A DNA stretch of 64,000 nucleotides from positions 1 to 64,000 of IMG/VR virus record IMGVR_UViG_3300009790_000004. One strand, written 5' to 3'. The translations under genes and the position numbers were made by a program. The first letter of the stretch is position 1, and each line of letters begins with the position of its first letter. Shown piece by piece: positions 1 to 64,000 of the stretch. This stretch comes from a virus. The notes beneath the pieces are model-generated. The model was not told the origin of the DNA. It made no database searches and saw only the letters and a list, made by a program, of their open reading frames with translations.

Positions 1-555
1 ATATCAGGGACATTCAACTTTATGTTTGTCTTCCAAGCAGAGCACAACATTCTTATGCACCCCTTCCATATGGCAGGTGTAGCAGGTATGTTTGGTGGAG
101 CACTCTTTAGTGCTATGCATGGTTCACTCGTTACATCTTCTCTGATCAGGGAGACAACTGAGACAGAATCACAAAACTATGGTTATAAATTCGGACAAGA
201 AGAAGAGACTTACAACATCGTTGCTGCTCATGGATACTTCGGTAGATTAATCTTCCAGTATGCATCATTCAACAACTCTCGTTCACTCCACTTCTTCCTA
301 GCAACATTCCCTGTTGTTTGCATATGGTTAACCTCTATGGGTATCTGTACAATGGCATTCAACTTGAATGGATTCAACTTCAACCAGTCTATCGTAGATA
401 GTGGTGGTAAGATTGTTCCTACTTGGGCAGATGTTCTAAATAGAGCTAACCTTGGTATGGAAGTAATGCATGAGCGTAATGCTCACAACTTCCCACTAGA
501 CTTGGCTGCTGCTGAGACTACTGAGGTTGCACTCATTGCTCCTGCTGTAGGATGA
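1..555 (+). CDS. psbA: Photosystem II D1 protein, 3' part
   Basis: This is the C-terminal half (184 residues) of D1, the reaction-centre protein of photosystem II; the reading frame is open from base 1, so the gene starts upstream of the window. Visible landmarks are FQAEHNIL (the Glu189/His190 region), [10 protein letters not shown] (His198, chlorophyll ligand), [10 protein letters not shown] (His215), the SRSLHFF His272 iron ligand, and the tail [15 protein letters not shown] with the manganese-cluster ligands and the Ala344 processing site, followed by a normal extension. Cyanophages use psbA to replace fast-turning-over host D1 during infection. It is followed by a strong terminator. The reading frame is intact with no intron in this part. 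Confidence 0.98.
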
Positions 556-617
556 AGTTAAAAAGACCATTGAAACACTGCAAATTATCCCAGATGCAAT
601 TCTTTTACTGGGATGAG

Positions 618-646
618 TTGCCTGAACAAGATGAGTCTGATATAAT
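618..646 (+). promoter_or_regulatory. Putative sigma-70 promoter overlapping the psbA terminator
   Basis: TTGCCT (618-623), a 17-base spacer and a perfect TATAAT (641-646) lie just before the terminator hairpin. Transcription would begin around 652, inside the hairpin, so RNAs starting here would lack half the stem and escape termination. It would serve the small genes from 674. The -35 match is only 4 of 6. Confidence 0.45.
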
Positions 647-648
647 AG

Positions 649-673
649 GGGGATCTTCGGATCCCCTTTTTTT
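649..673 (+). terminator. Rho-independent terminator after psbA
   Basis: A 7-bp stem (GGGGATC/GATCCCC) closed by a TTCG tetraloop is followed by seven T residues (667-673). It ends psbA transcription. Confidence 0.85.
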
Positions 674-796
674 ATGGCTACAAAAAAATACACAATCGAA
701 AAGAAGAATCCTCAACACAACCAAGAGTGGAGTTGGGAAGAAACTCCTGAATTAAGAAGAGCACTAGATAAATTACATAAGAGAGTAACTCTATGA
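674..796 (+). CDS. Small hypothetical protein (40 aa)
   Basis: This short ORF begins with ATG directly in the T-tract of the psbA terminator and encodes a charged peptide starting MATKKYTIEKKNP and ending LDKLHKRVTL. Its stop overlaps the next start as ATGA, which suggests translational coupling. No family is recognised. It contains no membrane segment and no cysteine. The chain of three ATGA-type overlaps through 1079 supports it being a real gene. Confidence 0.55.
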   Translation: MATKKYTIEKKNPQHNQEWSWEETPELRRALDKLHKRVTL

Positions 797-882
797 TTTT
801 ATACGCATTAGTGGCACTAGCTCTTGCTAGTACAGGAACAGCAGCAGTCTGTTTATATTATGATCCTAATTTTAATCCATGA
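793..882 (+). CDS. Small single-span membrane peptide (29 aa)
   Basis: The ORF overlaps the previous gene by ATGA and the next one also by ATGA. The product is almost entirely one hydrophobic segment (ILYALVALALASTG) with a short polar tail ending NFNP. Its size and one-helix build resemble small photosystem subunits, but I cannot match it to a named one. The position next to psbA makes a thylakoid role possible; this is inference only. Confidence 0.5.
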   Translation: MILYALVALALASTGTAAVCLYYDPNFNP

Positions 883-1079
883 AATCTATTTGGAGGACTT
901 GGAAGTATGCCTTGGGAAGTTTCTCGGATAATACAACTTCAAAGTATGATAATGCGGTATGCATTATTAGGAGTATTATTCTTCTTACTTATCTTGTCAC
1001 TAACTGTTTCATTACTGCTGGTGTTATAAGACACTGGAATCCTATTGATACACAGAAGATATTGATCAATGAACTATAA
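879..1079 (+). CDS. Conserved cyanophage hypothetical membrane protein (66 aa)
   Basis: This small protein has an N-terminal motif WRTWKYALGSFSD and a hydrophobic segment around residues 28-50 (CIIRSIILLTYLVTNCFI), ending in a polar tail. I recognise the WKYALGSFSD...ITAGVIRHW pattern as recurrent in cyanomyoviruses, usually unannotated. It starts within the stop of the 29-residue peptide and overlaps the purM start by 11 bases, so it forms a coupled chain from the psbA-proximal peptides into the purine operon. Function unknown; membrane location is likely. Confidence 0.75.
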   Translation: MKSIWRTWKYALGSFSDNTTSKYDNAVCIIRSIILLTYLVTNCFITAGVIRHWNPIDTQKILINEL

Positions 1080-1965
1080 AGATTCTGGTGTTGACATAGA
1101 AGCAGCTAATGCTTTTGCAAAGTCTATCCCCATTGCTAATCATGGCTTTGGTGGTATGTTCCCAGTACCATCTGGGTATGATGAACCTGTCTTAGTCTCT
1201 GGTGCTGATGGTGTAGGGACTAAGATAAACATAGCAAGGATTGCTGGTGACTATACTACTATTGGTATAGATCTAGTAGCAATGTGTGTTAATGATGTGA
1301 TCTGTAGCGGTGCTAAACCATTATACTTCTTAGATTATATTTCTACTCAGAAGATAGATGATAATGTTGCTGACATTATGGTTGGTGTTCTTAAGGGATG
1401 TGAGATAGCAGGTTGTGAACTCTTAGGTGGAGAGACTGCTGAACATTTCAGACAGAGAGAGTATGACCTTGCAGGATTTTGTACTGGTATTGTAGAGAAG
1501 GATTGTATAGTTGACGGTAAGAATATTAAACCAGGTGACAAAGTAATTGGTTTAGCAAGTAGTGGTCTTCATAGTAATGGATATACATTGATCAATGATA
1601 TGTTATGGAGACATAAGATATACTGGAAAGATACTCCTGAGTTGCTTACTCCCACCACAATATATGCTCCTATTATCCAAGAGTTGTTGGAAGAATATCC
1701 TATCCTTGGCATGGCACATATTACTGGTGGTGGTATACTTGAGAACCTATCAAGATGTTTACCAGAAGGATTAAAAGTACGGGTAGATTTTAATTCATGG
1801 CCACTGCCAGAGGTCTTTAGTAAGATAATGTGTGCTGGTGAAATAGTAGAAGAGGAAATGAAAAAAGTATTTAATCTTGGTATCGGGTTTTGTTTGGTAG
1901 TTCCACCTGACATTGATATACATACTACAATTCCTTCATGGACTATTGGAGAAGTTTATGAGTAA
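1069..1965 (+). CDS. purM: Phosphoribosylformylglycinamidine cyclo-ligase (AIR synthetase)
   Basis: PurM closes FGAM to AIR using ATP in de novo purine synthesis. The 298 residues contain the family signatures ADGVGTK (46-52), CVNDVICSGA (73-82), GGETAEH (120-126), SSGLHSNG (164-171) and HITGGGILEN in the second domain. It is about 45 residues shorter than typical bacterial PurM, with the loss at the C-terminus, which is usual for phage copies. It is followed by a small gene, purN and purC, all overlapping or abutting, so they are very probably one operon supplying nucleotides for phage DNA. The start overlaps the upstream gene by 11 bases. Confidence 0.95.
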   Translation: MNYKDSGVDIEAANAFAKSIPIANHGFGGMFPVPSGYDEPVLVSGADGVGTKINIARIAGDYTTIGIDLVAMCVNDVICSGAKPLYFLDYISTQKIDDNVADIMVGVLKGCEIAGCELLGGETAEHFRQREYDLAGFCTGIVEKDCIVDGKNIKPGDKVIGLASSGLHSNGYTLINDMLWRHKIYWKDTPELLTPTTIYAPIIQELLEEYPILGMAHITGGGILENLSRCLPEGLKVRVDFNSWPLPEVFSKIMCAGEIVEEEMKKVFNLGIGFCLVVPPDIDIHTTIPSWTIGEVYE

Positions 1966-2251
1966 GATAGACACTCAAGGGATGGGAGGACCAGTTGATC
2001 CTAACTATATCCCTGATGGTAAACCACAGGAACATAAACCTGCTATTATCACACCGAGGAGGTTATTTACTCCTGAGATGGTTAAGGAATTAAAGATATT
2101 AATTAATGAAGTACTTGATGAGAGAGAATATAAAAAACAAATGGCAGGAGCATATGATAATGTTAAATCACTACCTGTATCTTACTTCGACACCGAACAT
2201 TTTAAACACTATGTCGGTGAAGATGAACCACTTTATGAGGCATGGCAATGA
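1958..2251 (+). CDS. Conserved hypothetical protein between purM and purN (97 aa)
   Basis: The frame is open from 1913, but ATG 1958 (MSKIDTQGMGGP) is preferred because it overlaps the purM stop by only 8 bases. The protein is soluble and charged, with a central helical, Glu/Lys-rich stretch (PEMVKELKILINEVLDERE). No catalytic motif is seen. Its stop is TGA inside ATGA of purN, so translation is coupled. No function can be assigned beyond its place in the purine operon. Confidence 0.7.
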   Translation: MSKIDTQGMGGPVDPNYIPDGKPQEHKPAIITPRRLFTPEMVKELKILINEVLDEREYKKQMAGAYDNVKSLPVSYFDTEHFKHYVGEDEPLYEAWQ

Positions 2252-2763
2252 GACTAGGAATAATGTGCTCTGGAGAGGGTACTAATTTCGAGAACATAGT
2301 TCACTCATGTCCTAAGCATGATGTTGTACTTATGGTATACAACAAAAAGAAATGTAAGGCAAGAAAGAGAGCAGATAGATTGGACATTCCTTCATGCTAT
2401 AGTAAGGATGAGGATGAGATCATTGCATTGTTCCATGCGTACAATGTGGATATGATTGTCATGGCAGGATGGATGAAGATAGTTACTAAGAAATTTACTG
2501 ATGAATTTGCTGGTAGGATTATCAATCTTCATCCATCTTTGCTACCTAAGTACAAGGGACTCCATGCTATAGAGCAAGCAATCAAAGCAGGTGAAGAGAC
2601 TACAGGATGCACTGTTCATTTTGTTAATGAGCACTTAGATTCAGGTGCTATAATAAAACAACAGACAGTACCTATTTTACCTGGTGATAATGTTGAGTCA
2701 GTTACTAGAGCAGTACAACAATGTGAACATCAACTCTTACCAATAGTACTTAACGCATTCTAA
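2248..2763 (+). CDS. purN: Phosphoribosylglycinamide formyltransferase
   Basis: PurN transfers the formyl group from 10-formyl-THF to GAR. Catalytic residues are visible in NLHPSLLP (Asn93, His95) and in the HLDSGAII motif (Asp131), with the usual KGLHAIEQAI folate-side segment between. The length of 171 residues is slightly below bacterial PurN (about 190-210). ATG 2248 is chosen over ATG 2242 because GAGG at 2236-2239 has a normal spacing to it and it makes an ATGA overlap with the upstream stop. The end abuts purC. Confidence 0.93.
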   Translation: MRLGIMCSGEGTNFENIVHSCPKHDVVLMVYNKKKCKARKRADRLDIPSCYSKDEDEIIALFHAYNVDMIVMAGWMKIVTKKFTDEFAGRIINLHPSLLPKYKGLHAIEQAIKAGEETTGCTVHFVNEHLDSGAIIKQQTVPILPGDNVESVTRAVQQCEHQLLPIVLNAF

Positions 2764-3452
2764 TGGAAATTATAAGCACAGGAAAAGTAAAGACAGTGTT
2801 CTCTACTGATAATGATGATGAAATTCTCATAAGATATGAGGATAGAGTTACTGCTGGTAATGGTAAGAAAGTATCTTGTCCTGATGAGAAGGGTTCTGTT
2901 TGCTGTCAGATATCTGAATGGTTCTTTAAATATTTTCAAGATAAAGTTCAGACTCATTATATTAGTTGTCCATCTCCTAATGAGATGGTCTGTAAGAAAT
3001 TAAATATTATTCCTGTAGAGGTTATCTGTAGGAATATAGCAGCAGGATCTATAGTAAGAGATACTCCTATCAATAAAGGAATGGTGTTTGATCCACCACT
3101 TGTTGAGTTTAATCTTAAGGATGATGACTTAGATGATCCATTGCTTACTGATGATAGAGTTAGATTGATGGGTTTTGATCCTCATACATTCAGGAGGAGA
3201 GCAACAGAAATGAACTGGCATTTTAAACAGATCTTTGGTAGAATGGGTATCGACATCGTAGATTTTAAGTTAGAATATGGACACGATAGTAATGGCCATC
3301 TATACTTGGCTGATGAGATATCACCTGACAACATGCGACTCTGGAAAAAAGGGACAACAGAAAGTCTTGATAAGGACTTGTTCAGAAACGACAAAGGTGA
3401 TATAGTAGAGGCATACAAATATATACTACAGCAACTACTAGAGGTTTCTTGA
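2763..3452 (+). CDS. purC: SAICAR synthetase
   Basis: PurC joins aspartate to CAIR in purine synthesis. Family features are the N-terminal GKVKTVF nucleotide-binding strand, IPVEVICRNIAAGS around residues 80-93, and the C-terminal LADEISPDNMRLW motif. The length of 229 residues is normal for the short bacterial type. It starts on the last base of the purN stop, completing the purM-purN-purC operon. Confidence 0.95.
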   Translation: MEIISTGKVKTVFSTDNDDEILIRYEDRVTAGNGKKVSCPDEKGSVCCQISEWFFKYFQDKVQTHYISCPSPNEMVCKKLNIIPVEVICRNIAAGSIVRDTPINKGMVFDPPLVEFNLKDDDLDDPLLTDDRVRLMGFDPHTFRRRATEMNWHFKQIFGRMGIDIVDFKLEYGHDSNGHLYLADEISPDNMRLWKKGTTESLDKDLFRNDKGDIVEAYKYILQQLLEVS

Positions 3453-3453
3453 C

Positions 3454-3642
3454 ATGCATGGTAATTTAGAACCAGAAGAAAATGTATTCAAGCAGCATGT
3501 CAATGATCTATGGGAAGACATGGATCGTCTCAATGCTTTGTATGAAGAAATGATGTGGCCCAATGATGATGTGTTGGAATTTATTCCTGACCATACCAAC
3601 GATAGAATTATCATACAGAATAGATCTAGAAAGGGTTTATGA
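3454..3642 (+). CDS. Small acidic hypothetical protein (62 aa)
   Basis: The ORF starts two bases after purC and overlaps the next gene by ATGA. The product is acidic and helical (VNDLWEDMDRLNALYEEMMW), with no recognised domain. Tight packing in the purine operon argues that it is expressed. No function is proposed. Confidence 0.65.
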   Translation: MHGNLEPEENVFKQHVNDLWEDMDRLNALYEEMMWPNDDVLEFIPDHTNDRIIIQNRSRKGL

Positions 3643-4208
3643 TAGAGACTCATAATATATTCCCTACTATTGTTGCTAGGTCTGATGATCCACAATTTAA
3701 TATCCAAGATGATTTAGTCAACTGGATGGTAAATTATGCTAAGACTTATCCAACAAATAGTAGGAGTAATATAGATGGGTATCAGAGTCCTGATAATTTC
3801 TGGGAGATGGATGCCTTTGCACCATTCCTAAACTACATGAGTCCTAGAATCTTAGAATTGGTAGAGGAGTTTCGCAACCATGATGAAGCATCCTTTGAAT
3901 TTGAACCAAGGTTATCTAACATGTGGTTCAATATAAACTATAAACATTGTTATAATGTAAGTCACACTCATCCTGGTTGTGTATTTGCTGGAGTATTATG
4001 GGTCAAATGTCCAGAGAACTCAGGAGAATTAATCTTTCGTCATCCTGAAGAGCATAATATTGCTCCTATACAACACTCTAATTATAATATAGAACCTGAA
4101 GATGGTGGAATGTATTTGTTCCCTGGTTCTTTATATCATTATGTTAGTATGAATTATTCTGATGAACCTAGGTTTTCAATTGCTTTCAATCTATACGAAC
4201 CGACATGA
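3639..4208 (+). CDS. 2OG-Fe(II) oxygenase-like protein (TIGR02466-type)
   Basis: The 189 residues show the pattern of the putative 2OG-Fe(II) oxygenase family common in cyanophages: a HTHPGC segment, then a GVLWVKCPENSGELIF strand pair, FPGSLYH and the C-terminal PRFSIAFNLY, where the Arg would bind 2-oxoglutarate. The substrate is unknown. It overlaps the next gene, another oxygenase-like protein, by ATGA. It is one of at least seven such genes in the window. Confidence 0.8.
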   Translation: MIETHNIFPTIVARSDDPQFNIQDDLVNWMVNYAKTYPTNSRSNIDGYQSPDNFWEMDAFAPFLNYMSPRILELVEEFRNHDEASFEFEPRLSNMWFNINYKHCYNVSHTHPGCVFAGVLWVKCPENSGELIFRHPEEHNIAPIQHSNYNIEPEDGGMYLFPGSLYHYVSMNYSDEPRFSIAFNLYEPT

Positions 4209-4690
4209 AAATTACCGACGACACTCTTGATAAAGAATATTTTTCTATGCTACAAGGAGTTGTGATGGGTCACAACTTTCCGTGGGAGTATCAAGCAAGA
4301 GTAGCAAACCCTTGGGAGAATAACAACGAGCATTTTTATTTTGTTCATAGACTCTATGAAAGATTTTCACCAATCAGTTCCTTCATGGAACCGTTGGATG
4401 ATTATCTAGTCAAAGTTTTAAATGTTAAGTCTGTAATCAGAGCAAGAGTTTTATTGTATCCTAATCAAGGAAAGTTTATTGAGCATGATCCTCATGTAGA
4501 TTTTGATTATAGTCATAATGCAGCACTATTATATTTTAATGACAACGATGGATATACTAAGATGGAAGATGGAACTAAGGTTGAAAGTGTTGCTAATAGA
4601 AATGTAATTTTTGATGGATCTACATCTCATAATAGTACTAATTGTACCACGGAAAAAGCACGGTTTGTTTTGGCGGTGAACTACTTCTGA
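4205..4690 (+). CDS. 2OG-Fe(II) oxygenase-like protein
   Basis: A likely iron triad is visible as HVD (His97, Asp99) and His142 in TSHNST, with Arg153 (KARFVLAVNY) as the 2-oxoglutarate ligand. The jelly-roll core YFNDNDGYTKMEDGTKV followed by VANRNVIFDG is nearly identical in layout to the gene at 46075-46581, so the two are paralogues or near relatives. It forms a pair with the upstream oxygenase. The substrate is unknown; proteins or fibres are possible because tail genes follow. Confidence 0.8.
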   Translation: MKITDDTLDKEYFSMLQGVVMGHNFPWEYQARVANPWENNNEHFYFVHRLYERFSPISSFMEPLDDYLVKVLNVKSVIRARVLLYPNQGKFIEHDPHVDFDYSHNAALLYFNDNDGYTKMEDGTKVESVANRNVIFDGSTSHNSTNCTTEKARFVLAVNYF

Positions 4691-4696
4691 TAAATA
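4689..4696 (+). promoter_or_regulatory. Late promoter (GATAAATA)
   Basis: This is a match to the T4-like late -10 box, overlapping the TGA stop of the upstream oxygenase. It lies 29 bases before the structural gene at 4725. Confidence 0.7.
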
Positions 4697-4724
4697 ACTA
4701 GAAGCAATACATAAAAATCTTGTA

Positions 4725-5195
4725 ATGCCTACTCGCATTAAACCAAAACGAAGTATAACGCAAGGTCAGATACCTGGTCTTGCTGATCTCGAAGATGGAG
4801 AAATGGCTATTAATATTGTAGACCAAAAGATCTACATTAGAAGTGGCAATTCAGTTGAAACGGTAGCACAGGCAGCTACTGGTGCTACTCCTGTCTTCAC
4901 ACAACTAGTGGGTCCGACGACTACCCAGTTGGTTGTTAATAAAAGATACTTAGCTTTAACTGATGGTGGTGTGATTAATGCCACTATGCCAACCGTTAAC
5001 TTGTCAGCTGGTGACAGCATTGAGATAGCAGACGGTGGCCAAAGTTGGAATATAAATAATGTTACACTGACTTCGGCAAGCCATCAATTTAAAGATGCGA
5101 TTGGAAACATTGATGATGGTCCTGTAAACTTAGATGTTTCGGGCGTTACTGTTATGTTCTTGTGGACTGGTAGTATTTGGAGAATAGTTAGCTAA
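4725..5195 (+). CDS. Small virion/fibre-type structural protein (156 aa)
   Basis: The N-terminus (RIKPKRSITQGQIPGLADL, then EDGEMAINIVDQKIYIRSG) matches the short attachment motif found at the start of many phage fibre proteins, in which a trimeric fibre piece begins with LxDGEMAINxxDxKIY. The rest is beta-rich (hydroxylated and small residues) and ends SIWRIVS. A late promoter precedes it and fibre genes follow. It is probably a virion component; its exact place is unknown. Confidence 0.7.
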   Translation: MPTRIKPKRSITQGQIPGLADLEDGEMAINIVDQKIYIRSGNSVETVAQAATGATPVFTQLVGPTTTQLVVNKRYLALTDGGVINATMPTVNLSAGDSIEIADGGQSWNINNVTLTSASHQFKDAIGNIDDGPVNLDVSGVTVMFLWTGSIWRIVS

Positions 5196-5546
5196 ATGGC
5201 ACTAACCTTAAGCAACGCACACTTTCAACCTCAAGATTCTACAGGGCATTTTGTTTATGCTTTGCGTAGAGATGCCGATGATATGCTTTGGTTTACCAAA
5301 GTGAGCACCGCTTCAACTACTGAGACTTTTGAACCTTTCCGATTGGATGGAACACAAGTTGAAGAGTTTGGAGATTATGAGGATTATGTTGAGGAAGTTA
5401 CTGAACAAAAGGCGACTGCCAATAATCCGCAAGATAAATATCAACAGATACGATTTGATCGTCGTAATTTAAATTATTTCCTAGATTCTGATGGATACTT
5501 AGTCCTTCAAGTCAATGGAACCCATTCATACCCTGGACCTGTTTAA
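5196..5546 (+). CDS. Conserved hypothetical virion-associated protein (116 aa)
   Basis: It starts on the base after the upstream stop. It has a beta-type N-terminus (HFVYALRRDADDMLWFTKV), an acidic centre (EEFGDYEDYVEEVTEQ) and the ending VNGTHSYPGPV. Its position between a small fibre-type protein and the giant fibre suggests a structural or connector role. I recognise no domain. Confidence 0.65.
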   Translation: MALTLSNAHFQPQDSTGHFVYALRRDADDMLWFTKVSTASTTETFEPFRLDGTQVEEFGDYEDYVEEVTEQKATANNPQDKYQQIRFDRRNLNYFLDSDGYLVLQVNGTHSYPGPV

Positions 5547-5559
5547 CGAGTAACTAACA

Positions 5560-8500
5560 ATGGCAGAATTTAGACTTGGCAGACTGAAGTTCAACTGGCG
5601 TGGAGCTTGGGCAGCGTCTACAGCATATGTAATAGATGACATCGTAAAGTACGGTGCTAGTTCATATGTGTGTACGACTAACCATACCTCCGATGCTAGT
5701 GCTACAGGCTTCCCTAACGACTCAGCAAAATGGAGTCTGCACCTTACAGGTCAGAACTTTGCTGGAGATCTAACGGTTAGTACTGGATATGTTGTCCAGG
5801 ATATCGTTAAAGAAGGTGGTAACCTATACATTTGTACAGCACAGAATACTTCAACGGGTATTCAAAGTAACTGGTACAGTAATGACTTCCCACAGTATTG
5901 GGATCTATACTCCGAGGGTGTAAACTTTAGGGGTGCTTTTGCTACTGATACTTACTATGGTATCAATGATGTAGTTGAATATGGTCCTCAACTATACCGT
6001 GTTACATCCCCATTCCAATCACCATCCGACCAGACTGCCACTGGTGTATCAACATCTCCACATGATATTGCAGGTGTTGGATCAGACGGATTCTACCCTC
6101 CTGCATCAAACTTTGCTTCATTCTCTAATGGAGTAACTGCTTTAGGAGAGTATGATTCTACTACAAGATATCAAAGAGGAGACCTCGTAGAATTTGGAGG
6201 TTCTGCTTATGTTGCTATAGGAACTAACCCTAAGGGTGATCAGCCAAACCAAAACCCAACTTTATGGTCTAACTTAGTTCAGGGTATTGGTACTGGATCA
6301 GGTGCTACTTATGATAAGACGGCACAGTATGCTAAGGGTCAGATTGTAACCTATGGTGGTAATACATATATTTCCGACCAATTATTAATTGATAACGATA
6401 AGCCTCCTATTGGTGCTGCTGTTACTAGTAGTGATGTTGGTGTTAATGGATGGTCTCTACTTGTTAGAGGACAGAATTGGAGAGGTACTTGGAGTAACTC
6501 TAATTACTACGAACTAGGTGACCTAGTTGAGTACTCAAGTTCTGCATATGTTTCTGTTGGTTCTTCTAACTTAAATGTACAGCCTGGTACTGCTGTTACC
6601 ATGTGGCAAGCATTTGCTATAGGTGATAGTGCAGCACTCTTAACAACCAAGGGTGACATTCTAACCAGAGATGGTACTGGTCCAACAAGACAGGGTATTG
6701 GTACTCAAGGTACTTACTTAAGGGTCTCCAGTACTGATGAGGTTGAATGGCAGTTTGCTGGACAAAGAACAAAAATATATTTCATTGACGCACAGCAAGG
6801 AGCTAATGCTAACAGTGGTTTAACTCCTGACGATGCATGGCAGAACATTTCTTATGCATCTACAGCAGCACAGAAAGTATCCAACATTACTAATGTTGTT
6901 TACGATAATACTTCTGGTATTGCAACGATTACTGCTGCTAACCACGGTCTCTTTGCAAGAGGGGACATTAGACTTGCTGGTATATCATTCACTTGTGCTC
7001 CTCAATATGCTGGTGTATCTACTCACATATTCCCAGATGGAACACAGGGATTCTACTTTAAAGTTGACAGTGTAACTGACTCTAATACTTTCGTAACCAA
7101 TGTTAGTATCTCAACTATCGCACACACTTATGTAAGTGGTGGTACTGTTACTGACTCTTCACCTGTTATTATTAAACTATCTGCTGGTGTATTCTCTGAA
7201 GAGCTACCAATTACTCTACCTAAGAACTTCTCCATTGCTGGTGATGTTCTAAGAGGTTCAACAGTTCAACCTGCTCCAGGTATATCAACTGAGGGTGTTG
7301 TTCCTAACGCTCGTCAGACCATGTTCTATGTGTCTGACTCTACTACAATTCAGGCGATCACAATGCGTGGTTTGCAGGGATTTGATTATGATGCTAACGA
7401 TCCTTACGAGACAGATAAGTGGCAGGTTAAGACTGGTGTTGGTTCTACTGCTTGTGGTGTATACTTCAGATTAAACCCATCCGATCCTATCCTATTCCGT
7501 TCACCATATATCAAGGACTGTACTGCATTCTCTGATGTTTGTCTTGATGGTACAGGACATGGTGGTGCAATTGGTGTCTTTATTGAGGGTGGTGTCCACA
7601 ACTTAGCTCCTGAAGGGGCAGGTGGTAAATCGATGGTGTTCGATGCCTTCACGAATATTCATTCGGGAGGTGTAGGATTCTTCCTAGAAGATGATGCTCT
7701 CGCTGAGATTGTATCTTCCTTCACATACTATTGTGCATTCGGATATGTATCTGATGATGGATCAGAGATTAGATCTCTATCAGGTAACAACTCTTACGGT
7801 ACTTACGGTGCTCTTGCTGTTGGATTCTCTACTCTAGAGACTCCTAGGTATGGTCGCATGTATGGTGATAAGATGACAACTGTTGTTGGTACTTACGCTG
7901 GAACTCTTGCTGTTGGTGCAACAATTCGTGGTACTGTTTCTGGTTGCCGTGCTGAACTAACTAATGATCAGTCTGCTTCGGACGCAATCTACTTCAGGTA
8001 TTTCGCTGGATTTGGTAACACATTTACCGATGCAGCTGACTATAACCCTGCCGTTGGTATTGGTACTAGCGTCTTCACTCCTGGTGAGTACTGTGAGGTT
8101 GACTCTGTTGGTGCTGGTGCTACTGGATACTTTAGACTTGGTACTGGTGCTAATGCAGCAAATGGTCAGGCAGATATCCTCTTTGAGGTTGCTGGACTCT
8201 CGACGACACCGATTGTTGGTGACGCATTAGGATTCACTACTGTTGGTATGGGATTCTCGGATACTAATACTTACATCTTGAGAGCTATAACAAATTATGC
8301 TGAAGGTACTAACTATACTCCAACTGCGGGTTCTTATAACCCATCAACAGGTATAGTACAGTTGACAGCTAATGCTCACGGCATGATGGTCGGAGATGAG
8401 ATTCAACTTACACCTAATTCATTGACATTCACTTGTGCTGAAGATGGTGGTAGTGCTCAGAAGACTTATCCTCGTACTACTGACCCACTCTATAAGACTT

Positions 8501-9546
8501 TAGTTGCTATCTCTGCAACCACTGTTAATACATTCTCCTTCCAGTGTCTCGCTAATATTCCTTCTACTAACACAACTGCTCATACATTCGTAAGTGCAGG
8601 AACCAATGCGGTTCAAAGAGCGAATGGTCGTGCAACAATTAATGTCGCACCTGGAAAAGGATCTGCTCCTAAGTCATTCGATAATCAAGAGTTCGCAATG
8701 AGAAGTAAGTTCTCCAAGTTGAGACTTACTGGTCATGACTTCCTATTGATTGGTACAGGTAACACTGCACAAACAAACTATCCAAACACTGATGAGAACA
8801 CTGCATCACAGGGTAATGAAACTACTGTAGTTAACTCTGGTAAGATCTTCTTCGTGTCTACTGACCAAGGAGGTAACTTCAGAGTTGGAGAATACTTCTC
8901 AGTTAACCAGTTAACTGGTGCTGCTACATTGGATGCTTCTGCTTTCAACTTGTCTGGTTTGACAGAATTGAGACTGGGTGCTATCGGTGGTCAGATTGGT
9001 GAAGCGATTAACGAATTCTCCTCTGATGAATTGCTATCAGGTGACTCTAACCAAGCATGTCCTACAGAGAAAGCAGTTCGTGGTTTCTTAACCAGAGGTA
9101 AGATGGATAATACATCTGGTATCTTGGTTCCACCTAGAGGTGCTCAAGCTGCTAGACCTACTGGTAACGCATTGCTTGAAGGTGGTCTTCGTTACGACAC
9201 TGACGCAAATGGTTACGAGTACTACAATGGTACTTCTTGGTTACCTGTTGGTGCTTACGGTAATATCGATGCATCTAATAACATCACTGCTAGTAACAAG
9301 CAACAGATCTTCTGTAACACATCAAGTACTGCATTCACAGTTACTTTACCTGCCTCTCCAGTTAAGGGTGATAGCGTTAGAATCTTTGATGTCGCCAAGA
9401 CATTTGACTCTAACAACCTAACGATTGGTAGAAACGGTAACCCAATTATGGGTGACGCATCCGACCTAACAGTTAATACTGAGGGTGCTGCGTTTGAACT
9501 CGTGTTCTACGATGGCACACAAGGATGGAGAATCATTACCATCTAA
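5560..9546 (+). CDS. Giant tail fibre with carbohydrate-binding-like repeats and beta-helix region
   Basis: The 1,328 residues start with about six repeats of 50-70 residues (residues about 14-350) of the type WRGAW..TAYxxxDIVxYGxxxYVC, resembling CBM5/12 chitin-binding modules. A short linker (TKGDILTRDGTG) leads to a region starting IYFIDAQQGANANSGLTPDD, typical of right-handed beta-helix fibres and pectate-lyase-like proteins. The C-terminus contains VPPRGAQAARPTGNALLEGG and a YYNGTSWLPVG motif common at fibre ends. No catalytic triad was recognised. It is probably a host-recognition fibre on the virion surface. Confidence 0.85.
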   Translation: MAEFRLGRLKFNWRGAWAASTAYVIDDIVKYGASSYVCTTNHTSDASATGFPNDSAKWSLHLTGQNFAGDLTVSTGYVVQDIVKEGGNLYICTAQNTSTGIQSNWYSNDFPQYWDLYSEGVNFRGAFATDTYYGINDVVEYGPQLYRVTSPFQSPSDQTATGVSTSPHDIAGVGSDGFYPPASNFASFSNGVTALGEYDSTTRYQRGDLVEFGGSAYVAIGTNPKGDQPNQNPTLWSNLVQGIGTGSGATYDKTAQYAKGQIVTYGGNTYISDQLLIDNDKPPIGAAVTSSDVGVNGWSLLVRGQNWRGTWSNSNYYELGDLVEYSSSAYVSVGSSNLNVQPGTAVTMWQAFAIGDSAALLTTKGDILTRDGTGPTRQGIGTQGTYLRVSSTDEVEWQFAGQRTKIYFIDAQQGANANSGLTPDDAWQNISYASTAAQKVSNITNVVYDNTSGIATITAANHGLFARGDIRLAGISFTCAPQYAGVSTHIFPDGTQGFYFKVDSVTDSNTFVTNVSISTIAHTYVSGGTVTDSSPVIIKLSAGVFSEELPITLPKNFSIAGDVLRGSTVQPAPGISTEGVVPNARQTMFYVSDSTTIQAITMRGLQGFDYDANDPYETDKWQVKTGVGSTACGVYFRLNPSDPILFRSPYIKDCTAFSDVCLDGTGHGGAIGVFIEGGVHNLAPEGAGGKSMVFDAFTNIHSGGVGFFLEDDALAEIVSSFTYYCAFGYVSDDGSEIRSLSGNNSYGTYGALAVGFSTLETPRYGRMYGDKMTTVVGTYAGTLAVGATIRGTVSGCRAELTNDQSASDAIYFRYFAGFGNTFTDAADYNPAVGIGTSVFTPGEYCEVDSVGAGATGYFRLGTGANAANGQADILFEVAGLSTTPIVGDALGFTTVGMGFSDTNTYILRAITNYAEGTNYTPTAGSYNPSTGIVQLTANAHGMMVGDEIQLTPNSLTFTCAEDGGSAQKTYPRTTDPLYKTLVAISATTVNTFSFQCLANIPSTNTTAHTFVSAGTNAVQRANGRATINVAPGKGSAPKSFDNQEFAMRSKFSKLRLTGHDFLLIGTGNTAQTNYPNTDENTASQGNETTVVNSGKIFFVSTDQGGNFRVGEYFSVNQLTGAATLDASAFNLSGLTELRLGAIGGQIGEAINEFSSDELLSGDSNQACPTEKAVRGFLTRGKMDNTSGILVPPRGAQAARPTGNALLEGGLRYDTDANGYEYYNGTSWLPVGAYGNIDASNNITASNKQQIFCNTSSTAFTVTLPASPVKGDSVRIFDVAKTFDSNNLTIGRNGNPIMGDASDLTVNTEGAAFELVFYDGTQGWRIITI

Positions 9547-9553
9547 TGATTAC

Positions 9554-9580
9554 AAGGGGGTGAATAACCCCCTTCCTTTA
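9554..9580 (+). terminator. Hairpin terminator after the giant fibre
   Basis: AAGGGGGT (9554-9561) pairs with ACCCCCTT (9567-9574); the trailing T-tract is weak and interrupted by C. It is directly followed by a late promoter. Confidence 0.55.
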
Positions 9581-9587
9581 ATAAATA
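9580..9587 (+). promoter_or_regulatory. Late promoter (AATAAATA)
   Basis: Late -10 box 30 bases before the Cys/Gly-rich gene, right after a hairpin that separates it from the upstream fibre gene. Confidence 0.7.
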
Positions 9588-9617
9588 CAACTAACGAACC
9601 ACCATTCGGGTTAAACA

Positions 9618-10496
9618 ATGGCTAATTATCAAACATATAAAAAACTGCAGGGGGATCAGGCAATTCTAGCTGACTCGCTAGGTCCAGGACAGGTTTCTGG
9701 TCTATCGACTGGTATAATGTGCCGAAGTTTCTACTTCAACTGCTGTAACAACACTCCATGTAACGGAGGTTGCTGTTATCAGTGGACAGTTCCCAGTAAA
9801 GTAACAACTATTCAGTTTGAAATTATATCTGGTGGAGGATCAGGTGGTCCTGCTAGATGCTGTGGTGGTGGACCTGGTACTGGTGGTGGTGGCGGTGGAT
9901 ACGGCAGTAAGACAGTTTATTCAAACTGTGGTCACTTTACTGCTGGTTCTACACAATATACTATCTGTGCTGGTGCAAGTAGTAGGTGTTCATGTTGCGG
10001 ATGCTGTAATGGACGAACTGGTTGTGGATTCTACGGATGTCCTTCTTATGTCCAAGGTGGTGGACTAGGTACATTCTGTATGCAAGGTGGAACATACGGT
10101 GTTAAGCGTTGTACAAACAGTTGCTATACTTGTCTTAAGCAAAGTCAAAGAACTAACTGCTTTAACGGTTGTTCTGCATCATGGCCTGATGCACAAGATA
10201 AGTCATGTGCAATGAACCCTGAGAATGAATTCTATATTTGTGGTGTTTCTGGTGGTGAATTCAAGCATGTTAACTGTCACTCTGGTTCATGGTCAGTTGC
10301 TTCTACTCCTCCTGGTCCTTGGAGTGCTAACAGAAACTTTGGAACCAACCGTTGTGCTTATGGTAATGCTAGAGGATGTTGTTCAGCACAGTCCATCTGG
10401 CCTGGTGGTGGAGGACACTCTGGATCAACTCAAGGTGGACAATGTTGGGGAGACTGGGGTAATGGTGGTCTAGTTGTTGTTACAACTTGGTCTTAA
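9618..10496 (+). CDS. Cysteine- and glycine-rich virion protein
   Basis: The 292-residue protein has about 30 cysteines, many as CC pairs or CxC/CxxC clusters, and long glycine tracts. The N-terminus (MANYQTYKKLQGDQAILADSL) is polar and ordinary; there is no signal peptide. A central VTTIQFEIISGGGSGG segment looks like the start of a glycine-rich fibre-tip domain, and the end GNGGLVVVTTW is the beta-strand ending of such domains. It has its own late promoter and lies between fibre genes, so it is likely a tail-fibre tip or adhesin. Whether the cysteines form disulfides or bind metal is unknown. Confidence 0.75.
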   Translation: MANYQTYKKLQGDQAILADSLGPGQVSGLSTGIMCRSFYFNCCNNTPCNGGCCYQWTVPSKVTTIQFEIISGGGSGGPARCCGGGPGTGGGGGGYGSKTVYSNCGHFTAGSTQYTICAGASSRCSCCGCCNGRTGCGFYGCPSYVQGGGLGTFCMQGGTYGVKRCTNSCYTCLKQSQRTNCFNGCSASWPDAQDKSCAMNPENEFYICGVSGGEFKHVNCHSGSWSVASTPPGPWSANRNFGTNRCAYGNARGCCSAQSIWPGGGGHSGSTQGGQCWGDWGNGGLVVVTTWS

Positions 10497-10502
10497 TAAA
10501 TA
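10495..10502 (+). promoter_or_regulatory. Late promoter (AATAAATA)
   Basis: Late -10 box fused with the TAA stop of the Cys-rich gene, 31 bases before the next start. Confidence 0.7.
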
Positions 10503-10533
10503 GCATATGAGGGAGTACACCTGAACAAAACCA

Positions 10534-11304
10534 ATGGCAAACATTACTAAGACAGTATTATTTCCTGTTCCTACGGTATGGATGGGACAGGCACAAGACA
10601 CAACAAGGACAGGAATCTGTACTTATGTTGGACCCCAGAACATAACTATCTGGTACGAAAATAAAGGAACTGATGCTAATCCTGATTGGCATCAAGAGCA
10701 TTCCTTTGAAACTGGAACATGCGATAGAGAGGCTCCTCCTGGAAGTAAGATAGTTACTTTGGATGCAGATAAGTATCCAATGAATGCTATTGCTGTCTTC
10801 GGTGGTGTAGAAGGTCCATATCAAATAGAAACTCCTGCAGGTCCAGACTCAGAACCTAATCCTATTCTTAATGACTATCTTCACTTCCAAGAAGTGTTTG
10901 ATATGCTTTCATTAGATTATGATCATGTTAATAATAAGTGGCCAAGAGATCCTGTCTTCTCTAGTGATGGTACAGAGTGGAATAATTCTCATAGTCAAGG
11001 AAATGGTCCTGCTGATTCTACAACATTTGGTTGGGATTGGGTGAGAGAAACTAGAAATAATCTTTTAACTCAGTCTGATGATAAGATTCCTACTGATGCT
11101 CCTTCTAATTTCCAGTCTCCTTGGAAAGATTATCGTCAGAAGTTGAGAGATCTTCCTAACACTTGGGTAGGTGTAGGTACAGAAACATATAAAATTGTAT
11201 GGCCACACGAACCATCTGATACTCCTAACAGTGGAGATGCTGCTGACACTAGTGATTTCTGGAGTGGTGGTACATCTAAAGCACCAGAGGATATAGATCC
11301 TTAA
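10534..11304 (+). CDS. Tail protein with tail assembly chaperone-like C-terminus
   Basis: This 256-residue protein starts with a beta-rich region similar in style to virion proteins (VWMGQAQDTTRTGICTYVG). Near residues 199-211 it carries PWKDYRQKLRDLP, which matches the W-x-x-YRQ-x-LRDLP signature of the phage tail assembly chaperone family. The C-terminus is acidic and disordered (APEDIDP). It probably assists or decorates the preceding fibre proteins. It has its own late promoter. Confidence 0.7.
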   Translation: MANITKTVLFPVPTVWMGQAQDTTRTGICTYVGPQNITIWYENKGTDANPDWHQEHSFETGTCDREAPPGSKIVTLDADKYPMNAIAVFGGVEGPYQIETPAGPDSEPNPILNDYLHFQEVFDMLSLDYDHVNNKWPRDPVFSSDGTEWNNSHSQGNGPADSTTFGWDWVRETRNNLLTQSDDKIPTDAPSNFQSPWKDYRQKLRDLPNTWVGVGTETYKIVWPHEPSDTPNSGDAADTSDFWSGGTSKAPEDIDP

Positions 11305-11335
11305 GGATGCAAAACGAAATTCAACTTTTTGTTCC

Positions 11336-11386
11336 AAAATTTCGGGAATTTTTTTCTCGGAATTTTTTTGTCTGTGAGGATTTGTT
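11336..11386 (+). promoter_or_regulatory. Conserved AT-rich leader element, copy 1
   Basis: The upstream region has two GGAATTTTTTT tracts and ends with the pattern AATTTTTTTG-(6)-GAGGATTTGTTATG. A closely similar arrangement stands at 25318-25367 before another gene. It could be a terminator/leader or a transcription-factor site; no promoter consensus is evident. Confidence 0.4.
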
Positions 11387-12208
11387 ATGTTTGAACCGAG
11401 TACTAATCGTAATGAACAAGTAATCAGGAATGTTGGACCTGATTGTAGGACAGTAGTGGTTATTGATAACTTCTATGAAAATCCTAGTGAAGTAAAAGAA
11501 CTAGCAGTACAAGCAGAAAAGTGGAGAAGAGATGAATTAATCAAGGGTCTTGCTGGAGAGAGATGTTATATAGAGACTAAAGAATTTAAGGAGAAGACTA
11601 AATCAGTATTCGATAAGTACTGTAAAGATAGTACTCTTTGGAAGCATTCTTTCTCTGATAGAATGTATGAATGTCATTGGGATAACGCAGGATTCTTATG
11701 TAATATAATGAATTCTAATAGTATTGGTGCTGATCCTTGGTTGTCCATACCACATCAAGATTCTTATTCAACTTCGTATATTGATAGTAGTGGTGGGTAT
11801 GTTGATGAACATGGTGTTACTCGTGGTATAGTTGGACAATGCACTCAATCTACTTTTGATTATAATCAATTTGGTGTTGTTATCTTTCTAAATTATCCTG
11901 ATGAATGTCAAGGTGGTACTAATTTATATTCTTATAAAGGAAATATGACTCTTCCTTATAATGTGATGGATTATATTGATAAACCAGAGATGTTTGATGA
12001 TATTGTAAAAACTCCTGATGATGTATGGAATTTTTTACGAGAATGGATGCGTGGAGGATACGATGGAGTATGGAAGGTTGAACATGAGTTTAAGATGGTG
12101 TATAATAGACTGATAATGTATGAATCTGATGTCTTACACTCCCCAAACGCTGACCCCACTATGTTTACTGATGGGTATGACCGTATAAATCAGGTTGTTT
12201 TTCTATGA
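11387..12208 (+). CDS. DUF6445-like 2OG-Fe(II) oxygenase-fold protein
   Basis: The 273-residue protein has a jelly-roll oxygenase pattern: PHQDS (His123, Asp125), GVVIFLNYP, GGTNLYSYKG, VLHSPN (His251) and DRINQVVFL (Arg266). It opens the sugar island and precedes the glycosyltransferase. A hydroxylation on a sugar, a fibre or a small molecule are all open. It is preceded by the AT-rich element at 11336. Confidence 0.7.
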   Translation: MFEPSTNRNEQVIRNVGPDCRTVVVIDNFYENPSEVKELAVQAEKWRRDELIKGLAGERCYIETKEFKEKTKSVFDKYCKDSTLWKHSFSDRMYECHWDNAGFLCNIMNSNSIGADPWLSIPHQDSYSTSYIDSSGGYVDEHGVTRGIVGQCTQSTFDYNQFGVVIFLNYPDECQGGTNLYSYKGNMTLPYNVMDYIDKPEMFDDIVKTPDDVWNFLREWMRGGYDGVWKVEHEFKMVYNRLIMYESDVLHSPNADPTMFTDGYDRINQVVFL

Positions 12209-12234
12209 CTATATAATTTGTTGAGAATCATAGT

Positions 12235-13212
12235 ATGAGATCTAAAGTATTCTTTATTAATGGTGGAGCTGGCAGAGTAGTTGCATCCATCCCTGCATTA
12301 GAAAAATATGCTGAAACTCATGACGATTTTATAATTGTCTGTGAGGGTGGTATGAATTTCTACAGAGGACATCCTGTATTACATAAGTATGCCTATGATA
12401 ATTGGCATAAAGGATTGTTTGAAGATAAGATTAAAGACAGGGATTGTATGACCCCTGAACCATATAGAATATGGCACTATTATAATCAGAAGTGTAGTCT
12501 TGCTCAAGCATTTGATATAGAAATCAATGGGTTAGATGAACCAAGAGAATTACCAGCACCTAATGTTACATTAGCGAAAGGAGAGGGTATTCAAGGACTT
12601 CAGTTAGTAGATGAAGCAATAAAAACTACAGGAAAAGAAAAGGTTATAGTTATTCAACCATTTGGTAGAGGTATCATGGATACTGGTGGGTATATGTTTG
12701 ATCCCACCTCTCGTAGTTTCAATTTACAAGACATCAGTACAATCATTAATGATTTAAAGAAAGATTATTGTGTAATTGTGATGTCAGAGTTTCCTTTTAC
12801 TACAGAAGAGAAAGAATCAAAAGATGCATATATTCTCCCTAATATAGAAGACATTCGTATCTGGGCAGGGATTATAGACAGAGCAGATCATTTCTTAGGA
12901 TGTGATTCTGTTGGTCAACATATTGCTAAAGCAGTTGATAGTACTGTCACTGCTGTGATTGGATCAACATATCCTATTAATATATCCTATCCAGATGATC
13001 CAAAATTTGATATAATAGATCTCGGTGAAGATAAAAGAACTTTCTCTCCTATTAGGTTGACTATGGAGGACTATCAGGACATGCAGAATGATGAATGTAT
13101 GTCTATGACTGAAGAAGATATCGCTGCAGTGATTAAATCATGTAGAGATAGACTTGGCAAACCTGTCAAGAAAAAAATTGTACAAGCAGAAACTAAGGGG
13201 TTTGGAAAATGA
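12235..13212 (+). CDS. GT9 heptosyltransferase-like glycosyltransferase
   Basis: The 325 residues fit a GT-B fold of the heptosyltransferase family (GT9). The N-terminal domain begins FFINGGAGRVVASIPALEKY, equivalent to the GDxlxxlPalr start of GT9. The second domain has IVIQPFGRG, and the donor-site signature DHFLGCDSVGQHIAKA is close to the GxDSGxxHlAaA motif, followed by VIGSTYP. GT9 enzymes transfer heptose from ADP-heptose, and genes for that donor follow within 5 kb. It overlaps the carbamoyltransferase by ATGA. The acceptor is unknown. Confidence 0.75.
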   Translation: MRSKVFFINGGAGRVVASIPALEKYAETHDDFIIVCEGGMNFYRGHPVLHKYAYDNWHKGLFEDKIKDRDCMTPEPYRIWHYYNQKCSLAQAFDIEINGLDEPRELPAPNVTLAKGEGIQGLQLVDEAIKTTGKEKVIVIQPFGRGIMDTGGYMFDPTSRSFNLQDISTIINDLKKDYCVIVMSEFPFTTEEKESKDAYILPNIEDIRIWAGIIDRADHFLGCDSVGQHIAKAVDSTVTAVIGSTYPINISYPDDPKFDIIDLGEDKRTFSPIRLTMEDYQDMQNDECMSMTEEDIAAVIKSCRDRLGKPVKKKIVQAETKGFGK

Positions 13213-15023
13213 CACAGTGGATTGCTGGTATAGCAAGAGGACATAACGGTGGGGTATGTCTCCTTAAAGATGGTGAGATTGTATTTGCTGTAGAAGAGGA
13301 AAGAATTTCTCGTCGCAAGTATGATGGTGCTCCTCTTGCATCAATGATGTTGATCAAAGAGTATACTGATAGACTTGATTATCTTGTCATTGGTCATACT
13401 CAGATGGCAGCAAAAGATTGTCCTACATTAGAATATTCTTTTGAACCTGCTTATGTAGGACTTGCAAGAAAGTTAGGACTGATTGAAGATCGTAGTAATG
13501 ATGATCCAGCGAAGGGGCATTCCCAAGTTATTGATCTAGGAAATATACATCATAAGTTACATGCTGCGTGTGCATTTTACCGTTCTGGATTTGCGGATGC
13601 AACAGCTTTAGTAGTTGATGGTGCAGGTACATTCATTGACTTCACTATCATGGATAGACAGGATACAGTATGGGAAATTGAAACTATATTTGATTGCACT
13701 TATCCTAAGGAAATTAATACTGTATGGAAGCATCTAGGTACTAGAGGGCCTGCTACTACAGCAACCATCCCTGAAATGGAAGCAAAGGAAATATATCCTA
13801 CTGAGAAAGGAACCTTTGAGTATCTACTTGATGAAACTTGTGGTATTGTTAAAGCATATGAGGCAGTTACACAGTATTGTGGGTGGCATGCTATTGAAGC
13901 AGGGAAAACTATGGGATTATTTCCATACGGTAAACCCAACCCAGAAGTACCTAAGATCTTTAAGGAGTTTGGTACGGTAGATAGGAATGTAATGATTCCT
14001 ACCTATCCAAATGCAGGACATGTTAATATACATGAGTATCCTTTCCTTGATGAGCATCCAGATCCTGATGAAAAGGATTCAGATCTAACTAAGTATGAGA
14101 ATAGAAGAGACTTAGCGTATGCAGTACAGGTAGAGACGCAAGAAGCAGTTTTAAAACTCATTCGTAAGGCAGTTGAGATGACTGGTAAGAAGAATGTAGT
14201 ATTGTCTGGTGGATATGGATTAAATTGTGTTGCAAACTACTGGTATCTTGAACAGTTAAAGGATGAAGGCATCAATCTATTTGTAGAACCAGTAAGTAAT
14301 GATGCTGGTACTGCTATTGGAGCAGCACTTTATGTTTATTATAAAGCACTTCAACCTCATGAATTTTTTGAACCTAAACCTCAGATAGACACATTATATC
14401 TTGGACCTGAATACAATTATTCTTCAGAAGATATTCAGAAGGTAGCTGATAAGTATGGTGGTGTAGTTCAAGGTGCTAATCATGAGGATATAATTAAGTT
14501 GATTACCTCTGAGAATATTGTAGCAATGTTCCAAGGTAAGTCTGAGTCTGGTCCTCGTGCTCTTGGTAATCGTTCTATCTTATATGATCCTCGTGATCCT
14601 GAGGGTAAGGACTTTGTTAATACTGTAAAGCATCGTGAATATTTCAGACCATTTGCAGGTACTATTCTTCAAGAACATGTACATGAGTGGTTTGATCTTC
14701 GTGGTATGGATGAGACTCCATTCATGATGTATGCTGTTAAGTGTCAAGAAGGAATAGAAGAGAAGATCCCTGCTATCATTCATGTGGATGGTACATGTAG
14801 GATTCAAACAGTAACAGAAGAACAAAACAAAAATTACTATGAGCTCATCCAAGAATTCTTTAAACAGACTGGTTGCCCTATCCTCTTTAATACTTCCTTT
14901 AATTTGGGTGGAGAACCTCTGGTTGAAACACTCGAAGATGCTGTCAAGACTATTGCTAATAGTGACATTGAGTATCTTTATTTACCTGAGTATGGCAAGA
15001 TGATTACAGTAAAGGATGACTAA
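13209..15023 (+). CDS. NodU/CmcH-family carbamoyltransferase
   Basis: The 604-residue enzyme would transfer a carbamoyl group from carbamoyl phosphate (through carbamoyl-adenylate) to a hydroxyl. The N-terminal ASKHA-type domain shows GIARGHNGGVCLL, VEEERISRRK and VDGAGTFIDF, with NIHHKLHAACAFY supplying the metal-binding histidines and a VLSGGYGLNC segment. The C-terminal YrdC-like domain begins near GKSESGPRALGNRS and contains FRPFAGTI. The length is normal for the family. It is coupled to the GT9 gene and followed by the heptose genes, so a carbamoylated heptose is a plausible product. Confidence 0.92.
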   Translation: MTQWIAGIARGHNGGVCLLKDGEIVFAVEEERISRRKYDGAPLASMMLIKEYTDRLDYLVIGHTQMAAKDCPTLEYSFEPAYVGLARKLGLIEDRSNDDPAKGHSQVIDLGNIHHKLHAACAFYRSGFADATALVVDGAGTFIDFTIMDRQDTVWEIETIFDCTYPKEINTVWKHLGTRGPATTATIPEMEAKEIYPTEKGTFEYLLDETCGIVKAYEAVTQYCGWHAIEAGKTMGLFPYGKPNPEVPKIFKEFGTVDRNVMIPTYPNAGHVNIHEYPFLDEHPDPDEKDSDLTKYENRRDLAYAVQVETQEAVLKLIRKAVEMTGKKNVVLSGGYGLNCVANYWYLEQLKDEGINLFVEPVSNDAGTAIGAALYVYYKALQPHEFFEPKPQIDTLYLGPEYNYSSEDIQKVADKYGGVVQGANHEDIIKLITSENIVAMFQGKSESGPRALGNRSILYDPRDPEGKDFVNTVKHREYFRPFAGTILQEHVHEWFDLRGMDETPFMMYAVKCQEGIEEKIPAIIHVDGTCRIQTVTEEQNKNYYELIQEFFKQTGCPILFNTSFNLGGEPLVETLEDAVKTIANSDIEYLYLPEYGKMITVKDD

Positions 15024-15447
15024 AAGATTTATTCATCCCTTTGCACCAGTAAGAGTCTTTGTTAATGGTACATTTGATCTCTTACATCCAGGTCACATAG
15101 CATTATTAAACTATGCTAGATCTCTTGGTAATTATGTTATAGTTGGTATTGATACTGATGATAGAGTACGGGAAAAGAAAGGACCAACCCGTCCGATATA
15201 TAATCAGGAAGATAGAGGACTCATGCTTGTTGCTCTATCATCAGTTGATGAGGTTAGGTACTTCGATAGCGATGAATCTCTTGAGGCATTGGTAAAATCA
15301 ATCAAACCTGATATAATGGTGGTTGGTTCTGATTGGAAAGACAAGTCGGTCATTGGATCGTATTGGTCTTCAGATTTAAAATTCTTTGATAGGATAGAAA
15401 AGTATGCAACTAGCAAGACAGTACAATGTATTATTGATCGGGGATAG
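15016..15447 (+). CDS. Heptose-1-phosphate adenylyltransferase-like (HldE C-domain)
   Basis: This 143-residue protein of the cytidylyltransferase-like fold has the motif NGTFDLLHPGH (HxGH, residues 24-27), then GIDTDDRVREKKGPTRPI and the KPDIMVVGSDWK segment, closely following the C-terminal domain of bifunctional HldE (RfaE). That domain makes ADP-D,D-heptose from heptose-1-phosphate and ATP. A glycerol-3-phosphate cytidylyltransferase is the alternative, but the adjoining kinase and HldD favour HldE. It overlaps the kinase gene by 44 bases. Confidence 0.82.
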   Translation: MTKRFIHPFAPVRVFVNGTFDLLHPGHIALLNYARSLGNYVIVGIDTDDRVREKKGPTRPIYNQEDRGLMLVALSSVDEVRYFDSDESLEALVKSIKPDIMVVGSDWKDKSVIGSYWSSDLKFFDRIEKYATSKTVQCIIDRG

Positions 15448-16186
15448 CTGCACCGATGAGTGGGTGTACGGATCTTGTGATCGTTTAAGTCCTGAAGGAC
15501 CAATTCCTGTATTAAAATATGCAGAGAAGCAGACTGCTCCTGGTATGGCTGCTAATGTTAATGAGAATCTAAAGTCTCTTGGTATTAATGTTAATTTTAT
15601 AACAAACAAAGAAGAGATAAAGAAGACTAGGTATGTTGATCAGAGATCTAATCAACAGATCATGCGTCTTGATGTTGAACCAAAGGTAGAACCATTAAAA
15701 CAGCATCAAATTATTATGGCAGCAATGCATCAGCAGTATGATGCTATAGTTGTATCGGATTATAATAAAGGATTTGTTGATCTTGATTTGATTCAAGATC
15801 TTGCAAGAAAGAATCCAGAGATAAAAGTTTTTGTTGATACTAAGTCAACTACACCACCTAGTAGAGACAATATAATATACAAGATTAATCAGAAAGAGTT
15901 TGAAGCATTAAGAGAGGATCATATTCCTCGTTCTAGTAACTGTATAGTAACTATGGGTGCTAACGGTGCTCTATGGAATAAAGAACAGTTCCAAGTTCCT
16001 ATTGCCAGAACATTTGATGTGACTGGTGCTGGTGATACTTTCTTAGCAGCATTGGTATTTTACTACATACAAATTGATTCTATGGAAGAGTCAATTGCTT
16101 TTGCTAATAGAGCAGCAGCAAAGGCAGTAGAGAATCCTGGCACATATACATTAACAATGGAGGATGTAGATGAGATACTGCATTGA
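15404..16186 (+). CDS. PfkB-family heptose-7-phosphate kinase-like (HldE N-domain)
   Basis: The 260-residue ribokinase-fold protein matches the N-terminal half of HldE: VLLIGDSCTDEWVYGSCDRL, then SPEGPIPVLK and PGMAANVNENLKSLG (HldE has PGGAANV at this place), IVVSDYNKG, and DVTGAGDTF (208-212, catalytic Asp211). HldE-N phosphorylates D,D-heptose-7-phosphate at C1. It is about 60 residues shorter than the E. coli domain. The start lies inside the upstream gene in another frame, so the two HldE halves are separate, in inverted order and overlapping. Confidence 0.83.
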   Translation: MQLARQYNVLLIGDSCTDEWVYGSCDRLSPEGPIPVLKYAEKQTAPGMAANVNENLKSLGINVNFITNKEEIKKTRYVDQRSNQQIMRLDVEPKVEPLKQHQIIMAAMHQQYDAIVVSDYNKGFVDLDLIQDLARKNPEIKVFVDTKSTTPPSRDNIIYKINQKEFEALREDHIPRSSNCIVTMGANGALWNKEQFQVPIARTFDVTGAGDTFLAALVFYYIQIDSMEESIAFANRAAAKAVENPGTYTLTMEDVDEILH

Positions 16187-16520
16187 TATAGATGGTACTA
16201 TCTGTACTCCTGGTGAGGGGTGTGGCACATGTCAGTATGAAGGTGCTACTCCTAAGAAGGATAGGATAAAAGAGATCAATAAATTATATGATGAGGGACA
16301 CTACATTATATACTTTACTGCTCGTGCAATGGGTAGGAATAAAACTAAACCTCATGAGGAGGCAGCAAGGGTTGCAGAAGAGTTGCTGAGACCACTAACT
16401 AAATGTCAGCTAGATATATGGGGTTGTAAATATCATGAGTTACTTATGGGCAAACCACATGCAGACATCTTTATTGATGACAAGGCATGTCCTGATACTG
16501 TATTTTTTAATGAGGATTAA
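16170..16520 (+). CDS. HAD-superfamily phosphatase
   Basis: This 116-residue minimal HAD protein shows motif I DIDGT (Asp6, Asp8), YFTARAMG as motif II, and FIDDKA as motif IV. It lacks the cysteine zinc loop of typical GmhB. Small HADs of this type occur in capsule and LPS clusters. Its place between HldE-N and HldD suits a heptose-1,7-bisphosphate phosphatase step that GmhB normally performs; this is inferred from context. It overlaps the kinase end by 17 bases. Confidence 0.8.
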   Translation: MRYCIDIDGTICTPGEGCGTCQYEGATPKKDRIKEINKLYDEGHYIIYFTARAMGRNKTKPHEEAARVAEELLRPLTKCQLDIWGCKYHELLMGKPHADIFIDDKACPDTVFFNED

Positions 16521-16729
16521 TGGCACTATCTAAACAAACATTAGACTATTTACTTGAAGCGGAAGGTAGTATTAGATCAGCAGTTAAGTGTGCTGCTACT
16601 AATGAATCTCCTTTAGTTGTTTCTTCATTGTCAAAATTATTATATGATCTTGATCATATGAAAAGGTTTGAGGAACTGTCTGATATTATGGACCAGGCGA
16701 TAAGAGATAAGAAAGATGAAAGAGACTAA
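16520..16729 (+). CDS. Small helical hypothetical protein (69 aa)
   Basis: The start overlaps the upstream TAA by one base and the end overlaps the cupin gene by 14 bases. The product is predicted helical and charged (LSKLLYDLDHMKRFEELSDIMDQ), with no known domain. Context places it in the sugar operon; it may be a small partner protein. Confidence 0.6.
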   Translation: MALSKQTLDYLLEAEGSIRSAVKCAATNESPLVVSSLSKLLYDLDHMKRFEELSDIMDQAIRDKKDERD

Positions 16730-17078
16730 ACCAAAATTTGTTCCTAAGGGATGGGGTTGGGAGAAGTGGATTGCTAACTCCTCTGAGTATTGTGGTAAGC
16801 TACTTTTTATTAAGAGAAATCACAGGTGTTCGTGGCACTATCATGTACTAAAGGATGAGACCTTCTATCTACATTCAGGGAAGATCCATTTATTCTACGG
16901 TAAGACTGATAAGTTAGAGGATGCAAAGTCAATGATCCTAGAACCTGGCGACACTTTCCATTGCTGTAGGAAGACTAGACATCAGATGATTGCAATAGAA
17001 GACGCAGAACTATTTGAGTTCTCTACTCAGCATTTTGATGAGGATTCTCACAGGGTTACCCCTGGAGATACTCTTTAA
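16716..17078 (+). CDS. Cupin-domain protein
   Basis: The 120 residues form a single cupin with WHYHVLKDETFYLHSGK (motif 1, His and Glu metal ligands) and LEPGDTFHCCRKTRHQM (motif 2). It resembles the mannose-6-phosphate isomerase type II and sugar-epimerase cupins of surface polysaccharide clusters. The reaction is unknown. It lies at the end of the sugar operon and its 3' end overlaps the convergent hldD gene by 23 bases. Confidence 0.78.
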   Translation: MKETKPKFVPKGWGWEKWIANSSEYCGKLLFIKRNHRCSWHYHVLKDETFYLHSGKIHLFYGKTDKLEDAKSMILEPGDTFHCCRKTRHQMIAIEDAELFEFSTQHFDEDSHRVTPGDTL

Positions 17079-17841
17079 CTGTTTTAAAATTGTAGCCTTC
17101 TAGCCAACTCATGTCTGCTATGGTATAATATTGGTACTTACCCTTAAGAGGAGGTGGAAATGGTATTGGAGACAATTTCGACCCAGTTTTTAATGAAACT
17201 AGTTGAGCTACAGTGTCAATTGTTATTGGCGATCCTGTGCCAAGATCGAATATGCCAGAACCCGCAGTGTTCGATAACACTACATTCACCAGATCCCCAA
17301 CCCACACATAGTCACGATATATCTCGTCGCTCCCGTCAAATGGATGTATCTGACCAGTGGCAGCCTGCCATTGAAACTGACTGACTAGTGATGCCATAGT
17401 TCCTTTATGATATTCGCCTGATCCATATACATTAAAGTATCTAAACCCCTGAACATGCCTAAAGCGTTCTATATTATCTAAGACCCAGTAATCTACTGTT
17501 GTTTTAGATAATGCATAGTAGTTCAGGGGATTCATAATGGCAGTTGAACTCTGACTCCCATATACAGATGCTGAACTGGCATACTTAACAGGGATACCAT
17601 ACTCTATTGCCTTCTCAAATAATTTAATACTGAAATCAATATTATATTTGTAGATCATTTGAAGATTCTTGTTGGTCGTAGAGGATAACGCACCTTGATG
17701 GATGATCATATCAACTTCATCCCATCTATTAAATTTTTCTATAAATTCCTCACAGTTATCCAGATCAATTTCAAGGACATTTTCTAGTGACCTTACAAAG
17801 TGTTTTCCTATAAAACCACCTGAACCAGTTACAATATTCAT
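17056..17841 (-). CDS. hldD: ADP-L-glycero-D-manno-heptose 6-epimerase-like
   Basis: The 261-residue extended SDR has TGSGGFIG (5-12) for NAD(P), HQGALSSTT, YASSASVYG, a YxxxK pair (Tyr109, Lys113) and the HldD-specific series FRYFNVYG, YHKGTMAS (144-151), FDGSDEIYRDYVWVGD, GIFDLGTG and PFPPPLKGKYQ...ADM. This series parallels E. coli HldD almost block for block. HldD converts ADP-D,D-heptose to ADP-L,D-heptose. The frame is open to 17913, but ATG 17841 gives the natural N-terminus MNIVTG. It is the only sugar gene here on the minus strand. Confidence 0.88.
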   Translation of the reverse strand: MNIVTGSGGFIGKHFVRSLENVLEIDLDNCEEFIEKFNRWDEVDMIIHQGALSSTTNKNLQMIYKYNIDFSIKLFEKAIEYGIPVKYASSASVYGSQSSTAIMNPLNYYALSKTTVDYWVLDNIERFRHVQGFRYFNVYGSGEYHKGTMASLVSQFQWQAATGQIHPFDGSDEIYRDYVWVGDLVNVVLSNTAGSGIFDLGTGSPITIDTVAQLVSLKTGSKLSPIPFPPPLKGKYQYYTIADMSWLEGYNFKTVKEYLQG

Positions 17842-17874
17842 AACGAGAATCTTTTTATTATATATTCTAGCACA

Positions 17875-17882
17875 CCTAAATA
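17875..17882 (+). promoter_or_regulatory. Late promoter variant (CCTAAATA)
   Basis: It lies in the divergent 70-base gap between hldD and the protease fibre, 30 bases before the latter. It carries the NCTAAATA variant seen repeatedly in this window. Confidence 0.55.
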
Positions 17883-17911
17883 CTAAAAAAGTGTATTCTG
17901 TTGCGTGAGAC

Positions 17912-20900
17912 ATGGCTTTAAAACGATATACTCTCAGCGTTAGTAGTCCTGAGTATTGGGATAAAATTCATGGTGCTCTCACCGTAGACTCTAATGAGGA
18001 TGGGATCCCTGATAGAAAGATTACTTGTACAGATAGTAAAAGTACTAGTGCTACTCGTGGAACCTATGAATTAGATGAGACTGAAGCTGCTGAGATTGCA
18101 AAGCACCCACATGTTAAGTGGATTGAACTATCTTTAAAAGATAACCCTGATTCATTTCCAAAACCAGAGCCTACTATGCCACAGAGGTGGGCAAGTGATG
18201 TTAAGGCATATCGTGATTTAAGTTCACCTAATGGTCCTCCTACTAGTAGTCCAACTAGTGCAGAATTAAACAGAACTAACTGGGCTATTCCTAGAGTAGG
18301 TGTTGCAACTGCTGGACAGGTATGGGGTACTGATGTAGGATCTCTTGCTTCTATTGGAATTAATACTGATTACACATATGATGGTAGAAATGTAGATATA
18401 GTTATTCATGACTCTGGTGTTCTAGCATCACACCCAGAATTTTTAGATGAGAATGGTGTAAGTAGAGTAAAAGATATAGTTCTTGATGCTCCTTATCTTA
18501 TTGACCCAGACTGGTTCAACACTTATGGATATGTTTATACCAAGGGAGACGGAAGTACAGGTATTAACACTACAAATGCGATATCATGGTGGGAAGATAA
18601 CAACGCAAGGTCTACTGCCAAAGCACTCTTACCTACAATTAACATTCCTGCTAACTACACTGCGGACAGAGCAGTAGGAGTAGGTACTACTGGTTCTAAC
18701 AATCTTGCTAGTGGTCATGGTACTGGATGTGCTGGTATGGCTGCTGGTAAGAACTTTGGACTAGCATTTAAGGCAACCATTTGGAACATGCCAGCCATCA
18801 GTGACAATGTTGGTATGGATATTGAGACTTCATATGATATTATGAAGTTCTTCCATCAATATAAACCAATTGATCCTATCCTTGGTATTAAGCGTCCAAC
18901 CGTAGTCAATGGATCATGGGGATACCAGGCTGCACTTCCTGCTTCTGGTTCAGCATCATGGCAGTTTAAAAATAATACAGGTACGATTGGTCTACCAATT
19001 AATAGTAGTTCTGATCCTGTTGATGTTAGTGACATGATCTATGGTTTCAACAACCAAGTGATTGGTGCATGGAGATCATGGACATCATCTGCAAGAAATA
19101 ATGCTGTTGATACTGCTGGTGCTGAATTGATTGCTGCAGGTGTTATCTATGTGTCTGCTGCAGGTAATAACAACCAAAGAATTGGTACTGGACTTACTGA
19201 TACTCATAGATTAGATAGTGTTTCAGATAATTATTTTAATTCACAAGATTCTCGTACTGAATTTGGTGGTGTAAGAACTCCATGTGGATCTAGAGACTGG
19301 ATGAACCCATCTGGTATTGGATTCAATGAAACCACTCAATATCATCCTGTTATTAATGTGGGTGCTCTTGATGATTTCATTGAGTCTAATGGTAAGGAAA
19401 GAAAGGCAACATATTCTAACAGTGGTCCTGGTATTGACATCTATGCTCCTGCAGATGAAACACTCTCTGCTGGTATGCATAATATCACTGCTTATAGAGA
19501 CTTCCCAAGGTATGATAACAGTGGGTTCTTTGACTGTGCATTTAGTGGAACCTCTGCTGCTGCACCTGTAGTTGCTGGTCTTATGGCTCTGTATGCACAG
19601 AGAAATCCAGGTACAGGTGTTACTGAAGCAAAGAATTGGGTAACAGGATTTACTACTGATGGTACTCCTCCTACTCTTCGAGGTCAATCTGGTAGTACGA
19701 TCACAGGAAATGATGTACTGTTTGACCAATACTCTGATATCGATGAAGCAAACTTCTGGACAGGACAATTTAACCAGAAGACTGCAGATGGTAATGGTAC
19801 TGTTCTTGTTAGTTTCATTGATGTAGGATCTGGTATCTCTACCGATCTTGCAGGTGTTAATGAACCTAGTCTTACTGCTCCTGCTAATAATGCAACTGGT
19901 GTTAGTACTGAAGGATTAGTTCTTGCTTCAAGTGCTTACACTGCTATTGGTGACACAACAGTATCAGGTACTCTAAAAGCAGTTGAGTTCCAACTGTCTA
20001 GAGATGTAAACTTTAGTACGATTGATTGGCAATCTACTCCTAACAATGTTGCTATCTCTCAGACAACAACAGGACAGTTACTTGGATTCACTACTTACTA
20101 TGGAAGAGTAAGGCATGTATCTAATGCTGATGGTCAAGCATTTACTGGATACTATTCTACTTACTCTGCTGGTATAGTATCGTTTGCTACCTTAGGTAAT
20201 GCACCAGGTGTTCAGACACCATATATTATTGCTCCTACTAATGCATCTACTGTAGGTCAGAGATTTGGTATTGTACTAACTTCTAGTACTTACATTGCTA
20301 TTGATGGTGAGGCAGTTTCTGGTACACTTAAGGCAGTTGAATTCGAGGTCAGCACTGATCAAACATTTGTTGATGCTGCTCAGGTTGTTTATACTACTGT
20401 TGGTGCTAATGGAACTCCAAATTTAACTCAGACTATTAATATTGGTTTAGCTGCTGCTACTACATTCTATGTAAGATTGAGGCATGTATCTAATGCTGAT
20501 GGTAGTGAAGGTCAATCATTTACTTCACCTTGGTCTGTTGTAACATCCTTTGAAACTCCTGATCCATTCCAAGCAAGAGTGGGTCGTCTTGCATCTGTTA
20601 AGACTACATTAACTCAGGGTGTTGTTGAACCAACATTACTATTTGAGAGTGAGGATCTTCTTGAGGTCAGCATCTCTGTTGCAAACCAGAACGACTTTGA
20701 ATCTACATTCTCTATTGGTATTTCTAGTACTCCTGGATTCAAACCTAGTGATTACATTGCGTATGGTATTAACTTGACTAGAGGTGGTACTAGATTGATT
20801 GAGAAGGTTGGTATCAAACCAGGCGACAAGATATTTGTATCATCATTCGATCCTAATATATCTTTCCTAACATTTGCTACTAAGATTTACGATAAGATTA

Positions 20901-22837
20901 GTGATGTTTCTGCTGCTACACATGGTAGAAAAGAATCTTTAACTCTATCTTACAATCCACCATACCCAATCAATACAAACTTACAGATCCTTACTGCAGA
21001 GGAAGATAGTTTGATCACGGTTCATGCTACGAACCAAAACCCTGACATTACTGCAGCGTTATCTGTTGGTATATCATCTGGAGGAGTATCAGAGTTTCTT
21101 GATTCAGATTATATTGTTTTTGGTCTTAGACTATCACCACTACAAGATTTACAGTTTGATAACATCGCTCTTTCTAATGGACAGAGTTTGATTGTTCGTG
21201 GTTCTAAACCAAACTTAACCTTTGTTGCTCACTCTATTCCACAGGATCCAGGACCATCTGGTATTGGATCTAATCTTAATGTCAACACCAGTGGTATCAT
21301 TACTGCATCCGCATTTGCTGGTGATGGATCAGGATTGACTGGCGTTACTGCTGTTGGATCTGGTGTTAATGTTGAGGAAGATGGTACTGTAGTTGGTACT
21401 GCTGCTACAATTAACTTTGGAACTAACATTACTGCGACTGTTACTGATGGTGTTGCACTAATAGAGGCAGCAGATACAGTAGGTGTTGCTCAAACTGCAA
21501 ACAGTCTTGCTGATGGAGTTAGCGTTTCTTTTGCTACTAATGCAGATTACGCTGCTGTTGCTGGACTTGCTACAGTTGCTACCACTGCTACCACTGCTAA
21601 CTCTGCATTAAGTGCTACTACTGCTGGTACAGCAAGTCAAGTGGATTCGGCAGCAACAATCAATGTTACTAATAATATAACAGCACCGAAATTCATTGGT
21701 GATGGTTCATTACTGACTAACATTGTTGCTGCTGGTGGTGGTGTTATTGTTCAGGACAGTGGATCTGCTGTTGGTACTGCAGGAACAATCAACTTTGATG
21801 CTGGTATTGATGTATCACCTATCTCTGCTGGTATTGTTACTGCTACTATCCTTGAAGCACCTCGTGCTGCTCTTGCTGGTATCGCATCTGAAGCAATCGT
21901 TGCTGGTATTGCAACCTATGCTACTCTTGCTGGTCTTGCATCACAGGCAACCAATGCTACCTTTGCAAGCAATTCTAGTTACTCAACACTAACTGGTGCA
22001 GCAGACACTGCTAAGAATCTTTATACTTCACACGAAAATCCATACAAACCATTACCTGTTACTATCGGTACTAAGACCACAGAACATAGGTACATTGGTA
22101 TCAACTCTGCTTTATGTGTAAACATTCAAGGTTATGAGTCTCCTTACTTAAGATTTGAAGTAGGTCAGACTTATAGGTTTGAGAATGCATCACAGCAAGC
22201 AAACTATCCAATCAGAATGTACTACCATCATTCTGGTGTTACATCAGTTGGTATTGGTACTACCAATCCAAGTGAGATGACTCAGGGTGTTACTTATACT
22301 GGTTCGTACACTGAGGTAGAAGTTACTGAGGAGACTCCAGAGTTATTCTGGTATGGTGCTGGTGTTGGTACAGAAAAAGGATCTATGGGTAACTCTGTTC
22401 AGGTATTTAATCCTGAGATGCAGAGAGTTGCTAAGGTTGGTGAGTTTAAGAGCACTGCAGGACTTAAGACTTGTACTTATACACAATTCTATGAGGGTCG
22501 TGCTACTTCTTGGTACTTGAATACAAATCTAGGTGTTGGTAACAGTGACTATGCTCCTGGAGATCGCTCACATAATGTTAGTTCCATTGAGCAACAAGCT
22601 ACTGGTGTTTACACTGTAAACTTTGCTGATCCGATGGCAGATACTAATTATGCAGTCATAGGAATTGCATCTGGTACTAATGCATATCCAGGTGGTATTG
22701 TTAATTTAAGAATCAGTGACAGAACGGTTAACAATTTCACGCTTAGGGTGTATAATGGAATACCAGCGTTAGAGGACTTAGGTGAACTTGACATTTGTAC
22801 ATTCGGTGGACAAGACGGAGAAGAGACCTACATATAA
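17912..22837 (+). CDS. Tail fibre fused to a subtilisin-like serine protease
   Basis: This is a 1,641-residue protein. Residues about 155-570 form a complete S8 peptidase: VDIVIHDSG (Asp167), SGHGTGCAGMAAG (His269), YVSAAGNNN (oxyanion Asn419) and FSGTSAAAPVVAG (Ser548). After it come two fibronectin-like repeats sharing SGTLKAVEF and VRHVSNADG, then regions with the fibre motifs FAGDGSGLTG and FIGDGSLLTN, and a beta-rich C-terminus containing TNYAVIGIASGT. The first 110 residues could be an attachment or propeptide-like region; no signal peptide is seen. A late promoter and neighbouring fibre genes support a virion protein with a degradative activity. Confidence 0.88.
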   Translation: MALKRYTLSVSSPEYWDKIHGALTVDSNEDGIPDRKITCTDSKSTSATRGTYELDETEAAEIAKHPHVKWIELSLKDNPDSFPKPEPTMPQRWASDVKAYRDLSSPNGPPTSSPTSAELNRTNWAIPRVGVATAGQVWGTDVGSLASIGINTDYTYDGRNVDIVIHDSGVLASHPEFLDENGVSRVKDIVLDAPYLIDPDWFNTYGYVYTKGDGSTGINTTNAISWWEDNNARSTAKALLPTINIPANYTADRAVGVGTTGSNNLASGHGTGCAGMAAGKNFGLAFKATIWNMPAISDNVGMDIETSYDIMKFFHQYKPIDPILGIKRPTVVNGSWGYQAALPASGSASWQFKNNTGTIGLPINSSSDPVDVSDMIYGFNNQVIGAWRSWTSSARNNAVDTAGAELIAAGVIYVSAAGNNNQRIGTGLTDTHRLDSVSDNYFNSQDSRTEFGGVRTPCGSRDWMNPSGIGFNETTQYHPVINVGALDDFIESNGKERKATYSNSGPGIDIYAPADETLSAGMHNITAYRDFPRYDNSGFFDCAFSGTSAAAPVVAGLMALYAQRNPGTGVTEAKNWVTGFTTDGTPPTLRGQSGSTITGNDVLFDQYSDIDEANFWTGQFNQKTADGNGTVLVSFIDVGSGISTDLAGVNEPSLTAPANNATGVSTEGLVLASSAYTAIGDTTVSGTLKAVEFQLSRDVNFSTIDWQSTPNNVAISQTTTGQLLGFTTYYGRVRHVSNADGQAFTGYYSTYSAGIVSFATLGNAPGVQTPYIIAPTNASTVGQRFGIVLTSSTYIAIDGEAVSGTLKAVEFEVSTDQTFVDAAQVVYTTVGANGTPNLTQTINIGLAAATTFYVRLRHVSNADGSEGQSFTSPWSVVTSFETPDPFQARVGRLASVKTTLTQGVVEPTLLFESEDLLEVSISVANQNDFESTFSIGISSTPGFKPSDYIAYGINLTRGGTRLIEKVGIKPGDKIFVSSFDPNISFLTFATKIYDKISDVSAATHGRKESLTLSYNPPYPINTNLQILTAEEDSLITVHATNQNPDITAALSVGISSGGVSEFLDSDYIVFGLRLSPLQDLQFDNIALSNGQSLIVRGSKPNLTFVAHSIPQDPGPSGIGSNLNVNTSGIITASAFAGDGSGLTGVTAVGSGVNVEEDGTVVGTAATINFGTNITATVTDGVALIEAADTVGVAQTANSLADGVSVSFATNADYAAVAGLATVATTATTANSALSATTAGTASQVDSAATINVTNNITAPKFIGDGSLLTNIVAAGGGVIVQDSGSAVGTAGTINFDAGIDVSPISAGIVTATILEAPRAALAGIASEAIVAGIATYATLAGLASQATNATFASNSSYSTLTGAADTAKNLYTSHENPYKPLPVTIGTKTTEHRYIGINSALCVNIQGYESPYLRFEVGQTYRFENASQQANYPIRMYYHHSGVTSVGIGTTNPSEMTQGVTYTGSYTEVEVTEETPELFWYGAGVGTEKGSMGNSVQVFNPEMQRVAKVGEFKSTAGLKTCTYTQFYEGRATSWYLNTNLGVGNSDYAPGDRSHNVSSIEQQATGVYTVNFADPMADTNYAVIGIASGTNAYPGGIVNLRISDRTVNNFTLRVYNGIPALEDLGELDICTFGGQDGEETYI

Positions 22838-22852
22838 TACTAATAATTTATT

Positions 22853-23407
22853 ATGAACCAAGTAAATATAGCACAAGTAGATGCTCAGCTCCCTGTCTTC
22901 GAGACAAGTTGGACTGAGCATCTTGCTGAACATAAACAATTCATCTTAGATCATAAGAAAGAATTTGCAGAGACTACAAAGGATAATAATGTAGGTGCTA
23001 CATGGAGATCTAATTGGAACATTCATCATACTGATCCAAGGTTCTCTGATATTCAAGCATACTTTGAGAAGTTTGTTAAAGAAATAAGTTCGCAGTATTG
23101 GCACACTAAAGGACAATTTGATTGTGTTAATATGTGGGCTATGACATATGGACCTAATGAAGGTACAAAATATCACAATCATTTTCCATCGTCTATGGCA
23201 GTGATTTATTATGTTGATGTTCAGGAAGACTCAGCACCTATTTGTATAGGGCAGACATGTAGACCAGTAGAGAATGGATTAGTTATAGCATTTCCAGCAG
23301 CACTAGATCATTTTGTTCCTGATGATTATAAAGGAGAGAGATTTGTAATAGCTGCAAACCTTGACCATGTTCCAGAACAAATAAGGGGAATATGGAAAGC
23401 AGTATAA
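22853..23407 (+). CDS. 2OG-Fe(II) oxygenase-like protein
   Basis: The 184 residues show the layout of the putative 2OG-Fe(II) oxygenase family: YHNHFPSSMAVIYYV (His108, His110), VIAFPAALDHFV (His153) and GERFVIAANL (Arg163). It follows the protease fibre by 15 bases. The substrate is unknown; fibre hydroxylation is a possibility given the neighbour. Confidence 0.75.
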   Translation: MNQVNIAQVDAQLPVFETSWTEHLAEHKQFILDHKKEFAETTKDNNVGATWRSNWNIHHTDPRFSDIQAYFEKFVKEISSQYWHTKGQFDCVNMWAMTYGPNEGTKYHNHFPSSMAVIYYVDVQEDSAPICIGQTCRPVENGLVIAFPAALDHFVPDDYKGERFVIAANLDHVPEQIRGIWKAV

Positions 23408-23433
23408 ATTATATTTTAAGGGTAGTTTAAAAT

Positions 23434-23691
23434 ATGTCCTTCATAGTTTACTCAATGGACGGATGTAAGCACTGCGAACTCGTCAAAGATTTAATGGTGC
23501 TTGCTAATCAAACCCATGTCATCTATACTTTAGATCAACATTTTACTATTGAAGAATTTGAGGCTACTTTTAACACTAAGTACTTCCCACAAGTTGTGGA
23601 TCAATCTCATGAGCACAAACATATTGGAGGTGCTAAAGAAACAGTAAGATACTTTAAGGAGAATAACCTTGTCCCAAGTCCCACTAAATAA
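23434..23691 (+). CDS. Glutaredoxin
   Basis: This 85-residue thioredoxin-fold protein has the dithiol active site CKHC (Cys11, Cys14) after a beta strand (FIVYSMDG), and FPQVV with the conserved cis-proline and HIGGAKETVRYF for the glutathione site. It probably supplies electrons to ribonucleotide reductase or keeps thiols reduced during infection. It may be relevant to the very Cys-rich virion protein, though that link is only speculative. Confidence 0.9.
   Translation: MSFIVYSMDGCKHCELVKDLMVLANQTHVIYTLDQHFTIEEFEATFNTKYFPQVVDQSHEHKHIGGAKETVRYFKENNLVPSPTK
23683..23690 (+). promoter_or_regulatory. Late promoter variant (ACTAAATA)
   Basis: It overlaps the TAA stop of the glutaredoxin gene and lies 15 bases before the ATG at 23705. 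That spacing is short, so the promoter may serve 23853 and beyond instead. Confidence 0.4.
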
Positions 23692-23704
23692 AGGCGTACA
23701 GATT

Positions 23705-23848
23705 ATGCTTGGCGGAGGCAAGAAAGCACCCGATAAACCTAAAAGTTTTCAGGTGAAGTTCGGTAACATGCTTCGCTTTTTTAAAAGAGAGTTGCATTTG
23801 TACTTTGAATTCTCCCTGGACATCAAAAAAGATACCACTGAGGATTAG
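23705..23848 (+). CDS. Small basic hypothetical protein (47 aa)
   Basis: The short ORF encodes a peptide beginning MLGGGKKAPDKPKSFQVKFG and containing MLRFFKRELHLYFEFSLD. It fills the gap between glutaredoxin and the next gene and ends four bases before that ATG. It is basic and amphipathic. No family is recognised. Confidence 0.6.
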   Translation: MLGGGKKAPDKPKSFQVKFGNMLRFFKRELHLYFEFSLDIKKDTTED

Positions 23849-23852
23849 TAAG

Positions 23853-24086
23853 ATGGCTGGACTAGAAGCATACTTGTTTGTTGTTGCTTTTCTCATTATA
23901 GGTTCCCTTATTCTAGGTTCTATGATAGGATGGGTACTAAGAGAATACATGATGTATAATCATGACAGACAGTATCAGCAACCTATGCATCCTGAGATGT
24001 ACGATGAGCATGGCAATGTAATTGCTGACTCACTTATCGCATTCAAGTTTGATCCAAATCTAACTGATGACGATGATGAAGACTAA
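23853..24086 (+). CDS. Single-span membrane protein with acidic tail (77 aa)
   Basis: The frame opens at 23805, but ATG 23853 (MAGLEAYLFVVAF) begins right at the transmembrane helix (residues 5-28, small-residue rich). The rest is a polar, Met/His-containing tail ending in DDDDED. It is the kind of small membrane protein commonly seen next to glutaredoxin in cyanophages, but its function is unknown. Confidence 0.65.
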   Translation: MAGLEAYLFVVAFLIIGSLILGSMIGWVLREYMMYNHDRQYQQPMHPEMYDEHGNVIADSLIAFKFDPNLTDDDDED

Positions 24087-24102
24087 CTAACTGAAAAACA
24101 TT

Positions 24103-24555
24103 ATGGCAAAACTACCACCACATCCTTTACAATCTGAAATTCTACAAGCAGTATCTAGTGCTAAGACAAAGAAAGAGAAGATTGAACTACTTCAAACTCA
24201 TAGATCACCAGCATTAGTATCTCTGTTTGTTTGGAATTTTGATGAGAGCATTGAAAGTGCTATTCCAGAGGGTGAAGTACCTTTCACTCCCAACGACTCA
24301 CCTACTGTAGATAGTCAGAGTAAACTTGCTAGTCAGTACAGAACTCTTTACAATTATGTTAAGGGTGGTAATGATGGTCTAAAGAGGACTAGGAGAGAAT
24401 CTTTATTCATTGAATTATTAGAGTCATTGCATCCTGATGAGGCAGAGATTGTTTGTCTCGTTAAAGATAAGAATCTTAAAAAGAAATATAGGATAACTCA
24501 TAATGTCATCAAGGAAGCATATCCTGATGTTGAATGGGGTAATCGTGTTAAATGA
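24103..24555 (+). CDS. Conserved T4-like hypothetical protein (DUF6433-like)
   Basis: This 150-residue soluble protein starts with a helical region (QAVSSAKTKKEKIELLQTH) and contains PALVSLFVWNFDESI, followed by a C-terminal LHPDEAEIVCLVKDKNL. This layout recurs in T4-like phages of many hosts and is usually listed as DUF6433. Its role is not known. It overlaps the SDR gene by ATGA. Confidence 0.72.
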   Translation: MAKLPPHPLQSEILQAVSSAKTKKEKIELLQTHRSPALVSLFVWNFDESIESAIPEGEVPFTPNDSPTVDSQSKLASQYRTLYNYVKGGNDGLKRTRRESLFIELLESLHPDEAEIVCLVKDKNLKKKYRITHNVIKEAYPDVEWGNRVK

Positions 24556-25319
24556 CAAAAATCTTAGTTACTGGTCATAAGGGATTCATAGGCAGTTATG
24601 TCTTCAATCATCTTAGACATGATGCAGGTTATGGTTACTTAGTTGATGGTATGGATTTCCCCGATGATGTCGGGGATTTTCAGTCTGAGATCAGCATGTT
24701 TGATAAACCATACGATTATGTCATACATCTTGCAGCATTTGCTGCTATTAGAGAGAGTGTAGATAATCCAGAGAAATTTTGGGAGAATAATGTAGAGAAA
24801 TCTAAACCTATCTTTGATTATTGTAAGAGATATAATGTCAGACTACTCTATGCTAGTTCAGCACAGGTAGAAGAGTGGTGGCAGAATCCTTATGGTATTA
24901 CCAAGAAGGTTAATGAACTACAAGCACCACCCAACAGTGTAGGGATGAGGTTCCAGACTGTGTATGGTGAAGATAGCAGACCTGATATGTTATACAGGAT
25001 GCTACAAGACAAGACTGCTAAGTATATTACTAATCATAAGAGAGATTGGATCCATGTTAAGGATGTTGCTAGAGCAATCTGTTACCTAATGTCTAGTACT
25101 TACACTGGACACATTGATATTGGAACAGGTGAGACCACAACAGTTAGAGAATTAGCAGAAGCATTTGGTCAGGCAAATCTACCAGTTAAGGAACATACAC
25201 CAGGTGAGAGAGATGTCACATGTGCTGACACTACTGCCTTGCGTGAGCTTGGTTGGTTTCCAAGGGAAAAAGTTTTAGATTCTGTTCCTGAGGGAAAATC
25301 GAATTCTCGTTTCAGATAA
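24552..25319 (+). CDS. NAD-dependent sugar-nucleotide epimerase/dehydratase (extended SDR)
   Basis: The 255 residues start with GHKGFIGSYV (Rossmann loop), then HLAAFAAIRESV, YASSAQVE, a YxxxK site in NPYGITKK, MRFQTVYG and DWIHVKDVARAI, ending with the GHIDIGTGETTTV motif. It is a second SDR, distinct from hldD, and cannot be assigned to a specific sugar. The C-terminus is short. The AT-rich element at 25318 follows directly. Confidence 0.85.
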   Translation: MTKILVTGHKGFIGSYVFNHLRHDAGYGYLVDGMDFPDDVGDFQSEISMFDKPYDYVIHLAAFAAIRESVDNPEKFWENNVEKSKPIFDYCKRYNVRLLYASSAQVEEWWQNPYGITKKVNELQAPPNSVGMRFQTVYGEDSRPDMLYRMLQDKTAKYITNHKRDWIHVKDVARAICYLMSSTYTGHIDIGTGETTTVRELAEAFGQANLPVKEHTPGERDVTCADTTALRELGWFPREKVLDSVPEGKSNSRFR

Positions 25320-25364
25320 TCGGGAAAAAAAACTCCGCAATTTTTTTGAGCCACAGGATTTACT
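25318..25364 (+). promoter_or_regulatory. Conserved AT-rich leader element, copy 2
   Basis: The element runs CTCCGCAATTTTTTTG, six bases, then AGGATTTACTATG at the start codon of the next gene, matching the arrangement at 11336-11386. GGGAAAAAAAACTCCG precedes it. Confidence 0.4.
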
Positions 25365-25535
25365 ATGCTTTCAACAACACAGAGAATGCGTCTTATAGAC
25401 ATTTGCGTTGAAATCGTAAATGGTCGTGATGTCCCATTGTCAGATATGATCTGGGCAGAAAAACTTGCTAAAAACAACAAACATGCATATCATATTCTCA
25501 AAGAATCTAGGGACAATATGATTAAGGAAATGTGA
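25365..25535 (+). CDS. Small helical hypothetical protein (56 aa)
   Basis: This short ORF begins MLSTTQRMRLIDICVEIVNG and continues VPLSDMIWAEKLAKNNKHA, looking like a small helix-turn-helix-sized fold without a clear DNA-binding signature. It follows the AT-rich leader element. Recognition is limited to its occurrence in the small-gene block before the riboswitch. Confidence 0.6.
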   Translation: MLSTTQRMRLIDICVEIVNGRDVPLSDMIWAEKLAKNNKHAYHILKESRDNMIKEM

Positions 25536-25539
25536 GAAC

Positions 25540-25568
25540 TTGACTATATACTATGGGTGTGTTATCAT
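25540..25568 (+). promoter_or_regulatory. Sigma-70 type early promoter
   Basis: TTGACT (25540-25545), a 17-base spacer and TATCAT (25563-25568). The predicted start near 25575 falls just before the riboswitch-like leader. Confidence 0.7.
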
Positions 25569-25578
25569 TAGCACACAG

Positions 25579-25634
25579 CGTTCAACCCATTAGGGTCGCA
25601 AGTAAGTCACGGAACGGAGCGTTCATCCCAAATT
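25579..25634 (+). promoter_or_regulatory. Probable glutamine riboswitch (downstream-peptide motif)
   Basis: CGTTC (25579-25583) pairs with GAACG (25612-25616) as P1, and ACCC (25585-25588) with GGGT (25593-25596) as P2; the joining CGCAAGTAAG matches the conserved core of the downstream-peptide/glnA glutamine aptamers. A second CGTTC (25620-25624) can pair with the same GAACG, with the loop GAG, giving an alternative hairpin that would compete with P1. It lies 55 bases or less before a short ORF, as this class typically does. Assignment is from memory of the consensus. Confidence 0.65.
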
Positions 25635-25793
25635 ATGTTTCACTTAGCAGTTATTGCTAGTACTTTAACTTGTACCGAAGCACAGCAACTTCTTGATGCT
25701 ATGAAGGAGTATAAGATTGAAGAAGAAACACGAACTGAAATGATTCAGATCGTGAAAGAAGAAACACCAAATTGTTGGGACGCACATGACTGA
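25635..25793 (+). CDS. Riboswitch-controlled small peptide (52 aa)
   Basis: The short ORF directly follows the riboswitch-like leader. It starts MFHLAVIASTLTCTEAQQLL, with a hydrophobic N-terminus and a central helical, acidic stretch (KEYKIEEETRTEMIQIVKEE), and ends NCWDAHD. Downstream peptides of glutamine riboswitches in cyanobacteria are short and poorly conserved; some are thought to act in nitrogen control. A role in adjusting host glutamine use is inference from the leader only. Confidence 0.65.
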   Translation: MFHLAVIASTLTCTEAQQLLDAMKEYKIEEETRTEMIQIVKEETPNCWDAHD

Positions 25794-25834
25794 AGGAACG
25801 GGGCCTAAAAATCCAACTACTTCAGGAGTAAAAC

Positions 25835-25978
25835 ATGGCACAAGTTACTTATCGGGGAGTCTCCTATGACTCTGCAGACTATCGCAAGATGGTTCTCGAC
25901 GAGGCACAACATAACCGTAATCACGATCTAATGTATCGTGGTATTAAGGTTAAAAGCAAGGCAATTCCTTGCAGTTGA
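25835..25978 (+). CDS. DUF4278-like small protein (47 aa)
   Basis: The sequence TYRGVSYD near the N-terminus and MYRGIKV near the C-terminus are the paired YRG boxes of DUF4278, a small domain common in cyanobacteria and their phages. The function of the family is unknown. A good ribosome site (TCAGGAG) stands before ATG 25835, and the upstream segment repeats GGAACGG from the riboswitch region. Confidence 0.75.
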   Translation: MAQVTYRGVSYDSADYRKMVLDEAQHNRNHDLMYRGIKVKSKAIPCS

Positions 25979-26004
25979 TATAACCCGTCTTACAAGTTGA
26001 TGAA

Positions 26005-26030
26005 GGAGGGGGTAAAACCCCTCTTTTTTA
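26005..26030 (+). terminator. Rho-independent terminator
   Basis: GAGGGG (26006-26011), loop GTAAAA and CCCCTC (26018-26023) are followed by a run of six T. It ends the early transcript with the riboswitch and two small genes. Confidence 0.8.
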
Positions 26031-26036
26031 TAAATT

Positions 26037-26213
26037 ATGTTAAAAGCTATGGATCGCCAAGTTTTAAAAGGCATGGTTTTAATGCTGAAACAAGTGGTAA
26101 ATGAATTGGAAGCAGAAGTTTTCTCAGATAAAGAAGCATATGTTCCAAAACAACCAACAGCAATAAAGCAAGATTATGAACTCTATGATGATGACGATGG
26201 ATATGCAGATTAG
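26037..26213 (+). CDS. Small acidic hypothetical protein (58 aa)
   Basis: The ORF starts MLKAMDRQVLKGMVLMLKQ and ends with an acidic YDDDDGYAD tail. It starts just downstream of the terminator and overlaps the following gene by 11 bases. No family recognised. Confidence 0.55.
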   Translation: MLKAMDRQVLKGMVLMLKQVVNELEAEVFSDKEAYVPKQPTAIKQDYELYDDDDGYAD

Positions 26214-26421
26214 GGAATATACTCTAAAAATCTTATTAAAGAATTTTGGTAGTACACATACAAATCGTGCTATTTACGAATGTGCTGATGACTGGTGTTC
26301 CAAACAGGTAACCACAAACGGATTAGTATCGTATTTTAAAGCGTACTACGGAAAATATGAAAGACAAGAAGGCAGCAAAGAAAATTATCAAGATAGCAAA
26401 ACAACATCCGAATCTGTATAG
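26203..26421 (+). CDS. Conserved cyanophage small protein (72 aa)
   Basis: The frame opens at 26176, but ATG 26203 (MQIREYTLKILLKNFG) is preferred since it overlaps the preceding stop. The central motif THTNRAIYECADDWCSK looks conserved; I recall similar short proteins in cyanomyoviruses. Two cysteines are present (Cys29 and Cys34 approximately). Function unknown. It overlaps the next ORF by 65 bases. Confidence 0.6.
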   Translation: MQIREYTLKILLKNFGSTHTNRAIYECADDWCSKQVTTNGLVSYFKAYYGKYERQEGSKENYQDSKTTSESV

Positions 26422-26629
26422 TCAATCTGATGTAGAGTATGCTAAAATGATGAAAAAGCGATTGAAGTATGCCAAAAAACAAAAGCGTAAAACTCATTCA
26501 GACGACCCCAGAAGCAGAGAAGATGATGGGGTACATTGCGAGAGTAAGCAATCCGAAGAATCAGGACAATCCAGAAGTAGCTGGTTTACTAAAATATTGC
26601 ATAAAGCACGGTCATTGGTCAGTTTTTGA
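26357..26629 (+). CDS. Small Lys-rich protein with an abnormal overlap into thyX (90 aa)
   Basis: The first 45 residues (KDKKAAKKIIKIAKQHPNLY, then DVEYAKMMKKRLKYAKKQKR) look like a genuine small cyanophage protein. The frame then continues for 160 bases inside thyX, producing a Ser/Arg-rich tail with no family resemblance. The natural stop near 26490 may have been lost by mutation. The N-terminal part is probably real; the tail is an accidental extension. Confidence 0.45.
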   Translation: MKDKKAAKKIIKIAKQHPNLYSQSDVEYAKMMKKRLKYAKKQKRKTHSDDPRSREDDGVHCESKQSEESGQSRSSWFTKILHKARSLVSF

Positions 26630-27113
26630 GCAAGCATATATGACGGTAGAGATCGAGACCACTAGAGGTCTTGCTGCTCAGATATTGCGTCATAGATCAT
26701 TCACTTTTCAAGAGTTTAGTCAGAGATATGCTAATACGAATGATTTGGGAGATATTCCTCTTCCAGAACTTCGTCGTCAGGATCTTAAGAATCGTCAGAA
26801 TTCAATTGATGATATTCCTGAGAAAACTCAAAAAGATCTTGAACTTAATATTAAAAAGCATTTTTATGCAGCAAAAGATTTATATAACGAATTAATTCGT
26901 CAAGGAATCGCCAAGGAGTGTGCTCGTTTTGTTCTACCCTTAGCAACCCCTACGAAACTCTATATGACTGGTTCCTGTCGCTCCTGGGTGCATTATATCG
27001 AACTTAGAAGTGGACATGGCACTCAAAAGGAGCATATGGATATTGCAAATGGGTGTAAAGAGGTATTTTCTCAAGAATTTCCTATCGTTTCTGAAGCATT
27101 AGGTTGGTCATGA
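26469..27113 (+). CDS. thyX: FAD-dependent thymidylate synthase
   Basis: ThyX makes dTMP from dUMP using methylene-THF, FAD and NADPH. The signature RHRSFTFQEFSQRY (residues 74-87) matches RHRxxSxNExSxRY with Gln in place of the usual Asn. The C-terminal GSCRSWVHYIELRS segment holds the dUMP-binding arginines. The length of 214 residues is normal. It is a DNA-precursor gene in the middle region; its end overlaps the next gene by ATGA. Confidence 0.95.
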   Translation: MPKNKSVKLIQTTPEAEKMMGYIARVSNPKNQDNPEVAGLLKYCIKHGHWSVFEQAYMTVEIETTRGLAAQILRHRSFTFQEFSQRYANTNDLGDIPLPELRRQDLKNRQNSIDDIPEKTQKDLELNIKKHFYAAKDLYNELIRQGIAKECARFVLPLATPTKLYMTGSCRSWVHYIELRSGHGTQKEHMDIANGCKEVFSQEFPIVSEALGWS

Positions 27114-27766
27114 CGAGAGGAATTCGTTTTGTTAGTGAACCTCCAGAAACGGTCTTTGCACCAGTATGGGATTATAGTATTGCAATAAAATCAACTAATA
27201 TTAATACAGAGGATCTTGCTAAGATTATCTTAGAAAAAGAGAAAGAAATTAAAGAAAAGTATCCAAATGATTGGGAGAATTATGATGATGGAGATACTGG
27301 ATTAGGTGCAGACAGTTTAACTGCTAGATTTAAACATTTTAATGTGCTAAAATGGCAGGAAATTCCAATAGTAGAATTACATCAAGAAATTCGTGTTTTT
27401 CATGATGAATATTTTGCACAGGTAATTGGTTCTGAACCACCACCATTAAAAGTAAGATGTTGGGCAAATGTAATGCGTAAAGGTCAACAGATCAAAAAGC
27501 ATGCACATGCAACTCATCCACATACATATCTTGGTGGACACTTTTGTGTAACTGCTGATAACACTTCAACTGCTTATATGCATCCATATAATCATGAAGA
27601 TTATCTTGTAGAGAATAAACCTGGAGAACTTACATTGTTCCCTAATTATTTGTCGCATTATACAACTGTTCACGAATCAGATAATCCTAGAATCAGTATT
27701 GCATTTGATCTAGTAACTTATGAGAACTTGACTCATGTTGATGATGACAATCTTGTCAAACTCTAA
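27110..27766 (+). CDS. 2OG-Fe(II) oxygenase-like protein
   Basis: The 218 residues carry HAHATHPHTYLGGHFCV (His131/133/136/138 region), a CVTADNTSTAYMHP strand region, FPNYLSHYT (His183) and PRISIAFDLV (Arg194). This is the layout of the TIGR02466-type family seen elsewhere in the window. ATG 27110 is chosen because it overlaps the thyX stop as ATGA; a TTG six bases upstream is less likely. Confidence 0.75.
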   Translation: MTRGIRFVSEPPETVFAPVWDYSIAIKSTNINTEDLAKIILEKEKEIKEKYPNDWENYDDGDTGLGADSLTARFKHFNVLKWQEIPIVELHQEIRVFHDEYFAQVIGSEPPPLKVRCWANVMRKGQQIKKHAHATHPHTYLGGHFCVTADNTSTAYMHPYNHEDYLVENKPGELTLFPNYLSHYTTVHESDNPRISIAFDLVTYENLTHVDDDNLVKL

Positions 27767-27769
27767 ATA
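27762..27769 (+). promoter_or_regulatory. Late promoter variant (TCTAAATA)
   Basis: It overlaps the TAA stop of the upstream oxygenase, 20 bases before the next start. Confidence 0.45.
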
Positions 27770-27788
27770 ACTACCCTTATAAACTTTT

Positions 27789-28043
27789 ATGGCTACCTAT
27801 CCTGTTGTTAACAAAGAGACTGGCGAACAAAAAGAAGTTGTGATGAGTGTTCATGACTGGACTAAATGGACAGAAGATAATCCAGACTGGCAAAGAGACT
27901 ATTCTGATCCATCAACAATGCCTGGTGTAGGAGAAGTCGGTGAGTGGAAAGATAAACTCAGGAAGAATAAACCTGGTTGGAATGAGATCTTAGGAAGAGC
28001 TCAAAAAACAGGTCAAAATCGCCAAAAACTAACACTCGATTGA
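27789..28043 (+). CDS. Conserved cyanophage hypothetical protein (84 aa)
   Basis: The sequence MATYPVVNKETGEQKEVVMS followed by VHDWTKWTEDNPDWQRDYSD has the layout of the FmdB-like zinc-ribbon regulators next to phoH in cyanophages, but no cysteine pairs remain, so no zinc site is seen. The C-terminus GWNEILGRAQKTGQNRQK is basic. It abuts phoH and is probably co-transcribed with it. Confidence 0.65.
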   Translation: MATYPVVNKETGEQKEVVMSVHDWTKWTEDNPDWQRDYSDPSTMPGVGEVGEWKDKLRKNKPGWNEILGRAQKTGQNRQKLTLD

Positions 28044-28044
28044 T

Positions 28045-28809
28045 ATGCCAGTAAAAAGAACTCGTAAGAAAAAGACAGGAGATGCAGTCGGTGCTGGTTT
28101 GACTGCAAAACAGATGAGAAGGAAAAAACCTATCAATAATGATTTTTTGGTAGATATTAAACCTCTAACTCCTAATCAAGAAACACTTTTCAATGATTAT
28201 GCTAGAGGTAAGAATATTTTTACATATGGTGCAGCAGGAACTGGTAAAACCTTTATTGTTCTTTACAATGCAATTAAGGATGTTTTAAGCGAAATTACAC
28301 CATATACCAAAGTTTATATTGTTCGTAGTCTTGTTGCTACTAGGGAAATAGGATTTCTTCCTGGTGATCATGAAGATAAGTCGTTCCTTTATCAGATTCC
28401 TTATAAGAATATGGTAAAGTATATGTTTGAGATGCCTACAGATACAGATTTTGAAATGCTGTATGGAAATCTTAAACAACAAGAGACTATTTCTTTCTGG
28501 TCTACTTCATTCCTTAGAGGAACTACCTTTGATGATGCTATTATAATCATCGATGAGTGCCAAAACTTGAATTTTCACGAATTAGATAGTATAATAACAA
28601 GAGTTGGTGAAAATTGCAGAATTCATTTCTGTGGTGATGCCAATCAAACTGATCTGATTAAGCAGAATGAAAAAAATGGAATCCTTGATTTCATGAAAAT
28701 TCTCGAACAGATGGAATCCTTCTCTATGATCGAATTTGATGTTGATGACATTGTTCGTTCTGGTCTGTGTAAGGAGTATTTGAAGACTAAATTAGCACTT
28801 GGTATGTAA
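28045..28809 (+). CDS. phoH: PhoH-like ATPase
   Basis: The 254-residue P-loop ATPase has Walker A GAAGTGKT (62-69) and Walker B IIIIDECQN (Asp170, Glu171). It also has the PhoH-typical LTPNQETLF, REIGFLPGDHEDK and HFCGDANQTDL motifs. The N-terminus is basic. PhoH is common in marine phages; although named after the phosphate regulon, its role in infection is not settled. It is followed by a nuclease in a 1-base overlap. Confidence 0.95.
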   Translation: MPVKRTRKKKTGDAVGAGLTAKQMRRKKPINNDFLVDIKPLTPNQETLFNDYARGKNIFTYGAAGTGKTFIVLYNAIKDVLSEITPYTKVYIVRSLVATREIGFLPGDHEDKSFLYQIPYKNMVKYMFEMPTDTDFEMLYGNLKQQETISFWSTSFLRGTTFDDAIIIIDECQNLNFHELDSIITRVGENCRIHFCGDANQTDLIKQNEKNGILDFMKILEQMESFSMIEFDVDDIVRSGLCKEYLKTKLALGM

Positions 28810-29486
28810 TGTTTAATCATGTTGATGTGAAACTTTCTCCTTTGGAGAGAGAAACTATAGATGGTGTTCGCTTTTATCAGGTTCCTGATGAAGAAGAACT
28901 ATTAAAATTGGTTTCTATCACTTCAGTGACTTCGTTCTATAATAGAGCAAAGTTTGCTGCTTGGAGGAAGAAAATTGGTGAAGAAAAAGCTAACGAGATT
29001 ACTGCAAAAGCAACCTCTCGTGGTACTGATATGCATACTCTTACAGAGCATTATCTGAAAAATGAAGAACTTCCTGAAGTTCAACCATTATCAGATTTTC
29101 TTTTTAAAATTGCTAAACCAGAACTTAACAAGATTGATAACATTCATGCATTAGAAGGTGCTCTTTATAGTAAGGAATTGGGTGTTGCTGGTACGGTAGA
29201 CTGTATTGGTGAATATGAAGGAGAATTAGCAGTTATTGACTTTAAGACTTCTAAAGCACCTAAACCAAGAAAATGGATTGATGGATACTTTGTACAAGCA
29301 ATGGCATATGCTGCTATGTATTTTGAGTTGACTGGCACAATTGCTAAAAAACTTGTTATAATAATGGCATGTGAAGATGGAACATGTAAAGTTTACACAG
29401 AGCGTAATAAGAAAAAATATATGAAATTACTCGTACATTACATTAGAAACTTTTTGGACTTTCAAATAGACTTAAATGGAAAATGA
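28809..29486 (+). CDS. PD-(D/E)XK exonuclease (MGME1/RecB-like)
   Basis: The 225 residues show RGTDMHTLTE (His76), ALEGALYS (Glu116), GTVDCIG (Asp131), IDFKTSK (Asp144, Lys146) and a QAMAYAAMY helix. These are the elements of the RecB/Cas4/MGME1 nuclease group. It probably trims or recombines DNA during replication. It overlaps the next gene (gp33) by 11 bases. Confidence 0.85.
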   Translation: MFNHVDVKLSPLERETIDGVRFYQVPDEEELLKLVSITSVTSFYNRAKFAAWRKKIGEEKANEITAKATSRGTDMHTLTEHYLKNEELPEVQPLSDFLFKIAKPELNKIDNIHALEGALYSKELGVAGTVDCIGEYEGELAVIDFKTSKAPKPRKWIDGYFVQAMAYAAMYFELTGTIAKKLVIIMACEDGTCKVYTERNKKKYMKLLVHYIRNFLDFQIDLNGK

Positions 29487-29730
29487 ATTAACCAAAGCAT
29501 TAGATAAAAAATTCATGAATGCTGCCAAATTTTCTCTTGAAGTGGAGAAAATTGTATTGGAAGAAAAAGTGAATTACATCGATGCCATTGTTCTATTTTG
29601 TGATAAAAATAGTATTGAAGTTGACTCTGTTACGAAGTTGATTTCTAAACCTTTAAAGGAAAAATTAAAGGCAGATGCTATCAATTTAAATTTCATGAAA
29701 AAGACCACTCGTGCCAAGCTTCCCTTATAA
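29476..29730 (+). CDS. gp33: Late-transcription accessory protein gp33-like
   Basis: This 84-residue small helical protein has the gp33-like ending VTKLISKPLKEKLKADAINL, then the tail KTTRAKLPL, and a central KVNYIDAIVLFCDKN. T4 gp33 binds the RNA polymerase flap and links late transcription to the sliding clamp. It sits next to the nuclease and gp32 as in other cyanomyoviruses. Short, but the pattern is characteristic. Confidence 0.78.
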   Translation: MENELTKALDKKFMNAAKFSLEVEKIVLEEKVNYIDAIVLFCDKNSIEVDSVTKLISKPLKEKLKADAINLNFMKKTTRAKLPL

Positions 29731-29733
29731 ATA
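29726..29733 (+). promoter_or_regulatory. Late promoter (TATAAATA)
   Basis: Perfect T4-type late box overlapping the TAA stop of gp33, 20 bases before the DUF1825 gene. Confidence 0.7.
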
Positions 29734-29752
29734 CTAGTATCTAGGAGGAATT

Positions 29753-30082
29753 ATGTCTGATTTCTTTGAATCTGAACAAGTTCAGGAATCCATAAAAGAG
29801 ATCAATAAAATGCAAGAAAGGATTTATTCCAAAGTCTTTGCATTTCAAACATTATCTCATGAAGAGAAAATGAGGCATGTTGATGAATTGGAAGTCCTTT
29901 TAGAAAAACAAAGAAATTTCTATATGAGATTAAAGCTTTCTGATGATCCTCGTGCTAAAGATATGATGGAGCAGATCCATCAATCTGCTCAGTTGATAGG
30001 ATTCCCTAAGGATTCATCACCTGATGTTTTGTTTGAGAATATGCAGAAAACTTTACAAAATCTTCGCAAGAATTTTGCTTGA
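29753..30082 (+). CDS. DUF1825-like protein
   Basis: The 109 residues begin DFFESEQVQESIKEINKMQ, contain MRHVDELEVLLEKQRNFYMR and LSDDPRAKDM, and end with FENMQKTLQNLRK. This matches the layout of DUF1825, a small helical family of cyanobacteria and cyanophages with no known function. The ribosome site AGGAGG stands close before the start. The -35 of the next promoter overlaps its stop codon. Confidence 0.82.
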   Translation: MSDFFESEQVQESIKEINKMQERIYSKVFAFQTLSHEEKMRHVDELEVLLEKQRNFYMRLKLSDDPRAKDMMEQIHQSAQLIGFPKDSSPDVLFENMQKTLQNLRKNFA

Positions 30083-30107
30083 CATGGGAGCACTGTCGCC
30101 CTATAAT
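30079..30107 (+). promoter_or_regulatory. Consensus sigma-70 promoter of gene 32
   Basis: TTGACA (30079-30084), a 17-base spacer and TATAAT (30102-30107): a perfect 12 of 12 match. The start near 30114 gives a 35-base leader before gp32. Confidence 0.88.
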
Positions 30108-30148
30108 AGACCAGTACAAAAGCCAAATCTAAACACAAGGCCAAATCT

Positions 30149-31036
30149 ATGTCTTTTGCATCATTAAAAAAACAGTCCTCTCTTGGATCTCTAACCGCAA
30201 AGTTGGTTAAAGAAGTAGAGAAGACTAATAAAGCAGGTAACGGAGCCGATGAGCGTCTCTGGAAACCTGAAGTAGATAAAGCAGGTAACGGTTACGCAGT
30301 AATTCGTTTTCTTCCTGCACCAGATAAGGAAGATCTTCCTTGGGCAAAGCTTTATTCACATGCCTTCCAAGGACCAGGTGGATGGTACATTGAAAATTCT
30401 TTAACTACTGTTGGTGGTAAAGATCCTGTTTCAGAGTACAATACTGAATTGTGGAATTCTGGTTCTGACGCTAACAAGCAGATTGCTCGTAATCAAAAGC
30501 GTAAGTTATCATATTACACTAACATCTATGTCGTAAAGGATCCTGCTAATCCAGACAATGAAGGAAAAGTATTCCTTTATAAGTTTGGTAAGAAGATCTT
30601 TGATAAGATCATGGCAGCAATGCAACCTGAGTTTGAGGATGAGAGTCCAATTAACCCATTTGACTTCTGGCAAGGTGCTAACTTCAAAGTTAAGATAAAG
30701 AAAGTTGCAGGATATTGGAACTATGATAGTTCTGAGTTTGCTGCTGTTTCTCCTCTTCTTGATGATGATAAAGCATTAGAAGATCTTTGGAAGAAGGAAT
30801 ACTCACTTGCTGAGATTACTGATGCTTCCCAGTTCAAGTCATATGATGATCTCAAAAAGAGGTTTGATTATGTTCTTGGTAATAGGAAGACAAGTGTAAG
30901 TCAAGCATTTGATGAAGATGCTGCGAATGAAGAAGTAACACCAGAGAAAGCATTTGCAAATGTATCTGCAGGATCGGGTGAATCTAGTGAAGGAGATGAG
31001 ACTCTTTCGTACTTCCAGCGTTTAGCTGAAGAGTAA
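30149..31036 (+). CDS. gp32: Single-stranded DNA-binding protein gp32
   Basis: The 295 residues contain the N-terminal basic cooperativity region (SFASLKKQSSLGSLTAKLVK), the OB-fold with AVIRFLPAPDKEDLPW, and YYTNIYVVKDPANPDNEGKV leading into FLYKFGKKIFDKI, which is close to T4 gp32. The C-terminus is acidic. The Cys/His zinc site of T4 gp32 is absent, as in other cyanophage gp32s that I know. It coats ssDNA in replication, recombination and repair. It has its own consensus promoter and terminator. Confidence 0.95.
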   Translation: MSFASLKKQSSLGSLTAKLVKEVEKTNKAGNGADERLWKPEVDKAGNGYAVIRFLPAPDKEDLPWAKLYSHAFQGPGGWYIENSLTTVGGKDPVSEYNTELWNSGSDANKQIARNQKRKLSYYTNIYVVKDPANPDNEGKVFLYKFGKKIFDKIMAAMQPEFEDESPINPFDFWQGANFKVKIKKVAGYWNYDSSEFAAVSPLLDDDKALEDLWKKEYSLAEITDASQFKSYDDLKKRFDYVLGNRKTSVSQAFDEDAANEEVTPEKAFANVSAGSGESSEGDETLSYFQRLAEE

Positions 31037-31038
31037 CA

Positions 31039-31046
31039 TATAAATA
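31039..31046 (+). promoter_or_regulatory. Late promoter (TATAAATA) abutting the gp32 terminator
   Basis: Perfect late box located just before the hairpin. Late transcripts would start near 31052, inside the stem, and so would not form the terminator. It serves the genes from 31095. Confidence 0.65.
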
Positions 31047-31075
31047 AAGGAGAGGTTCATCCTCTCCTTTTTTGT
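31047..31075 (+). terminator. Rho-independent terminator after gp32
   Basis: AAGGAGAGG pairs with CCTCTCCTT around a short loop, followed by a T-run. It ends the gp32 transcript. Confidence 0.85.
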
Positions 31076-31094
31076 TTTTCATAAAATTAATTAA

Positions 31095-31253
31095 ATGGCT
31101 TATTCAGCAAATAGGTATGCAGTAACCTTTAATTTGGGATCTGATACCAAGAAAGTAGAAATGTATGCGGAAGATGATACGAAGGCAAGAACTAGAACCC
31201 TTCAAAATTTTCCAGATGCAACAAGTATTGTAGTATCTTCTCTATCTGACTAA
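31095..31253 (+). CDS. Small hypothetical protein (52 aa)
   Basis: This short ORF is preceded by a late promoter and starts MAYSANRYAVTFNLGSDTKK, ending SIVVSSLSD. It has a beta-type composition and ends two bases before the next gene. Its association with the late promoter suggests a virion or assembly protein. Confidence 0.6.
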   Translation: MAYSANRYAVTFNLGSDTKKVEMYAEDDTKARTRTLQNFPDATSIVVSSLSD

Positions 31254-31255
31254 TC

Positions 31256-31660
31256 ATGGCAAGAGATAAGGTCATTGTCTACAATGGATCTGATGGATTT
31301 TGTCGTGTAGTCATTCCATCAGAACAATGCGTTCTGTCTGATGAGGACATTATTGCTAAGGATATCAGTGCTAGTGAGTATTCGCTGGTAGATAATAGTG
31401 CTTTGCCTTCAAAATCATGGCGAAATGCTTGGAAATATAACCATAGTTCAAAAGCAGTCGAAGTAGATATTGCATCTGCTAAGACTTTATGCCAAGATGA
31501 ATTAGAGAGAAGATATTTAGATCTTAAGAAGGAAAATGCAGATATCCAGTCAATAGCAGACATGAAGGGAGAAAGTGCTTCCCTCAAGTCCAATCCTGCT
31601 GTTCCTTATTCTAGTATTACTTCAGCGACTACAGTTACTCAATTAGAAGCATTACTCTAA
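31256..31660 (+). CDS. Possible tail-fibre assembly-type protein (134 aa)
   Basis: The protein has an N-terminal beta region, then KSWRNAWKYNHSSKAVEVDI leading into ASAKTLCQDELERRYLDL. That RNAW...VEVDxxxA layout occurs in several cyanophage tail-associated small proteins and in tail fibre assembly chaperones. The 3' end overlaps the convergent gp53 gene by 4 bases. The functional call is weak. Confidence 0.5.
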   Translation: MARDKVIVYNGSDGFCRVVIPSEQCVLSDEDIIAKDISASEYSLVDNSALPSKSWRNAWKYNHSSKAVEVDIASAKTLCQDELERRYLDLKKENADIQSIADMKGESASLKSNPAVPYSSITSATTVTQLEALL

Positions 31661-32301
31661 GCAATATTACTTGATGCCATCTTACCAGTTTTAGTATTAT
31701 ACTGGGAAGATTTCTGATATTGCATAATTCTTTTAGTGTCATTTACGAGTGTTGATAGGTATTCTCTTTTGATTACCTTGATCGCTCGTTTTTCATTGTT
31801 CTTTCTTGTTTCTACTAACCAATTACTTACAGCAACAGTTGGATTAAGTGTTAGTCCAAAATTATCTGGGTCTGGTATAGTGAAATCTGAATCTACTACT
31901 AATTTACCAGGTAATATTAACTTACCATCACTATTTTTAACTTCTTTAGTTTCATAGTGATGAACTGCATTTAAATTTTCTCCATATTTTTCATCAGAAA
32001 TATCCCATAGAAGACCCTCGGATATTGGCCATTGATCTTCTACATTAATAATATTAGCAGATAATAGAACTACCCAGTCATATTTTGGACTCTTGTATAA
32101 TACTTCTGCTACTGTATCAGGTCTTTCACCATCTTCTATTACATATTCATTAAAATTCATAGCAAACTGAAATATATCACTTTTCAGTCTTATTCTTTTG
32201 AATATATTTTTAACCTCAACATATTGATTCCTCTGTCCACCTTCTTTTAGTGGATTGAGGTATTTAAAGTTAGGTAATAGATTGAAGTAAGCTACTGACA
32301 T
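31657..32301 (-). CDS. gp53: Baseplate wedge protein gp53
   Basis: The 214 residues contain YFNLLPNFKY, the KNIFKRIRLKSDIFQFAMNF segment and DGERPDTVAEVLYKSPKYDW followed by VVLLSANI, which are recognisable gp53/LysM-type wedge features. A C-terminal basic region follows (KRAIKVIKREYLSTL). gp53 forms part of the inner baseplate wedge. Its start overlaps the stop of gp48 by one base. Confidence 0.88.
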   Translation of the reverse strand: MSVAYFNLLPNFKYLNPLKEGGQRNQYVEVKNIFKRIRLKSDIFQFAMNFNEYVIEDGERPDTVAEVLYKSPKYDWVVLLSANIINVEDQWPISEGLLWDISDEKYGENLNAVHHYETKEVKNSDGKLILPGKLVVDSDFTIPDPDNFGLTLNPTVAVSNWLVETRKNNEKRAIKVIKREYLSTLVNDTKRIMQYQKSSQYNTKTGKMASSNIA

Positions 32302-33290
32302 TAGAAATCAATGAAATTTTCTTCATAATCTTCTCTATATATTGGCTCTAGTTCTTTAAATGCGAGATCTAATTTCATATGAACAGGAGTACCCATTTGA
32401 TCTCCATAGGTTGAATACTGACCAGAACCAGTATAGTTAACTCCTACAGATTCTAAAGCACATATCTTAAATTTATTTAAGAAAGGATGTACACCAGATC
32501 CTTTTCTGTAAGAAATCCTGAATACATCAGGACTTTGTAGAAATGCCATATCACCTTTAACTCTTTTGGGTGATGAACGCATTTTTAATTGCATGAACAT
32601 TTCTTTAACTACTTTTGCTTCTTTATTATCTCTAGGAGCTATATCCCATCTAAATTGGAAAGGTCTTAAAGATACACTACTGAAAAGAAGTTCTAAGTTT
32701 TGGTTTATTATTTGTCCTGATTGCCTTGCCATTATTTGATTGGCATTAATATTACTACCTGCTATTGCGTTTACTACACCAGCAGATGCTTTTGCCCTTA
32801 CATAGTTTTGTAAACGAGTAGTATCTGATCCTGCAGCTTGTGCTTGCTTCATTGTATATGATGCACCTTCATCCCAACCAGCACCTATATCTTCAAGCAT
32901 ATTACCATTATTGGATATTGCCTTATTTAATCCTGCTTCAACAGCACCTACACCAGCTCCTGTTAATGCATTCATATTTCCACCTTGCCAACCAACATTA
33001 TTCTTTGAACCTATTCCATTAGGCACTGGAAGTATAAAATTTCTTTCTGATTGAGCACCTTTTAGTTTACTAAATGCACCAGCACTACCAGAAAAACTAG
33101 GAGTTCCACCTTCTTTATATTTAATTGCTTCTATTAAAAAATAGTCAGTCTCAGCATCCATAATATCATATGGATATCTAAGTATTCCTGAATTTGCAGC
33201 ATTATTATTTCTGTTTGATCTAGAGGTTAGTCCTCCAACCAAAGCATTCTTGCCAAAATTCAATCCTTTTTTTATTAAACCAAAAGGCAT
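32301..33290 (-). CDS. gp48: Baseplate tail tube cap gp48
   Basis: The 329-residue protein resembles T4 gp48: a Gly/Asn-rich N-terminal half with ILPVPNGIG, then NQNLELLFSSVSLRPFQFRW (the FxxxxxRxFxFxF pattern), FLQSPDVFRISY, and a C-terminal VNYTGSGQYSTYGDQMGTPV leading to MKLDLAFKELEPI. gp48 caps the hub and nucleates tube polymerisation. T4 gp54 is the alternative, but the gp54-like pattern is better met by 34120-34920. Confidence 0.8.
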   Translation of the reverse strand: MPFGLIKKGLNFGKNALVGGLTSRSNRNNNAANSGILRYPYDIMDAETDYFLIEAIKYKEGGTPSFSGSAGAFSKLKGAQSERNFILPVPNGIGSKNNVGWQGGNMNALTGAGVGAVEAGLNKAISNNGNMLEDIGAGWDEGASYTMKQAQAAGSDTTRLQNYVRAKASAGVVNAIAGSNINANQIMARQSGQIINQNLELLFSSVSLRPFQFRWDIAPRDNKEAKVVKEMFMQLKMRSSPKRVKGDMAFLQSPDVFRISYRKGSGVHPFLNKFKICALESVGVNYTGSGQYSTYGDQMGTPVHMKLDLAFKELEPIYREDYEENFIDF

Positions 33291-33309
33291 GATTGATACT
33301 ATTTTTACT

Positions 33310-33317
33310 TATTTATG
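33310..33317 (-). promoter_or_regulatory. Late promoter (CATAAATA, minus strand)
   Basis: TATTTATG on the plus strand. It lies 20 bases before gp48 and overlaps the end of the upstream minus-strand gene. Confidence 0.6.
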
Positions 33318-33660
33318 GTGATAATCTGAATTTTGCATATGGTATAGATCTAGCATCTTGTACTTCTCTAGGAAGAACTACATGCATTTGCCCTAAGACT
33401 TCTTCCCAGGTATAGTTTCTTATCTTACCCCAATGGTAATTGAAGCCTTTAAATCCCCATCTTTGTACCTCTGTACATGCTATCAAAGGAAACTCATCGT
33501 ATCTTATTTGGGGTGTTTTTGCTCTGTATATAAAAGTGTAATAGTTTCCTGCTTCTGGTATTATCTCTTTGTCCGTTAAAGCTTCCATTATTTCCAAGAA
33601 GAGATCGTCTGGTTCTTCCAAACCAGTTAATGAATCTACGACTGGTTGTAGTCTGCTCAT
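33313..33660 (-). CDS. Conserved hypothetical protein between gp4 and gp48 (115 aa)
   Basis: It has an acidic helical N-terminus (DSLTGLEEPDDLFLEIMEAL) and an aromatic C-terminal half (YYTFIYRAKTP, RWGFKGFNYHWGKIRNYTW). The pattern is stable enough to suggest a folded virion or assembly protein, but I do not recognise it. It overlaps gp4 by ATGA on the same strand and is probably co-transcribed from the late promoter at 34112. Confidence 0.7.
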   Translation of the reverse strand: MSRLQPVVDSLTGLEEPDDLFLEIMEALTDKEIIPEAGNYYTFIYRAKTPQIRYDEFPLIACTEVQRWGFKGFNYHWGKIRNYTWEEVLGQMHVVLPREVQDARSIPYAKFRLSP

Positions 33661-34091
33661 ACTCCGAGATGATCCTCAGTCAGGATTTTGAAGGTTAAAC
33701 TTCTATCTTTACACCAATTATTTGCTGCTCCCCATTTTGCTTGGTTTTTAGCATACTCCATCACTTCACGCACATATGATTTAGATCTAGTCTTTTGTTT
33801 CTTAGGTTCAATGCATTGTTTCTTTGGTTTCACTTCAATAATGTATTTTTTAATCTGTCCAGTATTCTCACGAACTCTAATATAAAAGTCTGGAAAGTAC
33901 CTATGAATACGGTTATCTAAAGGACTACGATATGGAATAATAACTTCTTCACTACCCCATTCGAGGATGTTGGGATTCTTATCACAATACTTCATGAATT
34001 TGCGTTCCCACAAACTACGATAAATAATGTTTAGATGGTTCCCCCTATACTTTTCAATATTAGTAGGTCTGAACTTACCTGAATAAGCCAT
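33657..34091 (-). CDS. gp4: Head completion protein gp4
   Basis: The 144-residue protein (from the second Met, MAYSGKFRP) has the gp4/gp50 pattern NIIYRSLWERKFMKYCD, the SEEVIIPYRSPLDNRIHRYF segment and the nuclease-like residues Glu29, FPDF (Asp68) and IIEVKPK (Glu86, Lys88), resembling a PD-(D/E)XK fold. gp4 is needed to make packaged heads competent for tail attachment. ATG 34094 is the alternative start. Confidence 0.88.
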   Translation of the reverse strand: MAYSGKFRPTNIEKYRGNHLNIIYRSLWERKFMKYCDKNPNILEWGSEEVIIPYRSPLDNRIHRYFPDFYIRVRENTGQIKKYIIEVKPKKQCIEPKKQKTRSKSYVREVMEYAKNQAKWGAANNWCKDRSLTFKILTEDHLGV

Positions 34092-34111
34092 CATACTGTA
34101 ACCGCTTTAGG

Positions 34112-34119
34112 TATTTATT
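34112..34119 (-). promoter_or_regulatory. Late promoter (AATAAATA, minus strand)
   Basis: TATTTATT on the plus strand. It serves gp4 and overlaps the ribosome-binding region of the divergent gp54 gene, so the two transcription units abut head-to-head. Confidence 0.65.
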
Positions 34120-34920
34120 GTGTCAAGAGATGGATCACCAAGATTAAGAAAGACTTCGGATATCTTACCGTTGTTTACGAAAGTAGCAACTACAGCTCAT
34201 TACGAATTGTCTTTTCCAGCAATGCCTTGGCAGTTGTTGAATTATATTAAGATGGAAAGTGATGATTTAATAGATAATGCATTTGTTTTTAGAGATCTAG
34301 GTTTACTATGTAAGAATGCACAATTACCTGGAACTGCTTATGCTACGGCTCAGATCAATGGTAATTACATGGGCATCAATCAAAAGTATGCTCACACAAG
34401 GATATATACAGATTCATCATTTACTTTCATAGTTGACGATGATTATAAAGTTATTAAATTTTTTGAATTATGGCAAGAATTTATTTCTAGTGGATCAGAT
34501 ACGAATAGAAGTAGAAAGGCATATTACCATAGGATGAAATTTCCTGCAGAGTATAAGATTGATACTATGCATCTACAGAAATTTGATAAGAATCATGGTG
34601 CTAGTGTAGAATATACATTCCTTAGTGCATTTCCTGTCAATATTACTCCTGTTGCAGTCAGTTATGAATCAAGTAGAATTTTAGAAATATCCGTTTCATT
34701 TGCTTATGATAGATATTTCTTTGGTAGTCTTAGACGACAAGATACAAGAAGTAATCAGAACAGTAAAGCAGGACCAAATCCATATCCAGACTCATTCTTA
34801 ACTCATGCTGGTAATTCAACTGGAACACTTAATGAAGTGAATAATGGAGAAGATGTCAATAATAGTAGAGATCAGAATAACAATTCTGATGGTGGTAAGA
34901 AGGATACATCAGAACAGTAA
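34120..34920 (+). CDS. gp54: Baseplate tail tube initiator gp54-like
   Basis: The 266 residues follow the T4 gp54/tail tube fold: FRDLGLLCKNAQLPG near the N-terminus, a beta region with TRIYTDSSFTFIVDDDYKVI then FFELWQEFI, LHLQ-type strands, and VEYTFLSAFPVNITPVAVSY followed by ILEISVSFAYDRYF (the tube-type insertion strand). The C-terminus is disordered and Asn-rich. The start is GTG (34120) with AGG about eight bases before; no ATG is available upstream. Alternative: another tube-fold hub protein. Confidence 0.72.
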   Translation: MSRDGSPRLRKTSDILPLFTKVATTAHYELSFPAMPWQLLNYIKMESDDLIDNAFVFRDLGLLCKNAQLPGTAYATAQINGNYMGINQKYAHTRIYTDSSFTFIVDDDYKVIKFFELWQEFISSGSDTNRSRKAYYHRMKFPAEYKIDTMHLQKFDKNHGASVEYTFLSAFPVNITPVAVSYESSRILEISVSFAYDRYFFGSLRRQDTRSNQNSKAGPNPYPDSFLTHAGNSTGTLNEVNNGEDVNNSRDQNNNSDGGKKDTSEQ

Positions 34921-34956
34921 ATATGCTATAATATATAAATCAGTGAATACTAGTAT

Positions 34957-35631
34957 ATGGGATTAGCACAGGATTTGAAGTCGGGGACTAAACAGTCTCA
35001 TTCGGCAGCAGAGAATACTAAGTTTGTTAGTTCATTTCTCAAAGGTGTAGTAAGTAGAGAAGGTTATAGGCAACTTGTTGCTAACTATTACTTCATCTAT
35101 CATGCTATGGAAGTAGAAGTTCTAAGATTGAAAGATGATCCTATTGTGGGACCATTGAACATGAAGGAACTTTATAGACATCGTAGTCTAGCAAAAGACT
35201 GTGAGTATTTTTATGGTAGGGGCTGGGCAAAGAATATCTATCCTACTGATGCATGTCAACAGTATGTTAACCGTATTCGTGAAGTAGCACATGACCAGAC
35301 TGAACTTCTTGTAGGTCACCACTATACTCGTTATCTTGGTGATTTGTCTGGAGGTCAGATCCTTAGAAATATTGCTCAGAATGCTCTTAAGTTAGATGAT
35401 GGTGGTTTAGACTTCTATGAGTTTCCTAATATAGAGAATAAGAAGGAGTTTAAAGATCATTATCGTGCTACACTAAATACACTGCCTGTGTCTGAATCAC
35501 AGGTCTCTGCTATTGTTTCAGAGGCAAACTATGCATTTCGTTTGAATATGTTTATGTTTGATGAGTTGGATGGCAATGCGTTCAAGTCTACAATAGCTTA
35601 CCTATTCGGACTATTTAATAAAAAAGATTGA
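34957..35631 (+). CDS. ho1: Heme oxygenase
   Basis: The enzyme opens heme to biliverdin IXalpha, CO and iron. The proximal ligand is His15 in KQSHSAAE; the distal helix motif GDLSGGQ is at 128-134. Its length of 224 residues is typical. In cyanophages ho1 supplies biliverdin for pcyA- or pebS-type bilin reductases; neither is in this window. It sits inside the baseplate operon and its TGA overlaps the gp26 ATG by one base. A TATAAT hexamer at 34927-34932 lacks a matching -35. Confidence 0.96.
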   Translation: MGLAQDLKSGTKQSHSAAENTKFVSSFLKGVVSREGYRQLVANYYFIYHAMEVEVLRLKDDPIVGPLNMKELYRHRSLAKDCEYFYGRGWAKNIYPTDACQQYVNRIREVAHDQTELLVGHHYTRYLGDLSGGQILRNIAQNALKLDDGGLDFYEFPNIENKKEFKDHYRATLNTLPVSESQVSAIVSEANYAFRLNMFMFDELDGNAFKSTIAYLFGLFNKKD

Positions 35632-36344
35632 TGCCATTACCTAAAATTGTTACCCCGACCTATACATTGGTCGTTCCTTCTACAGGAAAAAAGATTACAT
35701 ATAGACCTTTCTTAGTCAAAGAAGAAAAAGTTCTTGTTATGGCTATGGAAAGTGATAATATGGATCAAGTTGGTCGAGCTATTAAAGATGTATTAAGTGC
35801 TTGTATTAATACTCGTGGAGTTAGAGTTGAGAAGTTATCTACATTTGATATTGAGTATTTGTTTCTACATATTCGTGGTAAATCTGTTGGAGAAACTATA
35901 GAAGTCATGGCTACTTGTCCTGATGATGGAGAAACAAAGGTTCCAATGACTATTGCTATTGATGATATTGAAATTCAGCAAGATCCAAAGCATGATAAAG
36001 ATATTAAATTGGATGAGAATCTAACACTTAGAATGAGATATCCTTCTCTTACTGAATTTGTTGATCAAAATTTTGGAGATGGTGATAAAGTTACTCAATC
36101 ATTTGATGTTATTGCTAGTTGTATAGATATGATCTTCTCAGATGAAGAAACATGGAATGCAAAAGATCATTCTAAAAAAGAATGGAATGCATTTGTAGAG
36201 ACATTACCGTCTCAATCATTTAAGAGGATAGAGGAATTCTTTAATACAATGCCTAAATTATCGCATAGTGTTACTGTTCAAAATCCTAATACTGGTGTAG
36301 AAAGTCAAGTCATATTGGAGGGACTAGCAAGTTTTTTCACCTAG
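35631..36344 (+). CDS. gp26: Baseplate hub protein gp26
   Basis: The 237 residues include YRPFLVKEEKVLVMAMES and FDIEYLFLHIRGKSVGE, with ATCPDDGETKVPMTIA in the middle, characteristic of the gp26-type hub protein. ATG 35631 overlaps the ho1 stop by one base and is preferred to a TTG one codon upstream. Within T4 the order 26-51-27 is kept here with extra genes between. Confidence 0.85.
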   Translation: MPLPKIVTPTYTLVVPSTGKKITYRPFLVKEEKVLVMAMESDNMDQVGRAIKDVLSACINTRGVRVEKLSTFDIEYLFLHIRGKSVGETIEVMATCPDDGETKVPMTIAIDDIEIQQDPKHDKDIKLDENLTLRMRYPSLTEFVDQNFGDGDKVTQSFDVIASCIDMIFSDEETWNAKDHSKKEWNAFVETLPSQSFKRIEEFFNTMPKLSHSVTVQNPNTGVESQVILEGLASFFT

Positions 36345-36346
36345 CG

Positions 36347-36529
36347 ATGTTGCATCAAGATATAGTAGCGTATTATAAAATTAATTTCGCCTTGATGCAG
36401 CATCATAAATATAGCTTGAGTGATATAGAAAATATGATTCCTTGGGAACGAGATATATACATCAGTCTCTTGGAACAATACATTGAAGAAGAGAATCTAA
36501 AGAATCAACAAGCTAATGGTATTAGATGA
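36347..36529 (+). CDS. gp51-position hub assembly protein (60 aa)
   Basis: The peptide LHQDIVAYYKINFALMQHHK, then IENMIPWERDIYISLLEQY, resembles small tail assembly chaperones of T4-like phages that follow gp26. T4 gp51, the hub assembly catalyst, is much longer (about 249 residues), so equivalence is by position only. It starts two bases after gp26 and overlaps the tape-measure-like gene by ATGA. Confidence 0.6.
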   Translation: MLHQDIVAYYKINFALMQHHKYSLSDIENMIPWERDIYISLLEQYIEEENLKNQQANGIR

Positions 36530-38304
36530 CCATAGACCCTAAGAAAGTATTTCCAAAATCAAGTAGGACAGATGCACAACGATCTGCATCTGAAGCTGGT
36601 GCTGCGACTACGGACAAAGATGGAAAAATAACTGCTAAACAATTTTTAGGTCTTAATAAAAATATTTTTTCTATTAATAGAAATCTTAATGCAATTGCAA
36701 ATTTATTAAAGAAACAAGCAGATAATGAAAAGGCTAGTGATCAAGCAGACGCAAAACAACAACGAGCAGCAGCAGATAAAGATAAAAAATCTGGAATGGA
36801 AGCATTTATTGAAGGTGCTTTAGTTAATACAGTAGTTAAACCTATAGAGAAAGCTAAACAAGTAACTGGAAGTGTTTTTGAAAGATTGTTTAAAGCACTT
36901 GGAGCCATTTTTGGTGGCTATGTTGGAATGAAAGGTCTTAAAGGAATACAGGCTTGGTTGGAAGGAGATAAGAGTATATTAAATCAGTTGGGTAATGATA
37001 TTAAAGCAGTATTAGCTACAGCTGCTGGAGTATTTCTTGCTATTAATGTAGGAATTCCACTTCTTACAGCTAGTATTAGTGCATTGATTGGTTCTCTTGG
37101 TGCTGGTGGAGCTTTTGCTGGTATATTAGGAGCATTGGCTAATCCATATGTATGGTTGGGACTCATAGGTGCATTAACAATTGCTGCAATGGGTACAACA
37201 CTTTTTCTACTGCTTCGAGATATTCATAGTGGTGAGTATGGTGAAAATATGCAGGGTATTGGATCTTATAATCAAATGACGCAAGATGCCATTACTAGAG
37301 TTAGTGAAGTTGGTTTAGATCAATTTAAAAAAGAACAACGACAAAAAATAGAAGCACATCTTGCAAAATATCCTTGGTTATTGGATAAGAATGGTGAGAT
37401 TAGAAATGATTTTGATCCAAAGAGAGCACTTACTAAGGAAGGATCAGTACTTAATGAACTTCTACAAGATCTAAAATACGCCAATGCAGGTGATTGGAAT
37501 AAGTGGGATGCTGGTTTGATGAGTGATAATAATACAAAATTGTTTAATCAGATACCAGCGATGATCGAACAGTTCCAAGGTGAATGGGCTAAGTTCCATG
37601 CATTAGCGAAAGAAATAACATTATTAATGGAAGATAATGCAACTGTTGAAGATTGTCCACCAGCAATACAAAAAAAGATTAAAGCATTGATGGAGACTCA
37701 GCAGGGTCATAAGAATAAGATGATGGTGTATATGGATGGTATTAAAGAATTAAGAAATCAGATGGATAGTGATGGTAAGAATTATTTGGATATGTTCTTA
37801 AGAAGACATAATATGCCTAATTTACTTCAAAGAACTGATTGGTGGGGTAAAGTAGTGCAACCAGGTCCAATTCTTGATGCAGTAGCAGTACAAGAAGGTA
37901 ATCAAGAAGGAACAAGATCATTGGCTATTAATACTTTTGGTAATCTAGGAGCAATGAATGAGGATCTTAAGGAAGATATAGGTAGAATGCCTGAACAAGT
38001 TTCTAGTAGTGATACTTTATCCAGTTCATTTCTTAATTCCAACATTGATTGGAGTGGGTCAGCAACTGCATTTAGTGATACTAAATTTAATTCTGCAGAA
38101 TTATTAACTTCTGGTGCATTCGTTAACGAAGGAAACTTTAGTTTTGTACCAATGTTTGCTGATACTAATCAGGATGGTGTAGTTGATGAGGATGAAACTG
38201 CATCATATATGGAGTCAATTTCAGAGTTACCAAATTTTCCCATAACAGATCTTAGTAATTATTATAGAGATCTGGGTTCAGTTAATTATGGAGCAGTTGA
38301 CTAA
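36526..38304 (+). CDS. Tape-measure-like virion protein with membrane segments (592 aa)
   Basis: It has an Ala/Lys-rich coiled N-terminus (LLKKQADNEKASDQADAKQQ), a hydrophobic centre (residues about 120-235, several segments such as ATAAGVFLAINVGIPLL and PYVWLGLIGALTIAAM) and a helical C-terminal half. The length is almost that of T4 gp29 (590), and it is in the hub operon, so it may be the tail length determinator. I see no direct sequence proof; a second, related protein follows. Confidence 0.65.
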   Translation: MTIDPKKVFPKSSRTDAQRSASEAGAATTDKDGKITAKQFLGLNKNIFSINRNLNAIANLLKKQADNEKASDQADAKQQRAAADKDKKSGMEAFIEGALVNTVVKPIEKAKQVTGSVFERLFKALGAIFGGYVGMKGLKGIQAWLEGDKSILNQLGNDIKAVLATAAGVFLAINVGIPLLTASISALIGSLGAGGAFAGILGALANPYVWLGLIGALTIAAMGTTLFLLLRDIHSGEYGENMQGIGSYNQMTQDAITRVSEVGLDQFKKEQRQKIEAHLAKYPWLLDKNGEIRNDFDPKRALTKEGSVLNELLQDLKYANAGDWNKWDAGLMSDNNTKLFNQIPAMIEQFQGEWAKFHALAKEITLLMEDNATVEDCPPAIQKKIKALMETQQGHKNKMMVYMDGIKELRNQMDSDGKNYLDMFLRRHNMPNLLQRTDWWGKVVQPGPILDAVAVQEGNQEGTRSLAINTFGNLGAMNEDLKEDIGRMPEQVSSSDTLSSSFLNSNIDWSGSATAFSDTKFNSAELLTSGAFVNEGNFSFVPMFADTNQDGVVDEDETASYMESISELPNFPITDLSNYYRDLGSVNYGAVD

Positions 38305-39782
38305 TGGCAGGACCAACTAAGTTAGTAGATGCTAAGGAGGCTCTTCAGGTAATTGATTTTGGTTTGCTTTCTATTAGGCAAACTACTCAAGGTATTCGCA
38401 AAGCTTTAGGTAAAGAAGTTCGCAGAGATCAACAAGCAACTCAGAAGAAGCAAGGATTTTTAAGAAGATTATTTGATAATGCTAGGAAGAAAGATGCAGA
38501 GAAATTAGTTGAAGCACAAAAACCAAAGAGTTTTTTAAGTACAGCTTCTGCAAATATTATGAGTGCTGGTAGTAGTTTCTTTGAGAGAATATTAAAAGCT
38601 GCTGGAATATTTTTAGTTGGATATTTGGCTGCTAAACTACCTATAATTATTAAAAAAATTCAGGAAGTTGTTGATTGGGTAAAGAGTGTTGCTGGATTTA
38701 TAAAGCCATTTGTAGATGGTGTGGTGGGTATAAGTCGTACTATTGCAAGCACAGTTGGTGAATGGATAACTGGAATAAAGAAAGATAATGATTGGACTAA
38801 GGATGGAGATGCTGTTCAAGCTAAGATGAAGGAATTGAATGAATCAGTTGAAACTTTAAATAAAGATTGGCTTACATTACAGGACAAAATTAAGCTGGAT
38901 ATAGAGAATGCAGAAAAGGATGGTCGTGAGTCTGTAGAGGGATTGCCTCAAGAGACTCAAGATACAGTTGAAGCAACAGATAATCGATCTTCACAAATAA
39001 TAGATTTACAGGAAAAAAGGGATTCTGGAGAGTTAAGTGATGAACAGTATCTAATTGAAGTGAATAAGATATATGAGCAAAGAGTAGATAATGATACAGA
39101 GGAAATGAGTAATTTTAGTACAAATAAAGAGCAACCTATTGTTGGATCTGGTTTGAGTACACAAGAGAAAATTGCTGCTCTTGAAGTACAATTAAAGGAT
39201 ATGCCAATTGGTAGTCAGCCTTGGCTAACAGGTGAGAGAAGGGGCATAGTAAATCAAATTAAGGAATTGAAGGCAGAGCAGGAGTTAAAACTCACAAAGA
39301 ATAATAATACTGGTAGCAGTACTAATGAGAAGGTTGTTGTTAAAGAGGAGAAGAAAAAAGAATACAGACCGATGACAAAAGAGGATTGGGTGGCATATAG
39401 AAATGATAGAGCGAGGAGATATAATAATAGTAACAATCCAAAGGTTAAAGTAACATTTATAAACATGATTAATAAGGCTAATCGTGAATTAGGTCTACCT
39501 CATATCACCATTCCTTCAAATAAATCTAAAGAATTTCTAGCTCATAAGGTTCCATATATTACTAATGATTTGAAAGTAAATGGAGTATTAAAATCTGATG
39601 CTAATTTAAAATCGGTTACAGGAAAAACTATTGAAATTCCCATTGATACTAGTGAAGTCGCAATAAATAAGGGTAGTAAAACTACTATAGTGAATAATGG
39701 TTCTGATGGTAATGGTGGAACTATTATAATATCTCAGAATCCAATATCACAATTATCTAAGTTTAATAGACACTTTACCTGA
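38304..39782 (+). CDS. Second tape-measure-like hub protein (492 aa)
   Basis: The N-terminus is basic (RKALGKEVRRDQQATQKKQG), followed by a hydrophobic part (KAAGIFLVGYLAAKLPIIIK) and a long charged helical section (about residues 160-400), ending in small-residue-rich strands. The FFERILKAAGIFL segment parallels VFERLFKALGAIF of the upstream protein, suggesting that the two genes are related. Probably a hub or tail-lumen protein. Overlaps the start of the upstream stop and of gp27 by one base each. Confidence 0.65.
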   Translation: MAGPTKLVDAKEALQVIDFGLLSIRQTTQGIRKALGKEVRRDQQATQKKQGFLRRLFDNARKKDAEKLVEAQKPKSFLSTASANIMSAGSSFFERILKAAGIFLVGYLAAKLPIIIKKIQEVVDWVKSVAGFIKPFVDGVVGISRTIASTVGEWITGIKKDNDWTKDGDAVQAKMKELNESVETLNKDWLTLQDKIKLDIENAEKDGRESVEGLPQETQDTVEATDNRSSQIIDLQEKRDSGELSDEQYLIEVNKIYEQRVDNDTEEMSNFSTNKEQPIVGSGLSTQEKIAALEVQLKDMPIGSQPWLTGERRGIVNQIKELKAEQELKLTKNNNTGSSTNEKVVVKEEKKKEYRPMTKEDWVAYRNDRARRYNNSNNPKVKVTFINMINKANRELGLPHITIPSNKSKEFLAHKVPYITNDLKVNGVLKSDANLKSVTGKTIEIPIDTSEVAINKGSKTTIVNNGSDGNGGTIIISQNPISQLSKFNRHFT

Positions 39783-41086
39783 TGGCAATTGCACCAACTG
39801 CTGCTTCTACCTTTGAAGTTTTTGATATAACCTCAGCTGATGGTAGCCAAACCGTTAGTTTAATTGGTGGTATCACTAAATTACAATATTTTGAGACTTT
39901 AATGTCTCCAATGTGTACTGCTATAGTGGATGTGGTTAATACTGGTAATACTATTGATGGTCAAGGATTATATAATGGTTTACCTGTCCGTGGTGGAGAA
40001 AGAGTATACTATAAAGTAAAAACTCCTCTCGAAGCAGAGGGAGAAAAAGAAGAACATCTTGAGAGTGTTTTGTATGTCAATAGAATAACAAATGTTATAT
40101 CAAATAAAGGAGTAGAAACTTTCACTCTTCATCTTGTTGCTAGAGAGGGAATTAGTAATGAGCAAAGTAGAGTAACTCGTAAATTTTATGGAAAGACTAT
40201 AGATCAGAGCGTTACTGAGATTGTTAAATTAGTAGAACCATTAAAACAAACTGAATTTGAAAAGTGTGAAAATATCTATAATTTTATAGGTAATTTGAGG
40301 AAACCATTTACTATTCTATTGTGGTTAGCATCTAAAGCAATTCCTGTAGGAGCAACTAGTAAGAGTGCTGGATTTTTCTTTTGGCAAACTAGAAAAGGAT
40401 TTCATTTTAAATCAGTTGAGCATATGATTAAAGAAGCAGTAGATGGTAAGGATAAATTGCAAAGATATTTTTATTCTCAATCATTAGATCCTTCGTTGGA
40501 GGATGCATTCCAGAATGCTGTAAAGATTCTAACTTATTCAGTTAGAGCAGATACAGATGTTCTTGCTGATTTGAATAAAGGAGTTCATTCTACTTATAGA
40601 ATATTTTTTAATCCAGTTAGTTTTGAGTTTACTCAACCACAAAATTCTGTATTTAAAGAGAAACCAGCATCTCAATTAGGGGTTCCTGAAGAGGAGAGAC
40701 CATTGGTTGCTGATCCTGAAAATATTCCAGGAAATATGATGGCATCAAGGATCATTAGTCAGGTATATGATGTAGGGACATTAGATGTGGGTGTATCAAC
40801 ATCAATTAATTACGATCCTGTTGATAGTGCTTCTCAGGCTATAACAAGATATGGTATGTTGTTTAACACACAATTGAGTTTAACCATACCTACTAATACT
40901 GAATTGGTCGCTGGTGATGCTATAATGTTATACTTCCCTAAGACAACTGATGCCGAACCTGAGATAGATGATAGGATAAGTGGGATATATATTATTAAGG
41001 ATCTCACTCACATATTCCTACCTAATACCTCATACACAGCTGCGGTAGTTGTAAGGGATTCACATGGTCTTAATCCACAATCATAA
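39782..41086 (+). CDS. gp27: Baseplate hub protein gp27-like
   Basis: The 434-residue protein fits gp27 of T4-like phages: an N-terminal tube-type domain (FEVFDITSADGSQTVSLIGG), KLQYFETLMSPMCTAIVDVV, FTLHLVAREGISNEQSRVTR, and a C-terminal barrel ending SGIYIIKDLTHIFLPNTSYT. gp27 forms the trimeric ring carrying the gp5 spike. The next structural gene is gp5-like, as in T4. It follows the previous gene in a one-base overlap. Confidence 0.8.
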   Translation: MAIAPTAASTFEVFDITSADGSQTVSLIGGITKLQYFETLMSPMCTAIVDVVNTGNTIDGQGLYNGLPVRGGERVYYKVKTPLEAEGEKEEHLESVLYVNRITNVISNKGVETFTLHLVAREGISNEQSRVTRKFYGKTIDQSVTEIVKLVEPLKQTEFEKCENIYNFIGNLRKPFTILLWLASKAIPVGATSKSAGFFFWQTRKGFHFKSVEHMIKEAVDGKDKLQRYFYSQSLDPSLEDAFQNAVKILTYSVRADTDVLADLNKGVHSTYRIFFNPVSFEFTQPQNSVFKEKPASQLGVPEEERPLVADPENIPGNMMASRIISQVYDVGTLDVGVSTSINYDPVDSASQAITRYGMLFNTQLSLTIPTNTELVAGDAIMLYFPKTTDAEPEIDDRISGIYIIKDLTHIFLPNTSYTAAVVVRDSHGLNPQS

Positions 41087-41088
41087 CT

Positions 41089-41358
41089 ATGACAACTAAA
41101 GTACCCGATCATGATCTCAATCATGAGGTCTATATAGATCCAAAGGATCATAAAGAGCATGTTAATCATGGTATGATTGAATATACTGAAGAAGATCTTA
41201 AAATGCACAATGATGCATTTCATGATCATGATGAAAATGAAGAGAATGAAGGTGGTGCTAAGATAAATGATTGGCATACCAGACATCAAGATTCAAAACT
41301 TGAAGTCTATTGTGATAATCACCCAGATTCACTCGAATGTAGAGTTTACGACGACTAA
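41089..41358 (+). CDS. His/Asp-rich protein with a CP12-type C-terminal tail (89 aa)
   Basis: The first 65 residues are acidic and contain about nine histidines; the last part is YCDNHPDSLECRVYDD, with Cys75-x8-Cys84 and the ending ECRVYDD that closely matches the CP12 C-terminus, the part which forms a disulfide and inserts into GAPDH. The AWDAVEEL core motif of ordinary CP12 is not seen. Phage CP12 is known to shut down the Calvin cycle in favour of pentose phosphate flux. It sits between gp27 and gp5 and overlaps the latter by one base. Confidence 0.7.
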   Translation: MTTKVPDHDLNHEVYIDPKDHKEHVNHGMIEYTEEDLKMHNDAFHDHDENEENEGGAKINDWHTRHQDSKLEVYCDNHPDSLECRVYDD

Positions 41359-43487
41359 TGTTAGATGCTGCTCTGTTCGGTAAAAGTCAATTTTTAGGTA
41401 GAGACGGATTCCGTTGGTGGGTCGGTCAGATACCCCCTATTGCCGCACAAGAGGATCAGACTGCAAAAGGAGAGGGAATAGGAAATAGATATAAAGTTCG
41501 TATTATGGGATATCATCCTTTCAATGAGGATATCCCTAACGAAGATCTTCCATATGCACAAGTTCTACTACCTGTAACTTCAGGTAGTGGTGGAGCTGGT
41601 TTTTCTCAATCAGTTAAACTACAGCAGGGTGATACTGTCTTTGGATTTTTCTTAGATGGTGATAATGCTCAAATTCCATTGATTATTGGTCATTTTGGAA
41701 GAACTTCTCAAGTAAATACTGCTGAATATCAAGCACCATTTTCACCTTTTACTGGAAAGACTGAATGGACACCTACCAATTCTAGAAATCCAGTAGATGA
41801 AACTAACGAGGATAATAAAGAATCAATGACTCCACCAGGAACAGGTGGAGAGAAAAAAGATCAGGTAGGTGTAGGACAAAAGATTATTGTTGCTGATACT
41901 TGTAAGAGTAATCCCATTTCTGAAATGGCGAATACTGTTGAGAATTTAGGACTACGAGTTAAGCAACTGTCTTTAGCTGGTGCTAATTTACAAAATGAGA
42001 TTAGAGCTGCTTCTGACTTAGTTGAGATCCAAGCGAATAAATTCGTTGGGACAATGTTCACTAAACTTTTTGATAAGTTAGAGGATCTTGGTTCTCAAGG
42101 ACTGGATAAATTATATAAAATGGTTTATCGTATAGTCTTTAAGCTTACAAAATCTCGTACTGCTGCACATAGAGCAGGAGTTGCAGCACAAACTGCTATG
42201 GTTCCCCCTACAGCATTTTTGCAGGAATCTATTGGTTGTGTCGCAGCTAAAGTTGTTGAAGGATTGAGTGGTACTATTGAAGATCTACTCAAAGGATTTA
42301 TAGATGAAGGAAGAGATTATGCTGGATGTATGGGTGCTCAGTTTGTTGGAGCATTTTTAAATACGATTACTGATAGTATTGATAACTTAATGTCAGGTCC
42401 GTTATCTTTAGTGGCAAAAATTATCGCCCCAGGATTTAATGTCTCTGACTTTTTATTAAGTGCTGCTGGTAATATTGAGGATATCGCTTCATTCCTTGAT
42501 TGTAATCAGACTAATACTGGTAAGTGTCCATCAGATAAACAATATGTTGTAGGTGGTAGTAGTGAAGAGAAAGGAGATGATCCTTTTGCATATGTTATGA
42601 ATGCAATGAATATATCTAAGGGTGCTGCTGACCTTACTAATGCTTTTGAACAGAAATGGGGTAAGTGGGATATCTTTGGTGATGGTAGTCTATTAGAAGA
42701 TACTGGTAGTGGTACTATTCCTGGTGGTTGTTATGGTGGTAAGAAATCTAATTGTACTGGACCATATATTGAAATATTTGGTGGTGGTGGATCAGGTGGT
42801 ATTGCCAAACCTATTCTTGGTTACTTTGTAGACAACACTCCTGGATTGAGAAAGTTAGTTGGTGGAGTGAAGAGAACAGCAAGTATTATAGGTGCTGAAA
42901 TAAAAGTACCTGGTCGTGGATATCGTTATCCTCCCATAGTTAATTTCAGAGACAAATGTGATATAGGATATGGTGCTGTTGGTCATGCTATTCTTAATGA
43001 AGAAGGTGGTATAAAAGAAATTGTTATGGATTCTATTGGGGAAAATTATCCTGCTATAGTAGATGATGATACAGCAACACCAATAGGAATTACAACTGTT
43101 CATATTGGTGCTGGTGGAACAGGTTATAAACCATCAGATCCTATTGTTATTCCTGGTGTTAGTCCTACTGGTAATGTCTATATTCCTGTACCTGAAACTA
43201 ATGTCACTTGGCCAGATGGAGATCCAGTAGATCCTACTACAGGAATATCTACTTTCGTTACTGGACCTGGATTTGGTAAGACTACACCAATATATCAAAC
43301 TGTTATAGATCCTGATACTGGTACTATAGTTGAGGTTAAGGTTCTAAATATATTGAGGTTTGATGAGACTCTTCCTAATATTATCGTTAAGAGTGATACA
43401 GGAACGGGTGCTATATTAAGACCTGTCTTTGGGGATGTTCCGAAGGCTACTCAGGTTGGTATTATATCCGCAATCGACTGTATCTAA
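41358..43487 (+). CDS. gp5: Baseplate hub gp5-like protein (OB-fold, no lysozyme)
   Basis: The 709-residue protein starts with FRWWVGQIPP, YKVRIMGYHPF, DLPYAQVLLPVTSGSGG and GDTVFGFFLDGDNAQIPLII leading to GHFG. These are the features of the gp5 N-terminal OB-fold. A long helical region (residues about 200-430) and a C-terminal beta domain with GRGYRYPPIVNF and GGTGYKPSDPIVI (repeated GxGYxxPP motif) follow. No lysozyme motif is present. It forms the central spike base; the beta-helix is encoded by the next genes. Confidence 0.78.
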   Translation: MLDAALFGKSQFLGRDGFRWWVGQIPPIAAQEDQTAKGEGIGNRYKVRIMGYHPFNEDIPNEDLPYAQVLLPVTSGSGGAGFSQSVKLQQGDTVFGFFLDGDNAQIPLIIGHFGRTSQVNTAEYQAPFSPFTGKTEWTPTNSRNPVDETNEDNKESMTPPGTGGEKKDQVGVGQKIIVADTCKSNPISEMANTVENLGLRVKQLSLAGANLQNEIRAASDLVEIQANKFVGTMFTKLFDKLEDLGSQGLDKLYKMVYRIVFKLTKSRTAAHRAGVAAQTAMVPPTAFLQESIGCVAAKVVEGLSGTIEDLLKGFIDEGRDYAGCMGAQFVGAFLNTITDSIDNLMSGPLSLVAKIIAPGFNVSDFLLSAAGNIEDIASFLDCNQTNTGKCPSDKQYVVGGSSEEKGDDPFAYVMNAMNISKGAADLTNAFEQKWGKWDIFGDGSLLEDTGSGTIPGGCYGGKKSNCTGPYIEIFGGGGSGGIAKPILGYFVDNTPGLRKLVGGVKRTASIIGAEIKVPGRGYRYPPIVNFRDKCDIGYGAVGHAILNEEGGIKEIVMDSIGENYPAIVDDDTATPIGITTVHIGAGGTGYKPSDPIVIPGVSPTGNVYIPVPETNVTWPDGDPVDPTTGISTFVTGPGFGKTTPIYQTVIDPDTGTIVEVKVLNILRFDETLPNIIVKSDTGTGAILRPVFGDVPKATQVGIISAIDCI

Positions 43488-44491
43488 TGACTGCAAAACA
43501 AAAGAACTATAATAGAAGAGTCATTGACTGTAGAGGTCCACATTTCAGGATTGATAGTGGACATCCTCAGGTAGGACAGTGTGGTGCTGAAGTAGTTAAA
43601 CTCTATGCTACCAATGATAATGAGGATGTATTCTTACTTTCTCATAGTCAAGGTGGGTTATCTAGAATTTCTGCTGATAAAACATTAGAGGTTCGTGTTG
43701 GTGATAGGAATACACCAGGAAAGAATGATCTTAGGATTACTGCTGCTAATGGAAACATCACAGTTAATGCTGATAATGGTTCTATAAATGTAAAAGCGAA
43801 AAATGTCATGGTCAAAGCAGATCAGGATCTTGATCTTAATGCTGGAAGGAATGTTAATATTACTGGTGGATCTGGTAGAATTATGTTGAAGGCAAATACT
43901 GTTGCTGCATCAGGAAAGAGGGGTAATTTAATTCATAAAACTTTTGGACTTAAAATGTTTGCGAGTTCTTATGTTCCTAATAATATTCTTCAGGCAGCAT
44001 TTGGTGCTGATGCTTCAATCAATACATTAACTAAAGGTGCATCTGCATTTTCATCTATGGCTAGTGGTGGATTTGGTGGTTTTATTGCCGACTCTGTATT
44101 ATCTGAGACTGGTCTTGGTGGAGCATTAGGTGGACAACTTTCTGGTGAATTAGGAGGACTATTCTCTCAAGCAACTGATTCAATAGGTGGACTTGAAGGA
44201 AAACTAGGTGGATTAACGGATAAACTAGGTGGATTGGCAGATAAGTTACCATCAAACTTAGATGGTTTGGGTTTATCAAAAGGACAGTTGAGTAACATTA
44301 CTAACAAGTTGGGTAATTTTGATACTAGTAAGTTTAGTGGTGTTCTTGAAGGTGGTTTGGGTGATATAAGTAGTTCGTTGACTTCTGGGTTGGGTGGAAT
44401 TGAAGGAAAACTCGGTGATGTAGTTAGTAAGATAGATACTGATAAGATAACAAATAAGTTAGGTGATCTAACAGATAAACTAGGAGGTTAA
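43487..44491 (+). CDS. Spike beta-helix protein (334 aa)
   Basis: The N-terminal 100 residues carry the VgrG/gp5-C-like beta-prism repeat pattern (ITAANGNITVNADNGSINVK, then AKNVMVKADQDLDLNAGRNV). The second half is a Gly/Leu/Asp repeat (LGGLTDKLGGLADKL, LGDLTDKLGG) of amphipathic helices. It starts in a one-base overlap with the gp5-like gene. Likely the trimeric needle or its accessory part at the tail tip. Confidence 0.72.
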   Translation: MTAKQKNYNRRVIDCRGPHFRIDSGHPQVGQCGAEVVKLYATNDNEDVFLLSHSQGGLSRISADKTLEVRVGDRNTPGKNDLRITAANGNITVNADNGSINVKAKNVMVKADQDLDLNAGRNVNITGGSGRIMLKANTVAASGKRGNLIHKTFGLKMFASSYVPNNILQAAFGADASINTLTKGASAFSSMASGGFGGFIADSVLSETGLGGALGGQLSGELGGLFSQATDSIGGLEGKLGGLTDKLGGLADKLPSNLDGLGLSKGQLSNITNKLGNFDTSKFSGVLEGGLGDISSSLTSGLGGIEGKLGDVVSKIDTDKITNKLGDLTDKLGG

Positions 44492-44493
44492 TC

Positions 44494-44799
44494 ATGACAA
44501 TGACTAAGGCCATGAATGGCCAAGAAAAAACTGTATTTGGTGGATCAGTAGAATTCTCAGACGAGACAAATTTTATTGCTGATACTAAATTCGATGGCAA
44601 TCTTGTTGTTAATGGTAATTTGGATGTAACTGGTAGTGCTACTATAAATGGGGATATGGTTGTGACTGGGGAACTTGAGATACAGGGAGATCTTAAATTA
44701 AAAATCGGTGGTAACACATATACTGTATCTGGAACCAAATTGACAGGAAATCAAGGTAATCTTTTATCGCCATCAGATAGGGTGTTGACACTGAGCTAG
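44494..44799 (+). CDS. Beta-solenoid spike tip-like protein (101 aa)
   Basis: The sequence consists of regular short strands (FDGNLVVNGNLDVTGSATIN, then GDMVVTGELEIQGDLKLKIG), typical of a small beta-helix or bactofilin-like solenoid. It directly follows the spike gene and could be its tip or a connecting piece. The last 5 codons overlap the -35 box of a consensus promoter. Confidence 0.65.
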   Translation: MTMTKAMNGQEKTVFGGSVEFSDETNFIADTKFDGNLVVNGNLDVTGSATINGDMVVTGELEIQGDLKLKIGGNTYTVSGTKLTGNQGNLLSPSDRVLTLS

Positions 44800-44813
44800 T
44801 AGAGTGGTATAAT
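44785..44813 (+). promoter_or_regulatory. Perfect consensus sigma-70 promoter
   Basis: TTGACA (44785-44790), a 17-base spacer and TATAAT (44808-44813), 12 of 12. It lies in the end of a late structural gene but faces the non-coding region and talC. Predicted start about 44820. Confidence 0.88.
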
Positions 44814-44819
44814 TTGTTT

Positions 44820-45041
44820 GTTGGGTTGATCGCCCAACATGGGAGTGACTGAATAAACTTGCTGGCATATGGCTAGTTAAGGTGATGCAACAGGCGTGGT
44901 GGCCGCTAGGAGGAGTCTCCTAGAACTAACTTACCAGTTAGGTTGTAGACTGATCGGAAAAATCTACTCAATGTAGCAATGCCCCGATCCTGTTGGTACA
45001 CATAAATCCAACCTCCCCACTCAAATATTTACTGTTGAATC
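44820..45041 (+). ncRNA. Unidentified structured RNA or long leader upstream of talC operon
   Basis: About 220 bases without a convincing ORF follow a perfect promoter. Visible helices are GTTGGG (44820-44825) with CCCAAC (44833-44838); the perfect CTAGGAG-GAGT-CTCCTAG hairpin (44905-44922); GATCGG (44952-44957) with CCGATC (44984-44989); and CTAC with GTAG inside that. An outer ACCAG...GTTGGT pairing is also possible. There is no poly-T terminator before the ORF at 45042, so it may be a long 5' leader. No match to tRNA, tmRNA, RNase P, 6S or a known riboswitch was recognised. Confidence 0.6.
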
Positions 45042-45233
45042 ATGAAAGAAGAATTTCTTGAAGAAGTGGTCGTTGATGTACAGTCTCGTCGAGTAGTAGT
45101 CGTCTCCAGTCTTGGAGATAGAAAGGTAGTCGATTGTGATACATTTGACGAGTTTATGGGAGTATTAAACTTTGTTAGGAGTACATTAAGTGAAGGTGAA
45201 ATAAAGTATACTAGCGTTGCTACTGCTGACTAA
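45042..45233 (+). CDS. Small hypothetical protein upstream of talC (63 aa)
   Basis: The peptide is acidic with a beta-type start (EEVVVDVQSRRVVVVSSLGD) and a helical centre (FDEFMGVLNFVRSTL). It is the first ORF after the unidentified leader and its stop overlaps a late-type TAAATA box. No domain is recognised. Confidence 0.7.
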   Translation: MKEEFLEEVVVDVQSRRVVVVSSLGDRKVVDCDTFDEFMGVLNFVRSTLSEGEIKYTSVATAD

Positions 45234-45236
45234 ATA
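45229..45236 (+). promoter_or_regulatory. Late promoter variant (ACTAAATA)
   Basis: It overlaps the TAA stop of the upstream gene, 24 bases before the second talC start candidate (45260). Confidence 0.4.
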
Positions 45237-45238
45237 CG

Positions 45239-45913
45239 ATGGAACCAACTACATTAGGTATGAAATTATTTTTGGATACTGCGGATACAAGTTTGATTCG
45301 CAAGTATCATTCCACTGGACTCATTGATGGGGTCACAACAAATCCAACTTTAATTCGTAAGAGTGGTAGAGACCCTGAAGAGGTTTACCAAGAGATTAAA
45401 GAAATTGGTATTAGAGATATAAGCATGGAAGTCGTTGGTAATGGCGAAGAAATGCTTGTAGAAGGAAGAAGACTTGCTAGAAAGTTTGGTGATGTGGCAA
45501 CTATTAAAGTTCCATGTACTAGAGGTGGATTAGCAGCATGTAAGATTTTATCTAGTGAAGTTATTAGAGTAAATGTGACATTAATTTTTAATGCTGCACA
45601 AGCATTACTTGCTTCTAAGGCAGGTGCTAAGTATGTGTCACCATTTGTAGGTAGATTGGATGACAATGAGATTAATGGTTTAGATGTTATAGAAGAGATC
45701 CACAAACTCTATGAGGTACAGAAACAATATAATACAGAAATTCTTTCTGCTTCAATTAGAGATGTTAAGAGTGTAGTTTATTCTTTCCTTAATGGTGCTA
45801 ACTTAGTTACTATGCCACCAACAATATTCGATAAGATGTATAATCATGTTCTTACGGACAAAGGATTAGACTTGTTTGATGCTGATTGGAAAGCAGTTAA
45901 GGCTAATGGATAA
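45239..45913 (+). CDS. talC: Transaldolase (TalC type)
   Basis: TalC swaps dihydroxyacetone units between fructose-6-P and erythrose-4-P or sedoheptulose-7-P in the pentose phosphate pathway. Motifs are FLDTADTSLI, GVTTNPTLIRK, MEVVG, TIKVP (Lys90, Schiff base) and KYVSPFVGRLDD. Cyanophage talC raises pentose phosphate flux for NADPH and nucleotides. The start may be ATG 45260 (MKLFLDTAD), the more usual N-terminus, with AGG just before it. The stop overlaps the next gene by 8 bases. Confidence 0.95.
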   Translation: MEPTTLGMKLFLDTADTSLIRKYHSTGLIDGVTTNPTLIRKSGRDPEEVYQEIKEIGIRDISMEVVGNGEEMLVEGRRLARKFGDVATIKVPCTRGGLAACKILSSEVIRVNVTLIFNAAQALLASKAGAKYVSPFVGRLDDNEINGLDVIEEIHKLYEVQKQYNTEILSASIRDVKSVVYSFLNGANLVTMPPTIFDKMYNHVLTDKGLDLFDADWKAVKANG

Positions 45914-46088
45914 AATAAAATCTAATCCTAAAGATAATCCCGAAGATTACTTTACTATCACAGCAGATGGATTTGTTTGGCCACTTCAAAATGGATGTGT
46001 AGGACCAGATGAACCAATATATCATAAAGATGATATAGATTTGATAATGAATAGGATGTATAAAACTGATAATAATGATGGACCCTAA
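45906..46088 (+). CDS. Small acidic hypothetical protein (60 aa)
   Basis: The frame opens at 45876; ATG 45906 (MDKIKSNPKDNPEDYF) overlaps the talC stop and is preferred. The sequence TADGFVWPLQNGCVGPDEPI is compact, followed by an acidic helix (HKDDIDLIMNRMY). It overlaps the next gene by 14 bases. Function unknown. Confidence 0.6.
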   Translation: MDKIKSNPKDNPEDYFTITADGFVWPLQNGCVGPDEPIYHKDDIDLIMNRMYKTDNNDGP

Positions 46089-46581
46089 GGTCGTTGACAA
46101 TTTTCTACCCAAGGAAGACCATGAAAGAGTAGTAGATTTACTCCAGAATGTTTTTCCTTGGTTTTATAATGATCTTGTTGTTAGTCCGTTAGATCTTAAA
46201 GATCCTGACAAATATCAAATGGTGAGTCCTATATGGGCAGAGGGAAAATTTCATAATGAAGTTTGTCTTACTCCAGAAATTGCTGATATTTTTGGACCTA
46301 GGTTAAAAGTACAATCTTGGGTTAGAATTAAAGCAAATTTTTCACCAAAGAATACAAGAATTATAGAACAAGATTTGCATCGTGATGGAAGTTTTGGTGA
46401 CTATACTGCTGTCTATTATATTAATGGTTGCAATGGTTATACATACTTCAAGGATGGTTATAAGGTGAAAAGTGTTGCTAATCGTATAGTAATTTTTCCT
46501 AGAGATACTATGCATAGTGGTACTACATCTTCTGACTCTTATAGGCAAGTTATTAACTTTAATTATTACGGCTATGATTAA
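46075..46581 (+). CDS. 2OG-Fe(II) oxygenase-like protein
   Basis: The 168 residues show LHRDGS (His102, Asp104), MHSGTT (His147) and a C-terminal Arg157 with the strand VINFNYYGY. A GYTYFKDGYKVKSVANRIVI core matches the gene at 4205 closely. ATG 46078 is an equivalent start. It comes after talC and before a nitrilase-family gene; no substrate is evident. Confidence 0.8.
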   Translation: MMDPKVVDNFLPKEDHERVVDLLQNVFPWFYNDLVVSPLDLKDPDKYQMVSPIWAEGKFHNEVCLTPEIADIFGPRLKVQSWVRIKANFSPKNTRIIEQDLHRDGSFGDYTAVYYINGCNGYTYFKDGYKVKSVANRIVIFPRDTMHSGTTSSDSYRQVINFNYYGYD

Positions 46582-47440
46582 ATTCGGTGGTGCTCAAATT
46601 CCTGTAGGAATTAATATACAATCTAACAAAAAAGAAATTTTAAAAGCAATTGACTGGGCAAAAGAAAATGAAGTTGACCATCTTTTGACACCAGAAGCTG
46701 CTTTATCAGGATGGGATCGTGAGTGGATTACCCATATAGATGAAATTAAAGATGCATTAAAAGAGATAGAAGATGCTCAAAAAGCAGCAGGAATATATTT
46801 ACACTTAGGAACCAATTTTGTAGAACCAGAAGAGAAAGGTATAATCAATAGAAATGAAATCAGACATTATGATTCTGATGGTATACTAAGAGGTGCTACA
46901 TACAAGACTCTTTGCGTTGATATGGAAACTGCTCTTGGCAGAGATCCACAAATAGATTCATTTACTATTATTGATCTTGTTAAAGATGATGAGCAACAAT
47001 GTCTTGGTGCTGGATTGATATGTAATGATATGTGGGGATATGCAGAGGCATCTACTAAACCTATTACTACACTATACAAAGAACTAGGAATACTTGATGT
47101 AATATTACATGCAACTAATGGTGGAAAAACCGATCCAAGTAATCCATCATGGTTAGTATTTGAGAAATGGCATGATGCATATTTAAGAATGGCAGCATGG
47201 AATTGTATGGTTCCTATATTTACTGTTGATGCTTGTACTGATTGGAGATGGGATGGAAATGAGGATGAAGTAGACAAATACACTACATCTAGTGAGAGTG
47301 GATGGATCAATAGCCAGGGATGGCAGACTAAGGTTCCAAGAAGGGGTCGTCAGTATTTTACATATGAATTTGAACCACCAGTTAAGACAAAACTATCTGA
47401 TGTTTATAATGACATAGGTGGTAGGTTGTATAGAAAATAA
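46574..47440 (+). CDS. Carbon-nitrogen hydrolase (nitrilase/amidase family)
   Basis: The 288 residues (ATG 46574; the frame is open to 46517) show the catalytic triad of the family: Glu41 in LTPEAALSG, Lys111 in GATYKTLC and Cys150 in AGLICNDMWG. The N-terminal QIPVGINIQSNKKEI and the HATNGGKTDPS segment support a four-layer nitrilase fold. Substrate unknown: amidase, carbamylase or deaminated-glutathione-type. It is uncommon to see this family among phage metabolic genes. It overlaps the oxygenase end by 8 bases. Confidence 0.8.
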   Translation: MIKFGGAQIPVGINIQSNKKEILKAIDWAKENEVDHLLTPEAALSGWDREWITHIDEIKDALKEIEDAQKAAGIYLHLGTNFVEPEEKGIINRNEIRHYDSDGILRGATYKTLCVDMETALGRDPQIDSFTIIDLVKDDEQQCLGAGLICNDMWGYAEASTKPITTLYKELGILDVILHATNGGKTDPSNPSWLVFEKWHDAYLRMAAWNCMVPIFTVDACTDWRWDGNEDEVDKYTTSSESGWINSQGWQTKVPRRGRQYFTYEFEPPVKTKLSDVYNDIGGRLYRK

Positions 47441-47453
47441 CATAAGTAAAAAT

Positions 47454-47461
47454 GCTAAATA
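47454..47461 (+). promoter_or_regulatory. Late promoter variant (GCTAAATA)
   Basis: It stands 27 bases before the first exported-protein gene, the same spacing as other NCTAAATA boxes here. Confidence 0.5.
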
Positions 47462-47487
47462 GAGAGGCCAAGAAGTATCATTCTTAA

Positions 47488-47985
47488 ATGAAAAAACTTA
47501 TACCTTTCCTGATGCTTGCGAGCCTTGGTGCTATTGCTAGTCCAGCAAAGGCAGACCTAACATCTAGATTTACTTCCAGTGTCCAACTGCAAGTCAATGC
47601 TGCTGCAACACAGATGCAGAGAGTAGGTAACTCTTATAGTATCTCTGGTACTAATGTAGACACAACTGATGGTACGACAGCTAACACAGTGTCAGCTGGT
47701 TCCATAGCATCGGGTGTCTATGGTCCTGGTACTATTAGTGCTGTTCAAGACGATCCAGGTGAGGCGTTCAGCTTCTCAACTGCGTTCACTCAAGGAGATG
47801 CTCTGGTAACATCTGCTCCTTCAGTAGGTGCTGTTAGTGCATTAAGTAACCAATTGTCTACTGGGGCTGGAACCGCAGGATCCCTGGCTGGGACTGTGAC
47901 TTCGCAAGGTGCTCTGACCTTAACAGCTGGTGGGGCTGGTACTGTAGCTACGGGTCAGTTTGTATCTGAGCTTCAAATCGACTAG
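47488..47985 (+). CDS. Exported protein with signal peptide (165 aa)
   Basis: It has a typical signal peptide: MKKLIPFLMLASLGAIASPAKA, with cleavage probably after AKA. The mature part is Ser/Thr/Gly/Ala-rich and looks repetitive and beta-structured (SISGTNVDTTDGTTANTVSA). No cysteines. It is the first of three consecutive genes with signal sequences and may be exported to the cell envelope or assembled there. The function is not known. Confidence 0.75.
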   Translation: MKKLIPFLMLASLGAIASPAKADLTSRFTSSVQLQVNAAATQMQRVGNSYSISGTNVDTTDGTTANTVSAGSIASGVYGPGTISAVQDDPGEAFSFSTAFTQGDALVTSAPSVGAVSALSNQLSTGAGTAGSLAGTVTSQGALTLTAGGAGTVATGQFVSELQID

Positions 47986-47990
47986 GAGCC

Positions 47991-48458
47991 ATGAAAAGGC
48001 TTATAACTATATTACTATTACTAAGTAGTGCTGGTGCTGCAAGAGCAGTGCCAGTGGTCCCCAATTTTCAGCAGGGCTCAATGACGAGCCATACCGAAAC
48101 TGAATCTACAGTGACGGAAACCATAAATTCCATAGATTATCGTACAGGATGGGAATACTCAGTGACTGGGGTAGGCATCGACAACAATGGCGAGGCTTTG
48201 AATCCCCCAACATCAACCTCAACAGTAACAATCAACCCAACAGTGGGGTCAGGAGAAGGAGCCATAACAGGGGCAGTAACTTCTTCGTTCGATGCTTTAG
48301 ACATGTCAGCAACAAACAACTTCACGATTCACGAACCTGGCGGAGCCTTTCAATTCAGTCAGAGTTATCAAGGACCAGGTATGACCAACCAGACCCTGAT
48401 ACAAAGAGTCACCACCATAAAAAGTGTGACAGACACAACAAGTACATTCACTCAATAA
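47991..48458 (+). CDS. Exported protein with signal peptide (155 aa)
   Basis: The signal peptide MKRLITILLLLSSAGAARA has a cleavage site after ARA. The mature part (SMTSHTETESTVTETI, then a Thr/Ser/Asn-rich stretch, ending GPGMTNQTLIQRVTT) has the same low-complexity beta-type composition as the previous one, and the two share general layout. Base composition is visibly higher in C and G than in the flanking genes, which may indicate transfer. The stop overlaps the next gene's apparent start by three bases. Confidence 0.75.
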   Translation: MKRLITILLLLSSAGAARAVPVVPNFQQGSMTSHTETESTVTETINSIDYRTGWEYSVTGVGIDNNGEALNPPTSTSTVTINPTVGSGEGAITGAVTSSFDALDMSATNNFTIHEPGGAFQFSQSYQGPGMTNQTLIQRVTTIKSVTDTTSTFTQ

Positions 48459-49504
48459 GGAAGCTATGTCTACTCCTTGCTCTAAGTGCCAATGCAATCC
48501 CTGCGTATGCGGAAGGGGTAGGAGGAGTTAGTGCTACTGCAAATCCAATCGCCAATAGTTCTGGCTCAGTAACTAACCAGGCAATACAAGTTTTACAAGG
48601 TCCATATGTAACCAACACCTACGGTGGTGGTGTTAGCTGTCAAGGTACGACTCTTAACATGACACCGTATATTCAGTTTGCCGACTCTAGGAAGTGGCCA
48701 TGGGAAGATTACTATAACGAACCACAATATAATCTAACAGATGTAGAAGGAAGGACAGTTAAACAGACAGTAACAGTAAAGAACTATCCTTGGGAGTCAT
48801 GGTACGATGATCGTACTAAGGCAGATGGTAGTAGATGGTTTGAAGATGGAGATGATATACAAATAGAAATAGATGTACCAACTGCTGATGGTGTACCTGA
48901 TATTGTAGGTAGTGGTGGGGAAATGACCCCGACATGGTACAAACCAGTGCGTACTGATATGAGAGCAAACCAGTCCTTTAACATGGGTCTCTCTGCTACT
49001 CTCTCAATACCATTGAATAGAGGTATGCAAAGGAGATGTAAGGAGGCAGCAACAGCACAGATTAATCATCAAATACAGTTGACATCTAATAAGCGACTTG
49101 ATTTTGAAATCGCAAGATTGAAAAATTGTGGTGAGTTAAAAAAAGCTGGAATATTTTTCCACCCTGCATCGCCGTATCATAGTATATGTGCTGATGTTGT
49201 AGTAACTGCACCAGGTGGTCAGATCATGCCACACGAGCATCAGATACCACAACCTAATTGGACGGTTCCTTCTTCAGAGTCTTCTTCTTCTTCCCAAAGT
49301 TCAGAGGTAACATCCCCTTCTTCTCTCGATAACGGTTCGTCATCTGTTCAGACAAATTCGGACGGTGAGGGGTCTGACCAAGCATCGTCTTCACCTTCGT
49401 CATCACTTTCTTCACAATCGGCTTCACAACTTTCAAAAGAAGATCAGCTAGGGGTTTTGCAAGTAGGGCAGATGTCGTTGCCACAGCAGCAATCGATGCC
49501 GTAG
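48455..49504 (+). CDS. Third exported protein, no ATG start visible (349 aa)
   Basis: An intact frame begins with a clear signal peptide (RKLCLLLALSANAIPAYA) and runs to 49504, but no ATG, GTG or TTG precedes the signal sequence. The nearest codon is ATA 48455, overlapping the upstream TAA stop like an ATGA junction that has mutated. The mature protein contains PWEDYYNEPQYNLTD, FNMGLSATLSIPLNRGMQRR and RLDFEIARLKNCGELKKAGI, reminiscent of proteins seen in other cyanophages. The last 80 residues are Ser-rich and antisense to a minus-strand gene. Confidence 0.6.
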   Translation: MRKLCLLLALSANAIPAYAEGVGGVSATANPIANSSGSVTNQAIQVLQGPYVTNTYGGGVSCQGTTLNMTPYIQFADSRKWPWEDYYNEPQYNLTDVEGRTVKQTVTVKNYPWESWYDDRTKADGSRWFEDGDDIQIEIDVPTADGVPDIVGSGGEMTPTWYKPVRTDMRANQSFNMGLSATLSIPLNRGMQRRCKEAATAQINHQIQLTSNKRLDFEIARLKNCGELKKAGIFFHPASPYHSICADVVVTAPGGQIMPHEHQIPQPNWTVPSSESSSSSQSSEVTSPSSLDNGSSSVQTNSDGEGSDQASSSPSSSLSSQSASQLSKEDQLGVLQVGQMSLPQQQSMP

Positions 49505-50180
49505 TCGTTACAGTACCTACAGTTGGTAGAAATTGTTCTATTGCTGGAACAGGTTCCCATATTGTTTCGCATATCTTACCGTCAGGAGTCAATTTATATT
49601 CTTTAACTTTTTCTGTACCTGCTTGATTCATATCTCCTATTCTTTTAGCATTTAGTGGAGGACATTCTACATCTTCTGCTGTATCTCCTCCAGTTGGAGG
49701 AGGATCTGGAGTGTCTAGATCAGGAGCTGGTGGTGTACCAGTGTCTACTCCATCTGCTTGTGGTTGTTCTTGAGTAATAGTTTGCCAAGTTAGTTCTCTA
49801 TAATCATAGTCAGGTGGTTCATAGTATGGAGCACCAGCATCACACAATACTACATTTCCTTTGGGGTCATCATTGACCAGCATTTTATTTTTATTTCCTT
49901 CAAACTTAGTATTATTCTCCTTACTTACCTTAACACAACCAGGCATATTAACAATAGGAGTTCCAACTCTTTCAGTAACAGGAACTACTACTGGTATTGC
50001 TTGAGATGGTTCTACTAACCATATGCGAGCATTAGCAATATTATTAACACCAACTCTTTGTATATTTGTATTACCAATTCTTCTAGATCCAATAAATTGG
50101 ATACCAGCATTGTCAACTCGTATCAGGGGAATACCAGTACCGTTAACTTCTACCTTAGGTATATTGTTAATTTCGCTCAT
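49254..50180 (-). CDS. Conserved cyanophage structural-type protein with Lys-rich tail (308 aa)
   Basis: Residues 1-75 are a short-repeat beta region (VNGTGIPLIRVDNAGIQFIG), the middle is proline-rich and disordered (PPAPDLDTPDPPPTGG), residues about 225-250 are a hydrophobic helix (ASIAAVATTSALLAKPLADL), and the C-terminus is basic (FGKKKKTLKK). The last 250 bases overlap the plus-strand exported gene tail-to-tail. The N-terminal repeats resemble fibre or scaffold proteins. Function unknown. Confidence 0.68.
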   Translation of the reverse strand: MSEINNIPKVEVNGTGIPLIRVDNAGIQFIGSRRIGNTNIQRVGVNNIANARIWLVEPSQAIPVVVPVTERVGTPIVNMPGCVKVSKENNTKFEGNKNKMLVNDDPKGNVVLCDAGAPYYEPPDYDYRELTWQTITQEQPQADGVDTGTPPAPDLDTPDPPPTGGDTAEDVECPPLNAKRIGDMNQAGTEKVKEYKLTPDGKICETIWEPVPAIEQFLPTVGTVTTTASIAAVATTSALLAKPLADLLLKVVKPIVKKVMTKVKTMLGQTPHRPNLSEQMTNRYREKKGMLPLNFGKKKKTLKKEPSN

Positions 50181-50433
50181 TTGGTACTACTTGCTTATAA
50201 TTTTTATCAGGGATTTGTAATCCTTTAACAGGACCAGATGATTTTGGCCAAGCATTCACTAATTGTAGATATACTTCTTCTCTAACAACTTTCCTAATTT
50301 TTTCTATTTGAGCATCTTCTCGTTTTTGAGGACCACCAGTTTGCTGGTCAATGACATGGTTACCACCAACTAATGCACCAGTACCAACTACTGCTACTGC
50401 TGTTCCTGTGGATGCTATCTTTTGTAAATCCAT
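50167..50433 (-). CDS. Small membrane-anchored protein (88 aa)
   Basis: It has a small-residue hydrophobic segment near the N-terminus (TGTAVAVVGTGALVGG) followed by a charged helical region (EKIRKVVREEVYLQL) and a polar tail. It overlaps the next minus-strand gene by 14 bases and has a minus-strand late promoter 20 bases upstream. Function unknown. Confidence 0.62.
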   Translation of the reverse strand: MDLQKIASTGTAVAVVGTGALVGGNHVIDQQTGGPQKREDAQIEKIRKVVREEVYLQLVNAWPKSSGPVKGLQIPDKNYKQVVPNERN

Positions 50434-50452
50434 CTATTTAGCGTTACCGATG

Positions 50453-50460
50453 TATTTATC
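50453..50460 (-). promoter_or_regulatory. Late promoter (GATAAATA, minus strand)
   Basis: TATTTATC on the plus strand, 20 bases before the 88-residue gene. It forms a divergent pair with the plus-strand box at 50465. Confidence 0.65.
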
Positions 50461-50464
50461 GTTG

Positions 50465-50472
50465 ACTAAATA
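50465..50472 (+). promoter_or_regulatory. Late promoter variant (ACTAAATA)
   Basis: It lies 33 bases before the giant fibre gene at 50505 and 5 bases from a divergent late box. Confidence 0.55.
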
Positions 50473-50504
50473 ACAGGAGCAAGTACTTTCTTGAACCTGA
50501 AGAG

Positions 50505-53500
50505 ATGCCACTTAATAAGTTAGAGAATTTTATCAAGAATACTGAGGGTAAGATTCTCTATGTAAATCCAAATGATTTGGATGCAACAGACAGTATTACT
50601 AATCAGGGTAATTCCCTGACGAAACCCTTTAGGACTATTCAGAGAGCACTACTAGAGTCTGCTCGGTTCTCCTATCAGACTGGATTCGATAACGATATAA
50701 ACGATAAGACTACTATACTATTATTTCCTGGTGATCACTATGTAGATAACAGACCAGGATTTGCTATTAAGAAAGATCCAAGCGATCCTACAAGGGCAGT
50801 TGGCATATCTCCCTTAGGTTCTCAGACACTTGCTACTGCTGAATTTGGATTAGATTTATCTTCAGAATTTGATCTTACTGTAGAAAATAATATACTTTAT
50901 AGATTCAACTCAGTACATGGTGGAATTATAGTACCTCGTGGTACTTCTATTGTAGGTCTGGACTTAAGAAAGACTAAGGTATATCCTTTATATGTACCTA
51001 ACCCTACAGATGAGGATGTTCCTAATACATCTCTGTTTAGAATAACTGGTAACTGCTATTTCTGGCAGTTCTCTATGTTTGATGGTAAGGGTGATCGTTT
51101 AGTATATACTGATCATCAACAATTTAATGATGATAACAGATCATTCCCAATATTCTCTCACCACAAATTAACATGCTTTGAGTATGCTGATGGTATTAAT
51201 GATGTTAAGGGATATGAGGCTACTGACCTTAGCATGTATTACTATAAGCTAAGTTATGCTTATCAGGAACCAACAGGTCGTGCTGTTACATATGAATGGC
51301 CAGACAATGAAGGAGATTTTGATACAGTTCGTCCAGAGTATGAGATTGTTGGTGCTTTAGGAAGTGATCCTTTAGAAATTGCAAGTATTATCTCTGGTGA
51401 TGGTAACACTGCTACATCTCAAGTTACTGTAACTACTCAGCAACCACATAAGTTGAGTGAAGGTACTCCAATTAAGATTAGTGGAGTTAATGTATCACAA
51501 TATAATATTTCTACTATTGTACAGTCTATTGTAAATGCTACTACATTTACATACACACTATCAACATTCCCTAATAATTTACCAGCTACACCATCTAATA
51601 TTGCCAATGCAGTAGCAACAATTGAATCTGATACTGTTACTGGTGCATCTCCTTATATCTTTAACTGTTCATTGAGATCAGTATATGGTATGCAGGGTAT
51701 GATTTGTGACGGTTCAGTAGCTACTGGTTTCCGTTCAATGGTTGTTGCCCAGTTTACTGGTATCTCACTACAGAAAGATGACAGGGCATTTGTTAAGTAT
51801 AATCCAGAATCGAGATTGTATGAAGGAATTACATATCAAAAAGTTACTGGTGCAGATTTAAGTGCTCAGTCTTCTTCTACTAATGCTGCAACTGTTTATC
51901 ACTTAGATTCTGGTGCAGTTTATAGACAAGGGTGGGAACAAACTCATGTTACTATCAGAGATAATGCTGTTGTACAGATAGTTTCTGTGTTCGCTATTGG
52001 TTATAATGCTCATTTCTTAGGTTTAAGTGGTGCTGACGCATCTATTACTAACTCTAACTCCAACTTCGGACAATTTGCTTTAGTTGGTGATGGATTTAGA
52101 CCTGATGCATTCCCAAGAGATGACCAAGGATATATTACACATATTACTACTCCTCAATCTGTAGATACATCTGCTGCAAAAATTGATAGTGTCAGTTTCT
52201 ATCAGTTAGATGTTGATAAGACTAAACAAGTAGGATTATCAAGTCACTTATACATCTTCTCCTTTGATAAGGAAGATGATCCCCCTCTAAGTTTATCTCA
52301 GGGATTCAGAGTTGGTGCTAGGCACGATGAAAAATTATATGTTTCTATTGGAACAACAGATTATACTGCTAATGTCTTAATGCTTGAGAACAAGCTAGAG
52401 ACTTCTGGTATTAATACTGCTGCTCTTGGTAGCCAAAATGCTGTTAAGAAGAGTAAGGCAACAACACCTAATACATTATTCCAGATGACCGTTGATACTA
52501 TCGGTCTAGTTACTGGTGAAAAGATAAGAATCTTTAGTGATGATGGTGACTTACCTGAGAACATTGAATTTAATAAGATATACTATGCTATTGTAGTATC
52601 TGCTACTAATATTAAGATTGCGTCAACATTCTCCAACGCTATTAATGATGTTCCTATTGAAATATATGGTGGTACTAAACTTAGAGTTGAAAGTAGAGTA
52701 TCTGATAAGGAAAGTAATGATATTGGACATCCTATTCAGTGGGATGCTACGCAAAGTAGGTGGTTTATTCATGTTGACACAAACAATGGAGTATATCCAC
52801 AGATACAATCTAATGCTAATTTGATTGGTGTTACTGGTACAAACATAGCACAAATCAAGAGGTATGAAGATAAGAGATCTATTGAGGATAAACTCTATAA
52901 GATCCGTTATGTTATTCCTAAGGAAGCAACTAACTCAAGAGATCCTGTTGATGGATTCATATTACAGAGTTCTTCATTAGCAGGATATGCTAAGACTTCT
53001 GATCCTTCTGCTACAACTATTACTGTTGGTGATAATAACTTCTCTAGAAATCCTGGATTTATTGCATTTGTTAGTGAGTCCTCTAGTGTAGTAACTGTTA
53101 GAACTGAGCAGAAGCATAATGTAGAAGTTGGTGACATTGTTAGGGTACAGGATGTTAAGGATTCTAATAATACTTCTGGTGCTGATGGTGTAGGATACAA
53201 TGGATTCTTTGAGGTAACTGCTCTTATTGATGCTTATCAATTTGCACATGGAACCACTGATATTAATGGCGTTGAAAGAAACACTGGTACATTTGTAGAT
53301 ACTACTAATAGTAGAAATCTATTCCAACCAAGATTCTCTATCAATGACAATAAGAAGAACTTTAATGTTTATCGTGTTAATGTAGTAGAACCTTATGTTT
53401 CTGGTGCAAATGATGGTGTCTATGTCTTAGATTTATTGAGTTGTGATTATGCACCACCTCAAGAGTTTACTAGTAAGAAGTATAAGCAGAATGTTACTTA

Positions 53501-55751
53501 TCTGTATCCACAACAGGATAGAGATAATATTGTAGAGAATTCTCCTGCTGCTGTATCATTTGCTCGTAGAGAACCATTAGGAAAAGTTGATCTTAATGCT
53601 TTAAGTAATTCTCTAACCAGAGAAACACTTGATAAGTTTAATAAGACATTTAATATTGGTTATGGTATTTCAGCAGTCAGTGAAGTATCTGCTGGTGTAT
53701 GTACGATTACATTTGATAATCAGCATGACTTTAATGGACTTGCTACTCATGAGAATCTAGTAACTAGTGTTGGATATGCTGTAACTACAGAGTATAATAC
53801 TAGGTTACTTAATGGTGGTAATTGGGATGGTGCAACTGCAACTGTAACAGTTGGTGTTGGATCTACTACTATCACTGGATTTGAAGTATTCTCACCTGGA
53901 TCTGGATTCCAAGGTGGTGAGACATTAACTCTTGAAGGATTCTCTGGAGCAAGTATTGGAGTTCCTACATCTGGTATTTCTAATGCTGTTGGTGATGTTG
54001 TTGCTATTACTGGAATTGGAACTACATCTGATGGATTGTTTAGAATAACATCTGTACCTAATAAGAATAGTATTGCTATTGCTGTAACTGCTGGTGATCC
54101 TATTGCTATTGAAGGACAATATCTATTCAGAAGTGGTCCTTCTGTTTCTATTGCTTCTACTCATTTTGATATTACAACTGGTATAACAACTATTACTACA
54201 TCTACTCCTCATGGTTTGAGGAAGGGATCTAAGTTTAGGGTTGTTGATACTAATAGTAATAAGATAGGTGAATATCTAGTATCAACTATTGCAGGAATTA
54301 ATACATTCACTACTACAACTGTTAGTGATATTAATTATGCTGCTGGTCACAAACTATATCAACAGACATATGCTGCACACAATCAATCAGTAGAAATTAG
54401 TGAAGCTATTGGTTCAAGATACCAAAACTTATATGCAGGTGAGACCGCAACACTTAAAGAAGCAGTTACTAACCTTTCTACTACAATTAGGGTTCAAGTT
54501 CCTAATTCTGGTATTGGTACTGATCTAAGATTTAAATTAGGTGAGTACATTGAAATAGACAAGGAGATTGTAAGGGTTTCAGAGCAAGGACTCGTAGGTG
54601 CTGGTAACGACTCTCTTAATGTTATTAGAGGTGTTCTTGGTACATTACCTGCTCCTCATGTTAGTGGTGCATTAATTAGAAAAGTAAATGCTCTCGCTGT
54701 TGAGATGCGTAGACCATCTATTCTTCGTGCATCTGGTCACACATTTGAATATCTTGGTTATGGTCCAGGTAACTATTCAACTGGTTTACCTCAGGTACAA
54801 AACAGAACTCTATCAGATGATGAAGAGTATCTAGCACAGGCACAAGAAAGATCTGCTGGTGTTGTTGTTTATACTGGTTTGAATAACGAGGGTGATTTCT
54901 ACATTGGTAATAAGAGGATCTCTTCTTCCAGTGGTAAAGAAACATCATTTGGTATTCCTATTCCTAGTGTTACTGGTGAGGCAGTATCTACCAACTCTGT
55001 AGTATTTGATGAAGTTATTGTTCGTCAAAGAATCATTGTTGAAGGTGGTCCTCAGCAAAATATATTATCTCAGTTTGATGGTCCTGTAGCATTCTCTAAT
55101 GATGTTAGTTTCACTGATGATATGGTCACAAGTGGTACTGTAGAATTAGGTGGAACTATTGATATTACTGGTACATTCCCTAGCGGTGCTAAGTTGAACT
55201 GTGTTATTGTTGGTGTTGGTACTAATAAATCTGAAATTACTACTGATCCTGCATGTTCATCTGATCTTGTACTTAATGCTGCTCCTGGTTTCTCTGTTGC
55301 TATTGCAACTGATACAAGATATACTGCTGATGTAGTATTTGATAATCAGGTTACATTTAATGGATTTACATCATTCACTCAGAATGTTTACTCAACTGCT
55401 GGATTCGTCACATTCTGTGGTGGTCCTCTACATTGCTGTGATGATATTGTCGCATTCTATGGTCAATCATCTGATGCTACATTAAAAGATAATATTGCTA
55501 CATTAGATAATCCACTTGAAAAAGTAATGCAGATTCGTGGTACTGAGTTTGATTGGAAGGATGGTAATCCTAACTATCAAGGACATGACATTGGAGTTAT
55601 CGCTCAAGATGTCGAATCAGTGTTACCTGATGCAGTATCTACAAAACCAGACGGAACTAAAGGCGTTCATTACAACAAATTAATTCCTCTACTTATTGAA
55701 GCAGTCAAGGATCTTTCCAAACAGGTGGATGATCTGAGCTCAGATAAATAA
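50505..55751 (+). CDS. Giant fibre-like protein with S74 intramolecular chaperone (1748 aa)
   Basis: The first 250 residues form a region conserved in cyanophages (KILYVNPNDLDATDSI, FRTIQRALLESARFSY). It is followed by a beta-rich body and a SGTVELGGTIDITGTF section. The last 93 residues are a Peptidase S74 chaperone: SDATLKDNI (Ser1656, Lys1661), GTEFDWKDG, DIGVIAQDVESVLPDAV and VHYNKLIPLLIEAVKDL. Such domains trimerise the fibre and cut themselves off before the Ser. It has its own divergent late promoter. Confidence 0.88.
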   Translation: MPLNKLENFIKNTEGKILYVNPNDLDATDSITNQGNSLTKPFRTIQRALLESARFSYQTGFDNDINDKTTILLFPGDHYVDNRPGFAIKKDPSDPTRAVGISPLGSQTLATAEFGLDLSSEFDLTVENNILYRFNSVHGGIIVPRGTSIVGLDLRKTKVYPLYVPNPTDEDVPNTSLFRITGNCYFWQFSMFDGKGDRLVYTDHQQFNDDNRSFPIFSHHKLTCFEYADGINDVKGYEATDLSMYYYKLSYAYQEPTGRAVTYEWPDNEGDFDTVRPEYEIVGALGSDPLEIASIISGDGNTATSQVTVTTQQPHKLSEGTPIKISGVNVSQYNISTIVQSIVNATTFTYTLSTFPNNLPATPSNIANAVATIESDTVTGASPYIFNCSLRSVYGMQGMICDGSVATGFRSMVVAQFTGISLQKDDRAFVKYNPESRLYEGITYQKVTGADLSAQSSSTNAATVYHLDSGAVYRQGWEQTHVTIRDNAVVQIVSVFAIGYNAHFLGLSGADASITNSNSNFGQFALVGDGFRPDAFPRDDQGYITHITTPQSVDTSAAKIDSVSFYQLDVDKTKQVGLSSHLYIFSFDKEDDPPLSLSQGFRVGARHDEKLYVSIGTTDYTANVLMLENKLETSGINTAALGSQNAVKKSKATTPNTLFQMTVDTIGLVTGEKIRIFSDDGDLPENIEFNKIYYAIVVSATNIKIASTFSNAINDVPIEIYGGTKLRVESRVSDKESNDIGHPIQWDATQSRWFIHVDTNNGVYPQIQSNANLIGVTGTNIAQIKRYEDKRSIEDKLYKIRYVIPKEATNSRDPVDGFILQSSSLAGYAKTSDPSATTITVGDNNFSRNPGFIAFVSESSSVVTVRTEQKHNVEVGDIVRVQDVKDSNNTSGADGVGYNGFFEVTALIDAYQFAHGTTDINGVERNTGTFVDTTNSRNLFQPRFSINDNKKNFNVYRVNVVEPYVSGANDGVYVLDLLSCDYAPPQEFTSKKYKQNVTYLYPQQDRDNIVENSPAAVSFARREPLGKVDLNALSNSLTRETLDKFNKTFNIGYGISAVSEVSAGVCTITFDNQHDFNGLATHENLVTSVGYAVTTEYNTRLLNGGNWDGATATVTVGVGSTTITGFEVFSPGSGFQGGETLTLEGFSGASIGVPTSGISNAVGDVVAITGIGTTSDGLFRITSVPNKNSIAIAVTAGDPIAIEGQYLFRSGPSVSIASTHFDITTGITTITTSTPHGLRKGSKFRVVDTNSNKIGEYLVSTIAGINTFTTTTVSDINYAAGHKLYQQTYAAHNQSVEISEAIGSRYQNLYAGETATLKEAVTNLSTTIRVQVPNSGIGTDLRFKLGEYIEIDKEIVRVSEQGLVGAGNDSLNVIRGVLGTLPAPHVSGALIRKVNALAVEMRRPSILRASGHTFEYLGYGPGNYSTGLPQVQNRTLSDDEEYLAQAQERSAGVVVYTGLNNEGDFYIGNKRISSSSGKETSFGIPIPSVTGEAVSTNSVVFDEVIVRQRIIVEGGPQQNILSQFDGPVAFSNDVSFTDDMVTSGTVELGGTIDITGTFPSGAKLNCVIVGVGTNKSEITTDPACSSDLVLNAAPGFSVAIATDTRYTADVVFDNQVTFNGFTSFTQNVYSTAGFVTFCGGPLHCCDDIVAFYGQSSDATLKDNIATLDNPLEKVMQIRGTEFDWKDGNPNYQGHDIGVIAQDVESVLPDAVSTKPDGTKGVHYNKLIPLLIEAVKDLSKQVDDLSSDK
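55743..55750 (+). promoter_or_regulatory. Late promoter (GATAAATA)
   Basis: It overlaps the TAA stop of the 1748-residue fibre, 28 bases before the next fibre gene. Confidence 0.7.
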
Positions 55752-55777
55752 TAAAAAGGTCTCCTTAGCATAAGATA

Positions 55778-58579
55778 ATGCCTACCAATTATAAGACTAT
55801 CATTAACTTTAGAGATGGTATCCAGGTCGATGCCAATGATCTGATCTCTAACAATGGACTGGTAGGTATCGGGACCACCATTCCAAGACAAGAACTTGAT
55901 GTCCGAGGATCAATGATCGTTGAAGATCAAACTGATCTCAGACATTTGAATGTTGTTGGACAATCTACATTTTATGGTAATGTTAATCTTGGTGTTGGAT
56001 ACTCGGTAGGTATAGGAACTACAATTCCTGAAGCAACATTCCAAGTTGGTGTAGGAACTACAGGATTTACGGTTGATTCTAATGGTAATGTAACTGCTGT
56101 ATTATTCACTGGTTCTGGTGCTAATTTAACTGATCTTCCTACTGCTGTATGGAGTAATCCTGATCCTGGTGTTGGTAGTACGATTAATGCTTTCAGACCT
56201 GTTGGAATTTACACTACATTACCTCAAGCAGACTTTACTGTTGGTGATGTAATTGCATTTGATGCTATTAGTGGTGTAGGTACATTTGAACAAGTATCTG
56301 CTAAGAAATTGAACCTGACTGGTAATGCCATGCAGGGTAATATTGATATGGTTGGATCTATTGTAGGTCTTCAATCAATTACTAATGCTAGTGGTATATG
56401 TCAATTTGCTGGTGTTGGTTCGTTTAATGGATTAAATGTTGCATCTGGTGTTATAACTGCAACTGCTGATCGTATGGTAATTAAAGGAGATAGTAAGACT
56501 ATTGACTTTAATCAAGATTTTGTAAATGCTGATAAGAGAGTTGGTGTAAGATTTATTGAGACTTCTACTGGTTCAGGTATTGATGATAAGGTTGTTAGTC
56601 AGATATTATATAATGGTGGAGTAACTGGTACTGGTGGTACTGAGAGTGGACAGATAGAAATATGGGGTGATAATGGTACTGATAATGTTCCCAGAGTAAT
56701 AATAACAAGGGAAGCAAATGTAGGTATTGGTACATCAAGATCAAGAGGATTTAATTTAGATGTAGTTGGAACTGGTACAGTCACAGGTACTCTTGGTGCT
56801 GCTGGTGGATTCCTTGGTAATCTAGTTGGTGATATTGATGGAGTTGCTACAGTAGCAGCAGGATTAACGAACAGTCCAGATATTACGATAGATGAGTTAA
56901 ATTCTCTTGGTATTAATAGTATATTCATTAGAAATACTGGTGTATCTACATTTGGTGGAGAACTTAAGGTAGGTAATTTCCTTGGTGTTGGTGATACTAC
57001 ATCTACTCTTAATAAGGGTATGGGTGTTATTGGTGGTGCTGATTTCTCAGGTGGTGGTTCATTTGGTGGTGACTTAACAGTTCAAGGAGATTTATCTATT
57101 GGTGGTACATTTGGTGGATCTGTAAGTATTCAGGATGTTACTGCTGGTGAGATTATTGCTACAGGTATTATTTCAGGTACTACATCATCTAGTGCTGTAC
57201 TACATGATACAACAATAACAGGTAATGTAACTCAGGTAGCAGGTAAGAATTTCGCAGTTGGTCAGAATCTTGCCATTGGTGGAACAACTACATTTGGACC
57301 TCAAATAAACTTTGGTGATGCAACTACTGTAGTATCTGCTGCTGGAACACTTAATGCTAATTTGAGTGGTATTATTACAACGACTAAGATTGATGTTGGT
57401 GATATTACTATTACTGGTGACTTATCATATACTGGTGGAAGTATAGCAACATTTGGACAGATATTATTAGATGGTCCTGCTGGATTTGTATCTTGCAAAT
57501 CTCTTGACGCATCTACAGGTATTATTAGTTGTACAGGATTAGACGCTAGAACTGGTCAGATTACTGGTGGTGGAATGAACCTAACAGGTCCAACCACATC
57601 AAATAACTACTTTAGATCAACTGCTGGTGTATCATCATTCTTTGATGTTGATATAACTGGAGGTACTAATAGTAATCTTAGGTTAACAAGACTAGGATTC
57701 AATACTGCTTTATCTGATCTAGGTATTACTGAAGGTATTGCTCTCTGGGATAATGCTGAGATATTTGTTAAGGATTCTCCTGCTGGTGGTATTGGAATTG
57801 GAACTACAGCAGGTAAGAGATCTACTAATGTTGGATTATATGTTGGATATGGAAGAGATGCTTCAGGTAACTTTATCAATGGAGAAGCAGTATTTGAAGG
57901 TGGTGTAGGTATTGGTACTAAGGTTGGATGTGATAATGGCAACCAATTAGAAATATACAAAGAGACTACATTCCATTCATGGCATACAGGTCTAGGTGGT
58001 ACTGATGCTGGTCCTGCTCGTATTGGAATTGAGACTAACAGACCACGCACAACTCTTGACTTAGGATTTGTTACTAGTGGATTCTTGAGACTACCATCAT
58101 ATTACAATGGTGATCCTGGATCTACAATGCCAAGTACCACACTTGAAGATCGTGGTTGTATATTCTATGATACAAATAGCAATACACTTCAGGTTCGTGA
58201 GAATAATGGTAATTGGGTTGGACTTGCAACTGTATTATCATTCATTAATGATCCAGGAATATATGTTGAGGAACTTGGATTCTTGGGTGGTGTGCTAACT
58301 GACTCTACACGATCTAATGCTGAAGCAAATGTACATAATATTATTCAACCTTGGGATGAAGTAGGTAACCAGTCAATTGGTTGGGGTACTGCTCATATGT
58401 GGTACAACAAAGATTATAATAAGCACCAGTATAAGACTAATCAAGGAAGTAATAACTCCTACTATAGATCATATGTTTCTACAGGAACATCTGCTATAGA
58501 TATTGAACTAGATAGTGGTGGAACTAAAGTTTATATTACTGTTCCTGGAATCGGTTCATGTACATTTACTCTCGTTTGA
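55778..58579 (+). CDS. Fibre protein with VGIGTT-type repeats (933 aa)
   Basis: The first 120 residues and the middle contain repeated VGIGTTIP and related segments (LVGIGTTIPRQELDVRGS, SVGIGTTIPEATFQVG), the known tail-fibre pattern in which each repeat is one turn of a beta-structure. The central part is Gly/Thr/Ile-rich. The C-terminal domain starts around the RLPSYYNGDPGSTMPS segment and ends with a beta strand (CTFTLV). Several FGGDL-type segments are also seen. A fibre or baseplate-attached protein; no catalysis recognised. Confidence 0.82.
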   Translation: MPTNYKTIINFRDGIQVDANDLISNNGLVGIGTTIPRQELDVRGSMIVEDQTDLRHLNVVGQSTFYGNVNLGVGYSVGIGTTIPEATFQVGVGTTGFTVDSNGNVTAVLFTGSGANLTDLPTAVWSNPDPGVGSTINAFRPVGIYTTLPQADFTVGDVIAFDAISGVGTFEQVSAKKLNLTGNAMQGNIDMVGSIVGLQSITNASGICQFAGVGSFNGLNVASGVITATADRMVIKGDSKTIDFNQDFVNADKRVGVRFIETSTGSGIDDKVVSQILYNGGVTGTGGTESGQIEIWGDNGTDNVPRVIITREANVGIGTSRSRGFNLDVVGTGTVTGTLGAAGGFLGNLVGDIDGVATVAAGLTNSPDITIDELNSLGINSIFIRNTGVSTFGGELKVGNFLGVGDTTSTLNKGMGVIGGADFSGGGSFGGDLTVQGDLSIGGTFGGSVSIQDVTAGEIIATGIISGTTSSSAVLHDTTITGNVTQVAGKNFAVGQNLAIGGTTTFGPQINFGDATTVVSAAGTLNANLSGIITTTKIDVGDITITGDLSYTGGSIATFGQILLDGPAGFVSCKSLDASTGIISCTGLDARTGQITGGGMNLTGPTTSNNYFRSTAGVSSFFDVDITGGTNSNLRLTRLGFNTALSDLGITEGIALWDNAEIFVKDSPAGGIGIGTTAGKRSTNVGLYVGYGRDASGNFINGEAVFEGGVGIGTKVGCDNGNQLEIYKETTFHSWHTGLGGTDAGPARIGIETNRPRTTLDLGFVTSGFLRLPSYYNGDPGSTMPSTTLEDRGCIFYDTNSNTLQVRENNGNWVGLATVLSFINDPGIYVEELGFLGGVLTDSTRSNAEANVHNIIQPWDEVGNQSIGWGTAHMWYNKDYNKHQYKTNQGSNNSYYRSYVSTGTSAIDIELDSGGTKVYITVPGIGSCTFTLV

Positions 58580-58585
58580 TAGACA

Positions 58586-60292
58586 ATGGCAGCAAATAAT
58601 TGGAGCAAGACAACTCAACAGTTATTAACTGGTACACCAGGCACACAGATTTCATTTGGTGAGATTCGTGCTGCTATAGGTGATACTAGCAAACCTCTGT
58701 CTGCTTCTGAATTACATAGACAGACGGATCTTGATGCACCATATGATTTTAGTCAAGGTAAATACCCATCATCAACACCAACTCCACATTTACCTTATGT
58801 TTTAGATTCTACTGAAAATGCTAATGTTCCTACTAGTGGTGCAATAACACCACAAGATGTTAGAGGGGTTATTAAAGAATATGTTATTGAACAGGATGCG
58901 ATGTCAGAGGAGGAGAATTTTAATGTTACTTCTCTTAGTAGTCCTACAACTCCTAGCGTTAATGCTAATTGGAACTCAAATTTAAATAAGAATATAACAA
59001 AGTATCTTAAGATCAAGGGTAGACTTGTTAGTAATTCAATATCAACTCCTGCTGGTACTGCTGATGCACCATCGTCTAACTTAAATGTATATGTAAAAAA
59101 TGCTCCTGCATCTTATGGTGTATATGGTGCTGGTGGTGCTATCAATCAACCAGGCGGACATGCTCTTTCTATTAGTCAACCAGCAGGTCCAGCAATTAGG
59201 AAAGTATTTGTAGAGTGTGAAGGGTCAGATGCTAGGATATATGGCGGTGGAGGAGGTGGTAAGCATGGTGTTGATGGATCGGATGGTTCGCCTGGTAGTG
59301 GAGCAACATCGGGGTCTCCTGGGTCTCCTGGCGGTGGTGGATCAAACGGTAGTCCTGGATCCAATGGATCATCAGGATCTGGTGGAGGCAATGGTTCGCC
59401 TGGATCTCCTGGATCATGGGGATCTCCTGGTATGCAGAGGAGTACATTCCAGCAAAGACAGACTGTACAGAACAGAACAACTAATCAGAGTAGACGAACT
59501 CGTCGTAAGAGATATGGTGGTTGGCCCCGTAGTCGTCGTGGAGGTAAGCAAGAGAGACTATCAACACAAGCAACAAGTAGTGGACAATCAAGAACAACAT
59601 CACAATATAAAGTAGCATGTTTCGGTGGATCTGGTGGTTCAGGTGGTAGCGGTGGATCAGGAGGATCTGGCGGTGGCGGTGGATCAGGAGGATCTGGTGG
59701 ATCAGGTGGTGGAGGAGGTTCAGGAGGATCTGGTGGTCCTGGTGGATACTCTGGAACTGGTGGAGTAAAAGGATATGCTGGTGTTGCTGCTCCTGGTCGT
59801 GGTTGGAATTATAAAACTGGTAACATAGCAGGAACATCTGGAACTCCAGGAACCCCAGGCACTCCTGGCGGTGGTGGTGGACCTGGCACACCTGGAACTC
59901 CTGGAGGTGGAGGACAACCTGGAACTCCAGGCACTCCTGGAGGTGGAGGAGGATCTGGTGGTTCTGGAACTCCTGGAACTCCTGGCGGTTCAGCGAGTTG
60001 TGGTGCAGCATCGCCTGGAACTCCTGGCACACCTGGAACTCCTGGAGGTGGTGGATCAAGTGGATCTGATGGGCAACCTGGGCAACCTGGCGGTGGTGGA
60101 TCTCCTGGAACACCTGGAACTCCAGGTAATGCAGGAACTCCTGGGCAACCTGGCGGACCTGGGCAACCTGGCGGACCTGGCGGTGACTGGGGTGAAGCAG
60201 GTGGTAACAGTGGTGGTGCTGCTGGTCGTGCAGTTAGTGGTAGTAAATATCAAGTCATACCAAACAACGGAGATATTAAGATCATCTACTAA
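58586..60292 (+). CDS. Collagen-like and polyglycine fibre protein (568 aa)
   Basis: The N-terminal 190 residues are ordinary (ASELHRQTDLDAPYDFSQGK). From about residue 210 the protein is built of GSPGSPG, GGSGGSGGSGG and, from about 420 to 520, GTPGTPGTPGGGG and GQPG blocks: collagen Gly-X-Y triplets mixed with polyglycine tracts. A basic Arg-rich segment (residues about 300-340) interrupts. The C-terminus has a GGDWGEAGGNSGGAA tail and a final beta strand. Such polyglycine-rich fibres form adhesin tips in other T4-like phages. A prolyl-hydroxylase-like gene follows. Confidence 0.85.
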   Translation: MAANNWSKTTQQLLTGTPGTQISFGEIRAAIGDTSKPLSASELHRQTDLDAPYDFSQGKYPSSTPTPHLPYVLDSTENANVPTSGAITPQDVRGVIKEYVIEQDAMSEEENFNVTSLSSPTTPSVNANWNSNLNKNITKYLKIKGRLVSNSISTPAGTADAPSSNLNVYVKNAPASYGVYGAGGAINQPGGHALSISQPAGPAIRKVFVECEGSDARIYGGGGGGKHGVDGSDGSPGSGATSGSPGSPGGGGSNGSPGSNGSSGSGGGNGSPGSPGSWGSPGMQRSTFQQRQTVQNRTTNQSRRTRRKRYGGWPRSRRGGKQERLSTQATSSGQSRTTSQYKVACFGGSGGSGGSGGSGGSGGGGGSGGSGGSGGGGGSGGSGGPGGYSGTGGVKGYAGVAAPGRGWNYKTGNIAGTSGTPGTPGTPGGGGGPGTPGTPGGGGQPGTPGTPGGGGGSGGSGTPGTPGGSASCGAASPGTPGTPGTPGGGGSSGSDGQPGQPGGGGSPGTPGTPGNAGTPGQPGGPGQPGGPGGDWGEAGGNSGGAAGRAVSGSKYQVIPNNGDIKIIY

Positions 60293-60300
60293 ATTTCGTT

Positions 60301-60900
60301 ATGTCAATTTATTCTTTGAGTCCTTCTCCTAATTTTCATGGAGAGACAACATATCAGACATGGGAAGATGGATTCACCTCAGATGAATGTGATCGTATCA
60401 TTAAATATGGTGAATCTCTTAATCCAAGACCTGCTACTGTTGGTAATGATAGTGATACCAATGTAGTTGATAATATTCGTACATCTAAAACTTCTTGGAT
60501 AGACTGTAATAATGACACAAAATGGTTGTATGAGCGTCTAGGTAATATACTAAGAGTAGTTAATGGTATGTTCTGGAAGTTTGATATCCGTGGATTTCAT
60601 GAACATATACAATATACTGTGTATGAAGGAGATTCTAAAGGATTTTATAGGTGGCATGTAGATAATAATATGCAGTCTGATGTACCACCAAGAAAGTTGA
60701 GTATGACTGTACAATTATCTGATCCTAGTGACTATACTGGTGGAGAATTGCAATTACATAGTGGTGAAGTACAAACAGCAGTAAATAATAGAGGACATAT
60801 TATATTATTTCCTAGCTATGTTCTACATAGGGTACAACCTGTCACTTCTGGTATACGCAGAAGTTTGGTAGTCTGGGCAAATGGTCCTGGATTCAAGTGA
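60301..60900 (+). CDS. Prolyl-4-hydroxylase-type 2OG-Fe(II) oxygenase (199 aa)
   Basis: The 199 residues match P4H/PKHD-type oxygenases: YRWHVDNNM (His119, Asp121), PPRKLSMTVQLSDPSDYTGG, YVLHRVQPV (His176) and GIRRSLVVWA (Arg186/187), the standard HxD...H and 2-oxoglutarate Arg arrangement. It is immediately downstream of a collagen-like fibre gene, making hydroxylation of fibre proline residues a reasonable hypothesis. No signal peptide. Gap before the next gene is 60 bases. Confidence 0.85.
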   Translation: MSIYSLSPSPNFHGETTYQTWEDGFTSDECDRIIKYGESLNPRPATVGNDSDTNVVDNIRTSKTSWIDCNNDTKWLYERLGNILRVVNGMFWKFDIRGFHEHIQYTVYEGDSKGFYRWHVDNNMQSDVPPRKLSMTVQLSDPSDYTGGELQLHSGEVQTAVNNRGHIILFPSYVLHRVQPVTSGIRRSLVVWANGPGFK

Positions 60901-60963
60901 CAGACAGTGAAATAAGTGTCCATTCCACCCCATTCTGAGGTCAAGATCGTGTATAATAGAAGT

Positions 60964-62127
60964 ATGAAGAACACACATCTTGAGCATCTTGAAGACGACA
61001 TCCTCAACAGTGGTGCTGTTGGTGGATTTAATGTAGTTTCGGTACTTCGCTCATTTGGTAACATGTTGACAGGCACTCAGTCTGAACTAAGTGTTACAAC
61101 TAAATGGGATGGAGCACCTGCTATAGTATGTGGTACTGATCCTGTAACTGGTAGGTTCTTTGTTGGTACTAAATCTGTATTCAATAAGGTCACACCTAAA
61201 GTATGTTATGATGATGTTGATGTTGATCGTTTCTATCAAGCAGAGATACTTCGTAGGAAATTAAAGGATTGTCTTAAATATCTCTCACAATTAAACATTA
61301 AAGGTATTATTCAGGGAGACTTACTTTTCTCTTCAGGTGATAAGAAATATGCTAAGATTGGTGGACATAGAGTTATTACTTTCAATCCTAATACTATTAC
61401 ATATGCTGTTTCATGTAAATCTGCTCAAGGAATTGCAGTAGAAAAAGCACAAATTGGTATTGTATTTCATACAGTATATGAGGGAAATACTATACAATCT
61501 TGTAAGGCAGTATATAAAGCACCTCTATTTGTAGGAACTGAAGATATATTCATTCCTAACGCTAATTATAATGATGCTAAGGGTATTAGTCGCTTCAATA
61601 ATACTGAGAGAATGAAGTATGTTGCTACTATTAATCGTGCTGAAGGATCACTTAAGAGAGCATCAAAGTTTCTTGATATTATGCACCGTCAAGGACAATC
61701 TAGGTTCTTAATGCCATTATTATTCAAGCAATTCTTTAACACAACAATTCGTAATGGTAAGAGTATTCTTAACACTAGGAGAACAGTTGCACAATTTGCT
61801 AAATTCTATTCTGATAAGTTAGATGCAGAAATTAATAAGAAAACAAGTGTTAAAGGTAAAGAAAGATATGAACAAATGAAAGCAGAAGGACTCAACTTTA
61901 TTATTAAGTATGAGAATGAGATATACTTTACTTTCGCATCATATATTTCTATTCGTGATGCTAAGAGAATGGTAATTAAACAGTTAAATAAGGTTGGTCA
62001 AATCAGAACATATATAGGTTGCACACCAACAACTCCTGAAGGATATGTTGTTTCAACTAACAACTATGCAATGAAGTTTGTTGATGATGAATTTAGAAAA
62101 GCGAACATTCTCTTTGGCATACAATGA
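60964..62127 (+). CDS. KxDG nucleotidyltransferase-like protein (DUF6267-type, 387 aa)
   Basis: The frame opens at 60916 with GTG, but ATG 60964 (MKNTHLEHLEDDILN) is preferred. Residues 47-50 are KWDG, followed by APAIVCG, FFVGTKS and GIIQGDLLF, the arrangement of motif I, IIIa-like and III in ATP-dependent ligases and RNA capping enzymes, where the Lys is adenylylated. The remaining 200 residues are helical and unassigned. Cyanophages carry this family with no known role. A TATAAT hexamer at 60952 is too close to the start to be certain. Confidence 0.7.
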   Translation: MKNTHLEHLEDDILNSGAVGGFNVVSVLRSFGNMLTGTQSELSVTTKWDGAPAIVCGTDPVTGRFFVGTKSVFNKVTPKVCYDDVDVDRFYQAEILRRKLKDCLKYLSQLNIKGIIQGDLLFSSGDKKYAKIGGHRVITFNPNTITYAVSCKSAQGIAVEKAQIGIVFHTVYEGNTIQSCKAVYKAPLFVGTEDIFIPNANYNDAKGISRFNNTERMKYVATINRAEGSLKRASKFLDIMHRQGQSRFLMPLLFKQFFNTTIRNGKSILNTRRTVAQFAKFYSDKLDAEINKKTSVKGKERYEQMKAEGLNFIIKYENEIYFTFASYISIRDAKRMVIKQLNKVGQIRTYIGCTPTTPEGYVVSTNNYAMKFVDDEFRKANILFGIQ

Positions 62128-63431
62128 AAAAGATTGCTGTAATTGGTGCTGGTGTTATTGGTATTAATTCTGTCTTACAATTGATAGAAGAAAGAACTAA
62201 ATCAGATGCAGAGAATGAATGTAAAATAGTATGGATATATGATACTTCAATAGATATATTTGGTATCGGAGAATCAACAACTCCATCATTATCAGGACAA
62301 ATTGCAAGTCCACCTTCATACTTAAGATATGATTCTAAAGATTACTTTGATGCTACGATTAAGTTTGGAAATAGATTTATAGGATGGGGTAAAAATGGTG
62401 GAGATTTTACTAGATATTTTCCAATGTCTCGTGCTGCTATACATTTTGATACGAGATTGTTCAGTAGTTTCTTCATTGAGCATTTAAATAGTGAGACTTG
62501 TTATAACTTTGAAGCAAGAGATACTAAGATAAAATCAATAATATTTGATGAAGATCCTATTGGTGGACATTGTTTTGGTGTTCATATTGATGGAGAATCT
62601 TATGATTTTGTATTAGATTGTAGTGGTGGTAAATCATTAGTTAATGATGATTATTATTTTGATTCACCATTTGATACATGTAATACTGTCCTTGCTACTA
62701 GACTACCAGAACCAGCAGATTGGGGTTATACATTAACACAAACCACTCGAAATGGTTGGATGTTTGGTATTCCATTACAGTCAAGAAGAACCTACGGTTA
62801 TGCTTACAATTCAAGTGTTACTTCAGAAGAAGAAGCACAACAAGAGTTTAGAAGTTTAGTTCCACAAGAAGGATATCAGTATAAGAAATTAACATGGAAA
62901 CCACGATTCTCTAACTATGTTTTACACCATAGTGGTAGATATGCTCGTAATGGTAATGCACTAGGATTTCTTGATCCATTAGAAGCATTAGCGGGAATGT
63001 ATTATGATAAGGTAACAGATAAGACTGCAAAATATGCTCTTGGCGATACATACAATAGTATAGATCTCATCAATAGTATTAACAATTGGTATTATCAGGA
63101 GATTGTTGGTGATTGGTTATTAAATTCTGCATGGATGTATCATTTTGGATCTGAACATGACACACCATTTTGGCAACAAGTCTCAAAAAATGCTAAAGAT
63201 ATATTAAACAATAAGGAGATAAATCCTTGTCGATTAATAAGTGATGAACAGACATTTACAGATGATTTGTTTAATATTATTGGTGACAATCCTGAAATGA
63301 AAAAGTTATTTGTACATGATCTTCTTGATGTTGAGTTTACTTTCGATTTCTGTCGAGATTATTATAATTTTATATCATTTACTACTGGTATGGGTGCTGA
63401 GTATGCTAACAAATTTCCAACATTTACCTAA
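62124..63431 (+). CDS. Tryptophan halogenase-like flavoprotein (435 aa)
   Basis: The N-terminal FAD site is GAGVIGINSV; GIGESTTPSL matches the GES-TxP region, and GWMFGIPLQSR matches the WxWxIP signature of FAD-dependent halogenases in degenerate form (WMFGIP). A C-terminal region contains GNALGFLDPLEALAGM. It probably binds FAD; halogenation cannot be inferred without the catalytic lysine check. Overlaps the upstream gene by ATGA and is followed by a second copy-like gene. Confidence 0.82.
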   Translation: MKKIAVIGAGVIGINSVLQLIEERTKSDAENECKIVWIYDTSIDIFGIGESTTPSLSGQIASPPSYLRYDSKDYFDATIKFGNRFIGWGKNGGDFTRYFPMSRAAIHFDTRLFSSFFIEHLNSETCYNFEARDTKIKSIIFDEDPIGGHCFGVHIDGESYDFVLDCSGGKSLVNDDYYFDSPFDTCNTVLATRLPEPADWGYTLTQTTRNGWMFGIPLQSRRTYGYAYNSSVTSEEEAQQEFRSLVPQEGYQYKKLTWKPRFSNYVLHHSGRYARNGNALGFLDPLEALAGMYYDKVTDKTAKYALGDTYNSIDLINSINNWYYQEIVGDWLLNSAWMYHFGSEHDTPFWQQVSKNAKDILNNKEINPCRLISDEQTFTDDLFNIIGDNPEMKKLFVHDLLDVEFTFDFCRDYYNFISFTTGMGAEYANKFPTFT

Positions 63432-63434
63432 ATA
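63427..63434 (+). promoter_or_regulatory. Late promoter variant (CCTAAATA)
   Basis: It overlaps the TAA stop of the halogenase-like gene, 21 bases before the next start. Confidence 0.45.
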
Positions 63435-63454
63435 TTCTTACTTAAATTATAACT

Positions 63455-64000
63455 ATGACTAGAAAGATTGCTATTATTGGTGGTGGTGCTGATGCAATAT
63501 CAGCAGTAATAAATTGTGTATCTAATAGAGATACAATTGATAGTGTATATCAAGATGATGAAATAGTTTGGATCAGAGATTGTAGTCATGTTATTGATAA
63601 CAATTGCATACAAGTTGAGTCTGAATGGACAGAAATAGTAGGAGAAAATACAACATTAAATACTATTCATTTCTCACAATTACTAGATGGTAAACAGAAA
63701 TGGGGTAAGAAGTTTATTGGATTTGGTAATAATACTCCTCACAATTTCATGGTAATGTATGAACCAACACATGTAGGTTGGCATTTAGATGAGAAGAAAC
63801 TTGTTGAATTGTTCTGGAATAATTATACTAACACTGCAAGAAATGTTAGACTAATTGATGCTAATGTACCTAATATTGATGTCACTGATGATTATGTTAA
63901 AGTCCTTGATGAACAATATGATTTTGTAATTGACTGCACTAGAGGTTCAATTTGGGATCATAATTCTTATAGTCAAGCATTATATAATCCAACAAATGCA
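63455..64000 (+). CDS. Second halogenase-like flavoprotein, 5' part
   Basis: The frame runs open to the end of the window (182 codons). The start MTRKIAIIGGGADAISAVIN gives a GGGADA loop in place of the GxGxxG motif of the first gene, so FAD binding may be altered. Later segments IVWIRDCS and FDFVIDCT-like (DFVIDCTRGS) run parallel to IVWIYDTS and FVLDCSGGKS in the previous protein. It is probably a diverged tandem duplicate; its C-terminus is outside the window. Confidence 0.75.
   Translation, partial: MTRKIAIIGGGADAISAVINCVSNRDTIDSVYQDDEIVWIRDCSHVIDNNCIQVESEWTEIVGENTTLNTIHFSQLLDGKQKWGKKFIGFGNNTPHNFMVMYEPTHVGWHLDEKKLVELFWNNYTNTARNVRLIDANVPNIDVTDDYVKVLDEQYDFVIDCTRGSIWDHNSYSQALYNPTNA

Follow-up and report, generated by a model that had tools for sequence, protein, structure and literature searches.

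TibC is a protein heptosyltransferase. Viral heptose-activating enzymes were described by Tang et al. (2024), and their purpose was not known, as far as that work is relayed by PMC11461863 and PMC11573728. A role in LPS modification was proposed earlier for the LPS genes of cyanophages and pelagiphages (PMC3037559, PMC7029224); heptose and Kdo were reported to be absent from cyanobacterial LPS (PMC4390846). In the literature found, GmhA alone was named for the sedoheptulose-7-phosphate isomerase reaction, and GmhA has been studied as an antibiotic target (PMC11056994).

The window, that is, the whole 64,000-nt stretch of DNA that was analysed, comes from an apparent cyanophage (marine hosts) that appears to have its own pathway for a seven-carbon sugar. 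The genes involved form an island at 12235-17841 (Table 1): a glycosyltransferase (GT), a carbamoyltransferase (CT), an adenylyltransferase (AT), a kinase (KIN), a HAD phosphatase, a cupin (CUP) and an HldD-type SDR. All ORFs named by a prior sequence-only reading were present there and its AT, KIN and SDR identities stood, but it had left out the CT and a 69-aa ORF. Its interpretation also survived in part. ADP-heptose synthesis and GT9-type transfer, as predicted activities, were supported by the HldE and HldD family matches and by the GT fold; the HAD protein as a GmhB orthologue was not, and the roles of the CT and the cupin had been missed. The island itself is already known, since its genes were assigned to LPS or heptose in earlier papers (PMC3037559, PMC7378029); what is new is how complete it is and what it probably targets.

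Table 1. Features of the island and its surroundings, by position in the window
Feature	Position	Strand	Basis
Tail fibre protein, 5' of island	5560..9546	+	phrog_9851 tail fiber, 7e-244
Glycine/cysteine-rich protein, candidate fibre tip and candidate acceptor (inferred)	9618..10496	+	Pfam Gly_rich_2 2.5e-5; phrog_4205
Tail-fibre assembly/chaperone-like protein	10534..11304	+	Pfam Phage_tail_APC 7e-10; PHROG tail fiber assembly 9e-9
DUF6445 protein, predicted 2OG-Fe(II) oxygenase, prolyl-hydroxylase-like fold	11387..12208	+	HxD...H...R; model pLDDT 88
GT9-like glycosyltransferase, predicted heptosyltransferase	12235..13212	+	model pLDDT 81; GT9, TibC, WaaC, WaaF fold matches
NodU/TobZ-type O-carbamoyltransferase, 604 aa	13209..15023	+	Pfam Carbam_trans_C 2e-61, Carbam_trans_N 1e-26
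D,D-heptose-1-phosphate adenylyltransferase, HldE C-half type	15016..15447	+	TIGR02199 (rfaE_dom_II) 2e-31; HPGH motif kept
D,D-heptose-7-phosphate kinase, HldE N-half type, shortened	15404..16186	+	TIGR02198 (rfaE_dom_I) 8e-42; DVTGAGDTF kept
Mini-HAD phosphatase, 116 aa, EcbF/BcbF-like, predicted GmhB replacement	16170..16520	+	EcbF/BcbF 2e-4; PDB 9iqw, 1xpj
ORF, 69 aa, role not assigned	16520..16729	+	phrog_1179 3e-13
Cupin, predicted sedoheptulose-7-phosphate isomerase replacing GmhA	16716..17078	+	profile matches, metal site, locus context
HldD-type ADP-heptose 6-epimerase	17056..17841	-	TIGR02197 (heptose_epim) 2e-55; PDB 1eq2 3e-38
Protease-fibre chimera, 3' of island	17912..22837	+	phrog_3677 protease, phrog_30742 tail fiber
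Second 2OG-Fe(II) oxygenase	22853..23407	+	phrog_81 4e-20
Transaldolase talC, interconverts sedoheptulose-7-phosphate	45239..45913	+	PF00923 5e-53

The order GT-CT-AT-KIN-HAD-CUP-HldD, with HldD on the minus strand, recurred in P-SSM2, S-CAM1, S-CAM3, Sf-FS3 and S-SSM7, as well as in the longer members of a set of 80 viral contigs; given this recurrence, the heptose block is conserved beyond chance. Regulatory scans gave little: T4-type late promoters (TATAAATA) occurred 3 times in the window compared to 7.6 expected, the promoter scan was at chance level, and scanning found no Rfam families or tRNA.

We consider it probable, with modest confidence, that the block makes the phage self-sufficient in ADP-heptose and uses it to decorate the tail fibre with a carbamoylated glycan; the activities, step order and acceptor are what we infer from the observed family or fold of each enzyme, the kept catalytic residues, the gene order and the link of the cupin to two heptose pathways. 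The cupin would convert sedoheptulose-7-phosphate to manno-heptose-7-phosphate, the PfkB kinase would form the 1,7-bisphosphate, the mini-HAD would remove the 7-phosphate and the AT would yield ADP-D,D-heptose, which the HldD-like SDR would turn into ADP-L,D-heptose. The GT9-like enzyme would then transfer heptose to a protein of the fibre or its tip, perhaps at residues that the upstream 2OG oxygenase has hydroxylated, and the CT would carbamoylate one hydroxyl of the fibre glycan.

It had been claimed that only GmhA was missing from the pathway. Consistent with this claim, the 109,782-base record, which may be incomplete, gave no match to the GmhA family (SIS fold), nor was GmhA found in seven complete cyanophage relatives or 20 further viral records; the claim had overlooked the cupin, a strong candidate for the step. 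D-lyxose, L-ribose and lyxose/mannose isomerases headed the profile matches of the cupin in the PDB, although these were remote (E 7e-4 to 2e-2). The residues of its HxH...E...H metal site (H41, H43, E48 and H89) were invariant across 22 sequences, and H43, E48, H89 and E101 were common to the PMI-like domain of E. coli CpsB. Bacterial relatives matched GMP_PMI and, above cut-off (2e-6), PF01050 (mannose-6-phosphate isomerase C-terminal); in each of three inspected loci, the relative adjoined a sugar-1-phosphate nucleotidyltransferase. The 'cysteine dioxygenase' label that the cupin carries in phage records found no support in Pfam, NCBIfam or the PDB.

When 233 viral loci were chosen by the cupin alone and then scored, HldE- or HddA/HddC-type heptose genes were present in 212 and a SIS/GmhA-like gene in six. 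A heptose enzyme ORF lay within 100 bp of the cupin in 178 of 198 loci, the cupin of phage Bellamy stood between HddA and HddC, and in three loci (L219, L220 and L252) the cupin was fused to an adenylyltransferase; several cupin contigs showed no HldE-C-type gene. From these sequence comparisons, it is likely that the cupin carries out the isomerisation and so answers the missing GmhA step. A broader and more tentative proposal, almost as apt to be right as wrong, is that this widespread marine-phage cupin family is an unrecognised sedoheptulose-7-phosphate isomerase, a non-orthologous GmhA replacement serving both ADP- and GDP-heptose pathways, and that here tail-fibre proteins receive the heptose, which is carbamoylated, in a host with none on its own surface. 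No paper on a cupin sedoheptulose isomerase was found in the literature search.

The cupin might instead be an epimerase or another sugar-modifying or structural cupin, with host GmhA supplying the first step. Cupins are diverse in function, the similarity to solved isomerases is remote, and a few phages have both genes: in SynMITS9220M01 and four strong viral matches, the cupin was accompanied by a GmhA-like gene that adjoins an HddA-like kinase. We judge this alternative fairly unlikely, since the cupin accompanies the HldE pathway as well as the HddA/HddC one, the only steps common to the two being the isomerase and the phosphatase, and since it has PMI-type relatives and occurs fused to an adenylyltransferase. 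Against a host source, Synechococcus elongatus, a freshwater cyanobacterium and one of the control genomes, gave no GmhA-family match. The proposed link of the phage talC to the heptose precursor held in that talC is in the window; it says little about the island, because all 11 related cyanophages tested have talC.

The HAD protein had been read as GmhB. EcbF/BcbF was its best family, PDB 9iqw and 1xpj were its best structural matches and the GmhB models (HAD-IIIA) were unmatched, so that the reading fails for an orthologue and holds only for a functional replacement. Among 203 HldE-bearing cupin loci, 124 had the mini-HAD only, 44 GmhB only, three both and 32 neither; on sequence grounds, the mini-HAD is predicted to replace GmhB. 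The 'phosphoheptose isomerase' of most related phage records proved to be this mini-HAD, and a real GmhA was accordingly rejected for P-SSM2, S-CAM and others; unlike these cases, that of SynMITS9220M01 is a genuine GmhA-like SIS protein.

The description of the first gene as GT9 heptosyltransferase-like was upheld by its fold and less so by its sequence. The sequence match to GT9 was weak (4e-4) and the call depends on the GT-B fold, the model matching GT9 3tov (4e-10), TibC (7e-9), WaaC (1e-7) and WaaF (2e-7); as modelled, the GT is distantly related to GT9. D224 and H229 were kept in the GT alignment, but the position of WaaC Asp13 was Arg in 125 of the 125 GT sequences covering it, leaving the catalytic Asp without a counterpart. 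Because of this Arg, the GT may depart from WaaC in its mechanism, donor or acceptor. The CT carried both the Carbam_trans_N and Carbam_trans_C domains and matched PDB 7xb6 (6e-58), GdmN and TobZ.

Fibre genes flank the island on both sides, as had been reported. In 64 module loci picked from the fibre-assembly gene alone, the GT was present in 51 and the CT in 50, the 13 without forming one group, and relatives of the glycine-rich protein were found in 49. Marine phages as distant as about 25% identity kept the same succession of genes: glycine-rich protein, fibre-assembly protein, GT, CT. Relatives of the GT also lay among the tail genes of the Vibrio SBP1 and Aeromonas HJ05 phages, with no heptose genes nearby; distant GT scans started from L172 and L171 returned nothing or near-copies. 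In the DUF6445 protein, H123, D125, H251 and R266 (the HxD...H iron triad plus R) were invariant across 43 sequences, and the jelly-roll model matched GriE (5e-4, the best score), P3H1, OGFOD1 and P4H, with modest scores.

The same ADP-heptose could alter host LPS or surface polysaccharide during infection, for example to block superinfection, and published work treats such genes as LPS genes (PMC3037559; PMC7029224). Relatives of HldE, HldD, the HAD and the cupin do occur without this GT in polysaccharide-type clusters with several glycosyltransferases (S-SM2, P-TIM68 and S-T4); heptose can therefore serve other glycans, and gene order does not prove that a substrate is shared. A host target nevertheless seems unlikely: even distant phages have the GT and CT after the fibre-assembly gene, GT relatives of other phages sit among tail genes, no flippase, ligase or polymerase was among the genes identified within the block, and cyanobacterial LPS was reported without heptose (PMC4390846). 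The earlier choice of virion fibres rather than host LPS as the predicted target is thus supported independently by the gene order of distant phages, the Vibrio and Aeromonas relatives and the upstream 2OG-oxygenase fold.

The identification of the AT and KIN as separately encoded HldE halves was borne out by their best NCBIfam matches, the AT preferring rfaE_dom_II (2e-31) to the TagD type (3e-16). The AT had the HxGH motif; its C-terminal (F/L)xxGxSTT motif was absent, with IEKYATSKT in its place. The KIN had a PfkB fold and the GAGD catalytic motif, was about 55 residues shorter than the rfaE_dom_I model and matched HldA (4e84) best in the PDB. The assignment of the SDR to HldD was likewise sustained: it matched TIGR02197 (2e-55) over galE (3e-11), its best PDB matches were HldD 1eq2/2x6t, and the three motifs quoted for it aligned with E. 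coli HldD. Y109, K113 and K146 were invariant or nearly so across 20 phage sequences; K146 is equivalent to Lys178 (E. coli numbering), which we take to be the second catalytic residue of HldD. The AT, KIN and SDR are, as predicted proteins, closest to the HldE halves and HldD, although none reached its own curated NCBIfam cut-off (for the SDR, 188 bits compared to 274.6).

These shortfalls, the lack of a canonical STT motif in the AT, and the S-T4 and Sf-CH5 loci, where the AT, KIN, HAD and cupin were present and no HldD was detected, would fit enzymes making another NDP-sugar (a different heptose isomer or nucleotide) for use by the GT. This is quite unlikely, given that HldE and HldD were consistently the best matches and that the HldD-specific catalytic Lys was invariant. 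A cyanobacterial origin of HldD was rejected, as no cyanobacterium was among the 80 best genome contigs; the two nearest, L089 and L090, carried the phage island and are probably of phage origin, having been binned into MAGs, and L095 was discarded as a bacterial heptose cluster because its neighbours resembled phage structural proteins. That the genes are non-functional cargo, an idea raised as stuffer DNA for cyanophage LPS clusters (PMC3037559), is very improbable, given that dozens of divergent phages have intact ORFs in a conserved order with catalytic residues that do not vary, and the AT genes of S-CAM1 and S-CAM3, annotated at 73 and 42 aa, which if real would mean a broken pathway there, were full length in the DNA by tblastn and ORFs.

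The preferred reading, a module for a tail-fibre glycan, would give the viral heptose-activating enzymes a concrete purpose and a candidate for the absent first step. If it is true, the cupin is a second way of carrying out the sedoheptulose-7-phosphate isomerase reaction, and phages build a host-foreign glycan on their own adhesins. The labels 'phosphoheptose isomerase' and 'cysteine dioxygenase' are corrected for many cyanophage records.

Compared to the known HldE/HldD pathway, the island is alike in its kinase, adenylyltransferase and epimerase families and in the HldD catalytic residues; it differs in that HldE is split into two genes and, apparently, in having a cupin for GmhA and an EcbF/BcbF-like mini-HAD for GmhB. 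The phage cupin shares metal-site residues and the proposed ketose to manno-aldose chemistry with type II PMI (GMP-PMI C-terminal domain, CpsB/AlgA) and D-lyxose isomerase, but is free-standing or adenylyltransferase-fused and lies inside heptose operons. The heptose/LPS genes of P-SSM2, S-SSM7, S-SM2 and SynMITS9220M01 (PMC3037559, PMC7378029) are the same gene clusters (T4-GC 303-308) under the earlier labels of LPS genes, 'phosphoheptose isomerase' for the HAD and 'cysteine dioxygenase' or 'nucleotidyltransferase' for the cupin. Caulobacter phage Cr30 also carries a heptose kinase and isomerase, but of the HddA type with a true GmhA, and no cupin was found in the stretch read. The CT resembles the NodU/TobZ/GdmN O-carbamoyltransferases, with both domains and strong matches, and differs in being multicopy in some phages. 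With TibC/Aah and WaaC/WaaF, the GT shares the GT-B fold and the C-terminal DxxxxH donor-site motif at about 10% identity, with Arg for WaaC Asp13; the genes of those enzymes lie by autotransporter or LPS genes, whereas that of the island GT lies by phage fibre genes.

The genes of the predicted heptose block and its neighbours in the window, which belongs to a virus record of 109,782 bases, are listed in the table. The same gene order was present in the related phages P-SSM2, S-CAM1, S-CAM3, Sf-FS3 and S-SSM7, and on the longer of 80 viral contigs retrieved with the GT9-like glycosyltransferase (GT), the viral contigs compared often being fragments. The adenylyltransferase of S-CAM1 and S-CAM3, annotated as a fragment, was intact at the DNA level. 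Additional carbamoyltransferase copies and DUF6445/2OG oxygenases were common on the GT-retrieved contigs; up to four carbamoyltransferase copies were seen per island (L044, L048, L065 and other viral loci), some matching over ~400 residues only. Phage heptose islands also lay on contigs whose records assign them to MAGs of Rhodobacteraceae, Euryarchaeota and Neomarinimicrobiota (L089, L090, L095, L096); these are probably viral contigs binned into MAGs.

Gene content of the 11.4-17.9 kb region and its flanks in the window
Feature	Position	Strand	Length (aa)	Remarks
Tail fibre and tail-fibre-assembly proteins				upstream of island
Glycine-rich protein, predicted fibre tip	9618-10496			upstream of GT; unusually rich in cysteine and glycine; related phages have as many as three copies
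DUF6445 protein				first gene of region
GT9-like protein			325	second, after DUF6445 gene
Carbamoyltransferase			604	follows GT9-like gene
Adenylyltransferase			143	follows carbamoyltransferase
PfkB kinase			260	follows adenylyltransferase
HAD			116	follows PfkB kinase
ORF			69	between HAD and cupin
Cupin			120	follows 69-aa ORF
HldD-like SDR		minus		last gene of region
Protease-fibre chimera	17912-22837		1641	downstream; protease-like N-terminal and tail-fibre C-terminal parts; divergent from HldD gene
Second 2OG oxygenase				downstream of island
Second SDR	24552-25319			nucleotide-sugar epimerase; PHROG 540, like HldD-like gene; weaker HldD match (8e-14)

Heptose synthesis requires an isomerase, a kinase, a phosphatase, an adenylyltransferase and an epimerase; all enzyme activities of the island are predicted. 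The best models for the adenylyltransferase, kinase and SDR were the HldE C-half, the HldE N-half and HldD, respectively, each below its curated cut-off, and the top PDB matches were HldA for the kinase and HldD for the SDR. The catalytic Tyr and Lys of HldD and its specific second Lys were unchanged in 20 phage SDR sequences. The sequence-only reading had called the GT GT9-like; its sequence similarity to GT9 was marginal, but its predicted model (pLDDT 81) matched the GT9 enzymes 3tov, TibC with ADP-heptose, WaaC and WaaF. The donor-site DxxxxH was retained, and Arg occupied the position of WaaC Asp13 in all sequences covering the site (125/125); the GT belongs to a distinct phage subfamily. 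As a speculation, D94, conserved in 127 of 129 sequences, might act as an alternative base.

Searches of the 109,782-base record, of seven complete cyanophages and of 20 further viral records detected no member of the GmhA family. Three scans with the cupin sequence alone yielded 233 viral loci, many closely related, so that the effective sample is smaller; HldE- or HddA/HddC-type genes lay within ~8 kb of the cupin in 212, and a GmhA-like gene lay near it in six. After removal of near-identical cupins, 108 of 121 loci were positive. A heptose enzyme ORF was at most 100 bp from the cupin in 178 of the 198 loci with adequate flanks. Phage Bellamy (L257) and SynMITS9220M01 (L256) had the order HddA-cupin-HddC, a GDP-heptose-type pathway in cyanophages, and in three marine viral contigs the cupin was fused in one reading frame to a heptose-1-phosphate adenylyltransferase (L219:6974-7762, L220:2854-3642, L252:6974-7762). 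The isomerase and phosphatase are the only steps common to both activation pathways (HldE and HddA/HddC), and for the phosphatase there is a separate candidate. We infer that the cupin replaces GmhA; the earlier claim that only GmhA is missing held for the gene family but probably not for the step. Against such a replacement, an additional GmhA-like gene lay beside an HddA-like kinase in SynMITS9220M01, where this kinase is the second of its type, and in four strong viral matches; some cupin contigs lacked an HldE-C gene.

The metal site was complete in the island cupin, whose profile matched solved structures of D-lyxose isomerase, L-ribose isomerase and lyxose/mannose isomerase with modest E-values. 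Of 121 Gemmatimonadota genomes, 98 encoded a relative of the cupin, nearly always in single copy (loci L424-L443). These bacterial relatives matched PF01050, the PMI cupin family, as well as GMP_PMI, and in three of the loci inspected adjoined a sugar-1-phosphate nucleotidyltransferase; the Gemmatimonadota protein is possibly a free-standing phosphomannose isomerase.

The HAD had been placed in the position of GmhB, an assignment that holds only as a putative functional replacement: this mini-HAD is no GmhB orthologue, its profile matching the EcbF/BcbF-type capsule proteins 9iqw and 1xpj. Among 203 cupin-selected, HldE-bearing loci, 124 carried the HAD without a true GmhB, 44 a true GmhB without the HAD, three both and 32 neither, which suggests that the mini-HAD occupies the place of GmhB as a candidate replacement phosphatase. 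Its name in phage records and PHROGs, "phosphoheptose isomerase", appears to be wrong.

When the fibre-assembly gene alone was used as seed, 64 loci had enough flank; 51 of these carried the GT and 50 the carbamoyltransferase, down to ~25% identity, and the remaining 13 loci formed a single group with neither gene. Vibrio phage SBP1 and Aeromonas phage HJ05 encode relatives of the GT amid genes for tail fibre, tail tip and sheath; the stretches retrieved around these relatives yielded no heptose gene. Vibrio and Aeromonas hosts produce ADP-heptose for LPS, whereas heptose and Kdo are reported absent from cyanobacterial LPS (PMC4390846). These observations are consistent with phages keeping donor-pathway genes only where the host cannot provide ADP-heptose. 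Virion fibres, which the sequence-only reading suggested as a possible destination of the product, are a candidate acceptor. Fold and triad of the DUF6445 protein are those of a 2OG oxygenase, consistent with a predicted enzyme that would hydroxylate the acceptor. The heptose is a possible substrate of the carbamoyltransferase; the LPS core of Pseudomonas contains 7-O-carbamoyl-heptose.

Several island genes were known to co-occur and were named LPS genes of unknown function (Sullivan et al. 2010; PMC3037559), heptose genes were named in the SynMITS9220M01 paper (PMC7378029), and Tang et al. 2024, according to two commentaries, described heptose enzymes in viruses, their role being given as unknown. 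New here are the link between heptose genes and the tail-fibre module, the carbamoyltransferase as a module member, the GT subfamily in which Arg replaces Asp13, the putative replacement of the phosphatase by the mini-HAD and the cupin as candidate isomerase. In alignment, E. coli CpsB has the same metal-site and C-terminal residues as the island cupin.
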